Origin: Burkholderia diffusa
GTDB taxonomy: Bacteria > Pseudomonadota > Gammaproteobacteria > Burkholderiales > Burkholderiaceae
Assembly: GCF_001718315.1 (NCBI RefSeq)
Contig: NZ_CP013363.1
Coordinates: 1,302,001 to 1,366,000, forward strand
Reading direction: 5' to 3'
Length of the DNA: 64,000 bases
Part shown: piece by piece, positions 1 to 64,000 of the stretch
How the letters are laid out: each line of letters starts with the position of its first letter
Numbering within the stretch: the first letter of the stretch is position 1
Translations under genes and position numbers: made by a program
The notes under the pieces: model-generated
The model's input: only the letters and a program-made list of their open reading frames with translations
Database searches by the model: none
Told to the model about the DNA's origin: nothing

Positions 1-525
1 ATCGCCGATCTGCGTCATCGTCCGCAGGCAATCCACCGCGAGTTGCTGATAGACCCGCGTGCCGTTCGCCTTCGCGTCGATCTCCGCGTCGCTCAACCGC
101 CGCACCACGCGACCCGGCACGCCCGCGAGCAGCACGCCGCGCGGCACATCGTAGCCCGCTTTCACGAACGCGCAGGCCGCGACGATCGTCGTCGCGCCGA
201 TCGTCGCGCCATCCATCACGACCGCATTCATCCCGATCATCGTGTCCGGTTCGAGCGTCGCGCCGTGCACGATCGCGCCATGGCCGACGTGGCTGTTCAC
301 GCCGAGCCGGCACGTCTCGCCGATGCCGACGTGCAGCACGCAGCCGTCCTGCACGTTGCTGCCGTCCCCGACGACGATCGCGCCGAAGTCGCCGCGCAGG
401 CTCGCATGCGGGCCGATGTAGCAGCCCGCGCCGATCGTCACGTCGCCGATCACGACCGCGCTCGGATGAACGTACGCGGACGGATCGACGCGCGGGCGCG
501 TTCCGTTGAACTCGAACAGCGGCAT
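1..525 (-). CDS. Gamma carbonic anhydrase-like hexapeptide-repeat protein (3' end cut by window edge)
   Basis: Left-handed beta-helix protein of the gamma-carbonic anhydrase/PaaY/CaiE group. The ATG at 525 opens MPLFEFNGTRPRVDPSAYVH, then hexapeptide repeats follow (VVIGDVTIGAG, ASLRGDFGAIVVGDG). A His-rich stretch (VLHVGIGETCRLGVNSHVGH, residues about 64-83) supplies likely metal ligands. All 175 visible codons are open and the frame reaches base 1 exactly, so only a short tail can be missing compared with relatives of about 175-200 residues. It starts 3 bp after the etfA stop and is probably the last gene of the hsaD-SDR-etfBA operon. PaaY-type members are thioesterases that rescue stalled CoA intermediates, so a similar role in steroid CoA metabolism is possible but unproven. 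Confidence 0.85.
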   Translation of the reverse strand, partial: MPLFEFNGTRPRVDPSAYVHPSAVVIGDVTIGAGCYIGPHASLRGDFGAIVVGDGSNVQDGCVLHVGIGETCRLGVNSHVGHGAIVHGATLEPDTMIGMNAVVMDGATIGATTIVAACAFVKAGYDVPRGVLLAGVPGRVVRRLSDAEIDAKANGTRVYQQLAVDCLRTMTQIGD

Positions 526-528
526 CGC

Positions 529-1479
529 TCAGAGCACCGCGGCCGCTTCGGGAACGAGCGCGAACAGATCGCCGACCACGCCGTAGTCGGCCACGCTGAA
601 GATCGGCGCGTCCGGATCCTTGTTGATCGCGACGATCACCTGCGAATCCTTCATGCCGGCCAAGTGCTGGATCGCACCCGAGATGCCGACCGCGATGTAC
701 AGCTGCGGCGCGACGATCTTGCCGGTCTGGCCGACCTGGTAGTCGTTCGGCACATAGCCTGCGTCGACTGCCGCGCGCGATGCGCCCAGCGCCGCCGACA
801 GCTTGTCGGCCAGCGGCTCCAGCACCTTCGTGTAGTTCTCGCCGCTGCCCAGGCCGCGGCCACCGGACACGATGATCTTCGCGCTGGTGAGTTCCGGGCG
901 ATCGAGCTTCGTCATCTCCCGGCTGATGAACTGCGACACAGCCGTGTCCGCCGCTGCTTCGATCGTCTCGACCACTGCGCTGCCGCCTTCGGCCGCAACC
1001 GGATCGAAACCCGTCGCGCGCACCGTGATCACCTTGATCGCGTCGCTCGACTGCACCGTCGCGATCGCGTTGCCTGCGTAGATCGGACGTTCGAACGTAT
1101 CGACCGAAACAACCGCCGTGATGTCCGAAATCTGCGCGACGTCGAGCTTCGCCGCGATGCGCGGCGCGACGTTCTTGCCATAGGCGGTTGCCGGCGCGAG
1201 GATGTGCGAGTAGTGCTCCGCGATGGTCAGCACCGTCGCTTCGATGTTCTCCGCGAGCCCGTCGGCAAGCTGCGGCGCGTCGGCCAGCAGCACCTTCGAA
1301 ACGCCGGCGATCTTCGCCGCTGCGTCTGCCGCTGCTTGTGCATCGTGGCCTGCGACCAGCACGTGAACGTCGCCGCCAATGGCCTGCGCGGCCGCCACCG
1401 CATTCAGCGTCGCGGCCTTGATCGGCGAAGCTCCGCCTGCCGATGCCTTATCGTGCTCGGCGATTACCAGAATCGTCAT
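529..1479 (-). CDS. etfA: Electron transfer flavoprotein subunit alpha
   Basis: FAD-carrying subunit of ETF, 316 residues, the family's normal length. It accepts electrons from acyl-CoA dehydrogenases and passes them to ETF-ubiquinone oxidoreductase. The C-terminal FAD domain is clear: [12 protein letters not shown], then [19 protein letters not shown], then [17 protein letters not shown] and [11 protein letters not shown]. The N-terminus [10 protein letters not shown] is typical. It follows etfB by 16 bp in the same operon. Linkage to a cluster with four acyl-CoA dehydrogenase genes suggests it serves as a dedicated electron sink for steroid ring oxidation, but a general role in fatty-acid oxidation cannot be excluded. 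Confidence 0.96.
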
Positions 1480-1495
1480 TTCTTTCCGCTCCCTC

Positions 1496-2245
1496 TTACA
1501 GCACCTTGGCTTCGGTCTTCAGCTTCTCGACCAGCGTCTTCACGTCCGGCACCTTCACACCGGCCGCGCGCTTCGGCGGCTCGGCCACCTTCAGCGTCTT
1601 CAGACGCGGCGCGACGTCCACGCCCAGGTCTTCCGGTTTCACCGTTTCCAGCGGCTTCTTCTTCGCCTTCATGATGTTCGGCAGCGTCACGTAGCGCGGC
1701 TCGTTCAGGCGCAGATCCGTCGTGACGACCGCCGGCAGTTGAAGCGACAGCGTTTCCGCGCCGCCGTCGACTTCGCGTGCGACCGTGGCCTTACCGTCGG
1801 CGATCGTGACCTTCGATGCGAACGTCGCTTGCGGCAGGCCCGCCAGCGCGGCCAGCATCTGGCCCGTCTGGTTCGAATCGTCGTCGATTGCCTGCTTGCC
1901 GAGGATCACGAGTTGCGGCTGTTCCTTGTCGACCAGCGCCTTCAGGATCTTCGCGACGGCCAGCGGCTCGACGCCGTCGTTCGACTCGACGAGGATCGCG
2001 CGATCCGCGCCGATCGCCAGCGCCGTGCGCAGCGTTTCCTGCGCTTGTGCAACGCCGACCGACACGGCGATCACTTCGGTCGCCGCACCCGCTTCCTTCA
2101 GGCGCACGGCTTCTTCAACGGCGATTTCGTCAAACGGGTTCATCGACATCTTCACGTTCGCGATATCGACGCCGGATTGATCGGACTTCACGCCGACCTT
2201 CACGTTCGCGTCGACCACACGCTTCACTGCAACGAGCGCTTTCAA
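1496..2245 (-). CDS. etfB: Electron transfer flavoprotein subunit beta
   Basis: AMP-binding subunit of ETF, 249 residues when started at the TTG at 2245 ([20 protein letters not shown]). This length and N-terminus match the family. An AGGAGA Shine-Dalgarno lies 7 bases upstream of the TTG, which decides the start. The frame stays open further upstream but that extension lacks family sequence. Family features include [21 protein letters not shown] near residue 40 and the C-terminal run [18 protein letters not shown]. It lies between the SDR gene (38 bp upstream) and etfA. It forms the heterodimer with EtfA that collects electrons from FadE-type enzymes. Confidence 0.95.
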
Positions 2246-2283
2246 CTGCCTGTCTCCTGTTTCGTTTCGACCGCCGCGGCGCA

Positions 2284-3072
2284 TCAGCGCGCGGTGTATC
2301 CGCCGTCGATCACCAGCTCCGCTCCCGTCACGTAGCGCCCCGCCGGCGACACGAGATACAGGATGCCGGCCGCGATGTCGCGCGGGCTGCCGATCTTCGC
2401 CATCGGCACGTGCGTCTGCATGTATTCGAACGCGCGGTCCGGATCCTGGCCCATCTGCCGGAATGCGTCCTCGAGCATCGGCGTGCGGATGTAGCCCGGA
2501 TGCACCGAGTTCGCGCGGATGTTCTTCGCCGCATACAGCATCGCATCGACCTTCGCCATCATCCGCACCGCGGCCTTCGACGCGTGATACGCGGGCACGT
2601 CGGGGCCGCCGACGATCCCGTACATCGACGACAGGTTCACGATCGAGCCGCCGCCCGCCGCCTCGATGTGTGGAATCGCGGCGCGCGTGCACAGGAACAC
2701 GCCGTTGACGTTCACGTCCTGCACGCGCTGCCATTGCGCGAGCGTGAGTTCGTGCGTCGGCACGTTGTTCCCTTCGATGCCCGCGTTGTTTACGAGCACG
2801 TCGAGGCGGCCGAAGCGCGCGACGACCTCGCCGAACACGCGCGCCACATCGGCCTCGCGCGTCACGTCGAGCGACCAGAACGCGGCCTGGCCGCCCTGCG
2901 CGCGGATCTCCTCGACGAGCGCTTCCGCCGGTTGCGACAGCACGTCGAGGATCGCGACGCTCGCGCCGGCCGCGGCCAGCGTGCGCGCCGTTTCCGCGCC
3001 GATGCCGCGTGCGCCGCCGGTGATCGCGGCCACCTTGCCGCGCAGGTCGAACAGGTCTTCGATGAGTTTCAT
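2284..3072 (-). CDS. SDR family NAD(P)-dependent oxidoreductase
   Basis: Classical short-chain dehydrogenase, 262 residues. It has the cofactor motif TGGARGIG near residue 18, the NNAG motif, the catalytic set [21 protein letters not shown] (Ser, Tyr, Lys) and the C-terminal signature [16 protein letters not shown]. It lies 62 bp after the hsaD-like gene and before etfB in one operon. Steroid clusters contain several SDRs acting as 3-, 7-, 12- or 17-hydroxysteroid dehydrogenases. This gene may be one of them, but sequence alone does not give the position or stereochemistry. Confidence 0.9.
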
Positions 3073-3134
3073 TGTGTCTCCGTGTAGTCAGGCGAACCGG
3101 CGTTGAACGGGCCGGTCATCAAGGGCCTCCGGCG

Positions 3135-3980
3135 TTATCGCGCGGCGACCGCGGCAGGCGCCGCGAGGAAATCGAGGCATTCGCGGTTGAAATACGCCGC
3201 GTGCTCCACCATGACCCAGTGGCCGCAGCGGTTCAGCAGCACGAAGCGCGCGTCGCGACAGCGTTCGAGGAACGTCAGCGCGCCGCCGACCGGATTGAAG
3301 CGATCGTCCGTGCCCCAGAAACCGAGCACCGGGCAGCGCAGGTCGCCGAGCGCACCCGTCAGGTTCGGCACGCTCATCGTCGACAGCACTTCGGTCGGCT
3401 GCTCGACGCACACCTTCATGCGCTCGGCGACGAGCGCGTCGGTGACGATCGCCGGGTCGTGCACCAGCAGCGTGAGCAACTCGCGCATGGTGTCGTCATT
3501 CATCTGGCGATTGGTGAACAGCTTCACCATCCGCTGGATCCCTTCCATGCGGAAATAGGTGTCGCGATCCTCGACGCCGCCCGGCGCCATCATGATCAGC
3601 CTGTCGACTTCGTCCGGGTAATCGAGCGCGTATTTCAGCGCGATCGCGCCGCCGAGCGAGTTGCCCAGCAGCACGGCCGGCCCGATGCCCAGCGCGGACA
3701 GCTGCGCATGCAGCGCGCCGACGAAGAAATCGAGCGTGTAGGCGACGTCGGACGGCTTCGACGACTGCCCGTACCCCGGAAGGTCGACGACGATCGCACG
3801 ATGGCCGGCGGCCGCGAATGCGGGGTAGTTGTGCTTGAAGTTGCTGAAACCGCTGGCGCCCGGGCCGCTGCCGTGGATGAACACCACCGGGCGGCCTTCG
3901 CCCGCCTCGAAATGATGCAGGCGCAGGCCGCCCGGTACGTCGGTGAAGGTGCCGGCAGGCGGCGTCGTGGGGGTCGTCAT
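3135..3980 (-). CDS. hsaD: Alpha/beta hydrolase, meta-cleavage product hydrolase (HsaD/TesD type)
   Basis: Carbon-carbon bond hydrolase predicted to split 4,5-9,10-diseco steroid acid (DSHA) into HIP and a C5 hydroxydienoate. It has 281 residues from the ATG at 3980, preceded by GGAGACACCCCGCG. A longer upstream reading is open but lacks support. The triad is visible: nucleophile Ser108 in GNSLGG, acid Asp226 in WGTDDRF, His254 in RCGHW. The oxyanion region HGSGPGASGFSNF (residues 36-48) is typical of BphD/HsaD enzymes. It heads the minus-strand operon and diverges from the SDR at 4118. The steroid assignment rests on context with hsaA, hsaB, hsaC and hsaE-G in the window. Confidence 0.9.
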   Translation of the reverse strand: MTTPTTPPAGTFTDVPGGLRLHHFEAGEGRPVVFIHGSGPGASGFSNFKHNYPAFAAAGHRAIVVDLPGYGQSSKPSDVAYTLDFFVGALHAQLSALGIGPAVLLGNSLGGAIALKYALDYPDEVDRLIMMAPGGVEDRDTYFRMEGIQRMVKLFTNRQMNDDTMRELLTLLVHDPAIVTDALVAERMKVCVEQPTEVLSTMSVPNLTGALGDLRCPVLGFWGTDDRFNPVGGALTFLERCRDARFVLLNRCGHWVMVEHAAYFNRECLDFLAAPAAVAAR

Positions 3981-4117
3981 CGCGGGGTGTCTCCTTCGTC
4001 GGTCGATGGATGCTGCCATGATGATTGCGTCGCGGGCGCCGGCCGGCATCATCCTTTCAGACTACGAAGCGGCGCGCGCTTGTTCCTATCATCGGGCCAC
4101 CGAAACGGAGGCAGACG

Positions 4118-4897
4118 ATGAACGGATTCGACTACAGCGGCAGGACAGTGCTCGTGACGGGCGGCACCAAGGGCATCGGGCGGCGCATCGCCGAGCGGTT
4201 TCTCGCGGCGGGCGCACGCGTGTTCGTGTGCGGGCGCAGCGCACCCGACACGCCGCCTTCGGCCGGCGGGCGTACGGCCACCTTCGTCGCGGCCGACCTG
4301 CGCGACATCGAACAGGTCGACGCGATGCTCGCGACGATCCGCGACGCCACCGGTTGCCTCGACGTGCTGGTCAACAACGCGGGCGGCTCGCCGTTCGTGC
4401 TCGCGGCCGACGCATCGCCGCGCTTCACCGAATCGATCGTGCGTCTCAACCTGATCGCACCGCTGCAGCTCGCGCAGCGCGTAAACGCCATCATGCAGCC
4501 GCAGCCGCACGGCGGCGTGATGCTGTTCATCGCGAGCGTCAGCGCCTCGCGGCCGTCGCCCGGCACCGCCGCCTACGGCGCCGCGAAGGCGGGCCTCGTG
4601 AACGCGGTCACGTCGCTCGCGGTCGAGTGGGCCCCGCGCGTGCGTGTGTGCGCGATCAGCCCGAGCCTCGTGCAGACGGAATCTGCGACCGAAGGCCACT
4701 ACGGCGACGACGCCGCGCTCGATGCGATCCGCGCGACGATTCCCGCCGGACGGCTTGCGACGCCCGACGACGTCGCATCGGCGTGCCTGTTCCTCGCGTC
4801 GCCCGCTGCGTCGTACACGTCCGGTTCCAACTTGCGGCTCGACGGCGGCGGCGAACGGCCCGCGTTCCTCGCGGCGGCACAAACGGAATCGCGCTGA
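4118..4897 (+). CDS. SDR family oxidoreductase
   Basis: Short-chain dehydrogenase of 259 residues from the ATG at 4118, with GGAGG positioned upstream. Motifs are VLVTGGTKGIGRRIAERF (residues 10-27), NNAGG, the catalytic FIASVSASRPSPGTAAYGAAK and the C-terminal YTSGSNLRLDGGG. It is divergent from the hsaD operon with 137 bp between starts and is followed by the DUF1302 gene, so it may be first in the plus-strand operon. Which hydroxyl or ketone it acts on is unknown. A hydroxysteroid dehydrogenase role is inferred from context only. Confidence 0.88.
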   Translation: MNGFDYSGRTVLVTGGTKGIGRRIAERFLAAGARVFVCGRSAPDTPPSAGGRTATFVAADLRDIEQVDAMLATIRDATGCLDVLVNNAGGSPFVLAADASPRFTESIVRLNLIAPLQLAQRVNAIMQPQPHGGVMLFIASVSASRPSPGTAAYGAAKAGLVNAVTSLAVEWAPRVRVCAISPSLVQTESATEGHYGDDAALDAIRATIPAGRLATPDDVASACLFLASPAASYTSGSNLRLDGGGERPAFLAAAQTESR

Positions 4898-5048
4898 TGC
4901 CTGCAACGCACGGCGGCGCGCTCCGATCGTTTCCAGTCCTAGGGAAGTCATCTAGTTCATTTTGACGATTCCCTGCTACCGCGATCTCCCTACTCTGCCT
5001 CTCACGACAACCACAGTCGACCGTCGTCGATACCCCAGAGGAGACACC
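4898..5048 (+). promoter_or_regulatory. Gap before the DUF1302 gene with imperfect inverted repeat
   Basis: The 151-bp gap between the SDR and DUF1302 genes contains AGGGAAGTCA at 4940-4949 and TGACGATTCCCT at 4967-4978. Together they form an imperfect inverted repeat (AGGGAA/TTCCCT ends) around an AT-rich centre. A TTGACG hexamer at 4966-4971 could act as a -35 element, but no convincing -10 is correctly spaced. A promoter or operator for the envelope and C5-acid genes is plausible. The assignment is weak. Confidence 0.3.
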
Positions 5049-6614
5049 ATGCATCAACGGATTTCGCGCCGTACCGGCAAGCGGGCCACCGCCACGCTGT
5101 CGACGCTGGCCGCCGCGCTGCTGACGTGCGCCGTTCCCGACGCGCACGCAGGCAGCACGATCGAGCTAGGCGCCGACACGACGCTGGACTACACGTTCAC
5201 GCTGAGTTACGGCCTCGGCATGCGCACGCGTGCGCCGAGCGGCAATCTGCTGACGCCCTCGAACATCAATGGCGACGACGGCGATCGCAACTTCGCGAAG
5301 AACAAGCTGATCGAGAACCAGGTCAGCCTGCTCGGCGAAGTGAACCTGAAGCATGACGACTGGGGCGTGTTCGTCCGCGCGAGCACGTTCTACGATCAGG
5401 CCTATCACCGGCCGAACTACAACGACGCTCCGGGCACCGTGAACCAGTCGGGCCAGTACAACAACTTCACGAGCGACGCGCGCTACTGGTCGGGCGGCCA
5501 CACGACGCTGCTCGCCGCCTACGCGTACAACACCTTCAAGATCGGCGCGACGAGCCTGAACGTCAAGGTCGGCGACCAGGTGGTCGCCTGGGGCGAAAGC
5601 CTGTTCTTCCCGAACATCGCGGGCGCGCAAGGGCCGGCAGACGCGACCAAGTCCTATGTCGCGGGCGCTCAGGTGAAGGACATCCTGCTGCCGGTGCCGC
5701 AGATCTCGACGCAATGGCAGATCACGCCGAACTTCAGCCTGCTCGGCTACTACCAGTTCTCGTTCCAGCAGAACCGCCTGACCGCGCCGGGCACGTACTG
5801 GAGCTATTCGGACGTGGTCGGCCCGGGCGCGCAGTTCATCATCGGCCCGGGCGGGATGATCATTCCGCGCGGGGCCGACGACAAGCCGAGCGCCCGCAAC
5901 CAGTGGGGTGTCGGCGCACGCTTGCGCGTGTTCGGCGATACCGAGCTCGGCGTGTATCACCTGCATTACAACGACATGAACCCCAGCGTCGTCACGTCGT
6001 TCTACCCCGTGCTCCAATACCGGCAGACCTATTTCAACAACATCAAGCTGACGGGCGCGAGCTTCTCGACACAGGTCGGTCCGGTCAACGTCGCGGGCGA
6101 AGCGTCATACCGCCAGGGCGCCGCCGTGCTCGTCAACACGCCGACGGGTGCGCAGGCAACGCGCGCGAACGTCACGCAACTCAACCTGTCCGGCATCTAT
6201 TCGATCGGGCCGAGCTTCCTCGCGAATTCGCAGTCGCTCGTCGGTGAAATCACGTACGTGCATGCGGGCGGCATCTCGGCCGTCGACGGCTCGACCACAC
6301 TCGCGAACACGCGCAACGCGCTCGGCCTCGAATTGGCCTGGACCCTCAGCTACAAGAACGTGTTCAACGGCTGGGATCTCGACGTGCCGCTCACGTATAC
6401 GCACGACCTGGCGGGTACATCGCCGCTGGCCGGCGCTCTCGGCTCGCTGACGGGCCAGGGCGACCACCGCGTGACGGCCGGCGTCACGTTCACGCGCCTG
6501 AGCAACCTGTCGCTGTCGCTCGTCTACGCGAAGTTCCTCGGTTCGCCGAATCCTGTCACGCGTCCGCTCGCCGATCGCGACTACGTGCTCGCCACGGCGA
6601 CCTACCACTTCTGA
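5049..6614 (+). CDS. DUF1302 family outer-membrane protein
   Basis: 521-residue protein of the DUF1302 family, predicted to form an outer-membrane beta-barrel. The start is the ATG at 5049 after a GAGGAGACACC ribosome site. The N-terminus has twin basic residues, a hydrophobic core and an AHAG-type cleavage region near residue 37, giving a Sec signal peptide. The mature part is rich in Tyr, Asn and Gly in alternating polar/apolar strands and ends in an aromatic residue (ATYHF), as barrel proteins do. DUF1302 genes are almost always followed by a DUF1329 gene, as here (41 bp). In steroid and other hydrophobic-substrate clusters the pair is thought to aid uptake across the outer membrane. Confidence 0.92.
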   Translation: MHQRISRRTGKRATATLSTLAAALLTCAVPDAHAGSTIELGADTTLDYTFTLSYGLGMRTRAPSGNLLTPSNINGDDGDRNFAKNKLIENQVSLLGEVNLKHDDWGVFVRASTFYDQAYHRPNYNDAPGTVNQSGQYNNFTSDARYWSGGHTTLLAAYAYNTFKIGATSLNVKVGDQVVAWGESLFFPNIAGAQGPADATKSYVAGAQVKDILLPVPQISTQWQITPNFSLLGYYQFSFQQNRLTAPGTYWSYSDVVGPGAQFIIGPGGMIIPRGADDKPSARNQWGVGARLRVFGDTELGVYHLHYNDMNPSVVTSFYPVLQYRQTYFNNIKLTGASFSTQVGPVNVAGEASYRQGAAVLVNTPTGAQATRANVTQLNLSGIYSIGPSFLANSQSLVGEITYVHAGGISAVDGSTTLANTRNALGLELAWTLSYKNVFNGWDLDVPLTYTHDLAGTSPLAGALGSLTGQGDHRVTAGVTFTRLSNLSLSLVYAKFLGSPNPVTRPLADRDYVLATATYHF

Positions 6615-6655
6615 GCGGCCCGGCCGCTCGTCACTCAGCAAGAAGAGGATTTGCC

Positions 6656-8038
6656 ATGAAACGAACTCGTCTCCCCCTCCTGCGCGCGTCGGTGATGGCC
6701 GCGTGCGCGCTCGTCGCGACGGCGTCGTTCCCGAAGGTCACGCCGGACGACCTGAAGGCGCTCGACGGCCCGCTCACGCCGATGGGCGCGGTGCGCGCCG
6801 CGAGCAAGGACAACGGCGTGCCGGAGTGGTCGGGCAAGTGGCTCGGCACGCCGCCCGACGTGCAGTACAAGCGCGGCGGCCGCTATCCCGATCCGTTCGC
6901 GAACGAAAAGCCGATCGCGACGATCACCGCCGAGAACATGGCGCAGTACGCGGAGCACCTGACCGACGGCCAGAAGGCGATGTTCAAGCGCTACCCGGCG
7001 ACGTTCAAGATCAACGTCTACCCGAGCCATCGCGACTTCCGCTACGCGGATTCCGTCTACAAGGACATCCGCACCTACGCGCCCGACTCGACGATGACGT
7101 CCGACGCGAACGGGTTGACCAACGCGCCGCCGCAGGTGCCGTACCCGATTCCGAAGACGGCCGCCGAGCTGCTGTGGAACCAGCGCTTCTCGTCGGCGAT
7201 CGGCACCGAGCAGGCGACCTACGACCAGGCGGTCGTGTACTCCGACGGCAACATCGCGTGGGGCAAGGTGCGCTACGACATCTACTCGCCGCGCAACGTC
7301 GGCAAGTACGACGTGAAGAGCGACCTGAACAACCGCACGTTCTACCGCAACGCGACGGAGCTGCCGCTGTCGGACCGCGGCTCGCTGATCGTCGGCTTCA
7401 CGAACTGGGACAAGGCCGGCGCCGACAACTCGTCGCGCACGTGGATGTACAACCCCGGCACACGGCGCGTGCGCCAGGCGCCGGAATACGGCTATGACCA
7501 GCCACAGGGCCCGGGCGGCTTCCGCACCGTCGACGACGACCGCCTGTACAACGGCCCCGGCGACCGCTACGACTGGAAGATCGTCGGCAAGCGCGAAGTG
7601 TACGTGCCGTACGACAACTACAAGGCGATGGACAGCTCGGTCAAGTATGCGGACCTGCTGACCAAGGGCCACGAGAATCCGTCGTACATCCGCTACGAGC
7701 TGCATCGCGTATGGGTACTGCAGGCGACGTTGAAGAGCGGCTACCGCCACCAGTACGCGAAGCGCGTGCTGTACATCGACGAGGATTCGTGGATGACGCT
7801 GCTCGCCGACAACTACGACGCACGCGGCCAGCTGTGGCGCACCAACGTCGCGACGACGCTGTACGCATTTGACGCGAAGACGTTCTACCCGGGCGTCGTG
7901 TTCTTCCACGACCTGATCTCCGGCGCGTACATGGCCGACCGCCTGACCAACGAAGGACCGATGCCGAAACTCGACAGCAGCCCGCAGTTCAGCGAGGCGT
8001 ATTTCTCGCCGGACGCGATCCGCAGTTCGGGTAACTAA
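6656..8038 (+). CDS. DUF1329 domain-containing envelope protein
   Basis: 460-residue member of the DUF1329 family, which is structurally related to LolA/LolB lipoprotein carriers. The N-terminus (MKRTRLPLLRASVMAACALVATASF) is a signal peptide. Family signatures include PEWSGKWLGTPPDVQYKRGG near residue 60 and VLYIDEDSWMTLLADNYDARG near residue 370. It is co-transcribed with the DUF1302 barrel gene. The likely role is periplasmic handling of a hydrophobic substrate such as a steroid, inferred from family context and the neighbouring degradation genes. Confidence 0.92.
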   Translation: MKRTRLPLLRASVMAACALVATASFPKVTPDDLKALDGPLTPMGAVRAASKDNGVPEWSGKWLGTPPDVQYKRGGRYPDPFANEKPIATITAENMAQYAEHLTDGQKAMFKRYPATFKINVYPSHRDFRYADSVYKDIRTYAPDSTMTSDANGLTNAPPQVPYPIPKTAAELLWNQRFSSAIGTEQATYDQAVVYSDGNIAWGKVRYDIYSPRNVGKYDVKSDLNNRTFYRNATELPLSDRGSLIVGFTNWDKAGADNSSRTWMYNPGTRRVRQAPEYGYDQPQGPGGFRTVDDDRLYNGPGDRYDWKIVGKREVYVPYDNYKAMDSSVKYADLLTKGHENPSYIRYELHRVWVLQATLKSGYRHQYAKRVLYIDEDSWMTLLADNYDARGQLWRTNVATTLYAFDAKTFYPGVVFFHDLISGAYMADRLTNEGPMPKLDSSPQFSEAYFSPDAIRSSGN

Positions 8039-8067
8039 GCATCCGGCGCGGCACGCCCACGCCCAAC

Positions 8068-8118
8068 GCGCCGGAGCCGCGCTCCGGCGCATGACGCCGC
8101 CCGAGACGGCGGCCTTTT
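8068..8118 (+). terminator. Two hairpins, the second followed by T-run (terminator or attenuator)
   Basis: GCGCCGGAG (8068-8076) pairs with CTCCGGCGC (8082-8090). Immediately after, GCCGCC (8096-8101) pairs with GGCGGC (8108-8113) and is followed by CTTTT. The structures sit between the DUF1329 stop and the hsaE start. Either transcription of the envelope pair ends here or it is attenuated before the hsaE-G-F genes. Confidence 0.55.
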
Positions 8119-8136
8119 CCATTCGAGGGCCCTTTC

Positions 8137-8919
8137 ATGTCTTCCCGCTTGCATACGACGCTCGGCGACGAGCTGTACGCCGCGTGGCACGCACGCGCAC
8201 CGGTCGCGCCGCTGTCGAGCCGCCCGCGCCGGCTGTCCCTCGACGATGCGTACCGCATCCAGCAACGCTTCATCGAACGCCGCGTCGAGCGCGGCGAATC
8301 GGTGGTCGGCAAGAAGATCGGCGTGACGAGCCAGGCCGTGCAGGACATGCTGAACGTGCGCCAGCCCGATTTCGGCATCCTGCTGTCCGGCATGCACTAC
8401 GCGGCCGGCGAGGCGATCGCCACCGAGTCGCTGATCGCGCCGCGCGCCGAAGGCGAGATCGCGTTCATCCTCGGGCGCGACCTGCGCGGCCCCGGCATCG
8501 ACCGCACCGACGTGATCGCCGCGACGGCCGCCGTCGCGCCCTGCTTCGAGATCGTCGATTCGCGCATCCGCGACTGGGCGATCCGCATCGAGGACACCGT
8601 CGCCGACAACGCATCGTGCGGCGTATACGTGCTCGGCGATGCGCGCGTCGACCCGCGCACGCTCGACCTCGCCGCGTGCGAGATGACGATCGAGAAGAAC
8701 GGCGAGCGTGTCGCGCAAGGCCGCGGCGATGCGGCGCTCGGCCACCCCGCCGACGCGGTCGCGTGGCTCGCGAACACCCTCGCCGAATACGACGTGCCGC
8801 TGATTGCCGGCGAGATCGTGCTGTCCGGCTCGCTCGCGAAACTGATTCCGGTCACGGCCGGCGACGCGCTGTCGATGCACATCTCCGGCATCGGCGGTTG
8901 CGACGTCCGCTTTATCTAA
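8137..8919 (+). CDS. hsaE: 2-hydroxypenta-2,4-dienoate hydratase (HsaE/TesE type)
   Basis: Fumarylacetoacetate-hydrolase-fold hydratase of 260 residues, normal for MhpD/HsaE. It adds water to 2-hydroxy-dienoates (2-hydroxyhexa-2,4-dienoate in steroid degradation) to give the 4-hydroxy-2-oxo acid. Typical motifs are [23 protein letters not shown] (residues about 59-81), the metal-site region [16 protein letters not shown] near residue 104 and [11 protein letters not shown] near 139. It is followed 13 bp later by the acylating aldehyde dehydrogenase and then the aldolase, the standard order for this three-step lower pathway. Confidence 0.93.
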
Positions 8920-8932
8920 AGGAACGAACCTG

Positions 8933-9832
8933 ATGAAGAAAATCAAATGCGCACTGATCGGGCCCGGCAACATCGGCACCGACCTGCTGATCAAGCTGCG
9001 CCGCTCGCCACTGCTCGAACCCGTGTGGATGGTCGGCATCGACCCGGCATCCGACGGCCTCGCTCGCGCGCGCGAATTCGGGCTGAAGACCACCGACCAG
9101 GGCGTCGACGGGCTGCTGCCGCACGTCGTCGCCGACGACATCCGCATCGCATTCGACGCGACCTCGGCCTACGTGCACCGCGACAACTCCGACAAGCTGA
9201 CCGCGCTCGGCGTGAAGATGATCGACCTGACGCCCGCCGCGATCGGGCCGTATTGCGTGCCGCCGGTAAACCTCGACGCGCACCTCGACAGCGCGCAGAT
9301 GAACGTGAACATGGTGACCTGCGGCGGCCAGGCGACGATCCCGATGGTGTACGCGGTGTCGCGCGTGCAGCCGGTCGCGTATGGCGAGATCGTCGCAACC
9401 GTTTCGTCGCGCTCGGTCGGCCCCGGCACGCGCAAGAACATCGACGAATTCACGCGCACGACGTCCGGCGCGATCGAACAGGTCGGCGGCGCGCGCAGGG
9501 GCAAGGCGATCATCGTGATCAATCCGGCCGAACCGCCGCTGATCATGCGCGACACGATCCACTGCCTGACCGACGGCCCGCCCGACGTCGACGCGATCAC
9601 GGCGTCGGTGTACGCGATGGTCAAGGAAGTGCAGCGCTACGTGCCCGGCTATACGCTGAAGAACGGCCCGGTGTTCGACGGCAACCGCGTGTCGGTCTTC
9701 ATGGAAGTCGAGGGACTCGGCGACTACCTGCCGAAGTACGCTGGCAACCTCGACATCATGACCGCCGCCGCGGCCGCCACGGCCGAGCGTTTCGCCGAAC
9801 AGATGCTGGCCGCGACGGCCGCCACCGCTTGA
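8933..9832 (+). CDS. hsaG: Acetaldehyde/propionaldehyde dehydrogenase (acylating), HsaG/BphJ type
   Basis: CoA-acylating aldehyde dehydrogenase of 299 residues, the usual length for BphJ/MhpF/HsaG. It oxidises the aldehyde released by the partner aldolase to acyl-CoA using NAD+. Visible signatures are [16 protein letters not shown] near the N-terminus (nucleotide binding), [16 protein letters not shown] with the catalytic Cys (residue about 127) and [27 protein letters not shown] precedes the ATG. It lies between the hydratase and the aldolase, with which it forms a substrate-channelling complex in characterised systems. Confidence 0.95.
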
Positions 9833-9848
9833 GTCGAGGAGTCACACG

Positions 9849-10880
9849 ATGTCACTTGCAGGCAAGAAGATCACCGTCCACGACATGTCGTTGCGCGACG
9901 GAATGCATCCGAAACGTCACCAGATCACGCTCGACCAGATGCGCAACATCGCGCGCGGGCTCGATGCGGCCGGCGTGCCGCTGATCGAGGTCACGCACGG
10001 CGACGGGCTCGGCGGCGCATCGGTCAACTACGGCTTTCCCGCGCATACCGACGAGGCGTACCTGAGCTCCGTCATCCCCGAACTGAAGCAAGCGAAGGTG
10101 TCGGCGCTGCTGCTGCCCGGCATCGGCACCGTCGAGCACTTGCGCATGGCGCACGAACTCGGCGTCGGCACGATCCGCGTGGCCACCCACTGCACCGAAG
10201 CGGACGTGTCGGAACAGCACATCGGCCTTGCGCGCACGCTCGGACTCGATACGGTCGGATTCCTGATGATGGCGCACATGTCGTCGCCCGAGCAGCTCGT
10301 CGTGCAGGCGAAGCTGATGGAGTCATACGGCGCGAACTGCATCTACATCACCGATTCGGCAGGCCACATGCTGCCCAACGACGTGACCGCGCGGATCGGC
10401 CAGGTGCGCGCCGCGCTGAAGCCGGAGACGGAACTCGGCTTCCACGGCCACCACAACCTCGCGATGGGCGTCGCGAACTCGATCGCGGCGGTCGCTGCCG
10501 GCGCGAACCGGATCGACGCGGCTGCGGCCGGCCTCGGCGCGGGCGCGGGCAATACGCCGATGGAAGTGTTCGTCGCGGTGTGCGACCGGATGGGGATCGA
10601 GACGGGTGTCGACGTGTTCGCGATTTCCGACGTCGCCGAGGATCTCGTCGTGCCGATCATGGACGCGCCGATCCGCCTCGACCGCGATGCGCTGACGCTC
10701 GGCTATGCGGGCGTCTATTCGTCGTTCCTGCTGTTCGCGAAGCGCGCGGAAGCGAAATACGGGATTCCGGCGCGCGACATTCTCGTCGAACTGGGCCGCC
10801 AGCGACTCGTCGGCGGGCAGGAGGACATGATCGAGGATGCGGCGCTGACGATGGCGCGGGCGCGGGCGGCGGCGGCCTGA
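9849..10880 (+). CDS. hsaF: 4-hydroxy-2-oxovalerate aldolase (HsaF/BphI type)
   Basis: Class II pyruvate aldolase of 343 residues (HMGL/DmpG family). It cleaves 4-hydroxy-2-oxo acids into pyruvate and an aldehyde passed to HsaG. Motifs are [16 protein letters not shown] (residues 11-26, catalytic Arg and metal Asp), [21 protein letters not shown] and the metal-binding [23 protein letters not shown] precedes the ATG by 9 bases. It is the last gene of the plus-strand block and is followed by a strong hairpin terminator. Confidence 0.95.
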
Positions 10881-10918
10881 GCGCCCGCCCCCTGCCGGCG
10901 TTGCCGGCCGTCGCAATG

Positions 10919-10950
10919 AAAAACGCGGAGCCTCGTGCTCCGCGTTTTTT
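10919..10950. terminator. Bidirectional intrinsic terminator between convergent operons
   Basis: AAACGCGGAGC (10921-10931) and GCTCCGCGTTT (10937-10947) form an 11-bp perfect stem with a 5-base loop. It is flanked by A-residues on one side and six T on the other, so it can terminate hsaF on the plus strand and the SDR gene on the minus strand. Confidence 0.9.
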
Positions 10951-10982
10951 CGTTGTTGGATCGACCGAAGGCAACGCGATCC

Positions 10983-11789
10983 TCAGAAGCGCTGCGACGG
11001 AATGTTGCCGCCGTCCACGATCAGTTCCGTGCCGGTCACGTAGCTCGCCTCTTCGGACATCAGGAATCGTGCCACGCGGCCGATCTCGGCCGGATCGCCG
11101 AGCCGGCCCAGCATGATGCGCCGCTCGAAGGTACCGGCGGGCAACGCGTCGACGGCCGGCTGGATCATCGGCGTCAGGATCTGGCCCGGCGAGATCGCGT
11201 TCACGCGGATGCCGTCGTTGCCGAGTCCGTCGGCGAGCGAACGGACCAGCGCGAGCACCCCGCCCTTCGATGCCGTGTAGGCCGGAATCAACCCATTGCC
11301 GAGCGTCGCGTTGATCGACGCGATCGCGACGACCGACGAGCCGCGCTGCGCGCGCAGGTCCGGCAGCATCGCCTGAACGAGCAGCGCGAGCGCACGCAGG
11401 TTCACGTCGACCACGGCGTCCCAGCGCGCTTCGGTCAGCGCGTCGATGCCGCTCTGATCGACCACGCCCGCCGCGTGCACGAGGCCCCCGAGCGTCGGCA
11501 ACGCGGCGCGCGTCGCGTCCAGCGCATCGTCGATCTGGCGGGCTTCGCGCAGGTCGACGCCGATACCGAAGGTCGGCACGCCGTAGCGCTCGGCGAGTTG
11601 CCCCGCCACGTCGCCGGCCTTGTCTGCCTGGATATCCCAGATCGCGATCGGGCGGCCGACCGCCGCGAGCGCTTCCGCGCATGCGTGGCCGATGCCCGAT
11701 GCGCCGCCCGTCACGACGACACCGGTGGCGGGTGCGTCCAGTGCAATGCGCGATACGTCGCCATGCGCGGAAGAAGTTTGAATCGTCAT
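10983..11789 (-). CDS. SDR family oxidoreductase
   Basis: Short-chain dehydrogenase of 268 residues. It has VVVTGGASGIGHACAEAL near residue 23, the catalytic IASINATLGNGLIPAYTASK and the C-terminal YVTGTELIVDGGNIPSQRF. AGGAGACAGCAG precedes the ATG. It is the last gene of the minus-strand block 10983-17945 that also holds a Rieske oxygenase, a SnoaL-like protein and an Old Yellow Enzyme. It is probably a hydroxysteroid dehydrogenase; the substrate position is not readable from sequence. Confidence 0.9.
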   Translation of the reverse strand: MTIQTSSAHGDVSRIALDAPATGVVVTGGASGIGHACAEALAAVGRPIAIWDIQADKAGDVAGQLAERYGVPTFGIGVDLREARQIDDALDATRAALPTLGGLVHAAGVVDQSGIDALTEARWDAVVDVNLRALALLVQAMLPDLRAQRGSSVVAIASINATLGNGLIPAYTASKGGVLALVRSLADGLGNDGIRVNAISPGQILTPMIQPAVDALPAGTFERRIMLGRLGDPAEIGRVARFLMSEEASYVTGTELIVDGGNIPSQRF

Positions 11790-11832
11790 CTGCTGTCTCC
11801 TGTGTCGAGTATGTTATGTCGATGGTCGCGCG

Positions 11833-13416
11833 TCATGCCGCATCCCGGCCGGCCATTTCACGCAGCGCCTGCTTCAATATCTTGCCCGATGCGTTAAGCG
11901 GTAGCGCGTCGACGAACGCAATGCCGCGCGGCACCTTGTAGTTCGCCATCCGTGTGCGGCACCACGCGGCGAGCGTCGGCTCGTCGAGCACCGCGCCCGC
12001 GCGCGGCACGACGAACGCGTGGCCGGCTTCGCCGAGCCGCTCGTGCGGCACGCCGATCACCGCGACCTGCGCGACATCCGGATGCGCAGCGATCATGTTC
12101 TCGATTTCCGCCGGATAGCAGTTGAATCCGCCGACGATGAACATGTCCTTCAACCGGTCGGTAATGCGCAGGTAACCGCGTTCGTCGAGCACGCCCACGT
12201 CACCCGTATGCAGCCAGCCGTTCTCGTCGATCGCATCGCGGGTCGCGCCATCGTCGTCGAGGTAGCCCTGCATCACGTTGAAGCCGCGAATCAGGATCTC
12301 GCCCGGTGTCCCGACCGGCACATCGGCCCCTGCCTCGTCGACGCATCGCAGTTCGATCCCCGGCAACGGATGGCCGCAGGTCGCCGCGGCGACCTGCTCG
12401 TCGTCGCCGGCGCGGCAGACTGTCGCGAGCCCGCAGCACTCGGTCAGCCCGTATGCGGTCAGCACCGACGCGAAGCCGAGCCGGTCGCGCATCCGCGCGA
12501 TCAGGTCGGGCGCGACATTCGCCGCGCCGGTGACCGCTACGCGCAACGACGACCGGTCGAAGCGGTCGAGACCCGGATGCGCGAGCAGGCTCAAGTAGAG
12601 CGTCGGCGAACCGGGCAGGAAGGTCACGCGTTCGTCCGCAATGCGGCGCAGCACCGTTTCGGCATCGAACGTCGCCTGTGGCAGGATCGTCGCGCCGCGA
12701 ATCAGCGCGGCGAGCCAGCCGGCCTTGTAACCGAACGCATGAAAGAACGGATTGACGATCAGGTAGCGATCGCCAGCCTGCAGCCCGACGAGCGTCGACC
12801 ATTGGTCGAATGCGGCCAGGTTCTGCCCGTGCGCGGTCACGACGCCCTTCGGTCGGCCGGTCGTGCCGGAAGTGAAGAGCACGTCCGATGGCGCATGCGG
12901 TCCGATGGCGGCGATCCGTGCGTCGAGCACGGCTTCGGGAACGGCCTCGGCGCGAGCGACGAACGCGTCCCAGCCTGCCGCGCCGCCCTGCGGATCGCGC
13001 AGCACGACCATGTGCCGCAGGGACGGCAGCGCATGCCCGGTGAGCATGTCCGGGTAGCGCACGTCGAGAAATTCGCCGATCGAGAACAGCACGCGCGCGC
13101 AGCTGCGATTCAGGATGTCCGCGGCTTCGTCGCCCTTGAGCCGCGTGTTCAACGGCACCAGCGCGGCGCCCGCGAAATGGATGCCCAGCGCGGCGACGAT
13201 CCACTCGTGCACGTTCGGCGCCCAGATGGCGACGCGCTCGCCCGGCTGCACGCCGAGTGCGATCAGCGCACGGGCCGCACGGCGGGCCGCGTCGTAAAGT
13301 GCCGCGTAATCGATGGAGGAACCATCATCGACGATCGCCACTTGCGTCGCGTAACGGCGCGCGGATGCGGCCAGCATCGCGGGAATCGTCGACGGCGCTG
13401 GAAGCATTGAGGTCAC
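11833..13416 (-). CDS. FadD3-like acyl-CoA synthetase (AMP-forming)
   Basis: ANL-superfamily CoA ligase of 527 residues. The GTG start at 13416 overlaps the stop of the upstream OYE gene (GTGA) and has GGAG six bases upstream; an ATG three codons later is an alternative. Motifs are the P-loop LFTSGTTGRPKGV near residue 190, TAYGLTECCG, GWLHTGDVG, the hinge IKDMF-like LKDMFIVGGFNCYP and the catalytic Lys in NASGKILKQAL. It is closely similar throughout to the second ligase at 50973-52565, so the two are paralogues. FadD3 activates the steroid C/D-ring propionate HIP. This copy may take a hydroxylated variant or a side-chain acid instead. Confidence 0.88.
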   Translation of the reverse strand: MTSMLPAPSTIPAMLAASARRYATQVAIVDDGSSIDYAALYDAARRAARALIALGVQPGERVAIWAPNVHEWIVAALGIHFAGAALVPLNTRLKGDEAADILNRSCARVLFSIGEFLDVRYPDMLTGHALPSLRHMVVLRDPQGGAAGWDAFVARAEAVPEAVLDARIAAIGPHAPSDVLFTSGTTGRPKGVVTAHGQNLAAFDQWSTLVGLQAGDRYLIVNPFFHAFGYKAGWLAALIRGATILPQATFDAETVLRRIADERVTFLPGSPTLYLSLLAHPGLDRFDRSSLRVAVTGAANVAPDLIARMRDRLGFASVLTAYGLTECCGLATVCRAGDDEQVAAATCGHPLPGIELRCVDEAGADVPVGTPGEILIRGFNVMQGYLDDDGATRDAIDENGWLHTGDVGVLDERGYLRITDRLKDMFIVGGFNCYPAEIENMIAAHPDVAQVAVIGVPHERLGEAGHAFVVPRAGAVLDEPTLAAWCRTRMANYKVPRGIAFVDALPLNASGKILKQALREMAGRDAA

Positions 13417-14519
13417 GGGGCACTCCGTTGGATGTGAGCAACGCCCGCGGCAGATGCGGCGAACGGCGGATAATCGGTGAAGCCGCGCGCGCCGGGCGTA
13501 TACAACGTGGCGCGATCAAACGCGGCGAGCGGCGCGCCGTCGCGCAAGCGGGCGACGAGGTCGGGGTTCGCGATGAAATGCCGCGCGAACGACACGGCGT
13601 TGGCGTGGCCGGCTGCCAGCACGTTGGTCGCGCTGCGCGCGTCGAATCCGTCGTTCGCGATCAGCGCGCCACGAAAATGCCGGCGAGCGAGCGCGAACGC
13701 ATCGAGTCGACGGTCCGGCGAACGGCTCACGTGCAGATACGCGAGCCCGAGCGGTGCCACCGCATCGAGCAAGGTGCCGTACGTCAGCGCGGGATCGTCG
13801 TCTTGCATGTCGTTGTACGGATTGCCGGGGCAGATCCGCAGCCCGACCCGCTGCGCGCCGATCGCGCCGGCCATCGCCTCGAGCGCTTCGATCGTGAAAC
13901 GGGCGCGGCGCGCCGGCGAGCCACCGTAGTCGTCGGTGCGGCGGTTCGAGCAGGCGAGCAGGAACTGCATCGGCAAATAGCCGCTGCTCGCGTGCAGCTC
14001 GACGCCGTCGAAGCCGGCGGCACGCGCGTTGACGGCCGCCTGCCGGAAACTGTCGATCACGCCGGGAATCTCCGCACGGGCGAGCGCGCGCGGCAGGTCC
14101 GTCGGCACCTGGCCGTGCCCGTCCGCGTGAATCGTGCCGCTCGCACGCAGCGCGGACGGGGCGACGGTCTCGGCTTGCGCCCCCTTGTTCAAGTACGACG
14201 CGACACGCCCCACGTGCATCAGCTGGAGCACGATGCGGCCGTTCGCGCGGTGCACGGCGTCGGTCACGCGCCGCCACGCGTCGATCTGGACTTGCGTCGC
14301 AATACCGGGCGTGCGGCAGTAGCCCTTGCCGTCGGCATGCGGGTACGTTCCTTCCGCGACGATCAACCCGGCGCCCGCGCGCTGCGCGTAGTACGCCACG
14401 TGGAGGTCGCCGGGCGCGTCGTGCTCGTCCGCGCGGCTGCGCGTCATCGGCGCCATCACGATGCGGTTTGGCATCGTGATGGCGCCGATGCGCACGGGTT
14501 CGAAAAGTGGCTTGGTCAT
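13413..14519 (-). CDS. NADH:flavin oxidoreductase (Old Yellow Enzyme family)
   Basis: OYE-family FMN ene-reductase of 368 residues, TIM barrel. The N-terminus MTKPLFEPVRIGAITMPNRI, the segment LQLMHVGRVA, the motif ELHASSGYLPMQFLLACSNR and RTDDYGG are diagnostic. It reduces activated C=C bonds of enones. It is next to a SnoaL/BaiE-like dehydratase (22 bp upstream) and two SDRs. In bile-acid 7-dehydroxylation, dehydration by BaiE or Hsh2 produces a conjugated double bond that a flavin ene-reductase removes. This pairing suggests the OYE reduces a delta-6 or similar steroid alkene, which is inference from context. Confidence 0.9.
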   Translation of the reverse strand: MTKPLFEPVRIGAITMPNRIVMAPMTRSRADEHDAPGDLHVAYYAQRAGAGLIVAEGTYPHADGKGYCRTPGIATQVQIDAWRRVTDAVHRANGRIVLQLMHVGRVASYLNKGAQAETVAPSALRASGTIHADGHGQVPTDLPRALARAEIPGVIDSFRQAAVNARAAGFDGVELHASSGYLPMQFLLACSNRRTDDYGGSPARRARFTIEALEAMAGAIGAQRVGLRICPGNPYNDMQDDDPALTYGTLLDAVAPLGLAYLHVSRSPDRRLDAFALARRHFRGALIANDGFDARSATNVLAAGHANAVSFARHFIANPDLVARLRDGAPLAAFDRATLYTPGARGFTDYPPFAASAAGVAHIQRSAP

Positions 14520-14541
14520 CAGTCAGGCCTCCGTGCGGGCG

Positions 14542-15165
14542 TCAGCGCGTGCGAATCTTCGGGAACGCCGAGCCGCGTCGCATCGTCGCGAGGAATGCAT
14601 TGAGCGGCGCCGGCGGCGCGACGTCGGGCAGCCCGTCCGGCTTGCCGTTCCAGAACGCCTTCCACGATGGCCACAGCGCATGCCATGACCCGTCATACGG
14701 CTCCCGCCCCGGCCAGCGCATCTTGCGCTCGCCGATCGGTGGGCGGTTCAGGTCGGATGCATACAGGTAGCACGGGTAACGCCGGCGGAAATACCAGCGC
14801 CCGTCGATCCGTTCGTAATCGTCCCAGTACAGCATCTGCATCACGACCCACTCGGGGCCAGTCTCGTGCTCGTTCTTCGAATAGACCACGCCGCTCGCGT
14901 GGTCGGCATCCGAGAACTCGATGACGTGGCCGCCGATGTGATGCGACGTGACGGTGAACTGGTGCCGCAAGGTGTCGTCGATCCAGCGTTTCAGATACGC
15001 GCGCCCGACCTCGTCCTTGCTGACCGCGACGTCCTCGGGGAAGAGGTTCGTCCATGCGTCGAGATCGCGCATGTCGAGCGCGAGCGCGTATTGCGCGGGC
15101 AACATCCGGATTGCCTCGATGGATTCGAGCCGGTCGATCCGCGCGAGCAGGGTCGTGTCGTTCAT
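14542..15165 (-). CDS. SnoaL-like (NTF2 fold) protein, possible steroid dehydratase of BaiE/Hsh2 type
   Basis: 207-residue protein of the nuclear-transport-factor-2/SnoaL-like fold. The ATG at 15165 overlaps the stop of the upstream SDR (ATGA). Tyr26 and Asp31 in QYALALD have the same five-residue spacing as the catalytic Tyr and Asp of bile-acid 7-alpha-dehydratase BaiE, and His80 in GGHVIEF sits where BaiE has its catalytic His (GHTPEI context recalled from the family). It is some 40 residues longer than BaiE, with a Trp-rich C-terminal tail (SWHALWPSWKAFW). Dehydration of a hydroxysteroid is the favoured role. Many SnoaL-like dioxygenase-associated and unknown proteins share the Tyr/Asp pattern, so this is not certain. 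Confidence 0.85.
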   Translation of the reverse strand: MNDTTLLARIDRLESIEAIRMLPAQYALALDMRDLDAWTNLFPEDVAVSKDEVGRAYLKRWIDDTLRHQFTVTSHHIGGHVIEFSDADHASGVVYSKNEHETGPEWVVMQMLYWDDYERIDGRWYFRRRYPCYLYASDLNRPPIGERKMRWPGREPYDGSWHALWPSWKAFWNGKPDGLPDVAPPAPLNAFLATMRRGSAFPKIRTR

Positions 15166-16013
15166 CGTGCGGGTGCTCCGGCCGGATCGGGTTGCGGTTC
15201 GCTTTGCGCGCGCCGTTCGGCGGACGTATCCGACACGTAGTCGGTCGCGCCGACGTCGAGCCGGCAGGTCTTGCCGCCGTCGACGACGAGGCTCTGGCCG
15301 GTGATGTACGACGCTTCGTCGGATGCCAGAAACAGGATCGCGTCCGCGACCTCGCGCGGCTCGCCGATGCGCCGCATCGGCGCCGCGCGCGCGGTGCCGT
15401 CGCGCATTGCGTCGTCCTGCAGCGCCTCGCGCGTGCCCTCGCTCCATACCACGCCCGGAATCACGACGTTCACGCGGATCCCGTCGGCAGCGCCTTCGAG
15501 CGCAACCGCGCGGCTGAAATTGAGCACGCCGGCTTTCGCCGCGCCGTATGCTGACAAGCCGGGGCTGCCGAGCAGTCCCACGACCGAGCCGAGATTGACG
15601 ATTGCGCCGCCGCCCTGCCGCTTCATCACACGCATCGCTGCGCGCGTGCCGAAGAACGCGACGTCGAGCGAGCCGCGCAGGCAGCGGTGCCAGTCTTCCG
15701 TGCTCACCTGGTCGACGAGTCCCCACGTGTAGTTCACCGCGTTGTTCACCATCACGTCGAGGCGGCCGAAACGCCCGAGCGTCGCATCGACCGCGCGGCC
15801 GACCGATGCCTCGTCGGTCACGTCGGCCTGGATCCATCCGGCTTCGCCGCCCGCCGCGACGATTTCGCGCGCCACCTGCTCGAGCGGCTCGCGACGCCGG
15901 CCGCACAGCATCACGCGCGCGCCCTCCGCCGCGAAACGCCGCGCCGTCGCCGCGCCGATCCCCGTACCCGCGCCGCTGATCAGCGCGGTCTTGTCTTGCA
16001 AACGTCCTGCCAT
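15162..16013 (-). CDS. SDR family oxidoreductase
   Basis: Short-chain dehydrogenase of 283 residues: LISGAGTGIGAATARRF near residue 10, DVMVNNAVN (Ala-Val instead of the usual Ala-Gly after NN), the catalytic NLGSVVGLLGSPGLSAYGAAK and YITGQSLVVDGGKT. A C-terminal extension of about 35 residues, rich in Ala, Gln and Arg, follows the usual end. It is translationally coupled to the downstream SnoaL-like gene by a 4-bp overlap and lies 9 bp after another SDR. A hydroxysteroid dehydrogenase that prepares the substrate for the dehydratase would fit the arrangement. Confidence 0.9.
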   Translation of the reverse strand: MAGRLQDKTALISGAGTGIGAATARRFAAEGARVMLCGRRREPLEQVAREIVAAGGEAGWIQADVTDEASVGRAVDATLGRFGRLDVMVNNAVNYTWGLVDQVSTEDWHRCLRGSLDVAFFGTRAAMRVMKRQGGGAIVNLGSVVGLLGSPGLSAYGAAKAGVLNFSRAVALEGAADGIRVNVVIPGVVWSEGTREALQDDAMRDGTARAAPMRRIGEPREVADAILFLASDEASYITGQSLVVDGGKTCRLDVGATDYVSDTSAERRAQSEPQPDPAGAPAR

Positions 16014-16022
16014 CGTTGTCTC

Positions 16023-16850
16023 CTAGATCATGTACATGCCGCCGCTGACCGACAGCGTCTGCCCGGTCATCTGCCGGGCATCGTCGGACGCGAGGTAAAG
16101 GATCGAGCGCGCGATGTCGTCCGGTTCGGCCATACGGCCGAGCGGAATCGCGCGTTCGAGTTCGCGCGCCCACTCGTCGGGAATCGACTGCATCATTGGC
16201 GTGCGGGTCGGGCCCGGGCAGATCGCATTCACGCGAATGCCGCGCGGGCCGAGATCGCGCGCGAGACAGCGCGTCAGCCCGAGGATCGCGGCCTTCGACG
16301 CGCAATAGGCCGGCGGCCCTTCGCCGGACAGCGCCGACACGCTCGCGATGTTGACGATCGCGCCGCGCACGCCCGAGCCGATCATCAGCCGCACCGCCGC
16401 GCGCGAGCAGAAGAACGTGCCGTTCAGGTTGATGTCGACGATGCGGCGCCAGCCCGCGTCGGTGAGGTCGACGATCGTGTCGGAAAACACCGTCGGCATT
16501 TCGCCGCTCGCCAGTTGCTGCGCACGCTGCGCAATGCGCTGCTGCGCGAGCTCGAAGCCGTCGCCCGGTACCTGCCCCGCGCCCGCGTTGTTGACCAGCA
16601 CGTCGAGCCGCCCGTAGCGCCGGCCGATCGCGTCGAACAGCTTGCCGACCGCGCCGCTGTCGGCCACGTCGCACGCATGCGCCAGCCCCGTCCCGGCCGC
16701 CCGTGCAAGGGCAATCGTCTCTTCCGCGCGCTTGCCGTCGAGATCGGCCGCAACCACCGTCGCGCCGCGCGCAGCGAACAGGAGCGCGGTCGCGCGTCCC
16801 ATCCCCGAACCGGCGCCCGTGACGAGCACCACCTTGTGCTTGAATGGCAT
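16023..16850 (-). CDS. SDR family oxidoreductase with an insertion after the NNAG motif
   Basis: Short-chain dehydrogenase of 275 residues with VLVTGAGSGMGRATALLF (residues 8-25), NNAG at 87-90, catalytic NIASVSALSGEGPPAYCASK and the C-terminal MTGQTLSVSGGMYMI. Between NNAG and DLTDAGWRRIVDINLNG there are about 38 residues (GQVPGDGFELAQQRIAQRAQ and so on), roughly 20-25 more than in a standard SDR. This suggests a lid or oligomer contact next to the active site. It is the second gene of the Rieske-led operon. The substrate is probably a hydroxysteroid, by context. Confidence 0.9.
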   Translation of the reverse strand: MPFKHKVVLVTGAGSGMGRATALLFAARGATVVAADLDGKRAEETIALARAAGTGLAHACDVADSGAVGKLFDAIGRRYGRLDVLVNNAGAGQVPGDGFELAQQRIAQRAQQLASGEMPTVFSDTIVDLTDAGWRRIVDINLNGTFFCSRAAVRLMIGSGVRGAIVNIASVSALSGEGPPAYCASKAAILGLTRCLARDLGPRGIRVNAICPGPTRTPMMQSIPDEWARELERAIPLGRMAEPDDIARSILYLASDDARQMTGQTLSVSGGMYMI

Positions 16851-16862
16851 GGTCGACCTCCT

Positions 16863-17945
16863 TCAGATCGTGTGAAGCCGGCTGGCCGCAAGCGGCGGCA
16901 CGTCGTCCAGCGTGCGCCACGCGCCGTGTTGCCATTCGAATACCTTCTTGCGGTCAAGGTCGCTGGGCAGCTTCGCGACGTCGGTGTAGAACTGCCGGTA
17001 CCAGTCGCGCAACTGGTAGATCGGGCCGTCGCCTTCGCACAGCACCGGGAAATCGATTCGCGTCTTGTTGTGCCAGATCTCGACGTCCTGGAAGAACGAG
17101 CGGTGCGCCTGCTCGATGTACGCGTTCGCGATCGCGCGGTTTGCGTCGTCGGACAGCGCCGGATCCTTGCGGATCATCACGCCGTAGCGCAGATCGAAGC
17201 TGTGCTGGTCGATCGGCACGTGGCAGTTGAGCAGGATGCTGTCGACCGCGCGGCCGTCGACGTCGGCCGTCATCCGCGTGATGTGATACGCGGGCCCGAA
17301 ATACGCGCTGTCCGCGACGAGCCCGTTGCCGAGCAGCTCGCTCCGGCCGCCGCGAAACATCTGGTAGCCGGTATGGCCGACGAAGGTGTTGCAGAAGTAG
17401 TTCGCCGGCGAGCCGTGGACCGGGCCGAAATGGGCGACGTCCGCGAGGTTGTCGACGAGTTCGCGACAGTTCGTGTGGATCGTCATCTTGCGAACCGCCC
17501 ACGGCGTCCATTCGCCGGAGGAGCACGCGCCGATGCGTGGAATCGCGACGTGCGCAGGCGGCTCGCCGCGTTCGTGGTCGTGCCAGACGAACAGCAACGC
17601 GTTCTGCTCGCAGGTGTGCCACGAGAGGATTCGCGCCTTGGGCGGCACGCGGGTTGCATACGGCACGTGCTCGCAGGTGCCGTCGCCGCCCCAGCGCCAG
17701 TGATGGAACGGGCAGACGAGCGTGTTGCCGCGCACCTCGCCCTTCGACAGGTCGGCGCCCATGTGCGGACACCATGCGTCGACGATCCGGATCGCGCCGT
17801 CGTCGCCCGCGAACGCGACGAGCTGCGTGCCGAAGATGTCGAGCCGGTGCGGCTTGCCGTCCCGATAGCCGGCGGCGATCCCGAGGCAATGCCAGCCGCG
17901 CGCATACCGGTCGCCCGCCGTCCCGGCGGCGTGGTGCAGTTCCAT
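16863..17945 (-). CDS. Rieske non-heme iron oxygenase, 3-ketosteroid 9-alpha-hydroxylase KshA-like
   Basis: Oxygenase of 360 residues from the ATG at 17945 (GGAGGGAACAC upstream). The Rieske 2Fe-2S motif is CPHMGADL...CPFHHWRWGGDG (residues about 64-90). The mononuclear iron region is NCRELVDNLADVAHFGPVHG (two His plus acid), with FFQDVEIWHNKTRIDFP later. These match KshA in order and wording. It is one of two KshA-type genes (the other is at 24454-25533), while only one reductase, KshB at 52606-53655, is present. This copy heads the operon with SDRs, SnoaL, OYE and FadD and is divergent from a LuxR regulator, so it may hydroxylate a modified substrate. Confidence 0.92.
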   Translation of the reverse strand: MELHHAAGTAGDRYARGWHCLGIAAGYRDGKPHRLDIFGTQLVAFAGDDGAIRIVDAWCPHMGADLSKGEVRGNTLVCPFHHWRWGGDGTCEHVPYATRVPPKARILSWHTCEQNALLFVWHDHERGEPPAHVAIPRIGACSSGEWTPWAVRKMTIHTNCRELVDNLADVAHFGPVHGSPANYFCNTFVGHTGYQMFRGGRSELLGNGLVADSAYFGPAYHITRMTADVDGRAVDSILLNCHVPIDQHSFDLRYGVMIRKDPALSDDANRAIANAYIEQAHRSFFQDVEIWHNKTRIDFPVLCEGDGPIYQLRDWYRQFYTDVAKLPSDLDRKKVFEWQHGAWRTLDDVPPLAASRLHTI

Positions 17946-18286
17946 GTGTTCCCTCCGTGATCGAATCGTATGCGGGCCCATTGTGGGAACCGGGTCCCGG
18001 CCGAACATACTCCGGACGGACGAGATCGCCGCCCGCGCGTGAATCCGGCGCGAGTTCGTGCGCGGAACGGAGCTCAACAACCCCGGTTTGGACTAGAAAA
18101 CGCATCCCGCCGCATCGGTCGCACGGCGGGTGCCGCGCATCTCGACCGCCGGACCGACGAGCCGCCACCGTCGCTCGACGAAGCTAGTGGCACGCACGCA
18201 TTCACGTCACCGCTTGCGTACGGCAACATCGCGATATCGCCCGCCGCCCTCGAAGGCGACTCAACGACAGGACAGGAGACACCGCA
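17946..18286. promoter_or_regulatory. Divergent intergenic region, KshA-like operon / LuxR regulator
   Basis: 341 bp without a gene between two divergent starts. It holds the ribosome sites GGAGG (KshA side) and AGGAGACACCGCA (LuxR side). A GGGAACCGGGTCCC palindrome-like element lies near 17986-17999. Both promoters and a regulator site are expected here, but no consensus -35/-10 pair was convincing. Confidence 0.5.
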
Positions 18287-19447
18287 GTGCCCACGACCGC
18301 CCCGCCGCCCGCGCACGCCGGCACCGACCTTGCCGAGGCGACGCCCGCCGAACTGAGCGACCTGATCGGCCTCGTCTACGAGGGCGTGACGTCCACCGTA
18401 CCGTGGCGCGGGCTGCTCGACGCGCTCCGGGTCCGGCTCGCGGCCAACTATGCGACGCTCGTGCTGCGGCCGCCCGCCGACGCGATGAAAGGGCTGATCG
18501 TCACGTCGAGCCTCGTCGATACGTCGGTCGGCACCGGCGCGTATCTGCAGCGTTTCCATACGCTCGACGCGTTCGTCAACCTGCCGCGCGACACGGTCAC
18601 GACCGTCCACGAAATGCTCGGCGAACGCGGTTGGCTCGACAGCGAGAAATACCGGAACTTCGATCGCATGTATGACGTGCTTCACGTGATGGGCGCCGAC
18701 ATTCACGTCGACGCCGACAACGAGTGCCGGCTGCGCATCTGCCGGCCGCACGGCGCCCCGCCGTTCGACGCGAACGACAAGCGGCTGTGCCGGTTCCTGC
18801 TGCCACATCTGAAGCGCGCGGCCGCTCTGCGCGCGAGCCTCGAAGTCACGGCCAACGAGCGTCGCCTGTACGCGGAGACGGTCAGCCAGCTGCGGATCGG
18901 CGCGATCCTCCTCGACGAGCAGGCCCGCGTGATGAAGACCAACGACGACGCGGCGCAGGCGCTGGCTGAACGCGACGGGCTGTTCATCGTCGACGGCAGG
19001 CTCGCCTGCGACGGCGCCGCGAACCAGCGCATGCTTCAGGCGCTGATCCGCGACGCGCTGGCACGCAAGGCCGGCGCCGCGCGCGGGATGACGCTCGCGC
19101 GCCGCGCCGGGCGTGCACGGCTGGGCGTGCTCGTGCGGCCGCTGCCGGTCGATGAGCAATCGGGCCGCAAGCGTCGCGCAGCGGCGGTCGTCCTGTTGCG
19201 CGATCCCGACTGCCGGCCGCAGATGTCGGGCGAGACACTGCAGGCGATGTTCAACCTGACGCGCAGCGAAGCATCGCTTGTACTGCACCTGACGCAAGGG
19301 TTGTCGCTGCAGGACGCCGCCGAAACGATGGCGATCCGCCACAACACCGCGCGTTCGCATTTGCGTGCGGTATTTTCGAAAATGGGCGTGACGCGGCAGA
19401 CCGAACTGATCCAGGCGATCGAGCATTGCGTGATCCCGCTCCAGTAA
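18287..19447 (+). CDS. LuxR-family transcriptional regulator (TeiR-like)
   Basis: 386-residue regulator starting at GTG 18287, decided by AGGAGA upstream. The last 70 residues form a LuxR/NarL helix-turn-helix: FNLTRSEASLVLHLTQGLSL, QDAAETMAIRHNTARSHLRA and VFSKMGVTRQTELIQAI. No receiver domain is seen; the long N-terminus probably senses a ligand. A paralogue with the same architecture is at 61602-62777. Size and setting resemble TeiR, the LuxR-type testosterone regulator of Comamonas. It is divergent from the KshA-like operon and followed by an MFS exporter. Steroid-responsive activation is inferred. Confidence 0.9.
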   Translation: MPTTAPPPAHAGTDLAEATPAELSDLIGLVYEGVTSTVPWRGLLDALRVRLAANYATLVLRPPADAMKGLIVTSSLVDTSVGTGAYLQRFHTLDAFVNLPRDTVTTVHEMLGERGWLDSEKYRNFDRMYDVLHVMGADIHVDADNECRLRICRPHGAPPFDANDKRLCRFLLPHLKRAAALRASLEVTANERRLYAETVSQLRIGAILLDEQARVMKTNDDAAQALAERDGLFIVDGRLACDGAANQRMLQALIRDALARKAGAARGMTLARRAGRARLGVLVRPLPVDEQSGRKRRAAAVVLLRDPDCRPQMSGETLQAMFNLTRSEASLVLHLTQGLSLQDAAETMAIRHNTARSHLRAVFSKMGVTRQTELIQAIEHCVIPLQ

Positions 19448-19704
19448 GGCCGTCGCTTGCGCTGCGATGGCGCCCCGTATTCGACGCGGCTCGGGCCGCT
19501 GCCGTCGGTGTGCCGCTGGCGGCTGCCGCGCATGCTGGCCGAATCCCGCGCGGAGCATCGCGCGAGCCCCGCCCGTCTTGTGCGGCGCATCGAATTGGCG
19601 AGCACGGGCATGTCGCTTGCGAGCCTGCTGGCTGCACCTGCTGACACTACGCTGGCAGCAGGCGCCGCCTAAGCTCGGATGATCGCCCCGTCGAGGAACC
19701 GCCC

Positions 19705-21093
19705 ATGGCCCATACCGGAGAACTCGCCGCACGCGCCGGACGTATCGCCAGGCAGCGCAGCGTGACGCTGCTGACACTGTGTCTCGCGGTGCTCGTCGCG
19801 CAAGTCGACACGGCCGTCGTCAATCTCGCGACACGCGCGATCGGCGCGTATTTCCATGCGGATGTCGGCGCGTTGCAATGGGTCGTCGACAGCTACAACC
19901 TCACGTATGCGGTGCTGCTGCTGACCGGCGGGCTGCTTGCCGACCTGTACGGCCGGCGCCGTATCTTCATGGCCGGCACGGCCGTGTTTACCGTCGCGTC
20001 GCTGCTGTGCGCGCTCGCGCCATCGGTGTCGGTGCTGATCGGCGCACGCGCGCTGGCCGGCGTCGGCGCGGCACTGCTGCTGCCCGCATCGCTCGCGATC
20101 GTGCGCGTCGTGTGGCGCGACCCGGTCGAGCGCGGCCGCGCGCTCGGCATCTGGGCCGCATGCAACGGCGTCGCGATGGCGATCGGCCCGACCCTCGGTG
20201 GCGTGCTGATCCGCCACTTCGGCTGGCGCAGCATTTTCCTGGTGGTCGTGCCGCTGAGCATCGCGGCGATGCTGCTCGCGATTCCGGCCGTGCCCGAATC
20301 GTCCGATCCGCACGGCCGGCATTTCGACGCCGGCGCCCAGGTTGCCGGCGCGCTTGCCCTCGGCACGCTCGCGTATGCGGCCATCGTGTTCCGCGACGCG
20401 CCCGTCGCCAGTGCGGTCGCAAGCGGTATCGCGATCGCATCGTTCATCGCATTCGTCGCGATCGAACGGCGCCACGGCGAAGCCGCGCTCGTGCCGCTCG
20501 ACATCTTCGGGATCGGCCCGTTTCGCGGCGCGATCGCCGCGACCACCGGCATGACGTTCGGGATGTACGGCGTGCTGTTCCTGCTGCCGCTCACGTGGCA
20601 GAGCATCGGCCGTCTCGATTCGACCGGCGCGGGGCTCGCATTGCTGCCGATGGCACTCGTGTTCGTCGCCGTGTCACCGTGCTCGGGGCCGTTGTCCGAA
20701 CGCGTCGGCACGCGCGCGACGACGGCGGGCGGCGTCGCCGTGATCGCAAGCGGGCTGGCGGCGATCGGCGCGTCGGCCGCATCGCCGGGCCTGCTCGGCG
20801 CCGAGATCGGGCTCGCGTTGACGGGGCTCGGGATGGGAATCGCGACAGGACCGCTGATGACCGTCGCCGTCGGCGCGGTCGATGCCGCGCGCTCGGGCAC
20901 CGCGAGCGCGCTCGTCAACGTCGCGCGGATGGCCGGCGCGACGCTCGGAATCGCGGTGCTCGGCACGTTGTTCGCGGCCGAGCATGGCGGCACGGCAGGC
21001 TTGCGCGCCGCGATGTTCGCCGGCGCGGCGGTGCAACTCGCGGGAGCAGCCGCGGCGGCGGTCAGCGTGCGGCGCGCGCGGCAGTCGGCGTGA
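19705..21093 (+). CDS. MFS transporter, DHA2 (EmrB/QacA-like) family
   Basis: Inner-membrane transporter of 462 residues with many hydrophobic helices. Helix 1 carries the DHA2 signature VDTAVVNLATRAIG, followed by VDSYNLTYAVLLLTGGLLADLYGRRR (motif A) and GARALAGVGAALLLPASLAI. GAGGAACCGCCC precedes the ATG. It lies 257 bp downstream of the LuxR gene. A second DHA2 exporter of identical length (59556-60944) also neighbours a LuxR paralogue, so a regulator-exporter module seems duplicated. Export of steroid intermediates or toxic steroids is possible; the substrate is unknown. Confidence 0.92.
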   Translation: MAHTGELAARAGRIARQRSVTLLTLCLAVLVAQVDTAVVNLATRAIGAYFHADVGALQWVVDSYNLTYAVLLLTGGLLADLYGRRRIFMAGTAVFTVASLLCALAPSVSVLIGARALAGVGAALLLPASLAIVRVVWRDPVERGRALGIWAACNGVAMAIGPTLGGVLIRHFGWRSIFLVVVPLSIAAMLLAIPAVPESSDPHGRHFDAGAQVAGALALGTLAYAAIVFRDAPVASAVASGIAIASFIAFVAIERRHGEAALVPLDIFGIGPFRGAIAATTGMTFGMYGVLFLLPLTWQSIGRLDSTGAGLALLPMALVFVAVSPCSGPLSERVGTRATTAGGVAVIASGLAAIGASAASPGLLGAEIGLALTGLGMGIATGPLMTVAVGAVDAARSGTASALVNVARMAGATLGIAVLGTLFAAEHGGTAGLRAAMFAGAAVQLAGAAAAAVSVRRARQSA

Positions 21094-21129
21094 TGCAGCG
21101 TTGCTCGCCACGCATGCATGGCATATCGC

Positions 21130-21262
21130 GTTCGCCGTTCGCCGTTCGCCGCTCGCCGTTCGCCGTTCGCCGTTCGCCGTTCGCCGTTCGCCGTTCGCCG
21201 TTCGCCGTTCGCCGTTCGCCGTTCGCCGTTCGCCGTTCGCCGTTCGCCGTTCGCCGTTCGCC
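21130..21262. repeat. Heptanucleotide tandem repeat, 19 copies of GTTCGCC
   Basis: The unit GTTCGCC is repeated 19 times in 133 bp without interruption. Only the fourth copy (21151-21157) differs, reading GCTCGCC. The array lies between convergent genes: it starts 37 bp after the MFS stop and ends 45 bp before the stop of the 82-codon minus-strand gene. Since 7 is not a multiple of 3, all frames stay open, which gives spurious seven-residue repeat peptides on both strands. It is a likely variable-number tandem repeat. Confidence 0.98.
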
Positions 21263-21307
21263 GGCAGCCTGACGTCATGAGCCGTCAGGCGTCAAGCACG
21301 CACCGCG

Positions 21308-21556
21308 TCAGCGGTGCTTTCCACCATGCCTGCGCCGCCGGTGCGCCGCGCGCGCCTGCAGCAGCGTCGGCATCAGCTCCTCGATGTACTGCCGGGCTTG
21401 TCCGCGCGTGACGATCTCGCTGAACCGCCGATGCGCCTGGTCGTGCCCGACCAGCGCCGCATGCGCCTTCTTCAGGATGTGCAGATACGCGATCAGGCTG
21501 GTGCCGTCGCGCACGGGCAGCGCATCGCGCGGGTCCGTCGCCGAAGTCGTGTTCAT
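21308..21556 (-). CDS. Small protein translationally coupled to phosphoesterase
   Basis: 82-residue protein starting at ATG 21556, which overlaps the stop of the phosphoesterase gene (ATGA, 21553-21556). The sequence begins MNTTSATDPRDALPVRDG, has an amphipathic helical middle (LIAYLHILKKAHAALVGHDQ) and a very basic tail (ARAAHRRRRHGGKHR). No signal peptide or known motif was recognised. The tight coupling suggests it works with, or is made in step with, the phosphoesterase. Its stop lies 45 bp from the heptamer repeat. The function is unknown. Confidence 0.65.
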   Translation of the reverse strand: MNTTSATDPRDALPVRDGTSLIAYLHILKKAHAALVGHDQAHRRFSEIVTRGQARQYIEELMPTLLQARAAHRRRRHGGKHR

Positions 21557-22818
21557 GAGCCGATCCTCGCCGGGCAGTCGGTGCGGCAGGTCGCGGTCAC
21601 GAGCGAGAGCAGGTCGTTCGCGGCGCGATCGCGATCGGTCAGCGGCGCGAAACCGAACAGGCGCCCGAGCGTCGCGACCACCGAGCTGTGATCGTACGGC
21701 GTGTGATCGACCTGCCCTGCCGCAACCCACGGCGACACGACGATCGCGGGCACGCGCACGCCATAGACGTCGAACCCGAAGCCGCTCGCGTTCAGCGTCG
21801 CGGCCGCGCCGTCGTTCGGCGGCGGCGCCGCGCCCGGCCTGACCGAATCGTAGAAGCCGCCGTGCTCGTCGTAGACGATCACGAGCAGGCTGCTCTCCCA
21901 CACCGGCGAATTTCGGATCGCGTCGTACACACGCGCGGCGAGCTGGTCGCCGCCGGCCAGGCCGTCCATCGGATGATGCGAACTGCCGTTCTGGTAAGTG
22001 CCGTGCACGATGTCGCCGTAACCGGGTTCGATGAACGTGTAGCGCGCGGTATAACCGGCCGCGAGATCGGCTTCGAAGTGCGACAAGTCGTCGACGTCGA
22101 AGAAGCTCACGCCCTTCAGCGAGGCCACCTGCGGCACGTGGCCGAGCGGATCGCCCGACTGGTCCTGGTAGATGCGCCAGTTGTCGTCGCCGAGCGCGGC
22201 GAAGATCGAGCCGTTCGGATAATGGAAGCCGTCGAACGTATCCCATCCGGCCATTTCCTCCTTGGTGGGCGAATGGTCGAGGCCGGCCGACGACGCGCCA
22301 TGCAGGAAAAACCGGTTCGGCCAGGTCGGTCCCGGCATCGACGCGTGCCAGCGATCGCACAGCACGAATGCGTTCGCGAGCGCGTACAGCGACGGCGCCT
22401 GCGTGCGCACATCCACCCCCTGCATGACCGCGCCAACGCTGCCCGGTTGCGGCTGCGTGCCTTCGGAATGCGACGTCGCGTAGTTCGACACGAATCCCGA
22501 ATTGTCGATGCTCGGATAGGGTCGCCCTTTGATGAACGGCACGCCCGCACCGCACAACTGTTCGAGCACGTCGGTGAATTCGTGGCACGGATCGGTCGGC
22601 ATCCGGTCGGGCGCGCCGCCGCCGAACGGATGGACGGCGCCGTTGTACGCGTTGCTGTCGCCCGGCGACGCGGCCGTGATGCCGGCGATGCCCGAGAGCG
22701 CGAACAGATGGTCGAACGAGCGGTTCTCGAGCATCAGCACGAACACGTGCCGGATGCGGTCCTGAACCGACGGAACGGGGGGAACGGAAGGAGCTGCGGG
22801 GGCTGCGTCTGCACTCAT
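21553..22818 (-). CDS. Phosphoesterase family protein (phospholipase C/acid phosphatase AcpA type)
   Basis: 421-residue member of the phosphoesterase family that includes bacterial phospholipase C and AcpA. The N-terminal HVFVLMLENRSFDHLF (residues 24-39) is the family hallmark with the metal-binding Glu-Asn. Further conserved segments are HEFTDVLEQL, LCDRWHASMPGPTWPNR, VIVYDEHGGFYDSV and VYGVRVPAIVVSPWV. Secreted members carry a Tat signal, but this one begins MSADAAPAAPSVPPVPSVQD with no signal, so it appears cytoplasmic or exported another way. AGGAGGCGCC precedes the ATG. It is not an obvious steroid gene and looks like an inserted or bordering function. Confidence 0.9.
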   Translation of the reverse strand: MSADAAPAAPSVPPVPSVQDRIRHVFVLMLENRSFDHLFALSGIAGITAASPGDSNAYNGAVHPFGGGAPDRMPTDPCHEFTDVLEQLCGAGVPFIKGRPYPSIDNSGFVSNYATSHSEGTQPQPGSVGAVMQGVDVRTQAPSLYALANAFVLCDRWHASMPGPTWPNRFFLHGASSAGLDHSPTKEEMAGWDTFDGFHYPNGSIFAALGDDNWRIYQDQSGDPLGHVPQVASLKGVSFFDVDDLSHFEADLAAGYTARYTFIEPGYGDIVHGTYQNGSSHHPMDGLAGGDQLAARVYDAIRNSPVWESSLLVIVYDEHGGFYDSVRPGAAPPPNDGAAATLNASGFGFDVYGVRVPAIVVSPWVAAGQVDHTPYDHSSVVATLGRLFGFAPLTDRDRAANDLLSLVTATCRTDCPARIGS

Positions 22819-23230
22819 GGCGCCTCCTGGCGTCGCGCGACGAATGTCCGGCTGGCACGATGGCGGCGGGCGCGGAAAGAAACTGAAAGCAAAGACGCTG
22901 CAGCGTGCGCGGGCCGCGAATTGCCGACGAGTGTACGGCTACGCCGGCCTGCACGTAAAGCCGGGTACGGCGCGCGGCGAGACGCGGGCATTCAACCGAC
23001 AACCGGCATGGATGCCGAAAGCGATACGCGGCGAATCGATGAGTGCGGGGAAAACGGGCCGAATCGGGCGATTCGACGGGAGGGAATGCGGGCCGGCCGC
23101 CGCGGCATTGCCCCGCCGCCGGCGACCGACAACGGCGCGAACCGCGCCGTTCATCCGGTGTGCCCGGCCGCACGAGCGGGCCGGACGGGCTGCGATCGGC
23201 GCGGCATTGCGCTGCCCGATCGCTGGTGCT
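22819..23230. other. Gene-free interval upstream of the phosphoesterase gene
   Basis: 412 bp between the infA stop and the phosphoesterase start, both on the minus strand. It should hold the phosphoesterase promoter. No credible coding sequence, repeat or hairpin terminator was found; open frames here are GC-driven. Confidence 0.6.
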
Positions 23231-23494
23231 TTAGCGACGCGGTTGCCCGGCGCGCGGCGGACGCGGCGAATTCGCGTCCTTGTGACGGAAGTTGATACGC
23301 CCCTTCGTCAGGTCGTACACCGACAGTTCCAGCGTCACGCGATCACCCGCGAGAATGCGGATGTGGTTCTTGCGCATGCGGCCCGACGCATACGCGCCGA
23401 CCACCACGCCGTTTTCCAGCGTGACACGGTATTTGCTGTCCGGCAGCACTTCGTCGACGATTCCGTCCAGTTCCAGCAGTTCTTCTTTTGCCAA
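23231..23494 (-). CDS. infA: Translation initiation factor IF-1 (second, 87-residue type)
   Basis: S1/OB-fold initiation factor of 87 residues, starting at TTG 23494 ([20 protein letters not shown]) with GGAGG seven bases upstream. The core is clear: [40 protein letters not shown] and [11 protein letters not shown] Pro/Arg-rich tail ([12 protein letters not shown]) makes it longer than the 72-residue IF-1 of ribosomal operons, so this is probably the accessory paralogue found in Burkholderia-type genomes. It lies near cspA, also on the minus strand. Its presence inside a catabolic island is unexpected. A role in translation under cold or stress is plausible. Confidence 0.95.
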
Positions 23495-23952
23495 ACCAAT
23501 TCCTCCAGACAAGGTAATGACCGCGGCCGCGGCGAACTCACCGGCGCCGTGCCCCGCAACGGGACGGCGGCCGGCGGGATGCCGGGGATCAATTCGTTCA
23601 GACGGGCAACGCGCCCGTCTTGCAATCGGAGCCCGGCGCAATGCGGCGGTCGGTCGGTGGCGGCGGTGCGATCGGCACCGCGCAAAGTCGGGACCGCGCC
23701 GCGTGCGGCGTGGCGACGGTCTACTCGCGTTGCAGCACGAGCCGCTGGCGACGCGGCGAGCGCTTCGCGAGGGCGTTGAATCGCACGTCGTACGGACCCG
23801 CGATGGATGAGGGAAGCACACGACCGATGCATCGTGAATGCCGCGATGCATCGGTCGTGTGCGTCGAAACGCGCAGGACGCCGGCTCGGGCCGGCATCCG
23901 CGCGAAATCCGTCCGGCAGCGGCCGCCATGTGACGGCCGGCACCGGCGCGGC
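23495..23952. other. Interval between cspA and infA
   Basis: 458 bp without a supported gene. It contains a perfect 19-bp inverted repeat (listed separately) and the expected upstream region of infA. Overlapping open frames have no coding character beyond GC bias. Confidence 0.6.
23816..23862. repeat. Perfect 19-bp inverted repeat (hairpin) between cspA and infA
   Basis: GCACACGACCGATGCATCG (23816-23834) and its exact reverse complement (23844-23862) flank the 9-base loop TGAATGCCG. No T-run follows on either strand, so it is not a canonical intrinsic terminator. It lies about 90 bp beyond the cspA stop and could be a 3' stabilising or processing hairpin or a protein-binding site. Confidence 0.9.
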
Positions 23953-24156
23953 TTACTGCGGCGTGATGTTCGACGCTTGCAGACCCTTCGGGCCACGCTT
24001 CACTTCGTAGCTGACCTTCTGGCCTTCGGCCAGGGTCTTGAAGCCCGTGCCGCGAATTTCCGAGAAATGGGCGAACAGATCGTCGCCGCCGTTGTCCGGG
24101 GAGATGAAACCAAAGCCCTTGGTTTCGTTGAACCACTTGACGGTACCGGTATCCAC
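23953..24156 (-). CDS. cspA: Cold shock protein (CspA family)
   Basis: 67-residue cold-shock-domain protein starting at GTG 24156 ([20 protein letters not shown]). The RNA-binding motifs RNP1 (KGFGFI) and RNP2-like (DLFAHFS) are present, and the protein ends [18 protein letters not shown] lies upstream of the GTG. A good promoter at 24306-24334 predicts a leader of about 140 bases, as is usual for csp genes. It is an RNA chaperone gene located between infA and the long steroid operon, with no metabolic link evident. Confidence 0.97.
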
Positions 24157-24246
24157 AAATACTTCCTTAATACGATTGATACGAATGATTGAACATGCGC
24201 CCGTGTCGGGCACAGAAAGAATCAAAAGAGGGAGAGACCAACGACT

Positions 24247-24264
24247 GCCGCACGGCAGTGCGGC
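24247..24264 (-). promoter_or_regulatory. Hairpin in cspA 5' leader
   Basis: GCCGCAC (24247-24253) and GTGCGGC (24258-24264) form a 7-bp stem with a 4-base loop within the predicted untranslated leader of cspA. An overlapping alternative pairing (CTGCCG/CGGCAG, 24245-24258) is possible. This could act as a temperature-responsive switch like other csp leaders. Confidence 0.45.
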
Positions 24265-24305
24265 CAATGATGAGCAATCGAACTTCTTGAAGACTTCGGT
24301 CTCGG

Positions 24306-24334
24306 ACACTACGCGGTGTGGGCCGATCCGTCAA
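24306..24334 (-). promoter_or_regulatory. Sigma-70 type promoter of cspA
   Basis: On the minus strand, TTGACG (complement of 24329-24334) and TAGTGT (complement of 24306-24311) are separated by exactly 17 bases. The expected transcription start near 24299 gives a leader of about 143 bases before the cspA GTG. Confidence 0.65.
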
Positions 24335-24453
24335 GCTCTTTCGGTGCGACGCAGGCGCGCGGCAGCGCGTGCGCCTTGCGGGGCGGGCGTGGGCGGCGAT
24401 CGGGAGGCGAAACGATACGCCCCCTTTTTGCCGCGCTTCGCCGCCCATACTCG

Positions 24454-25533
24454 TTACCGCGATTCGAATACGTGATGCAGTGCCGGCGGCGATTCGCCGT
24501 CGCGGATCTTCATCTCGAACGTCTTGCGCGCGACGCTCGACGGCCGCACATCGGCCGCGTCCAGGTAGAACTGCGAATACCAGTCGCGCATCTGGTACAG
24601 CGGCCCATCGCCTTCGCACAGCAGCGGGTTGTCGATCCGCGTCTTGCTGTGCCAGATGTCGACATCCTCGTAGAACGCGCGTTGCGCTTCCTTCACGTAC
24701 GCGTTCGCGATCTCCATGTTCTGTTCGTCGCTCAGGCCGGCCACCTTCTTCACGATCACGCCGTAGCGCAGCTCGAAGCTGTTCATGTCGATCGGCACGT
24801 GGCAATTCAGCAGCACCGAATGAATCGGCTGCCCGCCGCTCTGCCCCGTCATCTGCGTAATGTGCACGGCCGGCCCGAAATACGTCGACAGCGCGGTCAG
24901 ACTGTCGCCGCCGAGCTTCTCGCTGCGGCCGACCATCAGTTGCGTCGCCTTGTGGTCCTCGAACAGGTTCGCGAAATAGTCGATGGGCGCGTGGTGGACG
25001 GTCGCGAAGTGCGCGACATCCGAAATGTTGTCGACCAGCTCGCGGCAATTCGCGTGGATCACCATCTTGTCGACCACCCAGTCCGACCATTCGTCGGAGA
25101 AGCACACGTCGAGGCGCGGAATCGCGACTTCCGGCGGCGGCGCATTGCCTTCCGGGTCGTTCCACACGAACAGCAGGTTGTTTTCCTCGCAGGTCGGCCA
25201 CGCGCCGATGCGCGCCTTCGGCGGAATCCGTTTGCAGTAGGGGATCGACGCGCACTGCCCTTCGCCGTTCCATGCCCAGCCGTGGAACGGGCAGACGAGA
25301 TTGTCGCCGTCGACCGTGCCGAGGCTCAGATCGGCGCCCATGTGCGGGCAATACGCATCGACGATGTTGATCCTGCCGGTCGAATCGGCGAACGCGGCCA
25401 GCTTGCGGCCGAAGATGTTCAGCGTATGCGGCTTGCCGTCCTTGTAGTCGCGGGCGAGCCCGAGGCAGTGCCAGCCGCGCGCATAGCGCTGCGCGAGCGG
25501 CTGGGCTTCGATCTTGTAAGGGCGTGCGGACAT
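24454..25533 (-). CDS. kshA: 3-ketosteroid 9-alpha-hydroxylase oxygenase component (KshA)
   Basis: Rieske oxygenase of 359 residues. The cluster motif is CPHMGADL...CPFHGWAWNGEG (residues about 62-90). The catalytic iron region is NCRELVDNISDVAHFATVHH, followed by HSVLLNCHVPIDMNSFELRY and FYEDVDIWHSKTRIDNPLLC. The wording matches KshA of actinobacteria closely, including RDWYSQFYLDAADVRPS near the end. With KshB it hydroxylates C9 of 1,4-diene-3-one steroids, which breaks ring B spontaneously. It is the last gene of the long hsaC-to-kshA run, 69 bp after the MMPL transporter. Being in the main catabolic operon, this is the better candidate for the housekeeping KshA of the two copies. Confidence 0.93.
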   Translation of the reverse strand: MSARPYKIEAQPLAQRYARGWHCLGLARDYKDGKPHTLNIFGRKLAAFADSTGRINIVDAYCPHMGADLSLGTVDGDNLVCPFHGWAWNGEGQCASIPYCKRIPPKARIGAWPTCEENNLLFVWNDPEGNAPPPEVAIPRLDVCFSDEWSDWVVDKMVIHANCRELVDNISDVAHFATVHHAPIDYFANLFEDHKATQLMVGRSEKLGGDSLTALSTYFGPAVHITQMTGQSGGQPIHSVLLNCHVPIDMNSFELRYGVIVKKVAGLSDEQNMEIANAYVKEAQRAFYEDVDIWHSKTRIDNPLLCEGDGPLYQMRDWYSQFYLDAADVRPSSVARKTFEMKIRDGESPPALHHVFESR

Positions 25534-25602
25534 GTGGGTTGTCTCCTCTTGGGGGAACGCGCGGCGGCCCGCCGCGCACCGGGGTAAGGGTTGATGGGTC
25601 GC

Positions 25603-28074
25603 TCAGCGCACCGGATTGCCTGGTTCGAGCGTGCGCGTCGGCTTGAGCGCCGGGGCCGGCGCGGCCTGCGGCGATGCCGGCTGCGGCTCGCGCGACACGC
25701 GGCGCTCGGCGCGCTCGACGCCGAGCCATGCGGCCAGCGCGGGCAGCAGGAACACCGCACCGAACAGGTTCACGAGGAACATGAACGCGAGCAGCACGCC
25801 CATGTCGACCTGGAACTTCAGCGCGGAGAACGCCCAGGTGCCGACGCCGATGAACATCGTGACGGCCGTGAACAGCGCCGCGGTGCCGCGCTGGCGCATC
25901 GCGTCGGCAAATGCGTCCGGCAGCGCCGCGCCGTGGCGGATGTCGTGCTGCAGGCGTTCGTACAGGTAGATCCCGTAGTCGACGCCGACGCCCACGCCGA
26001 GCGTGATCACCGGCAGCGTCGCGACCTTCAGCCCGATGCCGAGCCGCGCCATCACCGCATTGCACAGGATCGACACCAGCGTGAGCGGCACGATGATGCA
26101 CAGCACCGCGCGCCACGACCGGAACGTGACCGCGCAAAGCAGCGCGATCGCGCCGAAGATCGACAGCAGCATCGCGATCTCCGCGTCGCCGACCGCCTCG
26201 TTGGTCGCGGCCATCACGCCGACGTTGCCGCCCGCGAGCCGGAACGCGACGTTCGGCGTCGGGTTCTCGGCCGCGAAGCGCTTGATCTCGTCGATGATGT
26301 GCGCGATGGTCGTGCCTTCGTGGTTCTGCGTGTAGATCAGCACCTGGATCGCGTTGCAGTTCGCGGTGTTCATCCCGTTGTCGGGATCGAATGCGTTGGA
26401 GCCCTGCGTGAGGCCCTCGCTGGATCGCGGCAGCGCGGCCCAGCGCGGGTTGCCTTCGTTGAACGCGGCGATGAACACCTTGCCCTGCGACGCGACGCTC
26501 GTCACCGACTGCACGCCGGCCACACCGCGCATGTTCATCTCGAACTTCTCGATCGCGCTCATCACCGGGTAATGCAGGCACGCGTCGTCGAAGCCGGTCG
26601 TCTCGACGATCACCGACAGCACGTCGACCCCGATGTTGTACTGATGCGTGATGGCCGCGTTGTCGATGTTGTAGCGCGAGTTCGCGCGCAGCTCCGGCGC
26701 GCCGGTGCCGATGTCGCCGATCTCCAGCTTGCGCGACTCGAGCGTGCCGTATGCGAGCAGCGCGAGCGCCACGGCGAACACGCCGAGCGCCGGCGCCGGC
26801 CGCGCGAACACCGCGAAGCGCGACCACTTCCCGCTGCCGCCCGCGGCGGCCGTGCGCTGCGCGCGCGCCAGCGTGCCGCGCTCGAGGCGCGTGTACGACA
26901 GCAGGATCGGCAGGAACACCTTGTTGGTGACGATCATCAGCAGCACGCCGAGGCACGCGGTAATGCCGAGCTCGCGCACGATGTCGATCCGGATCCGCAT
27001 GATCACCATGAAACCGAGCGCGTTGGTCAGCAGCGCGACCGTGCCCGGCACGAACAGCTTGCGGAAAGCATCGCGCGCGGCTTCCACCGACGACGCGCCG
27101 CGCACCAGCGCCTGCTTCCACGCATTGGTCATCTGCACGGCGTGCGACACGCCGATCGAGAAGATCAGGAACGGCACGAGGATCGACATCGGATCGATGC
27201 CAAGCCCGAGCAGCGGCAGCGCGCCGAGCAGCCACACGACCGGCAGCAGCGCGACGACGAGCGCGAGCACGGTGGTCTTCAGCGAGCGCGTATAGGCGAA
27301 CAGCAGCGCGGCCGTCACGAGGAACGCCAGCGCGAAGAACGCCATCACGCCGGCGATACCGGCCTCGACGTCGCCCACCAGCTTCGCGAAGCCGATGATG
27401 TTCACGTCGATGCCCTGCTTCGCATAGCGCGCGCGGATTTCCTCGAGCTGGCGCGCGACGGCGCTGTAGTCGAGCCGCTTGCCGGTGGCCGGATCGGTCT
27501 CGCGCAGCTCCGCGCGGATCAGCGCCGACTTCAGGTCGTTGCCGACCAGCCGGCCGATCTGCCCGGAGCGCGCGACGTTGCGGCGCACCTTCGCGAGATC
27601 GTCCGGGTTCGCGCTCGAGAACTGGCCCGGCACGACCACGTCGCCGCGAAAGCCGGCTTCGGTCACTTCCGTGTAGTGGACGTTCGGCGTGAACAGCGAG
27701 AACACGCGCGAGCGGTTCACGCCGGGGATGAAGAACACGTCGTCGGTCGCGTGGCGCAGCGCGTCCATGAAGGTCTGGTTGTAGATGTCGCCGTCGCCCT
27801 TCCAGCGCAAGCTGACGAGGATCGTGTTAGCGCCGGGGAACGCGCCCGCGTAGCGCTCGAACACCTGCATGTACGGGTGCTGCATCGGAATCATCTTGTT
27901 GAAGCCCGGATCGAGCTTCAGGCGCGTCGCGGACAAGCCGAGCGCGAGCGTCACCGCGACGCACAGCAGCATCAGCAGCCTGCGCCGCCGGATGATCGTG
28001 TCGGCGCAGCGCTCGACGAACGCGGCGAGGCGCGACGCGGGAACGGCTTCGGTGGGGCGTGACAGGTCGTTCAT
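25603..28074 (-). CDS. MMPL/RND family transporter
   Basis: Large inner-membrane protein of 823 residues from ATG 28074 (MNDLSRPTEAVPASRLAAFV). It has one N-terminal helix, a periplasmic domain, a five-to-six-helix block, a second periplasmic domain and a second block, with the RND signature GVGVGVDYGIYLYERL in the second half. SSD-like segments such as ILVPFLIFSIGVSHAVQM are visible. A Pro/Ala-rich cytoplasmic tail follows. It is 102 bp after the Ycf48-like gene. MMPL and Ycf48-like genes commonly accompany DUF1302/DUF1329 pairs in hydrophobic-substrate clusters. Steroid movement across the envelope is inferred. Confidence 0.9.
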   Translation of the reverse strand: MNDLSRPTEAVPASRLAAFVERCADTIIRRRRLLMLLCVAVTLALGLSATRLKLDPGFNKMIPMQHPYMQVFERYAGAFPGANTILVSLRWKGDGDIYNQTFMDALRHATDDVFFIPGVNRSRVFSLFTPNVHYTEVTEAGFRGDVVVPGQFSSANPDDLAKVRRNVARSGQIGRLVGNDLKSALIRAELRETDPATGKRLDYSAVARQLEEIRARYAKQGIDVNIIGFAKLVGDVEAGIAGVMAFFALAFLVTAALLFAYTRSLKTTVLALVVALLPVVWLLGALPLLGLGIDPMSILVPFLIFSIGVSHAVQMTNAWKQALVRGASSVEAARDAFRKLFVPGTVALLTNALGFMVIMRIRIDIVRELGITACLGVLLMIVTNKVFLPILLSYTRLERGTLARAQRTAAAGGSGKWSRFAVFARPAPALGVFAVALALLAYGTLESRKLEIGDIGTGAPELRANSRYNIDNAAITHQYNIGVDVLSVIVETTGFDDACLHYPVMSAIEKFEMNMRGVAGVQSVTSVASQGKVFIAAFNEGNPRWAALPRSSEGLTQGSNAFDPDNGMNTANCNAIQVLIYTQNHEGTTIAHIIDEIKRFAAENPTPNVAFRLAGGNVGVMAATNEAVGDAEIAMLLSIFGAIALLCAVTFRSWRAVLCIIVPLTLVSILCNAVMARLGIGLKVATLPVITLGVGVGVDYGIYLYERLQHDIRHGAALPDAFADAMRQRGTAALFTAVTMFIGVGTWAFSALKFQVDMGVLLAFMFLVNLFGAVFLLPALAAWLGVERAERRVSREPQPASPQAAPAPALKPTRTLEPGNPVR

Positions 28075-28176
28075 GGATTTCTCGGGTCGGAACGGACGGG
28101 ACGGACGATGCGAACGATGCGGATCGGCGCAGCGAGGCGAACGGATGCGGGCGGCGGCAAGCGTCGCCGCCACGCA

Positions 28177-29136
28177 TCAGGACGGCGACGCGGCGAGCGG
28201 CGCGACGCCGGCCTCGCCGCCGAGCAGCAGCGCGCCGCGGCCCATGTCGAGCACGGCCGCGAGGCTCTGCACGCCGCCGAGCTTGCGCACGTCGAAGGTC
28301 AGGCCGCCGTCGCGCGACGCGACGATCGCGCCGCCCTGCCCTACCAGCACGAGTTCGCCGTCGGCGAGCTGGGTCGCGCCGAAGTACGACACCGGCACAT
28401 GGCTGTCGACATGCGTCCAGGTTGCGCCGCGATCGATGCTGCGCAGCACGTTGCCGCGCATGCCGTACGCGACCCAGTCGCCGTTCGCGAGCATCAGCGC
28501 ACCGAACAGCGAGCCTGCATACGGCGACGGGAGCTTGTCCCAGGTGGCGCCGCCGTCGGTCGAGCGCAGCAGCGTGCCACTCTCGCCCGCGATCAGCAGG
28601 TTGCCGTGGCCGTCGCCGACGATCGCGTTCAGGTGGCGGTCGCCAGCCGGCGTCTTCAGCGGCTGCCACGTGAGCCCGGCATCGTCCGAGCGCAGCAGCT
28701 GGCCGAAACTGCCGGCCGCGAACAGCGGGCCGTTCGCGCTGCCCCAGACGGACAGCAGCGGATCGGAATGCGCGTTGTCGACGTGGACCTCGCGCCAGTG
28801 CACGCCCGCGTCGTCGCTGCGCACGATCCGGCCGTCGTGGCCGACGGCGATGCCGAGCGTCGGTGTGACGAAGCTCACCTGCGTGAGCGTCGAGCCCTGG
28901 TCGGGCGTGACCGACGCCGGCCGCCAACGGCGGCCCGCATCGTCGCTCAGCAGGATCACGCCGCGCTCGCCCACCGCGACGACGCGCGCGCCGGCGCGGG
29001 CGAGCCCGTTGATCTGCAGGCGGTCCGCATGGATCGCGGTGACGGGGAATGCCGGCAACGGGCGCGGCGAGAACGCGAACAGCGCGGCGCCGAGCACGAG
29101 CGCCGACATCGCGAGTCCTGGCAAGGTACGTTTCAT
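28177..29136 (-). CDS. Ycf48/BNR-repeat beta-propeller protein
   Basis: 319-residue exported beta-propeller. The N-terminus (MKRTLPGLAMSALVLGAALFAF) is a signal peptide or anchor. At least six BNR/Asp-box-like repeats occur: SDDAGRRWRP, SDDAGVHWRE, SDDAGLTWQP, STDGGATWDK, SIDRGATWTH and SRDGGLTFDV. The family is related to the photosystem assembly factor Ycf48 but here lies directly upstream of an MMPL transporter, a pairing typical of proteobacterial hydrophobic-compound clusters. It is probably a periplasmic partner of that transporter. The biochemical role is unknown. Confidence 0.9.
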   Translation of the reverse strand: MKRTLPGLAMSALVLGAALFAFSPRPLPAFPVTAIHADRLQINGLARAGARVVAVGERGVILLSDDAGRRWRPASVTPDQGSTLTQVSFVTPTLGIAVGHDGRIVRSDDAGVHWREVHVDNAHSDPLLSVWGSANGPLFAAGSFGQLLRSDDAGLTWQPLKTPAGDRHLNAIVGDGHGNLLIAGESGTLLRSTDGGATWDKLPSPYAGSLFGALMLANGDWVAYGMRGNVLRSIDRGATWTHVDSHVPVSYFGATQLADGELVLVGQGGAIVASRDGGLTFDVRKLGGVQSLAAVLDMGRGALLLGGEAGVAPLAASPS

Positions 29137-29304
29137 CGGTTGTCTCCTGTCCTGGCAATCGGCCCGGGCCCGCGCCGACGCGCTCGCCCTGCCGCTGCAA
29201 GTCTCCGGGCCGCCGGTCGTTGCCGCGGCCTCGCATGGTTCCGAATGGATGGCCGCCGAACCGGGCTGTCGGTCCGGCAGCCGGTACGGCTGCGTCGAAT
29301 GCCG

Positions 29305-30510
29305 TTACGCGCCGACCTCGAACAGCGCGGCCGCACCCATCCCGCCGCCGATGCACATCGTCACGACCGCATGCCGCACGCCGCGGCGCGCGCCTTCGAG
29401 CAGCGCGTGCATCGTCATCCGCGTGCCCGACATCCCGAACGGGTGGCCGAGCGCGATCGCGCCGCCGTCGACGTTCAGCCGCTCGTCGGGGATGCCGAGC
29501 ATGTCCCGGCAATAGAGCGCCTGGCACGCGAACGCCTCGTTCAGCTCCCACAGCCCGACATCGCGCACGGTCATCCCGAAGCGCGCCAGCAGCTTCGGAA
29601 TCGCGAACACCGGGCCGATGCCCATCTCGTCGGGCTCGCAGCCGGCCACGGCCAGCCCGCGGAACGTGCCGAGCGGCGCGAGCCCGCGACGCGCGGCCTC
29701 GGCGCGCGACATCACGACGACCGCCGCCGCGCCGTCCGACAGCTGCGACGCGTTGCCGGCCGTCACGAACTCGCCCTGCTCGACGACCTTGCCGCCGCTC
29801 CACGACGGCTTCAGCCCCGCAAGCCGCTCGGCTGTCGTATCGGCGCGCACGCCTTCGTCGCGCGCCGCGCGCACGGCCTCGTGGCCGGCCGGGTTGCCTT
29901 CCTTGTCGAACAGCGCGCGTGTCACGTCCAGCGGTGCGATTTCCGCGTCGAAGCGGCCGGCCGACTGCGCGTCGGCCGTGCGCTGGTGGCTCTGCAGTGC
30001 GAATTCGTCCTGTGCGGCGCGCGAGATTCCGTAGCGGCGCGACACGATCTCGGCGGTTTCCATCATCGCCATGTACGCGGCCGGCTGGTGATCGAGCACG
30101 GCCTGCGAACGCGCGCGGTAGCCGTTCTTGTGCTTGTTCTGCGTGAGCGAGATCGATTCGACGCCGCCCGCGACGACGATCCGCGCGTCGCCCGCGCCAA
30201 TGCTGCGCGCCGCGCTCGCGATCGACATCAGGCCCGACGAACACATGCGGTCGATCGACATGCCGGGCACCGATGCCGGCAGTCCGGCCGCCGCGGCCGA
30301 CAGACGGCCGATGTTGTAGCCCTGCGTGCCCTGCTGCGCCGCGCAGCCGATCAGCACGTCGTCGACGTCAGCCGGCGCGACGCCCGCGCGTTCGAGCGCG
30401 GTGCGCACGACGTGGCCGCCCAGCGCGGGCGCCTCGGTGTCGTTGAACATGCCGCGAAACGCCTTGCCGATCGGCGTGCGGGCGACGGAAACGATGACTG
30501 CGTCTTCCAT
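29305..30510 (-). CDS. Acetyl-CoA C-acyltransferase (thiolase)
   Basis: Thiolase of 401 residues from ATG 30510 ([20 protein letters not shown]). Catalytic residues are visible: nucleophilic Cys in [12 protein letters not shown] (near residue 91), His in [14 protein letters not shown] and Cys in [13 protein letters not shown]. It is distinct from the FadA6-like thiolase at 35180 and resembles general FadA/PcaF enzymes, so it probably acts at a later or side-chain step. It lies 23 bp after the MaoC hydratase in the main operon. The exact substrate is not evident. Confidence 0.9.
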
Positions 30511-30533
30511 GAGGTGGCTCTCCGAATCCGAAT

Positions 30534-31022
30534 CTAGAAGGTGTAACGGCTGATGGTGTCGGCAACGCAGCCGGGCTTGCCTTCGCCTTCGATCTCGACG
30601 GTCACGCGGATCCACGCCTGCACGCCGCCGTCGAGCGGCTCGACACGGAGCAGCTCGCCGACGCCGCGCACGCGTGCACCGACCTTCACCGGCGCCGGGA
30701 AGCGGATCCTGTCGCAGCCGTAGTTGACGCCGAGCCGCGCGCCGTCGATGCGCACGATCTGCGGCAGGAAATGGTTGACGAGCGACAGCGTCAGGTAGCC
30801 GTGCGCGATGCACGCGCCGAAGGGGCCGTCCTTCGCGCGGATCGGGTCGACGTGCACCCATTGGTGGTCGCCCGTCGCGTCGGCGAAACCGTCGATGCGG
30901 ATCTGGTCGATCGCGAGCCACGCGCTTGCGCCGAGCGTGTCGCCGACGGCCGCCGCGAGTTCGCCGGGATGCGCGAACACGCGGGGCGTCGCGCGCACGG
31001 GGTCGAGGGTCGTCTCCATCAT
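30534..31022 (-). CDS. MaoC-family dehydratase (R-specific enoyl-CoA hydratase-like)
   Basis: 162-residue hot-dog-fold hydratase. The hydratase motif [20 protein letters not shown] (residues about 45-64) carries the catalytic Asp and His, and [15 protein letters not shown] follows. The ATG at 31022 overlaps the ipdF stop (ATGA), with an in-frame ATG one codon later. It hydrates enoyl-CoA intermediates; the next gene is a thiolase, so the two plus an SDR could form a beta-oxidation round. The intermediate is unknown. Confidence 0.9.
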
Positions 31023-31819
31023 GCGTGCTGGCTGCTGACCGACAGCACTTCGCCCGTCATGTACGACGCGTAATCGCTTGCAAGGAACACCATCACGTTC
31101 GCGACCTCCCAGACTTCGGCGGCGCGCCCGAAGGCTTCGCGCGACGCCAGTTGATTCAACAGGTCGGCCGGGGCCGACTTCTTCAGAAAATCGTGCATCG
31201 CGATGCTCGGCGCGACCGCGTTGATGCGCACCCCGTAAGGCGACGCCTCGAGCGCCGCACAGCGCGTGAGCGCCATCACGCCCGCCTTCGCCGCCGCGTA
31301 GTGCGCCTGCTCCGCCTGCGCACGCCAGCCGAGCACCGATGCGTTGTTGACGATCGCGCCGCGGCCGCGGGCCTGCATGTGCGGCAGCATCGCGCGCGTC
31401 ATCCGGAACGTCCCGGTCAGGCTAATGTCGATCACCCGCGACCATTCGGCATCGTCCATTTCGACGATGCGTCTCGCGCCGCCGAGCCCGGCGTTGTTGA
31501 TCAGTACGTCGACGCCGTCGAGCTTGTCCTGGGCGTCGGCCACGAGCGCCTGCACGTCGTCCTCGACCGCAACGTTGCACAGGCGGCCGAAGACCTGCTG
31601 CAGGCCCGTTTCGGCGCGCAGCGTCTGGACGGCCTGTTCGAGGCGTTTCTCGTGGATGTCGGAGATGAACAGCGCGCGGCAGCCTTCCTCCGCGCAGCGG
31701 CGCGCGGCCGCGAAGCCGATGCCGGCGCCGGCCGCGGCCGTGATCAGCACCGATTTGCCGGCGAGCAGCTGATGGCCCGGCACGTAGGCGGGCGCTTTCT
31801 GGATCTGGGGTTCGGTCAT
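31019..31819 (-). CDS. ipdF: IpdF-like SDR, 5-hydroxy-HIC-CoA-type reductase
   Basis: Short-chain dehydrogenase of 266 residues that matches mycobacterial IpdF (Rv3559c) in distinctive wording: [15 protein letters not shown]-equivalent [66 protein letters not shown] and the C-terminal [14 protein letters not shown]. IpdF acts on the ring-C hydroxyl or keto group of the HIP-derived CoA thioester. The ATG at 31819 overlaps the stop of the acyl-CoA dehydrogenase gene (ATGA), and its own stop overlaps the MaoC start. The comparison is from memory, not an alignment run. Confidence 0.9.
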
Positions 31820-33018
31820 GCTGTGCCTCGTGGTTCCCTTGGCATGCCGAGCCCGCGCTCGGCCATGATGTTGAGCTGGATTTCGTTGGTGCCGGCGTAG
31901 ATCGTGTCCGCACGGGAGAACAGGAACACGCGCTGCAGATGGGTGAGTTTTTCGTCGCCCGGATCGATCACGTTCGCGCGGGGCCCGAGCGCGTCCATCG
32001 CGAGCTGGCCGAGGTCGCGGTGCCAGTTCGACCAGAAGTACTTGTAGATCAGCGCCTCGCGGCGCAGCGGTGCGGTGGCGCCGCCGTTCGCGTCGTCCGC
32101 GCCGGACAGCATCCGCAGCGCGTTGTAGCGCATCACGCGCAGCCCTGCCCACGCGCGGCCGATCCGCTGGCGCAGCACCGGGTCGCGATCGGCACCCGTT
32201 TCGCGCGCGGCATCGATCACCCATTCGAGTTCGCGGACAAACTGCATCTGCTGGCCGAGCGTCGACATCCCGCGCTCGAAACCGAGCAGCGTCATCGCGA
32301 TCCGCCAGCCGTCGCCCGGCGCGCCGACCAGATCGCATGCTTGCGCGCGTGCGCCGTCGAAGAACACTTCGTTGAATTCGGCGCCGCCGTTGAGCTGCCT
32401 GATCGGGCGGATCTCGATGCCCGGCTGGTCGAGCGGCATCAGCAGGAACGACAGTCCCTTGTTGCCCTGCGACGCCGGATCGGTACGCGCGAGCACGAAG
32501 ATCCAGTCGGAATCGCGCGCGAGCGACGTCCACACCTTCTGGCCATGCACGCGCCAGGTGCCGTCGGCGTTCTGCTCCGCACGCGTGCGCACGTTCGCGA
32601 GATCGGAGCCCGCGCCCGGCTCCGAGTAGCCCTGGCACCAGAACTGCGTGCCGGCGAGAATCCCGGGCAGGAAGCGCGCGCGCTGGTCGTCGGTGCCGCA
32701 CGCGACGAGCGTCGGCCCGAGCAGCCCTTCACCGATATGGCCCATCCGGCCCGGCCCGCCGGCGCGCGCATATTCTTCGTGGAAGATCACTTGCTCGGCG
32801 ACCGTGAAGCCGCGGCCGCCCGCATCGGTCGGCCAGCCGAGGCCGGTCCAGCCGCCCTGCGCAAGCTCCCGTTCCCACGCCTTGCGCAGTTCCGGAAACG
32901 CCTCCTCGTCGCCAGGGCCGCCGCGATATTTCAGGCAGGCGAAGTCGCCGGTCAGGTGGGACCGCACCCAGTCGGCAACTTCGTGCCGCAATTGCTGTTC
33001 GCGTGTTTCGCTGTTCAT
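31816..33018 (-). CDS. fadE30: Acyl-CoA dehydrogenase, FadE30-like
   Basis: FAD acyl-CoA dehydrogenase of 400 residues. It matches FadE30 (Rv3560c) in features such as FACLKYRGGPGDEEAFPELR, GWTGLGWPTDAGGRGFTVAE, FWCQGYSEPGAGSDLANVRT, the substrate/FAD motif VHGQKVWTSLARDSDWIF and the C-terminal DTIYAGTNEIQLNIMAERGL. In mycobacteria FadE30 works directly upstream of IpdF, and here the ipdF gene follows with a 4-bp overlap, the same pairing. It also overlaps the preceding acyl-CoA dehydrogenase gene by 4 bp. Electrons should pass to EtfAB. Confidence 0.9.
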   Translation of the reverse strand: MNSETREQQLRHEVADWVRSHLTGDFACLKYRGGPGDEEAFPELRKAWERELAQGGWTGLGWPTDAGGRGFTVAEQVIFHEEYARAGGPGRMGHIGEGLLGPTLVACGTDDQRARFLPGILAGTQFWCQGYSEPGAGSDLANVRTRAEQNADGTWRVHGQKVWTSLARDSDWIFVLARTDPASQGNKGLSFLLMPLDQPGIEIRPIRQLNGGAEFNEVFFDGARAQACDLVGAPGDGWRIAMTLLGFERGMSTLGQQMQFVRELEWVIDAARETGADRDPVLRQRIGRAWAGLRVMRYNALRMLSGADDANGGATAPLRREALIYKYFWSNWHRDLGQLAMDALGPRANVIDPGDEKLTHLQRVFLFSRADTIYAGTNEIQLNIMAERGLGMPREPRGTA

Positions 33019-34256
33019 TGGAGCGCTCCCGTGCGCGCGGCGGACGGACGCACGGCCGTCGACGCCGGTGGTAGTGCCAATGCCGCGTCGCGCCCCGACG
33101 CGCCGCCGTCGATTGCATGGCGTGCGATCCATTCGAGCAGTTGCGGCGTGCTGCCGAACTGCGCGAGCGACGCCTGCGCGCGCTTGAAATAGAGATGCGG
33201 GTCGTATTCCCACGTGAAGCCGACACCGCCGTGCAGCTGAATCGCTTCCTGCGCGCAGAACGCATACGCGTCGTTCGCGGCGGCCTTCGCGGCCGCGATG
33301 TCGGCGCGCAACGCCGCGCCCGGCGCGGCCCCGCGCGCTTCCGCATCCCATGCGTGCGCGGCGCCGAGCACCGCCGAGCGCGCGGATTCGATCAGCACCA
33401 TCATCTGTGCGCAGCGATGCTTGACGGCCTGGAACGATGCGATCGCGCGGCCGAACTGCACGCGCTGGCCCGTGTAGTCGAGCGTCAGGTCGAGGCATTG
33501 CTGTGCGCCGCCGAGCTGTTCGGCGGCCAGCGTGAGCGCGGCAAACCACGCGGCGCGCTCGAGCACCTGCGCGGCAACGGCGCCGCCGGCCAACCGCGCG
33601 TCGCGGCTCACGCGGATTTCGTCGAGGACGATGCGCGCGATCGGCCGCGTCGCGTCGAGCGTGTCGAGCGGCGTGATGGTCAGGCCGGACGCCGTCGCAA
33701 CGTCGATCGCGAACAGGCCGGTCGACTGCCCTTCGTTCGCGATCCGGGCGGGAATCACCAGCAGGTCGGCGCGCGCGCCGTCGATCACTTGTTCGATCGT
33801 GCCCGACAGCGCGTAGCCGCCCGCCGCTTCTTCCGCGACGACCGGCAACTGCCCCGCGCCGGCCGGAAGCTCGAACGGCAATGCCAGCGTCGCGCTGCAC
33901 GTCCCTTCGGCGATCTTCGCGAGCCAGCCGGTCGCGAGCGGCGCGTCGGAGCAGTCTGCCAGCGCGGTCGCGGCCAGGCATGCGGTCGAGAAATACGGCA
34001 CGCACGCAACGCGCCGGCCGAGTTGCTCCATCAACAGCGTCTGTTCGACCGCGCCGAGCGCCATTCCGCCTGCCGCCTCCGGCAGCGACAGCGCGTTCCA
34101 GCCGAGCTCACCCGCGAGCGAGGCCCACAGGGCGTCATCGCGGCCGGCCGATTGCTCGAGCGCGCGGCGCACGTCGGCGGACGCGCTGCGTTCGGCGAGC
34201 ACGTCGGCAGCCGCGTCGCGGATCATCGCCTGTTCGTCGGTGAGCGCGAGATCCAT
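33015..34256 (-). CDS. Acyl-CoA dehydrogenase (second subunit type)
   Basis: 413-residue acyl-CoA dehydrogenase of the divergent type often found as one half of heterotetrameric steroid FadE enzymes. It has MDLALTDEQAMIRDAAADVL at the start, LPEAAGGMALGAVEQTLLME, then DYTGQRVQFGRAIASFQAVK (residues near 270) and IQLHGGVGFTWEYDPHLYFK at the end. The classical YxxSEPxxGSD and GxKxWxS substrate motifs are degenerate, which fits a non-catalytic or alternate subunit. It overlaps the fadE30-like gene by 4 bp, suggesting an alpha2beta2 complex. This partnership is inference. Confidence 0.88.
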   Translation of the reverse strand: MDLALTDEQAMIRDAAADVLAERSASADVRRALEQSAGRDDALWASLAGELGWNALSLPEAAGGMALGAVEQTLLMEQLGRRVACVPYFSTACLAATALADCSDAPLATGWLAKIAEGTCSATLALPFELPAGAGQLPVVAEEAAGGYALSGTIEQVIDGARADLLVIPARIANEGQSTGLFAIDVATASGLTITPLDTLDATRPIARIVLDEIRVSRDARLAGGAVAAQVLERAAWFAALTLAAEQLGGAQQCLDLTLDYTGQRVQFGRAIASFQAVKHRCAQMMVLIESARSAVLGAAHAWDAEARGAAPGAALRADIAAAKAAANDAYAFCAQEAIQLHGGVGFTWEYDPHLYFKRAQASLAQFGSTPQLLEWIARHAIDGGASGRDAALALPPASTAVRPSAARTGALQ

Positions 34257-34259
34257 GCT

Positions 34260-35138
34260 TCAGCTCCCGTACACGCGCTGCGCGGGACGCGCGTCGGCGA
34301 GCAGCCGCGCGACCGCCGGGCCGACCTCGGCCGGCACCCAGCGCGCGCCGCGATCGACGCTCGGGCCGGTGCGCCAGCCTTCGGCAACCGCGATCATCCC
34401 GCCCGCGACCTCGAACACCTGGCCCGTCACGTCGGCCGACAGCGTGCTGCCGAGCCACACGACGAGCGGCGCGACGTTGGCCGGATCGAAGTAGTCGAAG
34501 CCGCCGTGCTCGGGCTTCTTCATCATGTCGGCGAACACGCCTTCGGTCATCGACGTGCGCGCGGCCGGCGCGAGCGCGTTCACACGCACGCCGTAGCGCT
34601 GCAGCTCGACCGCCTGCATCAGCGTGAGTGCCGCGATGCCGGCCTTCGCCGCACCGTAGTTCGACTGACCGATCGACCCTTGCAGCCCCGCGCCGGAGCT
34701 CGTGTTGACGATGCGTGCGTCGATCGGGGCGCCGGCCTTCGCGGCGTCGCGCCACGTGCGCGCCAGCACGCTCGACAGGCAGAAGTGGCCGCGCAGATGC
34801 ACGCGCATCACGTCGTCCCAGTCGGATTCGGTCATGCTGGTGAACATCTTGTCGCGGCAGATGCCCGCGTTGTTGACCAGCACGTGCACGTCGCCGAACG
34901 CGTCGCGCGCGGCATCGACGATCCGCTGCGCGGTGTCGATCCGGGTGATGTCGTCGGCATTCGCGAGCGCGCGGCCGCCGCGTCGTGCGATCTCGTCGCA
35001 CACCGCCTGTGCGGCCTCGTGACGGATGTCGTTGACGACGACCGCCGCGCCTTCATCCGCGAACGCGAGCGCGTATTCGCGCCCGAGCCCGCCGCCCGCG
35101 CCGGTGATGATCACGGTGCGTCCGTGACAGATTCCCAT
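34260..35138 (-). CDS. SDR, 17-beta-HSD type 4-like dehydrogenase (Rv3548c-like)
   Basis: 292-residue SDR from ATG 35138. It has VIITGAGGGLGREYALAF, VNDIRHEAAQAVCDEIARRG, NNAGICRDKMFTSMTESDWD, INTSSGAG-type NTSSGAGLQGSIGQSNYGAA and the unusual long C-terminus with AEGWRTGPSVDRGARWVPAE and a final RVYGS. This extended tail and wording match mycobacterial Rv3548c, found in the cholesterol C/D-ring region. It resembles the (3R)-hydroxyacyl-CoA dehydrogenase part of peroxisomal HSD17B4. It lies between fadA6 and a fadE pair and probably oxidises a 3-hydroxyacyl-CoA intermediate. Confidence 0.88.
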   Translation of the reverse strand: MGICHGRTVIITGAGGGLGREYALAFADEGAAVVVNDIRHEAAQAVCDEIARRGGRALANADDITRIDTAQRIVDAARDAFGDVHVLVNNAGICRDKMFTSMTESDWDDVMRVHLRGHFCLSSVLARTWRDAAKAGAPIDARIVNTSSGAGLQGSIGQSNYGAAKAGIAALTLMQAVELQRYGVRVNALAPAARTSMTEGVFADMMKKPEHGGFDYFDPANVAPLVVWLGSTLSADVTGQVFEVAGGMIAVAEGWRTGPSVDRGARWVPAEVGPAVARLLADARPAQRVYGS

Positions 35139-35179
35139 GCTTGTGTCTCCTGGATCGAGAGATCGTGAAAGTGCCGCGC

Positions 35180-36331
35180 TCACAGGCGCTCGATGATCGT
35201 GACGTTCGCGAGGCCGCCGCCTTCGCACATCGTCTGCAATCCGTAACGGCCGCCGGTGCGCTCGAGTTCGTGCAGCAGTGTCGTCATCAGCCGCGCACCC
35301 GTCGCGCCGAGTGGATGGCCGAGCGCGATGCCGCCGCCGTTCGGGTTGGTCTTTTCGTGCGGGAAGCGCGTGTCCGCGAGCCACGCTTGCGCGACCGACG
35401 CGAACGCCTCGTTCATCTCGACGACATCGATGCGCGACCAGTCGAGCCCGCTCTTCTTCAACGCGGCCTTGGTTGCCGGGATCGGCGCGGTGAGCATCCA
35501 CAGCGGATCGTCGCCGAGCACGCTCAGGTGGTGAATGCGCGCGCGCGGCGTGAGCCCGTAGCGCTTCAGCGCGTCCTCCGACACGATCAGCAACGCGGCG
35601 GCCGCGTCGCAGGTCTGGCTCGCGACGGCGGCCGTCAACGAGCCGCCCGGCATCAGCGGCTCGAGCGTCGCCATCTTTTCGAGCGATGTGTCCGGGCGCG
35701 GCGTCTCGTCGTGGAGCACGCCTTCGAGCGGCACGATTTCCCGCTTGAAATGGCCGGCCTCGATCGCCGCCACCGCGCGCCGGTGGCTTTCCAGCGCGTA
35801 GCGCTCCATCGCATCGCGCGACAGGTTCCAGTGATCGGCGATCCGCTGTGCCGCGACGAACTGCGACACGGGCGCGTCGCCAAAGCGCGCGCGCCAGCCG
35901 GCGCTGCCCGAGAACGGGTCGTTGAAGCCGAGCGGCGCGGCGCTCGTCATCGCGGATGAGATCGGGATCTGCGTCATCGTCTGCACGCCGCCCGCGACCA
36001 CGACGTCCTGCACGCCGCTCATCACGGCCTGCGCGGCAAAATGCACGGCCTGCTGCGACGAGCCGCACTGGCGATCGACCGTCACGCCCGGCACCTGCAA
36101 CGGCAGCCCGGCCGCGAGCCAGCAGGTGCGCGCGATATTGCCGGCGAGCGGGCCGATCGTGTCGACGCAGCCGAACACGACGTCGTCGTATTCGTCGGCC
36201 GGAATCGCATTGCGTTCGACGAGCGTCTTCAGCACGAAGCCGCCGAGGTCCGCCGCATGCACGTGGGCGAGCCCGCCCTTGCGGCGGCCGGTCGGCGTGC
36301 GCAGCGCGTCGACGATATAGGCTTGTTTCAT
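35180..36331 (-). CDS. fadA6: Thiolase, FadA6-like
   Basis: 383-residue thiolase matching FadA6 (Rv3556c) in VDALRTPTGRRKGGLAHVHA, GCVDTIGPLAGNIARTCWLA, the nucleophile segment VTVDRQCGSSQQAVHFAAQ, IPISSAMTSAAPLGF, PNGGGIALGHPLGATGARL and the C-terminal QTMCEGGGLANVTIIERL. FadA6 performs thiolytic cleavage during breakdown of the former ring C/D chain. The start ATG at 36331 shares one base with the stop of the upstream fadE gene (TGATG), so translation is coupled. It is clearly different from the general thiolase at 29305. Confidence 0.93.
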   Translation of the reverse strand: MKQAYIVDALRTPTGRRKGGLAHVHAADLGGFVLKTLVERNAIPADEYDDVVFGCVDTIGPLAGNIARTCWLAAGLPLQVPGVTVDRQCGSSQQAVHFAAQAVMSGVQDVVVAGGVQTMTQIPISSAMTSAAPLGFNDPFSGSAGWRARFGDAPVSQFVAAQRIADHWNLSRDAMERYALESHRRAVAAIEAGHFKREIVPLEGVLHDETPRPDTSLEKMATLEPLMPGGSLTAAVASQTCDAAAALLIVSEDALKRYGLTPRARIHHLSVLGDDPLWMLTAPIPATKAALKKSGLDWSRIDVVEMNEAFASVAQAWLADTRFPHEKTNPNGGGIALGHPLGATGARLMTTLLHELERTGGRYGLQTMCEGGGLANVTIIERL

Positions 36332-37398
36332 CAATGGATTTCCTCGAAGTCGAAGGTCTGCGCGGGGCCGATCGGCAATGCGTCGCCGAGGATCGCGTCG
36401 GCCACGCGGGCCTTGTGGAATGCGTTGTCGCCCCAGCTGCCGGAGAGCGCCCAGATCCGCTTCATGAAGATCTGCAGATCGAGCTCCCACGTGTAGCCGA
36501 TGGCGCCGTGCACCTGCATCGTGTGACGCGCGGCCAGTTGTGCGGCGGCGGTCGCCGCGAGCTTCGCGTGCGACACCAGCACCGCGCGCCGCGGGTGATC
36601 GTCGGCGATCGCCTGAGCGGCGCGCGCGACCACCGGCCGTGCGAACTCGTAGCGGATCGCGACGTCGGCGAGCAGGTGCTTGAGCGCCTGGTACGAGCCG
36701 ATCGCCTTGCCGAACTGCTTGCGTTGCGCGCTGTAGTCGATCGCGACGTCGAGCACGCGCTGCGTGAGACCGAGCAGCTGCGCCGCGACCGCGAACGCGC
36801 CGTGGTCGAGCGCGCGATCGAGCAGCGGCGCGGCTTCGTCGGCGCGCGCGATGCGCGTGGCCGCCGACGGCTCCCAGTCGAGCGTGAACAAGCGTCGCGA
36901 TGGATCGACGCTGTCGACCGCGCGCCACGCGCACTGCGCGGGATCGACGCGGTGCAGCTCGCCGCGGTGCTCGCACATCAGCGTCTGCGCGACGTGCACG
37001 TCGGCCGCGTACGGGTTCACCGGATGCACGAGCGCGACACGCGCGCGCCCTTCGGCGATGTCGCGCAGCAGCGCGTCGCGCCAGTCGCTGGCCGGCAGCC
37101 GCGCGAGCACGCCGGCCGATACGAGCGCCGTGTCGAGCAATGGCTCGGGGCTGCCGAAGTAGCCGTAGGTCTGCGCGAGCAGCGCCCATTCCACTTCGGT
37201 CAGGCCGAGGCCGCCGTGCGCCTCGGGCACCGACACGGCGGTCAGCCCCTGCGACGCGAACAGCGACCACAACGCGTCGGAGCGGCCGGTCGGCGTGACC
37301 CACAGCTCGCGGATCAGCTCCGGGGTCATCTCGGTCATCAGCAGGCGCTTCACGCTGTCCGCGAGCGCTTCCTGGTCTTCATCGAATACGAAATCCAT
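36331..37398 (-). CDS. Acyl-CoA dehydrogenase, FadE32/FadE33-like partner subunit
   Basis: 355-residue acyl-CoA dehydrogenase from ATG 37398 (MDFVFDEDQEALADSVKRLL). It has VPEAHGGLGLTEVEWALLAQ, DYSAQRKQFGKAIGSYQALK and MQVHGAIGYTWELDLQIFMK, but it lacks the full middle substrate-binding motifs. This is as expected for the shorter FadE32/FadE33-type subunits that pair with FadE31. The FadE31-like gene lies immediately upstream (35 bp). Together they probably form a heterotetramer oxidising the ring-opened HIP-CoA product (COCHEA-CoA side). Confidence 0.88.
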   Translation of the reverse strand: MDFVFDEDQEALADSVKRLLMTEMTPELIRELWVTPTGRSDALWSLFASQGLTAVSVPEAHGGLGLTEVEWALLAQTYGYFGSPEPLLDTALVSAGVLARLPASDWRDALLRDIAEGRARVALVHPVNPYAADVHVAQTLMCEHRGELHRVDPAQCAWRAVDSVDPSRRLFTLDWEPSAATRIARADEAAPLLDRALDHGAFAVAAQLLGLTQRVLDVAIDYSAQRKQFGKAIGSYQALKHLLADVAIRYEFARPVVARAAQAIADDHPRRAVLVSHAKLAATAAAQLAARHTMQVHGAIGYTWELDLQIFMKRIWALSGSWGDNAFHKARVADAILGDALPIGPAQTFDFEEIH

Positions 37399-37433
37399 AC
37401 GATGTCCGTTCAGTGAGGGTGGCGCCGGCGCGC

Positions 37434-38603
37434 TTATGCGCGCGGCATGCCGAGCATCCGTTCGGCGACGATGTTGCGCTGGATCTCGTTGGTGCCCGCG
37501 TAGATCGGGCCGGCCTGCGCGAACAGGAAGCCGTCGAGCCAATGGCCGAGCGTCGCTTGCTGAGCGGCCGTCTGCGGAACGATCTCGCCATGCGCGCCGA
37601 GAATGTCGAGCGCGGTCTGGTGCATCCTCAGGTCGAGCTCCGACCAGAACACCTTGTTGGTGCTCGACTCCGCGCCGATATGGCCGCCCTTGAGCAGCCG
37701 GCTCGCGGTCGCGTAGGTCGACAGCGCGTATGCCTGCGCGTCCATCCACGCGGACACCACGCGTTCGCGCAGCGTCGGGTCGCGATCCGCGCTGTCGCGG
37801 TGCGCGAGATACAGGTCGCGCAGCGCCTGCGCGGTGCGCTGGAAACGGGCGGGCGAACGCAGCATCAACCCGCGCTCGAAGCCGGCGGTCGCCATCGCGA
37901 CCTGCCAGCCCGCGCCCTCGGCCGCGAGGCGGTTCTCGACCGGCACGCGCACGTCGTCGAAGAAGATTTCCGCGAAGCCCGTCTGCCCGTTCAGCTGGCG
38001 GATCGGCCGCACGGTGATGCCCGGCGCGGACAGCGGCACCATCAGGAACGTGAGCCCATGATGGCGCGACGATTCGGGATCGCTGCGGAACAGCCCGAAC
38101 AGCCAATCGGCCCATACCGCGCGGGTCGACCAGATCTTCTGGCCGTTGAGCACGTATTCGTCGCCGATGCGGATCGCGGTCGTGCGGATCGCGGCCATGT
38201 CCGAGCCCGCGTTCGGCTCCGACCAGCCCTGCGCCCACACGTGCTCGCCCGCCGCCATCGCCGGCAGGAAGCGCGCCTTCTGCTGCGCGGTACCAAAATC
38301 CATCAGCGTCGGACCGAGCAGGAAGATGCCGTTCTGGTTCACGCGCATCGGTGCGTCGGCGCGCCAGTACTCTTCCTCGAAGATCAGCCACTCGATCAGG
38401 TCGCAACCTCGCCCGCCCAGCTCGCGCGGCCACGTGACCATGCTCCAGCGGCCCGAATGCAGCGTGCGCTCCCATTCGCGGTGCGCGGCAAAGCCTTCCT
38501 CGGTGTCGAAGCTCGGCAGCCGCTCGCGCGGCACGTGCGCGGCGAGCCATTCACGGATTTCCGCGCGGAACGCCTGCTGTTGTGGCGTATAGGTCAGGTT
38601 CAT
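37434..38603 (-). CDS. fadE31: Acyl-CoA dehydrogenase, FadE31-like
   Basis: 389-residue acyl-CoA dehydrogenase matching FadE31 (Rv3562) in distinctive segments: FDTEEGFAAHREWERTLHSG, MVTWPRELGGRG, WLIFEEEYWRADAPMRVNQN, VWAQGWSEPNAGSDMAAIRT, LNGQKIWSTRAVWADWLFGL, FERGLMLRSPARF and IYAGTNEIQRNIVAERMLG. It starts at ATG 38603, overlapping the echA20 stop by 4 bp (ATGA). It should be the catalytic partner of the next gene. The identification is from remembered family sequence. Confidence 0.9.
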   Translation of the reverse strand: MNLTYTPQQQAFRAEIREWLAAHVPRERLPSFDTEEGFAAHREWERTLHSGRWSMVTWPRELGGRGCDLIEWLIFEEEYWRADAPMRVNQNGIFLLGPTLMDFGTAQQKARFLPAMAAGEHVWAQGWSEPNAGSDMAAIRTTAIRIGDEYVLNGQKIWSTRAVWADWLFGLFRSDPESSRHHGLTFLMVPLSAPGITVRPIRQLNGQTGFAEIFFDDVRVPVENRLAAEGAGWQVAMATAGFERGLMLRSPARFQRTAQALRDLYLAHRDSADRDPTLRERVVSAWMDAQAYALSTYATASRLLKGGHIGAESSTNKVFWSELDLRMHQTALDILGAHGEIVPQTAAQQATLGHWLDGFLFAQAGPIYAGTNEIQRNIVAERMLGMPRA

Positions 38604-39403
38604 GCGCGCGCCTCCTCGGCCTGCGCGTCGAATCGCGCATCGCGCTTCTCGACGAACGCGGCACGCGCCTCCGTCGAATCGTTGGTCATGTACGCCTGCA
38701 GCGTAAAGCCCTGCTCCCAGCGGTACTTGTCCTCGAGATCGCCGTCTTCGACGCCGTTCAGCGCCTCCTTCGCGAGCCGCACCATCGCGGGGCTCTTTTC
38801 CGCGATCTTGCGGCCGATCGCAAGCGCCGCGTCGCGCAGCGCGTCGCGCGCGACGACCTGCTCGACCGCACCGAGCCGGTATGCCTCGGCCGCGTCGATC
38901 ATGTCGCCGGTGAAGTACATCGCGCGGACCTTCTGCACCCCGAACAGTCGTTGCAGATGCGCGCCGCCGCCCATCGCGCCGCGGTCGATCTCCGGCACGC
39001 CGAAGCGCGCGCAATCGGCCGCGACGACGATATCCGCCGCGCCGCAAATACCGATTCCGCCGCCAAGCACGAAGCCGTGCACGGCCGCGATCACCGGCTT
39101 CGGGTTGCGGTGCACCGCGCGGAACGTCTCGTAGTTGCCCGCGTTGACCGACACGATCCGCTCCGGATGCGCGGCCAGCTCCTTGATGTCGACGCCCGCG
39201 CAGAAGCCTCGGCCTTCGCCGCGCACGACGATCACGCGCACGTCGTCGTCCTCGCCAAGCGCATCGAGCGCCCGCGCGAGCGCGTGCCAGCCCTGCGCAT
39301 CGAGCGCATTCACGGGCGGATGGGCGATCACCAGTTCGGCGATGCCGTCGGCGCGCTCGATCCGGAACGGCGTCGCGCCGCCCGGTTGTTTGGATGTAGT
39401 CAT
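38600..39403 (-). CDS. echA20: Enoyl-CoA hydratase family, EchA20-like ring hydrolase
   Basis: 267-residue crotonase-fold protein from ATG 39403; a longer upstream frame is open but lacks family sequence. Features matching EchA20 (Rv3550) are VIAHPPVNALDAQGWHALAR, VRGEGRGFCAGVDIKELAAH, VIAAVHGFVLGGGIGICGAA, FGVPEIDRGAMGGGAHLQRL and a late YRWEQGFTLQAYM. In the known pathway EchA20 hydrolytically opens ring D of HIEC-CoA. It lies 25 bp after ipdC and overlaps fadE31. Confidence 0.9.
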   Translation of the reverse strand: MTTSKQPGGATPFRIERADGIAELVIAHPPVNALDAQGWHALARALDALGEDDDVRVIVVRGEGRGFCAGVDIKELAAHPERIVSVNAGNYETFRAVHRNPKPVIAAVHGFVLGGGIGICGAADIVVAADCARFGVPEIDRGAMGGGAHLQRLFGVQKVRAMYFTGDMIDAAEAYRLGAVEQVVARDALRDAALAIGRKIAEKSPAMVRLAKEALNGVEDGDLEDKYRWEQGFTLQAYMTNDSTEARAAFVEKRDARFDAQAEEARA

Positions 39404-39428
39404 CTCCACTGCCTCCCTGTGATGTCTT

Positions 39429-40517
39429 TCAGGCCGCGTCGGTCGCCGCCACGCCGCGCAACGCGGCCAGCGCGTCGAGCCGCTCGCACGCTTGCGCGAC
39501 GATTCGCGCAATCAGCGCGTCGCACGATTCAATCGCGCCGATCATCGCTGCCGCCTGGCCGCTCGGCAGCACGCCGTCGTCCGGCCGCCCCTCGACGATC
39601 GCGCGCTGGATCAGGAACGGCGCGTTCGCGGCCATCAGCGTCTGGCTCGCCGTGTAGTCGTGCGAGCGCAGCGCCTTGATCGCGAGGCGCAGCATGTCGG
39701 TCGTACGCAGCCCGTTCTGGCGGCGCCAGGCTTCAGCCGTCTTCAGCGCGAAGGCCGTGCGGCGCAGCGGGCCGAAGCGCTCGAGCTTCAGCAGATACGG
39801 GTTGTCGATCATCCGTTGCGGCAGCCCGTCGAGCGCGTCCGACACGCGGATTCGCGCCGGGTCGCCGACCGCGACGTACCGCTCGAGCGTCGCGCGCGGC
39901 ACCGGCGATTCGGCGCTCATCAGGAAGCGCGTGCCCATCGCGATGCCGGCCGCGCCGTACGCGAGCGCGGCCGCCAGCCCGCGACCGTCGAAGAAACCGC
40001 CGGCCGCGACGACGGGCACCCGCACCGCATCGAGCACACTCGGCAGCAGCAGCGTGGTCGGCACCGAGCCCGTATGGCCGCCGCCTTCCGCGCCCTGCAC
40101 GGTCACGATGTCCGCGCCGAGCTCGACCGCCTTCGCCGCATGCTTCGGCGCGCCGACGGTCGGCATGCAGACGATGCCGGCATCCTTGAAGCGGCGGATC
40201 GTCTTCGCGTCCGGCCCGCGGCCGTAGCTGACCGCGCGCAGCCGGTGCTCGATCGCGAGATCGACCACTTGCGCGGCGTTCTTCTGGAACATGTGGAAGT
40301 TGATGCCGAACGGCTTGTCGGTCAGCGACTTCACCTTCAGGATCTCGGCCTCGACCTGCTCCGGTTCGAGTGTCGCGCCGGCCAGGAAGCCGAAGCCGCC
40401 GGCGTTGGCGGTCGCCGCGACGAGCCGCGCGTCGGCCACCCAGCCCATCGCGGTCTGCACGATCGGGTAGCGACAGCCGAGCAGGTCGCACAACGGCGTA
40501 TGCAGCGTCTCGCTCAT
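39429..40517 (-). CDS. ipdC: IpdC-like flavin-dependent dehydrogenase (nitronate monooxygenase fold)
   Basis: 362-residue TIM-barrel FMN protein of the nitronate monooxygenase/2-nitropropane dioxygenase family. It has CDLLGCRYPIVQTAMGWVAD, TANAGGFGFLAGATL, GINFHMFQKN, VTVQGAEGGGHTGSVPT, VVAAGGFFDGRGLAAALAYG and MGTRFLMSAESP. IpdC (Rv3553) introduces the ring-C double bond in the HIP-CoA pathway. The context here is the same: adjacent to ipdAB, echA20 and fadE31. The ATG at 40517 overlaps the stop of the enoyl-CoA hydratase gene by 4 bp. Confidence 0.9.
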   Translation of the reverse strand: MSETLHTPLCDLLGCRYPIVQTAMGWVADARLVAATANAGGFGFLAGATLEPEQVEAEILKVKSLTDKPFGINFHMFQKNAAQVVDLAIEHRLRAVSYGRGPDAKTIRRFKDAGIVCMPTVGAPKHAAKAVELGADIVTVQGAEGGGHTGSVPTTLLLPSVLDAVRVPVVAAGGFFDGRGLAAALAYGAAGIAMGTRFLMSAESPVPRATLERYVAVGDPARIRVSDALDGLPQRMIDNPYLLKLERFGPLRRTAFALKTAEAWRRQNGLRTTDMLRLAIKALRSHDYTASQTLMAANAPFLIQRAIVEGRPDDGVLPSGQAAAMIGAIESCDALIARIVAQACERLDALAALRGVAATDAA

Positions 40518-41440
40518 GCGGCGGCTCCGTTGACGGCCGTCGTTGCCGCGTCGGCCCGCCCTTCGCTGTCCGCCTGCTCCGGCCGGCGCTGCGAGCTGGC
40601 CATCTTGCGCGCGTCGTAGCCGCCGAGGCGGTCGCCGCTGACGAGCTCGTTGTGCGCATGCGCGAAGTGATGCCATGCGAATGCCGCGTCCATCGCCGCG
40701 CGCTTGCCCTGCAGTTCCTCGACGTGGTTCAGCGCCTGCTTGGTCAGCGCGAGGCCGAGCCTCGGCATCGTCGCGATCTTCGCGGCGATCGCGTAGGTCG
40801 CGTCGCGCAGCCGCTCGCGCGGCACCACGCGGTTGACCATGCCCATCTGGTACGCGCGCTCGGCCGTCATCCGCTCGCCGAGGAACAGGAACTCCTTCGC
40901 GATGCGCGGGTTCAGCTCGTACGCATGCGCGAAATACTCGACACCCGGAATCCCCATCCGCACGACCGGATCCGCGAAGAACGCGTCTTCCGACGCGACG
41001 ATCAGGTCGCACACCCACGCGAGCATCAGCCCGCCTGCGATGCATGCACCGTGCACCATCGCGATGGTCGGCTTCGGCAGGTCGCGCCAGCGCCGGCACA
41101 TCCCGAGATACACCTCCTGTTCGCGCGCATAGAGGAATTCGCCGCCCTCCTTGTCGACGTGGTCGTACCACAGCGACGCGCGCTCGAACGACTCGTGAAT
41201 GTCGCGGCCCGGCGTGCCGATGTCGTGGCCCGCCGAGAAATGTTTGCCGGCGCCCGCGAGCACGATCGCCTTCACTTCGTCGTCGTGCGACGCGCGCCGG
41301 AAAGCCGCGTCGAGCGCATACGTCATCTTCGAGTTCTGCGCGTTGTGATACTCGGGACGGTTCATCGTGATCGTCGCGATGCCGTCCTCGACCGCGTAGT
41401 CGACGACACCATCGCCGAACGCCATTTGGGTCGCTTCCAT
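40514..41440 (-). CDS. Enoyl-CoA hydratase/isomerase family protein
   Basis: 308-residue crotonase-family protein. It has ITMNRPEYHNAQNSKMTYAL, VLAGAGKHFSAGHDIGTPG, PTIAMVHGACIAGGLMLAWV, VVRMGIPGVEYFAHAYELNP and a long C-terminal part (ALNHVEELQGKRAAMDAAFA and so on). The start at 41440 has GAGG six bases upstream; an ATG at 41452 overlapping the ipdB stop (ATGA) is an equal alternative. It lies between ipdB and ipdC. It is larger than EchA20 and of a different subgroup. It probably hydrates an unsaturated C/D-ring or side-chain CoA ester. Confidence 0.87.
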   Translation of the reverse strand: MEATQMAFGDGVVDYAVEDGIATITMNRPEYHNAQNSKMTYALDAAFRRASHDDEVKAIVLAGAGKHFSAGHDIGTPGRDIHESFERASLWYDHVDKEGGEFLYAREQEVYLGMCRRWRDLPKPTIAMVHGACIAGGLMLAWVCDLIVASEDAFFADPVVRMGIPGVEYFAHAYELNPRIAKEFLFLGERMTAERAYQMGMVNRVVPRERLRDATYAIAAKIATMPRLGLALTKQALNHVEELQGKRAAMDAAFAWHHFAHAHNELVSGDRLGGYDARKMASSQRRPEQADSEGRADAATTAVNGAAA

Positions 41441-41448
41441 GTCGGACC

Positions 41449-42246
41449 TCATCCGCGGCGCGGCGCCGGATTGTTGCGCACGATCGTCGCGCGCAGGTTG
41501 TGAGGGTCGAGCGCACGCACGATGCGCAGGTCTTCCGCGCTCGGCGGGGCCGTCGTGCCGAGCTCCGGTGCAGCAATCAGCGGGAAGCCGGTCGCGTCCT
41601 GCACCTCGTCGAAGCTCACGCCCGGATGCAGCGAGCGCACGCGGATCGCATGGTCGGGGCCGCCGAAATCCATCACGCAGAGATCGGTGACGATGCTGCG
41701 CAGGTCGACGAAGGTCTTCATGCCGGGCAGCCGGCGCGCCGGGTTGTAGCCGACCGTGCAGACCATGTCGACTTCGTCTGCGACGAACGTGCGCTTGCCG
41801 TGGCCGCTGATGAAGAACGAATTCGCGTGGTTCGTCGAGTTGCCGGGGAAGCCGCGCGCGCCGAGCAGTTGCGTCTTCGGACGCGCGTAGTCGTCGCCGA
41901 GCCACGAGATGTTCGCCTGGCCGAAGCGGTCGATCTGCGTCGGCATCACGAGCGCGTGGCGGCGGCCGTGCCACAGGCAGTCGAACACGCGTTCGTATGT
42001 CATCCAGCCGCTCGCCTTCACGCGATAGCCGTCGGGGCGCGGCCCGAGCGGGACCGGCTCCTCGACGAGATACGCCTCGCCGTCGGTCAGCATCAGCCCG
42101 TTGTTGTACGCGAGCCGCGCGAGGCCGGCCGCGAGCCGCGGGCCCGTGCCGATGCCGGTCGCCAGCACTTCGCCGTCGTCGCGCCAGAGTCGCGCGGACG
42201 CGACGATCATCAGTTCCGCGAGGGAATGGTCGAGAGATTCGCTCAC
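41449..42246 (-). CDS. ipdB: CoA-transferase family hydrolase, beta subunit (IpdB)
   Basis: 265-residue family I CoA-transferase beta subunit, starting at GTG 42246 with GGAG upstream. Typical segments are IVASARLWRDDGEVLATGIG, LTDGEAYLVEEPVPLG, MPTQIDRFGQANISWLGDDY, FFISGHGKRTFVADEVDMVC and VRSLHPGVSFDEVQDATGFP. It follows ipdA by 10 bp. IpdAB is not a transferase in the known pathway but hydrolyses the last steroid ring (COCHEA-CoA). Confidence 0.92.
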   Translation of the reverse strand: MSESLDHSLAELMIVASARLWRDDGEVLATGIGTGPRLAAGLARLAYNNGLMLTDGEAYLVEEPVPLGPRPDGYRVKASGWMTYERVFDCLWHGRRHALVMPTQIDRFGQANISWLGDDYARPKTQLLGARGFPGNSTNHANSFFISGHGKRTFVADEVDMVCTVGYNPARRLPGMKTFVDLRSIVTDLCVMDFGGPDHAIRVRSLHPGVSFDEVQDATGFPLIAAPELGTTAPPSAEDLRIVRALDPHNLRATIVRNNPAPRRG

Positions 42247-42256
42247 AGGCGCTCCT

Positions 42257-43150
42257 TTACAGAATCGGCAATGGCAGCGTCGCCACATGCGACAGGCCGC
42301 CGACGCCTTCGAGATACTGGCGTTCGTCCTGGCCCACCACATCGCGCAGGTACGCCGCCGTCTTCGCGTCGTCTTCCGCGCTCGCGCAGTACGCGCGCAG
42401 GTGCGGCAGGTCCCAGCCGTAGGCCGGCCCGCACGACGTCGGGTGTGCGCCGCCCGGCGCATGCACGATGCCGGTGACGAGCGAGCGCTCGAACGGATTG
42501 CGTTTTGCGGCATCGAGGTCTTCGGTCGCGAGCGACGCGTCGACCGTTTCCGCCGACACGTAGCAGCGCTGCGCGGCGCGCGCCATCCACGCGTCGAAGA
42601 ACGGATCGGGGCCGTCGATGCGCGTGTTGCCCATCCGGTCTGCCGCGTTCACGTGCAGCAGCGCGACGTCGAGTTCGAGCGCCGGCATCGCGAGCAGCGT
42701 CTCGCTGTCGTCGTACGGCGACTTGACCGTGCGCAGGTGCGGCGCGTGATCGAGCAGCGCGGTGCCGAGCCCGGCGCGTGTCGGCAGGAACGGCAGGCGC
42801 GCGGCGGCCGCGCGCAAGCCGAGCTGCAACATGCCTTCGTCGAGTTCCAGCACGTCGACACGGCCTTGTTCGCGGGCGCGGCGGAAATGCGGTTCGAGCG
42901 GGATCACGTCCAGCGACACGAAGCCGAACACCACCTTGCGCACCTTGCCCGCCGCGCACAGCAGGCCGACGTCGGCACCGCCGTAGGCGACGACCGTCAG
43001 GTCCTTCAGGTTCGAGCGCGCGATCTCGCGCACCAGTGCCATCGGCTTGCGCCGAGGCCCCCATCCGCCGATGCCGATCGTCATGCCGTCGGCGAGTTGC
43101 GCGACCACGTCGCGCGCGGACATCGTCTTGTCGAGAGGTTTCATCGTCAT
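42257..43150 (-). CDS. ipdA: CoA-transferase family ring-cleaving hydrolase, alpha subunit (IpdA)
   Basis: 297-residue CoA-transferase alpha subunit. It has DGMTIGIGGWGPRRKPMALV, VAYGGADVGLLCAAGKVRKV, FGFVSLDVIPLEPHFRRARE and VDVLELDEGMLQLGLRAAA. Glu105 in ELDEGM is at the position I recall for the essential Glu of characterised IpdA. Later motifs include LHVNAADRMGNTRI. It is located 9 bp after hsaC and 10 bp before ipdB. With IpdB it opens the final ring of the steroid skeleton. Confidence 0.93.
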   Translation of the reverse strand: MTMKPLDKTMSARDVVAQLADGMTIGIGGWGPRRKPMALVREIARSNLKDLTVVAYGGADVGLLCAAGKVRKVVFGFVSLDVIPLEPHFRRAREQGRVDVLELDEGMLQLGLRAAAARLPFLPTRAGLGTALLDHAPHLRTVKSPYDDSETLLAMPALELDVALLHVNAADRMGNTRIDGPDPFFDAWMARAAQRCYVSAETVDASLATEDLDAAKRNPFERSLVTGIVHAPGGAHPTSCGPAYGWDLPHLRAYCASAEDDAKTAAYLRDVVGQDERQYLEGVGGLSHVATLPLPIL

Positions 43151-43159
43151 CGTGCTGGC

Positions 43160-44056
43160 CTACCGGTATCCGATGCTGAAATCGTGGCCCCACTGGCTCA
43201 CCTTGGTGGCCTCGAATACGGCGTGCTTCGACCAGTCGACCGTGAGGCCGCCGAAGCCGTATTCGAGATCGAAGCCGCCGGGGGTCTTCATGTAGAACGA
43301 GATCATCTGGTCGTTGCAGTGCCGGCCGAGCGTCGCCGACATCTTCACGTCGTGCGCGGCGACCCGATCGAGCGCGCGGCCGACTTCGTCCATCGAGTCG
43401 ACTTCGGCCATCACGTGCACGCAACCCGTCGGCACAGCCATCTCGAACAGCGCGAGGCTGTGATGGCGCGCGTTGCGGCAGTGCATGAAGTGGATGCGCT
43501 TCTCGGGTTCCGCGGGGTCCGGCGTGAACTTCACACGGTAGATGTCGGACAGCTCGAAGCCGAGCACGCCGCGCGCGAATGCGTCGGTCGCGTCGAACTG
43601 CGGCGCGGGCAGCACCGCGTGGCCGAGCCCCATGTCGCCAGTGACGAAGCGCGCGACGCCGAGCGGCGACACAAAGCGGCGGAAGTCGCAGCGCGCGCCC
43701 CAGTACAACTCGTGGCGGTTGCCGGACGGGTCGGTGCACCACGCCATCGCCTGCACGCGGCGCAGCGCGGCTTCGTCGCGCGTCGCGCGCACGGCTTCGA
43801 CGCCCGCATGTTGCAACGCCGCGAGCGCGGCATCGAACGCGGCGGCGTCGGGCAGCTCCCAGCCGGACGCGAAATAGCGATCGGCCGTGCCGGGGACGAT
43901 CACGTAGCGGAAATCGCGCTCGTCCATCTTCAGGTACAGCGCGCCGTCGGGCGCGTCGAGCGCCTGCATGCCCAGCACGTGTTCCGCATAGCGGCGCCAC
44001 GCATCGACGCGGGTCGCCTCGACGACGACGTAGCCGAGCGCACGGACATCGATCAT
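43160..44056 (-). CDS. hsaC: Extradiol dioxygenase HsaC (3,4-DHSA 4,5-dioxygenase, TesB type)
   Basis: 298-residue two-domain type I extradiol dioxygenase from ATG 44056 (GGAGG upstream). Iron ligands are His146 (GLGHAV), a His in ARHHSLAL (198/199) and Glu265 in FDLEYG. Tyr255 in SFYMKTPGG is also conserved. The C-terminal DWSKHAVFEATKVSQWGHDF is typical of the TesB/HsaC/BphC group. It cleaves the catechol form of ring A (DHSA) by meta-cleavage. It is the first gene of the 20-kb operon, so its promoter lies in 44057-44618. Confidence 0.95.
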   Translation of the reverse strand: MIDVRALGYVVVEATRVDAWRRYAEHVLGMQALDAPDGALYLKMDERDFRYVIVPGTADRYFASGWELPDAAAFDAALAALQHAGVEAVRATRDEAALRRVQAMAWCTDPSGNRHELYWGARCDFRRFVSPLGVARFVTGDMGLGHAVLPAPQFDATDAFARGVLGFELSDIYRVKFTPDPAEPEKRIHFMHCRNARHHSLALFEMAVPTGCVHVMAEVDSMDEVGRALDRVAAHDVKMSATLGRHCNDQMISFYMKTPGGFDLEYGFGGLTVDWSKHAVFEATKVSQWGHDFSIGYR

Positions 44057-44618
44057 GTCGGCCTCCTCCAGGTTCAGATTCCGTTGTTCGTGAAAGGATT
44101 CTGGCCGGTCGGGGATGGCGTCACATCGTCTGTTGGGACGAGAGCCGGCAGGGAGGCGGGAGCGTTGCGCGGCGAGTCCGCGCAGCGAAACGGCGCTGCG
44201 TTGCTGCGGCGCGGCAGGCGACGTCGGTAGAGGGAGGCCGCGACGGCGTGCGGACAGTGGCGACAACGCCAGCAGCGTGCGTGCGGCTCAGCTGGAATAG
44301 CCGGTTCGACGGATTATCTTTCTTACGGCCGAAACGTGAGGAATTCACGAAACAATCGGCCGGATTGCTTATTTCCTCTGCGTCGAAATCAACCATTTAC
44401 CCATCACCGGCAATCGTCGTCGATAACGTGGCGTCATGGCATCGGCCCAGTCAGGACGGGCGTTCCAGCCTTCCGACGGCCTCTGGAAATGGACTGCGAA
44501 GCGCCGCGACAAACTTCGACACATGCAGCATGGACTTCAACCCTTGTAACGCGTATGTTACGCAAGCGGCGTTTAATATCTTTCATAAATATCAATAACG
44601 GCCTACGAGGATCACCGC
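44057..44618. promoter_or_regulatory. Divergent intergenic region upstream of hsaC and the Tat-lipoprotein gene
   Basis: 562 bp without a credible gene between divergent starts. It must hold the promoter of the long hsaC operon. An 11-base word CATCGTCTGTT at 44124-44134 recurs upstream of the hsaA operon. On the plus-strand side an AT-rich stretch has TTGTAACGCGTATGTTACGC (44544-44563, inverted GTAAC/GTTAC) and TAATAT at 44574-44579 as a possible -10. Confidence 0.5.
44124..44134 (-). promoter_or_regulatory. Shared 11-base word upstream of hsaC (possible operator)
   Basis: On the minus strand AACAGACGATG lies 68 bases upstream of the hsaC start. The same word lies upstream of the LLM-hsaA operon at 58778-58788. 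A common regulator site is possible; two occurrences are too few to prove it. Confidence 0.3.
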
Positions 44619-46205
44619 TTGAAAACCACAAAAAACCCGCTTTCGCTGTCCGACCTGTACGAGGCGTCGACGGCGATGAACCGGCGCGGCTTCATTCGTC
44701 TCGGCGCATATGCAGCCGTATCGATGCTGGCCGCCTGCGGCGGCGGCGGATCCGACGCACCGCCGCCGAGCCCGCCCCCTGACGGCGTCTCGCTGGCGCT
44801 CGCCGTGCAGCAGGCCGCGCCCGGCACCGCCGCGCTGGACGCCCGCTTCGCGAGCCTCGGCTTCGAGAAAGGCGACATCAACGACAATTGCTTCCGGGCC
44901 GACAACACGAACCTGATCGGCCTGCTCAACGCGCTCGGCGGCGGCGTGCTGCGCATCGGCGGGAACAGCGTCGACCGCATGACGTGGGCGCCCAACGGGC
45001 AGGGCCAGATCCGGCGGCAGGTCTCGCGTATCGACGTGGCGCGATTCGCCGCGTGCCTCAAGCAATGTCCCGAATGGAAAGTGATTTACGGGATCAATTT
45101 CGCCGGTGCGCGCGGCTCGGTGACGTCGCCATCGCAAGCGGCCGACGAAGCGCTGTATGTGTCGCAGCAGCTCGGCAGTCAGTTGCTCGCGTTCGAAATC
45201 GGCAACGAACCCGATCAATACGGCGGCAGCAGGACACCGAACCTCGCCGGGATCACCTACGACATCTTCCTGAACGGCGGTACGGTCGCCCAAGGCGCGA
45301 TCGCGGGATGGAACCAGTTTGCGCAGGCGATCGCGGGAGCCGTCAGCGGCGCCGTGTTCAGCGGGCCGGCCGCCGCCAGCGACACGCCAGGCTGGGCGGA
45401 GTCGTTCGCGGCGAGCCAGGGCAGGAACATCGCACTGCTGACCGAGCACTACTACATCAGCAACTACAACGACAGCGCGCCGTCAATCGCCGGGATGCTC
45501 GCCTACCCCGATGCGAACCTGGTGACGGCGCTGCAAAACATGCAGTCCGCCGCACAGAAGGCCGGCGTGCCGTTCCGAATGGACGAGACGAATTCGTATT
45601 TCAACAGCACGAAGCCGGCCGGTGTCAGCAACGTGTTCGCGAGTGCGCTGTGGGCGATCGACTTCATCTTCACGCATGCGCAGTACGGCGCGAGCGGCCT
45701 GAATTTCCACAACAACGGGTCGATGACGAGCTATGCGGCGATCGCCGATTCGCAAGGTGAAGTCACCGCCGTGCAGCCGCTCTATTACGCACTGCTGTTC
45801 TTTTCGCAAATCTTCGCGCGCGGCGGCACCGGTCAACTCCTGAAGACATCGCTGAGCACAAGCGCTGCGGCCGTCAGCGCATTCGCAGTCGCAACAACTC
45901 AGGGCGAGACCTGCGTGATCATCAACAACAAGGATACGGCCAGCGCCGCAAACGTTACCGTCACGCTCGACTCGCAGGCGTCGCGCGCGACAGTGATGAC
46001 GCTCGCTTCGTCAGGTGACGCGACGGGTGCCCAACTCGCCAATCCGGGTATTTACAACGGCGGGACGCCGATCACCTTCGGCGGACACGCAGTCGCGCTG
46101 AATGGCGCATGGAACGGCTCGCCGCAGCAGACGCTTGCCGTGTCGAAGCAGCAGGTGTTCGTGAAGGTAGCGCCCGTCAGTGCCGCACTGATTCGCATCG
46201 TCTAG
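44619..46205 (+). CDS. Tat-type lipoprotein resembling glycoside hydrolases
   Basis: 528-residue exported protein. The TTG at 44619 has GAGG eight bases upstream and coding-type codons follow; the ATG at 44676 is an alternative. A twin-arginine motif (MNRRGFIRLG) precedes a hydrophobic stretch and a lipobox (SMLAAC), then a Gly/Ser/Pro linker. The main domain has GGGVLRIGGNSVDRMTW, LLAFEIGNEPDQYGG (Glu after Asn, as in retaining TIM-barrel glycosidases), ALLTEHYYISNYNDSAP and FRMDETNSYFNSTKPAGVSN. A C-terminal beta domain follows. This is like GH79-type glucuronidases. It is probably envelope-anchored, with no evident steroid role. Confidence 0.85.
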   Translation: MKTTKNPLSLSDLYEASTAMNRRGFIRLGAYAAVSMLAACGGGGSDAPPPSPPPDGVSLALAVQQAAPGTAALDARFASLGFEKGDINDNCFRADNTNLIGLLNALGGGVLRIGGNSVDRMTWAPNGQGQIRRQVSRIDVARFAACLKQCPEWKVIYGINFAGARGSVTSPSQAADEALYVSQQLGSQLLAFEIGNEPDQYGGSRTPNLAGITYDIFLNGGTVAQGAIAGWNQFAQAIAGAVSGAVFSGPAAASDTPGWAESFAASQGRNIALLTEHYYISNYNDSAPSIAGMLAYPDANLVTALQNMQSAAQKAGVPFRMDETNSYFNSTKPAGVSNVFASALWAIDFIFTHAQYGASGLNFHNNGSMTSYAAIADSQGEVTAVQPLYYALLFFSQIFARGGTGQLLKTSLSTSAAAVSAFAVATTQGETCVIINNKDTASAANVTVTLDSQASRATVMTLASSGDATGAQLANPGIYNGGTPITFGGHAVALNGAWNGSPQQTLAVSKQQVFVKVAPVSAALIRIV

Positions 46206-46297
46206 CGTCGTCAACCCGCGACGGGAACGTCGCTCGACGTCTTGCGTCGCGATTCAGCCGATTCACCCGCCCCGGCCGCCGCGCACACGATGATCCG
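46206..46297. other. Gap between convergent genes
   Basis: 92 bp between convergent stops. No hairpin with T-run was found. Confidence 0.5.
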
Positions 46298-47494
46298 TCA
46301 CGATGCCGCGGCCGACATCATGCTTCGCCGCACGACCACCGCCAGCACCGCGACGAGGATCGCCGACGCGACCGGCCACATCGTGCCCGTAATGACCGCG
46401 ACGAACGCCTGCGCCGGCGCGATCCATGCGAGTGCCACGACGGCCGTCTCAAGCCGGTCCGGCCGAACGTTGCGGCGGTCGAGCAGCAGGAAGATGACCG
46501 GAAGCACCAGCCACAGCAGGTCGTAATACATGAAGTACGGCTGAACGAGGAGCGTCGCAGAAGCCAGTGCCGCCGCACGCAATTCGAAGCGCTTCGCGCG
46601 AATCCATACGTACGCGACGGCCGCGGCGGCGGCCACCGAGACGCACGTTTGCAGGCCGTATGCGACCTGAATCGACAGGCCCGCAATCCGAGCGAGCCCG
46701 AACATCGACGGCATGCCGCGCCAGAGCGTCTCGCCGTACTCCATCACGCCGCGATCGAAGGACGGCAGGAACGCGAAAAACGCGATCCACGCCCGCCACC
46801 CGAATATGGCCGTCGACGTCGCGACGATTCCGGCACTGAACATGCCCGCCGAGACCAGCGCTGTCCAGTGCCGCCCGCAGATCAGGGCCAGCGGAAACAG
46901 CACGCCGAATTGCGGCTTCAGCATCAGGATCGCGATGCAGGCCCCGGCGACGACCGGGCGCGACCGGAGCAGCAGCAGCGCCGCGCCGGCCGCCGCAACG
47001 GTCAGAAATGCGTTCTGCATGGTCAGGGCGGCACCGATCAGACCCGGAAACGCGGCGATCGCCAGCCGCCACTGACCGTCGAGCGAACGCGTCAATCGCG
47101 CGACGACTGCCGCATAGAAGGCGATCGTCAGTAAGCCGAACAGAACGACGGCGTTCGCGAACGGCATCAAGCCAAACGGGACGACGACGAGCAGGAAGGT
47201 CGGCGGATACGGCCACGGCGCAAAATCGTCGAATGGCCGCAGCGCGGCCTCGATCGGCTGGATCCATTGCGGCGAGAAGATCGCCGTCGGACCATGCTCG
47301 AGCGCGACCCGCGCCGTCGCCCAGAATATCGCGAAGTCCGACCCGACCATCGGCGCGGACCGGTCGTGCCACAGGTAATAGCGGATCGCCCAGACGACGA
47401 GGAAGAGGATCTGCAGCCCGAGCACCGCGACGGCATACGTGCCGACGCGCCGTCCATCGCCTGCACGATCGTCCGCTGCGCGTATCCGCTCCAT
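46298..47494 (-). CDS. Membrane glycosyltransferase-like protein (GT87/DUF2029 family)
   Basis: 398-residue polytopic membrane protein with about ten hydrophobic helices. The pattern of DUF2029/GT87 mannosyltransferase-like proteins is seen: a first periplasmic loop after helix 1 with SDFAIFWATARVALEHG, then PWPYPPTFLLVVVPFGLMPF, MLKPQFGVLFPLALICG and VQPYFMYYDLLWLVLPVIFL. These enzymes use polyprenyl-phosphate sugars to modify envelope glycans or lipids. It is convergent with the Tat-lipoprotein gene. The substrate is unknown. Confidence 0.85.
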   Translation of the reverse strand: MERIRAADDRAGDGRRVGTYAVAVLGLQILFLVVWAIRYYLWHDRSAPMVGSDFAIFWATARVALEHGPTAIFSPQWIQPIEAALRPFDDFAPWPYPPTFLLVVVPFGLMPFANAVVLFGLLTIAFYAAVVARLTRSLDGQWRLAIAAFPGLIGAALTMQNAFLTVAAAGAALLLLRSRPVVAGACIAILMLKPQFGVLFPLALICGRHWTALVSAGMFSAGIVATSTAIFGWRAWIAFFAFLPSFDRGVMEYGETLWRGMPSMFGLARIAGLSIQVAYGLQTCVSVAAAAAVAYVWIRAKRFELRAAALASATLLVQPYFMYYDLLWLVLPVIFLLLDRRNVRPDRLETAVVALAWIAPAQAFVAVITGTMWPVASAILVAVLAVVVRRSMMSAAAS

Positions 47495-47601
47495 CGATCA
47501 CCCCGCGTTTTTGTTCCGGTGAAGCATGGATGGCACCCGGCCTGCCCTGCGGCCGACACTGCGCGTGCATCGCATGGCCGTGCTCGTGGTGCGCGTACCG
47601 C

Positions 47602-48261
47602 TCAGAACCGGTACGAGATCCCGATCTGCAGGACCGGATACCACCGATACCGCGACATCATCCGGTTCAGTTCGTCGAGGCCGCTGGACGCCAGGACCTG
47701 GCTCTTCTGCGGTCCGGCCGCAGCGGCGAGCGCCGGCGACAGCGTGTACGAGCAGCGCGGGATCCCGTATGCGACGCCCAGATCGGCGACGAAGCCGAGC
47801 CCTTTCGACGCCGGCCGGTGTCCGTAGCCGATCCCGACGTACGGCATCACGGTCGGATAGCGTGCCTCCGCGACCGCGTACATTCCTGGCAGCGCCGGAT
47901 ATCGCTTGCCGCCAAACACGTAGGTGCCGTTAGTTGGCACTGACACGCCGCGGATTTCGTCGTCGTTGAAGCGCAATCCGATCGTCGCGCGAAAACCGCT
48001 GCCGCGCCACGGAAAAATGTCGGCATACAGGCCACCCTGGCGCAGCTTGATGTCGTCCTGATAGCGATTGCCGGCCACGGTGAAGTCATGCGTCAGATTG
48101 ATCGCATTGAAATCCGCGTGTGCACCCAGCACGGAATTGAAGCTCACGGCCGCGCCGATGCCGACGCCTTGCGTGCCGCCCTGCAGGTAGATTTCCTGCG
48201 CGTGCGCGCCGGCCGCGAACACCATCGCCAGCGCTGCCCATTGGTTCACTGTCATTTTCAC
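47602..48261 (-). CDS. Outer-membrane beta-barrel protein
   Basis: 219-residue exported protein starting at GTG 48261 (or ATG 48255). A short signal peptide (NQWAALAMVFAAGAHAQ) is followed by a mature sequence of alternating strands. It ends in an aromatic residue (LQIGISYRF), as is typical of small outer-membrane barrels. Segments such as GVGIGAAVSFNSVLGAHADF and MPYVGIGYGHRPASKGLGF resemble the OmpW/acyloxyacyl-hydrolase-like barrels. It lies 107 bp downstream of the GT87-like gene on the same strand. The function is unknown. Confidence 0.8.
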   Translation of the reverse strand: MKMTVNQWAALAMVFAAGAHAQEIYLQGGTQGVGIGAAVSFNSVLGAHADFNAINLTHDFTVAGNRYQDDIKLRQGGLYADIFPWRGSGFRATIGLRFNDDEIRGVSVPTNGTYVFGGKRYPALPGMYAVAEARYPTVMPYVGIGYGHRPASKGLGFVADLGVAYGIPRCSYTLSPALAAAAGPQKSQVLASSGLDELNRMMSRYRWYPVLQIGISYRF

Positions 48262-49204
48262 GGGCGTCCCCCCGACATGTGCCGGGCGCGCCGACCCGCC
48301 GCGTGCAACGCATGCCGCTACGCGCAGCGGGTCCCCCGGCACGACATCTCGCAAGCAAGCTTGCTGTTTGACGGATCGCACGTGTAGTGTCCGTTCGTGT
48401 CTCCGATACGACGCGTTGCGCGTTCGACACAACCGGCCACCATCCCGCAGCTCGATCCGATCCCCGATATTTCGATGTCGTTGCGTGCCGCTCCCGCGAT
48501 TCGTCGTTACCATCGGTCGCGGTTGTGTCGAGCGGCACCGGCCTAATCGCAAGGCATGTGCCATGCGGCGCGGACCCGCGCGGGACAAGCGTCTCGGCCT
48601 GACACCGGGGGTTACGCGGGAGGAAATCGACGGAAATGTTTCAGGAACGCATCTGTTTTCGGGGCTTCGGCGTTATGCCCATGACCGGGGCGGCTGGCAG
48701 CGAGCGCTGCAATGCCCACGAGGCAAGTACGAGCAAGTCGTCTGCACGCCTTGATTGACACGGTCAGCAAATGCGTCACACAGCACCCAGCTCGAAAAGC
48801 GTTTCATTCGTGTGACCTTGAGGCGGTGGCGGGGCTGCCCCGGATGCCGGAGCGTGATGTGCAAGTCAACGGGAATACCGAATCAGGCATCTGCGAATGT
48901 CATCGCGCATCCATACAGTTCGACGCATCACATTGGACTCCCGGGCTAACACGCTGCACTCTGAACGCACATGCTGGCGGACAAGGATTCATCGGGGACG
49001 CTCTCCGCTGAATGAGAATTAATTGCGGCGGACCGATTTTCTGCTTTATAGAGTTATAAAAGGGCGGATCCACGTTGATACAATGCTCAACCAAGATAAA
49101 GCTGATCCGGAATACCAGCACGTCCGCGACTCAATCGCAATCGAAGCGAAACGTCTGGACCGACCGTCAGCAATTTATAAGATCAATCAACTCTCGGGGA
49201 TATC
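48262..49204. other. 943-bp gene-poor region with lowered GC
   Basis: No open frame here has convincing start signals or recognisable sequence. The right half (about 48600-49204) is visibly richer in A and T, with TTTATAGAGTTATAAAA near 49044-49060 and a TACAAT hexamer at 49078-49083 ahead of the LprI-like gene. It could hold decayed genes or be foreign DNA; nothing specific could be recognised. Confidence 0.55.
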
Positions 49205-50113
49205 GTGAAGCGCATCGCACTTCTTTTACTGGCCGCAGCCACAGTTACCGCTTGCGACTCGAAACATTCCGACAGCAGCGCGCAAGCGTTGCCGACTGGC
49301 TCGAATACGGCCAGCGATACCACTGCCTCGCTCCCGGCCTCTTCGACGCCCGTTCCTGCCCCGCCTCCTCCGTCGCACAATTACGCAATGAGCCAGGACG
49401 GTACGTATGGGTACGAGCCGGCGCTCAGCGAAGATGATGTCCGAGCAGGAAAGGCCACAAAAGCGCTTGTGATGATGCGCTACGTCGGTCTTCGGGACGG
49501 AAGTTATATTTTGCTTTTGGTCGACGAGGACAATCCGAACATATCGACTCGCATTACGTGCCAAGCTCCGTGCAATTTCGCCAAGTCCCAAACGATGGCC
49601 GGCGACTCGATCCTCAAGACCGAAACTGTCAGGGTTGTACCCAACTCCTTGATTGGCGCAATGGTCGAAGACGCGATGTCAGGGCAACTGACGCCCTATG
49701 GTCAACGCATGGCAACCTTGAATCAGGCCCAGCAACCGGCGATCGTCGCGCCTCCGACACCATCAACCTTGGCGCCTGCCGAGCCGGGAGCAAACCAGGC
49801 TGCGAGCGACGTAGCCGCTTCGCCGCTGCAACAAACGAGCTTCGACTGTGCCAAGGCGAAGTCAATTCCGGAGTTTCTGATCTGTCATGACCCGGATCTT
49901 GCGGCTGACGACCGCGACCTCGCCACCACGTATCAGCAAGCAAAGGACGCCGTCATCGATAAAGCGGCATTTGCTGAACGAACGCGGAAACAATGGAATT
50001 TTCGTGAGAAGAATTGCCGGGACAAAGCATGCCTGACTTCTTGGTACGCATATCAGAAACGCGTGCTGGCGAAGATTGCGCAAACCGGCGACGTGAACGT
50101 CCAAGATAACTGA
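49205..50113 (+). CDS. Lipoprotein with C-terminal LprI/DUF1311 domain
   Basis: 302-residue lipoprotein starting at GTG 49205 after a GGGGATATC site. The signal MKRIALLLLAAATVTAC ends in a lipobox Cys at residue 17, and a long Ser/Pro/Ala linker follows. The middle domain (residues about 75-170) is unassigned. The last 85 residues form a DUF1311/LprI domain: FDCAKAKSIPEFLICHDPDL, AADDRDLATTYQQAKDAV and FREKNCRDKACLTSWYAYQK with four Cys. Domains of this kind inhibit lysozyme in LprI. Base composition is more AT-rich than neighbours, suggesting a different origin. It lies between envelope genes and the steroid operon and is not obviously part of either. Confidence 0.85.
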   Translation: MKRIALLLLAAATVTACDSKHSDSSAQALPTGSNTASDTTASLPASSTPVPAPPPPSHNYAMSQDGTYGYEPALSEDDVRAGKATKALVMMRYVGLRDGSYILLLVDEDNPNISTRITCQAPCNFAKSQTMAGDSILKTETVRVVPNSLIGAMVEDAMSGQLTPYGQRMATLNQAQQPAIVAPPTPSTLAPAEPGANQAASDVAASPLQQTSFDCAKAKSIPEFLICHDPDLAADDRDLATTYQQAKDAVIDKAAFAERTRKQWNFREKNCRDKACLTSWYAYQKRVLAKIAQTGDVNVQDN

Positions 50114-50161
50114 AGCATCCCGCTGCCGGGCCCGCTCCCCCGAGCGAGCCCGCTCCGTTCA

Positions 50162-50935
50162 TCACAACCCATACCCGCCCGAAACATTCAACTGCTGCCC
50201 CGTGATGTAATTCGCGCGGTCCGACGCGAGAAACACCGCCGCGCGTCCAATATCGTGCGCCTTCCCCCAGCGCTTGAGCGCGAGCATGTTCTGCGTCTCG
50301 TCGATCCACGCCTGGTCGAACTGACCTTGCTCGAGCAGCACCGGAAACATCCCGGCCTCGATCACGCCGACCAGAATCGAATTCGCGCGAATCTCGTGAC
50401 GGCCCTCCTCGCGCGCGAGCCCTTTCACGAGCGCCTCGTTCGCCGCCTTCGGCGCGACCGACAATCCATCTCGATCCGGCCAGCGCAGATGCCCGGCCGA
50501 GCCGAGCGTCACGAACGACCCGCCGCCCGACGCGCGGAAATGCGGTAACGCAGCCTTCGCCGCATTGAAGAAGCCAACCGTCTCGACCTCGATCGCGCGC
50601 CGCCAGTCGTCATGCGTCATGTCGCCGATATGGCGTTGGTTCACGAACGGGCCGGCCGCCCACACGATCGTGTGCACGCGGCCGTGCGCATCGATCGCCG
50701 TCGCGAGCGCCGCATTGACCTGCGCGGGATCGGTCACGTCCGCGCAATGCGTGGTGGCCGTGACACCAGTGCCGCGCAGGTCGCGCGCGACACGCGCGGC
50801 CACATCGGCCTTGCTGCGATAACCGAGCGCGACCGGCACGCCGGTGCGCGCGAATTCCAGCGCGACACCCTGCCCGATCCCGCCGCTGCCGCCGAACACG
50901 AGTACCGCGCCGGGCGGAAATCCGTTGTCGTTCAT
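50162..50935 (-). CDS. SDR family protein lacking the catalytic tyrosine
   Basis: 257-residue short-chain dehydrogenase fold with VLVFGGSGGIGQGVALEFAR (residues 11-30), VWAAGPF in place of NNAG (residues 91-97) and the C-terminal YITGQQLNVSGGYGL. Ser146 and Lys163 of the active site are present. The position of the catalytic Tyr (13 after Ser146, 4 before Lys163) is Ser159 (codon TCG, motif LSVAPKAA). The NNAG Asn is also replaced. It may be catalytically altered or act on an unusual substrate. It is the last gene of the hsaA-kstD-kshB-fadD3 operon, 37 bp after fadD3. Confidence 0.9.
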   Translation of the reverse strand: MNDNGFPPGAVLVFGGSGGIGQGVALEFARTGVPVALGYRSKADVAARVARDLRGTGVTATTHCADVTDPAQVNAALATAIDAHGRVHTIVWAAGPFVNQRHIGDMTHDDWRRAIEVETVGFFNAAKAALPHFRASGGGSFVTLGSAGHLRWPDRDGLSVAPKAANEALVKGLAREEGRHEIRANSILVGVIEAGMFPVLLEQGQFDQAWIDETQNMLALKRWGKAHDIGRAAVFLASDRANYITGQQLNVSGGYGL

Positions 50936-50972
50936 GCATTCATCCCGTTGGTGACGGATCGCGCGCCGGCGA

Positions 50973-52565
50973 TCAGGCCGCCGCCTCGGTGCCGGCGCGC
51001 AGCCGGTACTTCAGCACCTTGCCGGCCGCGCTCGTTGGCAGTTGATCGACGAACGTGAAATGCCGCGGCACCTTGTAGTTCGCCATGTTGGCGCGCGCCC
51101 AGTCGTTCAGCGCGTCGGCGTCGGTGTGCGCGCCGGGACGCAGCACGACGTACGCATGCCCGACTTCACCGAGCCGCTTGTCGGGCACGCCGACCAGCGC
51201 GACCTGCGCGATCGCCGGATGCGCGGCCAGCAGCCGCTCGATCTCCGCCGGATAGCAGTTGAAGCCGCCGACGATGAACATGTCCTTGATCCGGTCGGTG
51301 ATCTTCAGGTTGCCGTTCGCGTCGACGCAGCCGAGGTCGCCGGTATGCAACCAGCCGTCCGCATCGACGGCCTCGCGCGTCGCGTCCGGCTGGTTGAAAT
51401 AGCCGCGCATCACGTTGTAGCCGCGCACCCAGATCTCGCCGGTCTCGTCCGGGCCGAGCGCGACGCCGTCCTGTCCCGCGATGCGCAGCTCGACGTCCGG
51501 CATCGGCCGGCCCGACGTGCAGGCGACCGTCTCCGCGTCGTCGCCATGACGGCACAGCGTCGCGAACCCGCACGATTCGGTCAGCCCGTAGCCGGTCAGC
51601 ACGGTCTCGAAGCCGAGCTCCGCGCGCATCCGCTCGATCAGGCTCGGCGCGATCGCGGCCGCGCCCGTCACCGCGATCCGCAGCGACGACAAGTCGCGCG
51701 TCGCGCGTTCGGGCGCATCGAGCAGCGCGTAGTACAGCGTCGGCGGGCCCGGCAGCACCGACACACGTTCGTCGGCAATGCGGCGCAAGACGTCGGCGGG
51801 CTGGAACACGAGATGCGGCAGCACGGTCGCACCACTCGACAATGCGGCGAGCCAGCCCGCCTTGTAACCGAACGTATGGAAAAAAGGATTGACGATCAGA
51901 TAACGGTCGTCCCGGCACACGCCGGCGATCGTGGCCCATGCCTGTGCGGCCCGCAGGTTCTGTCCATGCGCGGTCATCACGCCCTTCGGGCGGCCCGTCG
52001 TGCCGGACGTGAACATCAGGTCCATCACGGTATCCGGTGTCACCTGCGCCTCCCGCTCGCGCACGGCGGCGAGCGGCACCGCCGCGCCGCGCGCGAGGAA
52101 TGCGTTCCAGGTTTCGTCGCACGCGCCGGACGGCGGTTCGCCGTCGAACACGACGACACGTTCGAGCGTCGCGGGACGGTGCGGCGCGAGCATCGCCGGA
52201 TAGGATTCGCCGAGAAAGGTGCCGCAGCAGAACAGCAGCCGCGCGCCGCCGTCGTGCAGGATGCCGCCCACCTCCATGCCCTTCATCCGTGTGTTGACCG
52301 GCACGAGAATCGCGCCGACGGTGTGGATCGCCAGCGCCGCGACAATCCATTGCGGCAGGTTCGGCGCCCATACGGCGATCCGGTCGCCGGCGTCGATGCC
52401 GCTCGCGAGCAGCGCGCGCGCCGCCTCGAGACGCGCCGCGTCGAGTTCCGCATAGGTCAGCCGGCCGTGCTCCGACTCGATCGCCGGATGCGCGCCGTGG
52501 CGCGCGGCAGCCCGCGCGATCAACGCAGGTGTGGTGAGGATTTCGTTATCCATCGTCATAGGCAT
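50973..52565 (-). CDS. fadD3: HIP-CoA ligase (FadD3-like acyl-CoA synthetase)
   Basis: ANL-family ligase of about 530 residues; ATGs at 52565, 52559 and 52553 are all possible starts and none has a strong ribosome site. It has LMFTSGTTGRPKGVMTAHGQ, VNPFFHTFGYKAGWLAAL, LTGYGLTESCGFATLC, DGWLHTGDLGCVDANGNLKI, IKDMFIVGGFNCYPAEIERL and Lys in TSAAGKVLKYRL. FadD3 activates HIP, the C/D-ring propionate left after HsaD, so it links upper and lower pathways. A paralogue lies at 11833-13416. Being in the operon with hsaA, kstD, hsaB and kshB, this copy is the better FadD3 candidate. Confidence 0.9.
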   Translation of the reverse strand: MPMTMDNEILTTPALIARAAARHGAHPAIESEHGRLTYAELDAARLEAARALLASGIDAGDRIAVWAPNLPQWIVAALAIHTVGAILVPVNTRMKGMEVGGILHDGGARLLFCCGTFLGESYPAMLAPHRPATLERVVVFDGEPPSGACDETWNAFLARGAAVPLAAVREREAQVTPDTVMDLMFTSGTTGRPKGVMTAHGQNLRAAQAWATIAGVCRDDRYLIVNPFFHTFGYKAGWLAALSSGATVLPHLVFQPADVLRRIADERVSVLPGPPTLYYALLDAPERATRDLSSLRIAVTGAAAIAPSLIERMRAELGFETVLTGYGLTESCGFATLCRHGDDAETVACTSGRPMPDVELRIAGQDGVALGPDETGEIWVRGYNVMRGYFNQPDATREAVDADGWLHTGDLGCVDANGNLKITDRIKDMFIVGGFNCYPAEIERLLAAHPAIAQVALVGVPDKRLGEVGHAYVVLRPGAHTDADALNDWARANMANYKVPRHFTFVDQLPTSAAGKVLKYRLRAGTEAAA

Positions 52566-52605
52566 CGCAACAAGGTTGCCGCGCGCGCCGCAGGCGCGCC
52601 GCGGC

Positions 52606-53655
52606 TCAATCGGGGAACACCACGCGCAGCGTGTCGCTCGCGGGCCGCGCGCAGCAGGCAAGCGTCCAGCCGGCCGCGATCTCGTCGTCGTCGAGCACGT
52701 GGTTGCCGTCGAGGGCTACCGCCCCGCGTTCGACACGGCACATGCACGCACCGCACTGCCCCATCCGGCAGGAATTCGGCGCCGGCAGACCGGCGCGCAG
52801 CATCGCGTCGAGCAGCGTTTCGCAGGGTGCGCTGTCGAACGCGAACGTCTCGCCGTCGAGCACCGTCTCGATTGCCGCGCCGTCGCCGGAGCCGGCCGCA
52901 GAGGCCGCAGGGGCCGATACAGCCGCATCGGCCCGCGCCGGTGCATCGGGCAGCGACGCGAAGCGCTCGACGTGCACGCGCGCACGCGGCAGCCCGAGGC
53001 CGAGCATCGCGGCGAGCGCGTTCTCCATGAACATCGCCGGCCCGCAAATGAACGTTTCCTGCTGGCTGAACGGCCGCGCGAGTTCCTCGAGATGCCGCTG
53101 GTGCGGCACGCCCTGCACGCTGTCGAGCCAGTGGATCACGCGCAGGCGGCCCGGATGGCGCTGCGCGAGCTGCTGCAGTTCGTCGCGGAAGATCACCGAG
53201 CGCTCGTCGCGGTTCGCATAGATCAGCGTCAGCATCCCGCGGCCGTGCACGAGCGCCGACTTCAGGATCGACAGCACCGGCGTGATGCCGCTGCCGCCCG
53301 CCAACAGCAGCAGGTCGCCGTCGAGCGTGCGCGGCGTGAAGACGCCGGCCGGCGGCAGCACGTCGAGCCCATCGCCCGCGCGGATGCGGTCGCACAGCCA
53401 GTTCGACGCGCGACCGTCGCGCACGCGCTTGACGGTGATCTTCGGCGCCGCGTCGATGCCCGGCGCGCTCGACAGCGAGTAGCAGCGCGCGACGGTCGCG
53501 TCGGCGCACGGCACGTTCAGCGTCAGGAACTGGCCGGGCCGATACGCGAACGCATCGCGCAACGCGGCGGGCACGTCGAACACGAACGAGCATGCGTCGT
53601 CGCTTTCGGCGATGACGTCGGCAACGGTCAGCCGGTGAAAACGGGAATCGCTCAT
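52606..53655 (-). CDS. kshB: 3-ketosteroid 9-alpha-hydroxylase reductase (KshB)
   Basis: 349-residue three-domain reductase. The FAD domain has YRPGQFLTLNVP and RCYSLSSAP (residues about 43-66). The NAD domain has LLLLAGGSGITPVLSILKSA and ETFICGPAMFMENALAAML. A C-terminal plant-type 2Fe-2S ferredoxin domain has CRMGQCGACMCRV and a final Cys in WTLACCARPA. An Ala-rich linker joins the last two domains. It passes electrons from NADH to the Rieske oxygenase KshA. Only one such gene is present for two KshA-type oxygenases. It is related to Hmp/PaaK reductases, but context favours KshB. Confidence 0.92.
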   Translation of the reverse strand: MSDSRFHRLTVADVIAESDDACSFVFDVPAALRDAFAYRPGQFLTLNVPCADATVARCYSLSSAPGIDAAPKITVKRVRDGRASNWLCDRIRAGDGLDVLPPAGVFTPRTLDGDLLLLAGGSGITPVLSILKSALVHGRGMLTLIYANRDERSVIFRDELQQLAQRHPGRLRVIHWLDSVQGVPHQRHLEELARPFSQQETFICGPAMFMENALAAMLGLGLPRARVHVERFASLPDAPARADAAVSAPAASAAGSGDGAAIETVLDGETFAFDSAPCETLLDAMLRAGLPAPNSCRMGQCGACMCRVERGAVALDGNHVLDDDEIAAGWTLACCARPASDTLRVVFPD

Positions 53656-53665
53656 CGCCCGCTCC

Positions 53666-53836
53666 TCATGGCGTATCGGCCGCACAGCCCCGCGCCGGGT
53701 TCGACGCGAGCGCCGGCGCGATGCATGCGAACGCGTTGAGCATCTGCGTCGCCGCAGCACCGATCAACGGCACGAGCGCTCGCATGATCGTTGTGTCCGC
53801 ACCGTTCGCGATATTGCGGTTCAGTCTGCGTGTCAT
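53666..53836 (-). CDS. Possible small ORF between hsaB and kshB
   Basis: 56 codons from ATG 53836 with AGGA nine bases upstream. The peptide has a basic start (MTRRLNRNIAN), a hydrophobic centre (MRALVPLIGAAATQMLNAFA) and a short tail with two Cys. No family was recognised. It fits the hsaB-kshB gap exactly, 39 bp after hsaB and 10 bp before kshB, so it may be a small membrane protein of the operon or a chance frame. Confidence 0.4.
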   Translation of the reverse strand: MTRRLNRNIANGADTTIMRALVPLIGAAATQMLNAFACIAPALASNPARGCAADTP

Positions 53837-53875
53837 GAGTGGTTCCTTTCCGACGCGATGAAACACGCACCGCAA

Positions 53876-54397
53876 TCACGCGGCCGCGCGGCTCGCGGGC
53901 GCGCCAGGCGTCGTATACGCACCGTCGAGATAGACGAGCGGATCGACGTCGCCGCTCATCAGCACTTCGCGGATTCGCCCGATGAACACCGTATGCGTGC
54001 CGTATTCGAAACGGCCGTCCTGCTCGCACACGAGGCTCGCCTGCGAATCGTTCAGATACGGGACGCCCAGCGGCGACGTGCGCCACTCGCCGGTCGTGAA
54101 GCGCGCTTCGCCCTTCAGGCGGCCGCTGCAGTCGATCGCGATGCCTTCGTGGCGCGCCGACAGCACGTTCACGCAGAACGGCGCGCCCGCATCGAGCGGC
54201 GGATACAGCGACGCATTGCGGTTGATGCAGATCAGCAGCGAAGGCGGATCGGTCGACAGCGAATCGACCGCCGTCGCGGACATCGAGTAGCGCCGGCCGT
54301 CGTGCGCGCTGCTGATGACCGTGACGGAGCGCGCGAGACGGCGCATCGCGAGCAACATGTCGGTGCGCAGCGGATGGGTAGTGAGATCGCTCATCAT
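53876..54397 (-). CDS. hsaB: Flavin reductase of 3-HSA hydroxylase (HsaB)
   Basis: 173-residue flavin reductase-like protein (FMN-binding split barrel). It has MRRLARSVTVISSAHDGRRY, MSATAVDSLSTDPPSLLICI, NRNASLYPPLDAGAPFCVNV and YGTHTVFIGRIREV. It supplies reduced flavin to HsaA. The ATG at 54397 overlaps the kstD stop by 4 bp. HsaA is two genes upstream in the same operon, which supports the assignment. Confidence 0.9.
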   Translation of the reverse strand: MMSDLTTHPLRTDMLLAMRRLARSVTVISSAHDGRRYSMSATAVDSLSTDPPSLLICINRNASLYPPLDAGAPFCVNVLSARHEGIAIDCSGRLKGEARFTTGEWRTSPLGVPYLNDSQASLVCEQDGRFEYGTHTVFIGRIREVLMSGDVDPLVYLDGAYTTPGAPASRAAA

Positions 54398-56151
54398 TGG
54401 ACTCCGTCAAGTTCAGTCGTGGACGGCCGGTCCGACCGGCCGCCGGCGTCGGCCGCCTGCGCGGCCAGGTGGTCGGCGGCGATGAACCCGAAGGTCATCG
54501 CCGGACCAAGCGTCGAGCCCGCGCCGGGGTAGCTCGCGCCCATCACCGATGCACTGGTGTTGCCGATCGCATACAGGCCGTCGATCGGCGCGCCGTCGGC
54601 GCGCAGCACGCGCGCGTGCGCGTCGGTGACGAGGCCGCCCTTCGTGCCGATGTCGCCCGCATCGATTCGCACTGCGTAGAATGGGGCCTCGTCGAGCGGC
54701 CCGAGGCACGGGTTCGGCTGGTTCGTCGGATCGCCGTAGTACGTGTCGAACAGGTTGTCGCCCTTGCCGAACGCTTCGTCGATACCGGTTGCCGCGTAAC
54801 GCGCCATGTCGCGCAGCGTGTCGTGCAGCCCCGCCGCATCGACACCGATGCGTGCGGCGAGCGCATCGATCGTGTCGGCCTTCACGAGCACGTCGCGAAA
54901 TGCATCGGGAATGCGCGAGTCGGGCATCATCGACGCCGGCATGATCGGCCCGCACGGATACTTGCGGCGAAAGCGCGCGTCGAACACCATCCACGCCGGC
55001 ACGCACGCGCCGGTGCGTGCATGGTCGCGGTACATCGCCGGCACAAATTCGGAATACGGCGCGGCTTCGTTGACGAAGCGCCGGCCGAGTCCGTTGACGA
55101 TCACGCAGCCCGGCAGGTTGCGCTCGACGAACAGCGCGCGCTGCTTCTCCTCGCCCGCGACGCCGACCGTCGGCGCGCCCCATACGTGTTCCATCAGCGC
55201 GAGCGCACCGCCGAGCCGATGGCCTTCGGCGATCGCGTCGCCGGTGTTGGCCGGCGGCGTCGCGCTCCATCGCATCTGCGTCGGGTGCGGCAGATAGCGT
55301 TCGCGCATCGGCTGGTTGCGCTCGAAACCGCCCGCGCCGAGGATCACGCCGCGCCGCGCGACGATCGTCACCGGCTGCCCGAAGCGCTGCGCGCGCACGC
55401 CCGTCACGCGGCCGTCCATGTCGAGCAGGTCGCGCATCGGCGTGTCGAGCCAGACGGGCACGTTGCGCTCGAGCAGCGCGCGGCGCAGCCCGCCGATCAA
55501 CGCGTTGCCGAGCGTCAGGCGCCGGTCGCGCCGCGTGCGGCGGCGCACGCCGAAATCGAGCCAGTAGCGGCCGAACTGCGCGATCGCGAGCTTCATGAAG
55601 CCCGGCCCGCGCGAGAACAGCGTGTGCGCCTCCTTCGACGTCACGGCCACGCGACCGCCGATCAGCGTGCCGGGCGACGGCGGACGCAGCCGGTCGAGCT
55701 CGTCGCCGAGCAGCGCACCGTCGAACGGCAGCGGATCGAGCGCGCGATAGCCCGGCATCGCGCCCGGCAGCTTCTGGAAATAGTCCGCGTACTTCGGCAG
55801 CGCCTGGTAGCGCACCGGCGTCTTCGTTTCGAGGTAACGCAACATCTCGGGCGCCTGGTCGAGATACGCGTCGAGCCGCTCGCGTGACGATGCGCCGGCC
55901 GTGCAGGCGTCGAGATAGCGGCGCGCGGCCTCGCGCGTATCGGTCGCGCCGAGTTCCGCGATATGGTGATTGCACGGTATCCAGATGCCGCCGCCGGAGA
56001 CCGCCGACGTGCCGCCGTACAGCGCCGTCTTCTCGATCACGACGACGGACAGCCCGCGGTCGGCCGCGCGGCATGCCGCGAGCAGCGCGCCCGCGCCCGA
56101 GCCGACGACCACGACGTCGAACACGTATTGCTGCGCTTGCGTGTCGTTCAT
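54394..56151 (-). CDS. kstD: 3-ketosteroid dehydrogenase (KstD, delta-1 type likely)
   Basis: 585-residue FAD-dependent 3-oxosteroid dehydrogenase. The N-terminus holds the FAD motif DVVVVGSGAGALLAACRAAD and YGGTSAVSGGGIWIP. The C-terminal signature APFYAVRIDAGDIGTKGGLV carries the conserved Tyr/Gly of the active site, followed by GLYAIGNTSASVMGASYPGA and GSTLGPAMTFGFIAADHLA. It introduces the delta-1 double bond into ring A, after which KshAB triggers ring-B opening. A delta-4(5-alpha) dehydrogenase (TesI type) is the main alternative, since the two share this fold. It lies 10 bp after hsaA and is coupled to hsaB. Confidence 0.9.
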   Translation of the reverse strand: MNDTQAQQYVFDVVVVGSGAGALLAACRAADRGLSVVVIEKTALYGGTSAVSGGGIWIPCNHHIAELGATDTREAARRYLDACTAGASSRERLDAYLDQAPEMLRYLETKTPVRYQALPKYADYFQKLPGAMPGYRALDPLPFDGALLGDELDRLRPPSPGTLIGGRVAVTSKEAHTLFSRGPGFMKLAIAQFGRYWLDFGVRRRTRRDRRLTLGNALIGGLRRALLERNVPVWLDTPMRDLLDMDGRVTGVRAQRFGQPVTIVARRGVILGAGGFERNQPMRERYLPHPTQMRWSATPPANTGDAIAEGHRLGGALALMEHVWGAPTVGVAGEEKQRALFVERNLPGCVIVNGLGRRFVNEAAPYSEFVPAMYRDHARTGACVPAWMVFDARFRRKYPCGPIMPASMMPDSRIPDAFRDVLVKADTIDALAARIGVDAAGLHDTLRDMARYAATGIDEAFGKGDNLFDTYYGDPTNQPNPCLGPLDEAPFYAVRIDAGDIGTKGGLVTDAHARVLRADGAPIDGLYAIGNTSASVMGASYPGAGSTLGPAMTFGFIAADHLAAQAADAGGRSDRPSTTELDGVQ

Positions 56152-56161
56152 CGCGGCCTCG

Positions 56162-57355
56162 TCAGATGAAGTAGTCGGTGTTCTCGCGGCCGAGCATCAC
56201 GGCGCCGAGGTTCTGGCCGAAACGGTCCACGTTGTTCGCGTAGTGCGCGCGGGCCGCGTGCAGATCGAGGAAGCGTCGCACCAGCGGATTGCGGTGATAG
56301 ATGCCGTTGCCGCCCGCGTAGCGCAGCAGCGCGTTCGCAGCCTGCGCGCAGCGCTCGGCGACCTGCGCGGACTGATAGCGGAAATGCACGCGGCGCTCGA
56401 TCGACACGGCCGGGCCGCCCGTCACCGACGCCATCAGTTCCGCGAAATTGCGCTTGAGCAGCACCTTCATCTCGTCGATCGCGACGGCCGCGTTCGCACA
56501 CGCGTTCTGCGCCCCCGGATCGTCGGTCGTCTTCGCGCCGCTGTTGGCCGACACGCGCGTGGCGGCATAGCCGGTGAAATCGTCGAGCGCGCCCTGCAGC
56601 GCGCCGATGCACGACGTGCACACCGCGCGCACGAAGATCTGGGCGAACGGCAGCTTGAACAGCGGCGCGTCGTTGACGGCCAGGCCCGGGCTCGTGCCCA
56701 TCATCCCGTCGAGCGCCTTGTGCGTGCGGTACGCGGGCACGAATACGTCGTCGACGACGATGTCGTGGCTACCGGTCGCGCGCAGGCCGAGCACGTCCCA
56801 GTCCTGCTGGATCCGGTAATCGGATTTCGGCAGCAGGAACGTGCGGTATTCCGGCGGCTGGCCGGCAACGGCTGCCGGCACCAGCGCGCCGAGGAACACC
56901 CAGTCGCACAGTTCGCTGCCGCTCGAGAACTTCCAGTGGCCTGCCAGCCGGAAGCCGCCTTCGACCGGCGTCACGCGACCGACCGGCATGTAGGTCGACG
57001 CGATCAGCGTCGCGGGGTCCTTGCCCCATACGTCCTGCTGCGCGCGTTCGTCGAACAGCGCGAGCTGCCAGTTGTGCACGCCGACGACGCCGTACACCCA
57101 TGCCGTCGACATGCAGCCGCGCGCGAGCGCCATCTGGATGTCGAAGAAGGCCTGCGGATCGAGCTCGTAGCCGCCGTAGCGCTTCGGCTGCAGCACCTTG
57201 AAGAAGCCGGCGGCCTGCATGTCGGCGATTGTCTCGGCCGGGATGCGGCCCTGCGCGTCCGCCTGCGCGGCGCGGCCGGCAAGCGTCGGCGCCAGCGCCT
57301 CGGCCCGGGCGATCAGGGTGGCGGCCAGTGCGTTCGAATCGTTGTCGCGGTGCAC
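56162..57355 (-). CDS. hsaA: 3-HSA hydroxylase, oxygenase component (HsaA)
   Basis: 397-residue flavin-dependent monooxygenase of the acyl-CoA dehydrogenase fold, group D, starting at GTG 57355 with AGGAGA seven bases upstream. Segments include LQPKRYGGYELDPQAFFDIQ, GCMSTAWVYGVVGVHNWQLA, GHWKFSSGSELCDWVFLGAL, LGLRATGSHDIVVDDVFVPA and the C-terminal GRENTDYFI. These match HsaA/TesA2. It hydroxylates the phenolic ring of 3-HSA to the catechol cleaved by HsaC, using flavin from HsaB. It lies 170 bp downstream of the luciferase-like gene and 10 bp before kstD. Confidence 0.93.
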   Translation of the reverse strand: MHRDNDSNALAATLIARAEALAPTLAGRAAQADAQGRIPAETIADMQAAGFFKVLQPKRYGGYELDPQAFFDIQMALARGCMSTAWVYGVVGVHNWQLALFDERAQQDVWGKDPATLIASTYMPVGRVTPVEGGFRLAGHWKFSSGSELCDWVFLGALVPAAVAGQPPEYRTFLLPKSDYRIQQDWDVLGLRATGSHDIVVDDVFVPAYRTHKALDGMMGTSPGLAVNDAPLFKLPFAQIFVRAVCTSCIGALQGALDDFTGYAATRVSANSGAKTTDDPGAQNACANAAVAIDEMKVLLKRNFAELMASVTGGPAVSIERRVHFRYQSAQVAERCAQAANALLRYAGGNGIYHRNPLVRRFLDLHAARAHYANNVDRFGQNLGAVMLGRENTDYFI

Positions 57356-57525
57356 GAATGTCTCCTGTGATACGGGGCGCGCGCGGCTGCGCTCACCCCG
57401 GTCTCTCTCCAAGTGGTTCGTCGCGGCCGGCGCCGCGAGCGAGGGCTCCTGCCGACGATGGTCGGGCTCGCGCGGCCGCGCCGCATCGTCCGAAGGGACG
57501 ACGGGCGCGGCGCGCCCGGCCCGCC

Positions 57526-58665
57526 TTATGCGCAGGCGCGCTCCTTCTCCTTGTTGAAGAACGGGATCACGTGCTCGCCGATGTTGCGGATCGTCTCCAT
57601 CTGCGCGTCGTGCGGCACCGTGCCCATCTGGCAGAGGAACAGCACTTCGTCGACGCCCGCTTCCTGCAGGCGGCCCACGTAGCCGATGCAGTCGTCCACC
57701 GTGCCGTACGCATGGTTCGGGTTCATCATCGCGAGCGCCGGATCGGCGAAGTTCACGACAACTTCCTCCGACGCGAAGCGCGAACGGATCACCATTTCGC
57801 CGGTGTCCGCCTGCACGAGGTCGTCGCCCCACTTCGCCGGGTCCGGACGCTCGCCGCCCGTGTACCAGTACGCGAGCGATTCCATGAAGTAGCGCTGGCC
57901 GCGGATGCCGATCTTGCGGGCCTTCTGGCCGTCGGCCATCACGACCGTCGGGCACAGCGCCGCGAGGTGCTGGGTCGGGCGGTAGCCGACCTGGTCCTCC
58001 GGCTTGCGGTTCGCCCATGCGTCGCGGTAGATCGCGTTCTTCTTCGCGACTTCGTCGGGGCCACCGAAGCCGAGCACCAGCGCGCCCATCCCGCGCTGGC
58101 CGGCACGCAGCAGCGCATCGGTGTTCGTGCAGGCGAGGTACATCGGCGGATGCGGATCCTGGAACGGCTTCGGGTGGATCGGACGCTTCGGAATCTTGAT
58201 GTACTTGCCGTCGTGCTCGATCTCGTCCTGCACGAACATCTTCGGCACCAGGTACATCGACTCGTCGATCATCGGCTGCAGTTCGTTGAGGTCGTAGCCG
58301 AACGCGCCCGCTTCCTGCTGGCTGCCGCCCTTGCCGACGCCGAAATGCACGCGGCCGCCCGACAGGATGTCGAGCAGCGCGACGCGCTCGGCGACCTTGA
58401 TCGGATGGTTCATTGCCGGCGGCAGGCACACGACGCCGTGACCGAGGCCGATGCGCGTCGTGCGGCCGGCCAGGTACGCAAGGAAGGTTTCCGGCGCGCT
58501 CATGTGCGCATAGTTGGTCAGCGACGTGTGCTCCACGCACCAGATCGTGTCGAAACCGACCTGCTCGGCCAGCAGCGCCTGCTCGACCGTCTCCTTGAAC
58601 ACCCGATGGTCGCCCTCGCGCGATGCGTCGGTGGTCTGGGCTTCGTAGATGAGGGAAAACTTCAT
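57526..58665 (-). CDS. LLM-class flavin-dependent oxidoreductase
   Basis: 379-residue luciferase-like monooxygenase from ATG 58665 (MKFSLIYEAQTTD, GGAGACGCACGCA upstream). It has VGFDTIWCVEHTSLTNYAHM, LGHGVVCLPPAMNHPIKVAE, LLDILSGGRVHFGVGKGGSQ and IHPKPFQDPHPPMYLACTNT, all typical of the bacterial-luciferase family. It heads the hsaA-kstD-hsaB-kshB-fadD3 operon. Members include FMN monooxygenases and Baeyer-Villiger-type enzymes. A steroid hydroxylation or keto-oxidation step is possible but none of the known 9,10-seco steps requires it. Confidence 0.88.
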   Translation of the reverse strand: MKFSLIYEAQTTDASREGDHRVFKETVEQALLAEQVGFDTIWCVEHTSLTNYAHMSAPETFLAYLAGRTTRIGLGHGVVCLPPAMNHPIKVAERVALLDILSGGRVHFGVGKGGSQQEAGAFGYDLNELQPMIDESMYLVPKMFVQDEIEHDGKYIKIPKRPIHPKPFQDPHPPMYLACTNTDALLRAGQRGMGALVLGFGGPDEVAKKNAIYRDAWANRKPEDQVGYRPTQHLAALCPTVVMADGQKARKIGIRGQRYFMESLAYWYTGGERPDPAKWGDDLVQADTGEMVIRSRFASEEVVVNFADPALAMMNPNHAYGTVDDCIGYVGRLQEAGVDEVLFLCQMGTVPHDAQMETIRNIGEHVIPFFNKEKERACA

Positions 58666-58924
58666 TGCGTGCGTCTCCATGTATGTTGGACGAGTCGGGG
58701 TCGTGCAGCCGCCCGCACGATACGGACGAATAGCGACGGTCCACGGATGGGAGTGTCGGCGCGCGGGCGTGCCCGGGCATCGTCTGTTTGGAGTAACGGC
58801 GTGCACGCGGGGACAGAGGGGTTTCACCGTCATCCGAACAGACTGCGTCGCGGCCGGCACCGCGCGCTAGCATCGAACGACGGCGCGGTGCGGGCCGTAC
58901 ACATCACGACGAGGGAGAGAGGGA
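58666..58924. promoter_or_regulatory. Divergent intergenic region, LLM-hsaA operon / VOC gene
   Basis: 259 bp without a gene. It should carry the promoter of the hsaA operon on the minus strand. The word CATCGTCTGTT at 58778-58788 also occurs upstream of hsaC. The VOC gene has GGGAGAGAGGGA before its ATG. Confidence 0.45.
58778..58788 (-). promoter_or_regulatory. Shared 11-base word upstream of the hsaA operon
   Basis: AACAGACGATG on the minus strand, 113 bases upstream of the LLM start, identical to the word upstream of hsaC (44124-44134). Flanking bases (TCCA versus TCCC) are also similar. Confidence 0.3.
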
Positions 58925-59275
58925 ATGAAGGTATCGATGCTGCTGTACCCGGTCGAGGACATCGACACGGCCTTGCCGCTGTTCGTCGACGGGCTGGGCC
59001 TGAACGTGAAGTTCCGCGACGGCGACCGCTATTGCGCACTCGACGGCGGCCCGCTGACGATCGCGCTGGTGGCCGGCGACGAGCAGATCGTCGAACGCGC
59101 GGCGCTCACGCTGCGCGTGGACGAGGACGACGACCTTTACGCGGCGATGGCGCGGGTCGTGAAGGCTGGTGCGTCGGTGCGCGTGCCGGTGCAGGCCGGG
59201 CCGCACGAATACCGCGCGGTGCTGGAGGACCGGAACGGCGCGCTGCTGGTGATTTCGCAGAAACGCGCGGCGTGA
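58925..59275 (+). CDS. VOC/glyoxalase family protein
   Basis: 116-residue protein of the vicinal-oxygen-chelate fold. It has MKVSMLLYPVEDIDTALPLF, DGLGLNVKFRDGDRY, then a beta-strand repeat (LRVDEDDDLYAAMARVVKAG) and the end PHEYRAVLEDRNGALLVISQ. A single betaalphabetabetabeta domain pair is present. It is divergent from the hsaA operon. VOC proteins include glyoxalases, dioxygenases and isomerases. This one is too short for an extradiol dioxygenase. The role is unknown. Confidence 0.85.
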   Translation: MKVSMLLYPVEDIDTALPLFVDGLGLNVKFRDGDRYCALDGGPLTIALVAGDEQIVERAALTLRVDEDDDLYAAMARVVKAGASVRVPVQAGPHEYRAVLEDRNGALLVISQKRAA

Positions 59276-59555
59276 CGCGGCCACGCGCGGCGCGCATGCC
59301 GCGCGATCAGACCAGCGGGAACCGGGCCGGATGCCGCTGGAACGGGCGGTGTCGGTAACGCGCCGGACGGGATCGAGCCCCCGCACCGTCATCGGCAGTT
59401 TCGATGACGGCAAATGCCCACAGGCAGCTTCCCGATGGCCGCCGGAATCGGTACCATCGAACGCTTGTAGACCGGCCGTGCGCCGGCGCGAGCCTGCCGG
59501 GCCATGTCGCCCGTCACGTCGCCACCGCGCCGGTCGCCGCACTTCCCGTTTCGTC

Positions 59556-60944
59556 ATGTCCCGCGAACCCTCACACTCCGCGCTGCTGTGGATCGTCGCC
59601 GCCGCGTTCTTCATGCAGTCGCTCGACACGACGATCGTCAATACCGCGCTGCCGTCGATCGCGCAAAGCCTGCATGCGTCGCCGCTCGCGATGCAGCCGG
59701 TCGTGGTCGTCTACACGCTGACGATGGCGATGCTCACGCCGGCGTCCGGCTGGCTCGCCGACCGGTTCGGCACGCGCCGCGTGTTCTCGCTCGCGATCCT
59801 GGTGTTCTCGCTCGCGTCGATCGGCTGCGCGGCGTCGCACACGCTCGGCCAGCTCGTCGTCGCGCGCGCCGTGCAGGGTATCGGCGGCTCGATGCTGCTG
59901 CCGATCGGGCGCCTCGCGGTGTTGCGCCGCGTGCCGGGCGAACGGTACGTCGCGGCGATCGCTTTCGTGTCGATCGCCGGGCAGCTCGGCCCGATCGTCG
60001 GGCCAACGCTCGGTGGCTGGCTCACGCAGGCGATTTCCTGGCACTGGGTGTTCATCGTCAATGTGCCGGTCGGCGTGGTGGGTTTCATCGCGGTGCAGCG
60101 CTTCCTGCCGCACGATCAGGCGATGCAGCCGCCGCCGTTCGACTTCGTCGGCTGCGCGCTGCTGTCGGTGGCGATGATCGCGCTGTCGCTCGCGATCGAT
60201 CCGCCTATGCCCGCGCACCGCACCGGCTGGGCGATCGGGCTCGCCGTGCTGGGCATCGCAAGCGCGCTCGCGTACCTGCCCCATGCACGGCGCCGCGCGC
60301 AGCCGCTGTTCCGGCTCGGGTTGTTCCGCGAGCCGAACTTCGGTTCGGGGCTGCTCGGCAACCTGCTGTGCCGCATCGGCACGAGCGCGGTGCCGTTCAT
60401 GCTGCCGCTGCTGATGCAGGTGCAGCTCGGTTATACGCCGCTGCAGTCGGGGATGATGATGCTGCCGGCCGCGATCGCCGGCGTGATCGCGAAGCGCTGG
60501 ATCGCGCCGCTCGCGAAACGCTTCGGCTATGCGACGTTCCTGGTCGTGAACACGGGGATAGTCGGCTGCGCGATCGCGGGGTTCGCGCTGGTTTCGGCAC
60601 GGCCCGCGCCGGCGTTGGAGATTGCGTTGCTGATCGTATTCGGCGCCGCGAACTCGATGCAGTTCGCCGCGATGAACGCCGTGACGCTGAAGGGGCTCTC
60701 GCACGCCGACGCCGGCAGCGGCAACAGCCTGTTTACGATGATGCAGATGCTGGCGATGGGGCTCGGCGTGTCGATCGGCGGCGGGCTGGTGAACCTGTTC
60801 GCCGCGTATTGGGGCTCGATGGCGAAAGGCTTCGTGCTGTCGTTCGTCTGCATGGGCTCGGTCACGCTGCTGTCGTCCATCGTGTTCCGGCGGATCGACA
60901 CCGCCGTCCGGCCGAGGCCGGTCGCGCCGCGGCCGTCCGCGTAA
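59556..60944 (+). CDS. MFS transporter, DHA2 (MdtD-like) family
   Basis: 462-residue drug:proton antiporter family protein from ATG 59556; upstream codons are open but not membrane-like. It has FFMQSLDTTIVNTALPSIAQ (helix 1 signature), LTPASGWLADRFGTRRVFSL (motif A), VARAVQGIGGSMLLPIGRLA and IVGPTLGGWLTQAISWHWVF (motif C). It resembles MdtD/HsrA-type exporters. It has the same length as the MFS protein at 19705-21093 and, like it, neighbours a LuxR paralogue. Efflux of steroid intermediates is a possibility. Confidence 0.92.
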   Translation: MSREPSHSALLWIVAAAFFMQSLDTTIVNTALPSIAQSLHASPLAMQPVVVVYTLTMAMLTPASGWLADRFGTRRVFSLAILVFSLASIGCAASHTLGQLVVARAVQGIGGSMLLPIGRLAVLRRVPGERYVAAIAFVSIAGQLGPIVGPTLGGWLTQAISWHWVFIVNVPVGVVGFIAVQRFLPHDQAMQPPPFDFVGCALLSVAMIALSLAIDPPMPAHRTGWAIGLAVLGIASALAYLPHARRRAQPLFRLGLFREPNFGSGLLGNLLCRIGTSAVPFMLPLLMQVQLGYTPLQSGMMMLPAAIAGVIAKRWIAPLAKRFGYATFLVVNTGIVGCAIAGFALVSARPAPALEIALLIVFGAANSMQFAAMNAVTLKGLSHADAGSGNSLFTMMQMLAMGLGVSIGGGLVNLFAAYWGSMAKGFVLSFVCMGSVTLLSSIVFRRIDTAVRPRPVAPRPSA

Positions 60945-60968
60945 GCGACGCCGCGGGCGCGCGCGCCG

Positions 60969-61367
60969 TCAGTTCACCTGGCGGCGCTCGACGACACGCT
61001 TGAGCACCCAGCGGATCGACGACCCGTCGGCCGGCGGCTGCGCGACACGATATTCGTCGACTTCCAGCACGTATTGATAGCCCGGCTGGTACGCAAAGCC
61101 TTCGATGCCCGCGTACCACAGGCGCCACGGCTCGGCCGGGCTGCCGCGCACCTGCAGGCACTCCATCGACGCGACGCCCGTGCAGCGCGCCGCCTGCGGC
61201 GCGACATAAACCGTCCTGGCCACCGGCCGGCCATCGGCCGGACGAGCGGCGCGCTCGCTCGTGGCGTTCGTGTCGTTCGTTGCGGCCGCGTCGGTCTGGC
61301 ATCCGGCGAGCAACGTGCTGCCGACGATCACGGCCGTGCCGAGCAGCGTTCTGGTCTTGCGAATCAT
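60969..61367 (-). CDS. DUF4377 lipoprotein
   Basis: 132-residue lipoprotein from ATG 61367 (GAGGAACACCAG upstream). The signal MIRKTRTLLGTAVIVGSTLL ends with the lipobox LAGC. The DUF4377 domain follows: CTGVASMECLQVRGSPAEPW, RLWYAGIEGFAYQPGYQYVL and PADGSSIRWVLKRVVERRQV. It is convergent with the MFS gene (24 bp between stops). The function of DUF4377 is unknown; an envelope stress role is often supposed. Confidence 0.85.
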   Translation of the reverse strand: MIRKTRTLLGTAVIVGSTLLAGCQTDAAATNDTNATSERAARPADGRPVARTVYVAPQAARCTGVASMECLQVRGSPAEPWRLWYAGIEGFAYQPGYQYVLEVDEYRVAQPPADGSSIRWVLKRVVERRQVN

Positions 61368-61601
61368 CTGGTGTTCCTCGGGAAGCATTGACGGGCCGAT
61401 TAGACGAACAGCGTTTCGGGGAAGTTCACAAATTGCTTACATCGGGCGTGCCGCCACCCTCATTCGTGGGATGTCGCGCATGCGTCGGCACGCTACCGTA
61501 TTCCGGTGCAGGCCGCTGCGCGCCGCCGCCGGCGGTCCGCGCGCACGCACCAGCATGCCCGGCGCACCGCGACCCGGCGGCTGCAACAGGAGACAACCCC
61601 G

Positions 61602-62777
61602 ATGACCACGGCGCCCACGGCCCTTTCCCCGTGCCTTGCCCGATCGAGCGTGACGCTCGAGCAGTTCGATGCGCTCGTCGCGGCCATCTACGAAGGCCCG
61701 CTGGAAGACGTGCCATGGGGCGGTGCCCTCGAACGGATCCGCGTGCACCTGGACGCGAACTACGTGACGATGATCCTGCGCTGGCCCGCCAGCGGTCACG
61801 CGGGCCTGATGATCAATGCGTCCGCACACGGCGCGCCGCTGCCGGGCGTCGCGTCGTACAACAACTACTATTACGCGCTCGATCCGTTCGTGAACCTGCC
61901 CAGCGATCGCGTCGTCACCGTCGACGAGCTGCTCGGCGTCGGCGTGTGGCGCAGCAGCGCGATGTATCGCGAGTTTCTCGAGCCGTTCGACGTCGGCCAC
62001 CTGATGGGCGCCGATTTGCGCACGCCCGACGGGATCGAATGTCGGTTCCGCGTGTGCCGCTCGCATCACGGCCGCGCGTTCTCCGTCACCGACAAGGCCA
62101 TCTGCAACGCATTGCTGCCGCACCTGAAGCGCGCGGTGCGCCTGCATGCGAAGTTCGGGATGGTCGAATCGGAGCGCATGCTGTACGCGAGCACGATCGA
62201 CCGCATGCTGGTCGCGACCGCGATCCTCGACGAGCGGGGCACGATCATGAAGACCAACTCCGTCGCGGACGAGATCTTCGCCGAATGCGACGGCCTGCGC
62301 GTGCGCGGCGGCGCGCTGGAAGCGTCGTATCCGCTCGAAGACCGCAAACTGCAGAAACTGATCCGGCAGGTGCTCGCGGAACGCGCGGGCGGCGCGCCGA
62401 CGGTCGCGCAGGCGATCGCGGTGCCGCGCCCATCCGGCAAACCGCCGCTCGGCGTGCTGATCCGCACGGTCCCGCTCAGCGAATGGTCGGAGGACAATCC
62501 GCGCCGGCCCGCGTGCGCGATCTTCATCCGCGACGGCGAGCGCAAGTCGCAGGCGTCGCACGACATCGTGCGCAAGCTGTTCGACCTCACGCCGGCCGAG
62601 ACCGCGCTGGCGCTCGCGCTCGTCAACGGGGCGACGCTCGAGGAAGCCGCCGACGAACTCGACATCAGCAAGAACACCGCGCGCTCGCATCTGCGCGCGA
62701 TCTTTTCGAAGACGGGCGTCACGCGGCAGGCGACGCTCGTTCGGACGTTGCTGAACAGCGTGTTGTCGCTGGGGTGA
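61602..62777 (+). CDS. LuxR-family transcriptional regulator (TeiR-like paralogue)
   Basis: 391-residue regulator from ATG 61602 with AGGAGA ten bases upstream. The N-terminal part is alignable by eye with the regulator at 18287 (AIYEGPLEDVPWGGALERIR, DPFVNLPSDRVVTVDELLG, NALLPHLKRAVRLHAKF, ILDERGTIMKTNSVADEIF). The C-terminal HTH is FDLTPAETALALALVNGATL, EEAADELDISKNTARSHLRA and IFSKTGVTRQATLVRTL. Its length equals that recalled for TeiR of Comamonas testosteroni. It lies downstream of the second MFS gene. It probably activates steroid operons. Confidence 0.9.
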   Translation: MTTAPTALSPCLARSSVTLEQFDALVAAIYEGPLEDVPWGGALERIRVHLDANYVTMILRWPASGHAGLMINASAHGAPLPGVASYNNYYYALDPFVNLPSDRVVTVDELLGVGVWRSSAMYREFLEPFDVGHLMGADLRTPDGIECRFRVCRSHHGRAFSVTDKAICNALLPHLKRAVRLHAKFGMVESERMLYASTIDRMLVATAILDERGTIMKTNSVADEIFAECDGLRVRGGALEASYPLEDRKLQKLIRQVLAERAGGAPTVAQAIAVPRPSGKPPLGVLIRTVPLSEWSEDNPRRPACAIFIRDGERKSQASHDIVRKLFDLTPAETALALALVNGATLEEAADELDISKNTARSHLRAIFSKTGVTRQATLVRTLLNSVLSLG

Positions 62778-62797
62778 CGTGGTCGCGCTCGTTCGCG

Positions 62798-62851
62798 TCG
62801 CGCTTCGTCACCGGCCAGACGATCGCAATGGATGGCGGCTTCACCGCATGG
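62798..62851 (+). pseudogene. Remnant of an SDR C-terminus
   Basis: Reading in the frame starting at 62798 gives SRFVTGQTIAMDGGFTAW, which is the standard C-terminal signature of short-chain dehydrogenases. No start, cofactor motif or active site precedes it, because the LuxR gene ends only 20 bases upstream. It is therefore a leftover of a deleted or rearranged SDR gene just before the recombinase gene. Confidence 0.75.
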
Positions 62852-62906
62852 CGATCGTGTATTACCATCGGCGCTTCCTCGTACGCTTCGGGCGCGCTCC
62901 CATCGC

Positions 62907-64000
62907 ATGACCTCACCCGTTCCGTCCGGCGCCGCGCTGCGGCCGCAGCCGATCGATACGCTGACCGTGCCGGCCGCGCTCGACGGACGCGCGGGCACCA
63001 ACCGCTCGACCAGCGCGCATCCCCAGATCGCCGCGACGCATGATCTCGACGCCGTGCGCGCGTGGCTTGCGCGCTTCATCGATACGCCCACCACGTTCCA
63101 GAACTACCGCAAGGAGGCCGAACGTCTGTTGCTGTGGGCCGTGATCGCGTGCGGCAAGCCGCTGTCGTCGCTCACGCACGAGGATCTCGTCGTCTACCGG
63201 CAATTCCTGCTCGCGCCCACACCGGCCGACCTGTGGTGCGCGAACGGCGGCCGCAAGCATGCGCGCGGCGACCCGCGCTGGCGGCCGTTCTACGGGCCGC
63301 TGTCCGCGGCCAGCCAGCGGCAGGCGATGGTGATCCTGAACGTGATGTTCTCGTGGCTCGTGCAGGCCGGCTACCTGGCCGGCAATCCGCTCGCGCTGTC
63401 GCGGCAGCGGCAACGGCGGCCCGCGCCGCGCGTCACACGCCATCTCGGGCCGCCGCTGTGGCAGGCGGTCAAGGATGCGATCGCCGCAATGCCGCGCGAC
63501 GACGCGCGCGCCGCCTTCCATGCGGATCGCGCGCGCTGGGTGTTCACGCTGCTGTATCTCGGCGGCCTGCGCATCACCGAAGCAGCCGAGACGACGATGG
63601 GGCAGTTCTTTTCACGGCGCGATGCGAACGGGCGCGATCGCTGGTGGCTCGACGTGACCGGCAAAGGCGGGCGACAGCGGCTCGTGCCGGCCACCGCCGA
63701 GATGATGGCCGAGCTTGCACGCTACCGGCGCGCGCATGGCCTGCCCGCGCAGCCCGCCGACGGCGAAACGACGCCGCTCGTGCTGCCGGTCGGTCGCACG
63801 CGCAAGCCGCTCACGCGCGCCGCGCTGCACCGGATCGTGAAGCAGGTATTCCGGTTCGCGGCGGAGCGGTTGCGCGCGCAAGGGCATGCGGGTGAAGAAC
63901 AGGCGCGCGTGCTCGAACAGGCATCCGCGCACTGGCTGCGTCACAGTGCGGGCTCGCACATGGCCGACGGCCGCGTCGACCTGCGGCTCGTGCGCGACAA
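62907..64000 (+). CDS. Tyrosine recombinase/phage integrase family protein (3' end cut by window edge)
   Basis: Site-specific recombinase with 364 visible codons from ATG 62907, open to the window end. The N-terminal SAM-like domain has TFQNYRKEAERLLLWAVIAC, and the catalytic domain shows Arg222 in GGLRITEA, Lys253 in GKGGRQR, and His342/Arg345 in HWLRHS. The second His/Trp and the nucleophilic Tyr lie beyond the edge. It resembles stand-alone XerC-like integrases of Burkholderia-type genomes. It is next to an SDR remnant and may mark a rearranged end of the catabolic island, though no att sites were identified. Confidence 0.9.
   Translation, partial: MTSPVPSGAALRPQPIDTLTVPAALDGRAGTNRSTSAHPQIAATHDLDAVRAWLARFIDTPTTFQNYRKEAERLLLWAVIACGKPLSSLTHEDLVVYRQFLLAPTPADLWCANGGRKHARGDPRWRPFYGPLSAASQRQAMVILNVMFSWLVQAGYLAGNPLALSRQRQRRPAPRVTRHLGPPLWQAVKDAIAAMPRDDARAAFHADRARWVFTLLYLGGLRITEAAETTMGQFFSRRDANGRDRWWLDVTGKGGRQRLVPATAEMMAELARYRRAHGLPAQPADGETTPLVLPVGRTRKPLTRAALHRIVKQVFRFAAERLRAQGHAGEEQARVLEQASAHWLRHSAGSHMADGRVDLRLVRD

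What the first reader, a model, noticed from the sequence alone, without database searches (positions are those of the whole stretch)
13413..17945. Candidate dehydratase/ene-reductase module for removing a steroid hydroxyl aerobically
One operon joins a KshA-like Rieske oxygenase, two SDRs, a SnoaL-like protein and an Old Yellow Enzyme. The SnoaL-like protein has Tyr26, Asp31 and His80 in the spacing of the BaiE active site, and BaiE-type enzymes dehydrate 7-hydroxy bile acids after oxidation to the 4-ene-3-one. An OYE next door could reduce the resulting diene. The combination suggests an aerobic dehydroxylation route tied to 9,10-seco degradation, so the strain may degrade bile acids or plant sterol derivatives with extra hydroxyls. 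The Tyr/Asp spacing is common in SnoaL-like proteins, so the substrate is open.
Basis: partly seen in the sequence, partly recalled or inferred. Interest (0 to 1): 0.72.

Follow-up and report, generated by a model that had tools for sequence, protein, structure and literature searches.

The report
Steroid C12-hydroxyl removal gene cassette
These bacterial genes most likely strip the extra hydroxyl from carbon 12 of bile-acid-type steroids by a known four-enzyme route, packed here with spare copies of two other steroid enzymes in species that seem unable to take the bile-acid side chain off.

Summary
Gene order and families match the published C12 module SteA-SteB-SteC/Hsh1-SteD/Sor1: 12alpha-OH to ketone to 12beta-OH, then, once ring A is gone, dehydration and alkene reduction. 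A Stutzerimonas locus collinear with the Chol1 cluster carries the same genes (SnoaL 70% identical). The model's top structural matches include BaiE, a scytalone-dehydratase-like protein and LinA. The histidine aligned with BaiE's is His76 (His75 by LinA), not His80. The operon continues to 10983 and adds a second KshA, a second HIP-CoA-ligase-like protein and a third SDR, with a LuxR-type gene opposite. In Burkholderia it is accessory (3 of 65 genomes). KshA-bearing cassettes form one clade spanning six genera. Two side-chain markers found in 4 of 4 comparison genomes have no match above 41% identity in 16 of 16 cassette genomes (two not exhaustively scored for one marker). That decoupling is the new part: likely substrates are side-chain-free 12-hydroxysteroids, perhaps leaked by bile-acid degraders. 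BaiE-like and Hsh3-like candidates for 7-dehydration lie 13-15 kb outside the window.

The parts
16863..17945 (-). KshA1, Rieske 3-ketosteroid 9alpha-hydroxylase oxygenase of the cassette
   Evidence: KshA_C 9e-73; PDB KshA 4qdf 1e-111; Rieske and D..H....H motifs intact; cassette clade 99/94
16023..16850 (-). SDR1, SteA-like (12alpha-dehydrogenase proposed)
   Evidence: SDR; first SDR of the ste order; NAD-type Asp in 15 of 15 cassette-type loci that have it (rule recalled)
15162..16013 (-). SDR2, SteB-like (12-ketone reductase proposed)
   Evidence: SDR; second SDR of the ste order; NADP-type Arg in 17 of 17 cassette-type loci (rule recalled)
14542..15165 (-). SnoaL/NTF2 protein, SteC/Hsh1-like 12beta-hydroxysteroid dehydratase
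13413..14519 (-). Old Yellow Enzyme, SteD/Sor1-like alkene reductase
   Evidence: Oxidored_FMN 4e-69; Ser179 and Met101 in place of Asn and Trp in 25 of 25 relatives examined
11833..13416 (-). ACS1, acyl-CoA ligase, probably a StdA3/ScdA-type (HIP-CoA) ligase
   Evidence: AMP-binding 4e-88; 57% to ACS2, which lies next to KshB
10983..11789 (-). SDRb, third SDR of the cassette, role open
   Evidence: SDR; truncated 163-aa remnant, 88% identical, at the same site in G051
18287..19447 (+). LuxR-type regulator, divergent from KshA1
   Evidence: GerE 7e-6, above Pfam's cut-off; same place in G009 and several other cassette loci
18077..18096 (-). Candidate operator CTAGTCC-N5-GGGGTTGT upstream of KshA1
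   Evidence: TAGTCC upstream of KshA1 in 15 of 16 cassettes; longer pattern in 11 of 16, with 6 matches elsewhere in 1.58 Mb
24454..25533 (-). Core KshA2 (comparator, not part of the cassette)
   Evidence: 58% to KshA1; present in the cassette-free Burkholderia loci
50973..52559 (-). Core ACS2 next to KshB (comparator)
   Evidence: AMP-binding; present in cassette-free loci

Best explanation
[quoted passage not shown] Proposed steps: SDR1 (SteA) oxidises 12alpha-OH with NAD+; SDR2 (SteB) reduces the 12-ketone with NADPH to 12beta-OH; KshA1 9alpha-hydroxylates the 12beta-hydroxy-ADD-type steroid, ring B opens and C9 becomes a ketone; core enzymes remove ring A; the 12beta-OH is now beta to the C9 ketone, so the SnoaL protein (SteC) removes the C11 proton with its Asp/His pair and expels water; the OYE (SteD) reduces the enone to ordinary HIP; ACS1 or ACS2 attaches CoA. 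Shown here: genes, order, fold, conserved residues, cassette clade, accessory distribution. Published for relatives: the SteA-SteD steps. Inferred: that they hold here, the E1cB chemistry, and the roles of KshA1, ACS1 and SDRb.
For: Published order SteA-SteB-Hsh1-Sor1 in Chol1 and the same in CNB-2; L040 collinear with Chol1: HsaD, MFS, SDR, SDR, SnoaL 70%, OYE 66%, CoA ligase. SteC is described as SnoaL/NTF2, BaiE-like, acting on 12beta-OH, SteD as an alkene reductase. SnoaL-OYE-SDR clusters in two named bile-salt degraders, SnoaL 66%. Hsh1/Sor1-like genes induced by cholate in C. tardaugens. NAD-type SDR1 and NADP-type SDR2 fit the cofactors reported in Chol1. BaiE and other dehydratases are the top fold matches.
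Against: No TA441 or Chol1 sequence was on hand, so orthology rests on order and family. The two SDRs are only 49% and 54% identical to those of L040, and SDR2's partner in the two sphingomonads is unclear (33-42%). Two of 14 cassette loci (L003, L019) lack SDR1. 27 of 80 loci have no OYE directly after the SnoaL gene. No assay.
Confidence: 0.85

Rival explanations
1. One reading: the SnoaL protein is a BaiE/Hsh2-type 7-hydroxysteroid dehydratase acting on 7-hydroxy-4-en-3-ones, and the OYE reduces the 4,6-dienone.
For: SnoaL fold with Tyr/Asp/His as in BaiE; the same genome has a steroid locus.
Against: Order and homologues match the C12 module. Two other proteins 14-15 kb upstream match BaiE far better (4e-21 and 2e-14 against 1.6e-3). 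[quoted passage not shown]
Confidence: 0.06
2. Same C12 module, but part of an ordinary bile-acid pathway: the strain removes the side chain by a route not detected here, such as the Sphingobium Chol11 type.
For: Table 1 marks most canonical side-chain genes as absent in Chol11, which still degrades cholate. The locus neighbourhood also holds BaiE-like and Hsh3-like genes.
Against: PMC4810484 passages: all Burkholderia, Ralstonia and Cupriavidus with the pathway lacked most cholate side-chain genes; C. necator ATCC 17699 grew on testosterone, not cholate. Chol11-type genes were not searched here.
Confidence: 0.25
3. The cassette removes another ring-C oxygen, for example at C11 (corticosteroids), with the same chemistry.
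For: The enzymes act on ring C; cassette genomes lack the side-chain markers tested, so the substrate is open.
Against: A C11 hydroxyl is alpha, not beta, to the C9 ketone, so simple beta-elimination does not apply (my inference). Close homologues sit in published C12 clusters.
Confidence: 0.05

Closest known systems
steABCD of Comamonas testosteroni TA441 / steA-steB-hsh1-sor1 of Pseudomonas stutzeri Chol1
   Same: The same four functions in the same order: SDR, SDR, SnoaL dehydratase, alkene reductase
   Different: Here preceded by a second KshA and followed by a StdA3/ScdA-type ligase and a third SDR, with a LuxR-type gene opposite, in genomes without the two side-chain markers tested. In Chol1 the gene after sor1 is StdA2
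bsd II cluster of Caenibius tardaugens and its counterparts in Sphingobium and Novosphingobium
   Same: Hsh1-like, Sor1-like and SDR genes in one cluster
   Different: SnoaL-OYE precede the SDRs; an AraC regulator lies beside it in C. tardaugens and S. herbicidovorans; no KshA or CoA ligase named in the bsd II passages seen
BaiE, bile acid 7alpha-dehydratase
   Different: About 21% identity over the aligned part, longer C-terminus; homologues belong to C12 clusters
Hsh2 and Hsh3, 7-hydroxysteroid dehydratases of Sphingobium Chol11
   Same: Steroid dehydratases; Hsh2 is also NTF2-like
   Different: Act at C7 on 3-keto-4-enes; their likely kin in this genome lie outside the window

Membership tests
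steABCD / hsh1-sor1 C12 module | Adjacent SDR, SDR, SnoaL dehydratase and alkene reductase in this order | tested here: met
   Window order against Table 1 and L040
steABCD / hsh1-sor1 C12 module | Sequence orthology to TA441 SteC or Chol1 Hsh1 | tested here: inconclusive
   Those sequences were not on hand; 70% to the gene at the same place in the Chol1-collinear L040
steABCD / hsh1-sor1 C12 module | Activity on 12-hydroxysteroids | not testable with these tools
   Needs an assay
steABCD / hsh1-sor1 C12 module | SteA uses NAD+, SteB NADPH (as reported for Chol1 activities) | tested here: met
   Sequence signature only: Asp in SDR1, Arg in SDR2 (rule recalled)
SnoaL/NTF2 dehydratase (BaiE-like fold) | NTF2 fold with Tyr-Asp-His | tested here: met
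BaiE/Hsh2 7alpha-hydroxysteroid dehydratase | Closest relationship to BaiE rather than to other NTF2 dehydratases | tested here: not met
   phmmer 1.6e-3 to BaiE, behind a scytalone-dehydratase-like protein and LinA; other proteins of this genome reach 4e-21 and 2e-14
Classical Old Yellow Enzyme | Oxidored_FMN domain, active-site His and Tyr | tested here: met
   4e-69; His176 and Tyr181
Classical Old Yellow Enzyme | Second carbonyl-binding residue Asn or His | tested here: not met
   Ser179, and Ser in 25 of 25 relatives; Asn in the four PDB relatives displayed
KshA, 3-ketosteroid 9alpha-hydroxylase | KshA_C domain, Rieske and mononuclear-iron motifs | tested here: met
Canonical cholate pathway | Sal1- and StdA2-type side-chain genes in the genome | tested here: not met
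   No match at E 1e-60 in G000 for either query; PF01796 also none

The most novel reading that the evidence does not exclude
A horizontally shared, self-contained C12-deoxygenation cassette, with its own KshA and CoA ligase tuned to 12-oxygenated intermediates, lets testosterone-type steroid degraders without bile-acid side-chain genes live on 12-hydroxy-androstadienediones leaked by bile-acid degraders: a genomic signature of steroid cross-feeding.
Probability: 0.35. Interest if true: 0.6.

Novelty: new variant of a known kind. Interest (0 to 1): 0.42.

Why it matters
A 2016 comparative study (PMC4810484, passages seen) read hsh1/sor1 as cholate-only genes. Finding the whole C12 module, with a duplicated KshA and CoA ligase, in genomes without the side-chain markers tested separates nucleus deoxygenation from side-chain catabolism. 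It gives a concrete genotype for testing whether soil bacteria scavenge 12-hydroxysteroids released by bile-acid degraders, and offers KshA, dehydratase and ene-reductase variants for steroid biocatalysis.

Tried and rejected
Rejected: (a) C7 as the target of this operon (see rivals). (b) ACS1 as StdA2: the ligase after the OYE in L040 has ACS2 as its best match at only 24%, while ACS1 and ACS2 share 57%. (c) His80 as the BaiE-equivalent histidine. (d) The fold match as proof of substrate: LinA and a scytalone-dehydratase-like protein score like BaiE.

Led nowhere: Pfam at 1e-8 missed the regulator's HTH (found at 0.01). PF12172 in the own genome gave nothing, but only 150 of 320 candidates were scored, so I lean on PF01796 (33 of 33 scored). 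PF01796 does not separate all cassette genomes: 8 of 16 have none, 8 of 16 have one to eight. The 709-aa OYE-like protein of L040 found only a 33% match in G000 (57 of 67 candidates scored), which I did not use. A script pattern for the Trp/Met position failed and was mended. tRNA scan: none in the window.

Not done: search for Chol11-type side-chain genes; trees of ACS1/ACS2 or of the SDRs; comparison with TA441 or Chol1 sequences; a structure model of the OYE or KshA.
Full report
WHAT IS THERE. Five minus-strand genes occupy 13413-17945 as described. The operon goes on: OYE and acyl-CoA ligase overlap by 4 bp and a third SDR follows after 43 bp, so the unit is KshA1-SDR1-SDR2-SnoaL-OYE-ACS1-SDRb (17945 down to 10983), with a LuxR-type gene opposite at 18287-19447. 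It lies in a 9,10-seco-type steroid locus; I read KstD, KshB, HsaA, HsaB, HsaC, HsaD, TesEFG, IpdAB, an IpdC-like gene and several acyl-CoA dehydrogenases from Pfam hits, translations and order (these gene names are my assignment). The window is G000:C2:1302001-1366000 of a 6.86-Mb, three-contig genome. The genus label Burkholderia rests on the nearest named record, L003, a Burkholderia sp. MAG.

WHICH MODULE. The review PMC8399759 (passages; section 6 with Table 1) lists for P. stutzeri Chol1: HsaD RS11155, SteA RS11165, SteB RS11170, Hsh1 RS11175, Sor1 RS11180, StdA2 RS11185; for C. testosteroni CNB-2, SteA, SteB, ORF7, ORF6, TesB in a row. PMC13101464 (abstract and sections 3 and 7) calls them SteA (12alpha-dehydrogenase), SteB (12beta-hydrogenase), SteC (dehydratase of the 12beta-hydroxyl, SnoaL/NTF2, like BaiE at about 28% identity) and SteD (alkene reductase). 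S. stutzeri K1 (L040) has HsaD, an MFS gene, SDR, SDR, SnoaL, OYE, then a CoA ligase: the Chol1 order, with SnoaL 70% and OYE 66% identical to the window's. S. herbicidovorans MH and N. aromaticivorans DSM 12444, bile-salt degraders in PMC12175502 (passages), hold SnoaL-OYE-SDR-SDR-SDR with 66% SnoaL identity. In C. tardaugens proteins similar to Hsh1 and Sor1 are induced 4.1- and 8.2-fold in cholate (PMC12882949, passages). SDR1 carries an NAD-type Asp and SDR2 an NADP-type Arg (rule recalled), fitting the NAD+ oxidation and NADPH reduction reported for Chol1.

MECHANISM. Ring-B opening turns C9 into a ketone. A 12beta-hydroxyl is then beta to it and the C11 proton between them is acidic. Proton removal by the Asp/His pair and loss of water give an enone, a normal OYE substrate. 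This would explain why removal follows loss of ring A in the published pathway. It is my inference, not an assay. The OYE family departs in two places from the four PDB relatives displayed: Ser179 for Asn and Met101 for Trp, in 25 of 25 sequences examined, perhaps to admit a bulky bicyclic substrate.

WHAT IS DIFFERENT. KshA and the CoA ligase are each duplicated in the locus, core copy and cassette copy (58% and 57% identical). Among 65 same-genus genomes the SnoaL gene is in 3; 52 have a KshA_C match and 36 a strong one (below 1e-50, my count). In G044 and G060 the core genes run through the site without the cassette; G055 and G051 have other genes there, and G051 keeps a truncated SDRb (163 aa, 88%); G009 has the whole cassette, G053 has it without SDR1. 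G053 and the L003 record (G065) appear to be the same MAG, as their contigs have the same length. Each of the 14 cassette genomes has at least two KshA genes. In a 57-row tree the 17 cassette KshA rows form one group (99/94), next to the KshA of four Pseudomonas/Stutzerimonas ste genomes (96/88, on a long branch of 0.78), then to non-cassette third copies from four cassette genomes (96/96), and apart from the core copies. The cassette SnoaL is one side of a branch in an 85-row quick tree (SH-aLRT 84). Named hosts are Burkholderia, Paraburkholderia, Ralstonia, Cupriavidus, Crenobacter and Pseudomonas, and plasmid pBB1 of C. necator N-1.

SIDE-CHAIN GENES. Two queries from the Stutzerimonas locus, taken by position and family as Sal1 and StdA2, were sought at E 1e-60 in 16 cassette and 4 comparison genomes (one of them the source of the queries). 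Sal1: 4 of 4 (86-100%) against 0 of 16. StdA2: 4 of 4 (71-100%) against 6 of 16 with only 36-41% relatives, all Pseudomonas, and 10 of 16 with none (in G067 and G069 only 64 of 90 and 64 of 67 candidates were scored). PF01796, a ChsH2-type domain, is absent from G000, G009 and G065 and from 8 of 16 cassette genomes; the other 8 have one to eight. It is in 8 of 9 other ste genomes (not G078, Pandoraea) and 1 of 4 cassette-free Burkholderia. PMC4810484 (passages) reports that all Burkholderia, Ralstonia and Cupriavidus with the pathway lacked most cholate side-chain genes, that C. necator ATCC 17699 grows on testosterone and not cholate, and that ORF6/ORF7 (sor1/hsh1) are conserved in predicted cholate degraders only, while noting that ORF6 is induced on both substrates. 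The cassette genomes depart from that rule. PMC8540908 (passages) reports release of degradation intermediates in cultures and soil slurries and discusses cross-feeding. Hence the proposal that the cassette serves side-chain-free 12-hydroxysteroids. Against it: Sphingobium Chol11 degrades cholate with most of these genes marked absent, and I did not search for its own route. The literature listings showed no paper on a KshA-bearing ste cassette; most subscription papers, including the original Hsh1/Sor1 work, are not held.

THE C7 QUESTION. The stronger NTF2 gene and the EthD gene are found at full strength in the same 35 of 65 genomes (one NTF2 copy, in G058, has a stop inside); 34 of the 36 strong-KshA genomes have both. 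So C7-type candidates are core to the genus's steroid gene set and the C12 cassette is the accessory part.

VERDICT. A known catabolic module in a new genomic variant.

Noticed in passing
L087:5044-5526 (-), 5754-6275 (+), 6326-7042 (+); 13-15 kb before window base 1: Divergent pair of BaiE-like NTF2 proteins (2e-14 and 4e-21 to BaiE) and an EthD protein 49% identical to an Hsh3 homologue; candidate 7-hydroxysteroid dehydratases, found in the same 35 of 65 same-genus genomes.
   Followed up: partly
window 18077-18096 and upstream of KshA1 in other cassettes: Conserved TAGTCC element, often followed by GGGATG or GGAC, upstream of KshA1 in 15 of 16 cassettes (not L019); a candidate operator for the divergent LuxR-type regulator.
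   Followed up: partly
G051:C1 about 181 kb (joined locus position 35989-36480): Truncated SDRb beside TesG, next to an efflux-type operon: a likely remnant of a lost cassette.
   Followed up: no
L003 and L019: Cassettes without SDR1 (SteA-like), with KshA1, SDR2, SnoaL, OYE and ACS1 kept.
   Followed up: no
L017 (Pandoraea pneumonica, genome G078): SnoaL (76%) and OYE (68%) pair, but no KshA match at E 1e-40 and no PF01796 match in the genome.
   Followed up: no
L021, L026, L027, L031, L036, L039 and others: 27 of 80 SnoaL loci, several of them Thauera, have no OYE directly after the gene, so another enzyme may reduce the alkene there.
   Followed up: no
L086:16003-19940: A fourth NTF2 protein (138 aa) followed by three SDRs and an NmrA-like gene, about 20-24 kb before the window.
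   Followed up: no
window about 21130-21280: Short direct repeat downstream of the MFS gene that reads as repeated FAVRRSP in one frame and NGERRTA in another (seen in the ORF translations; no repeat tool run).
   Followed up: no
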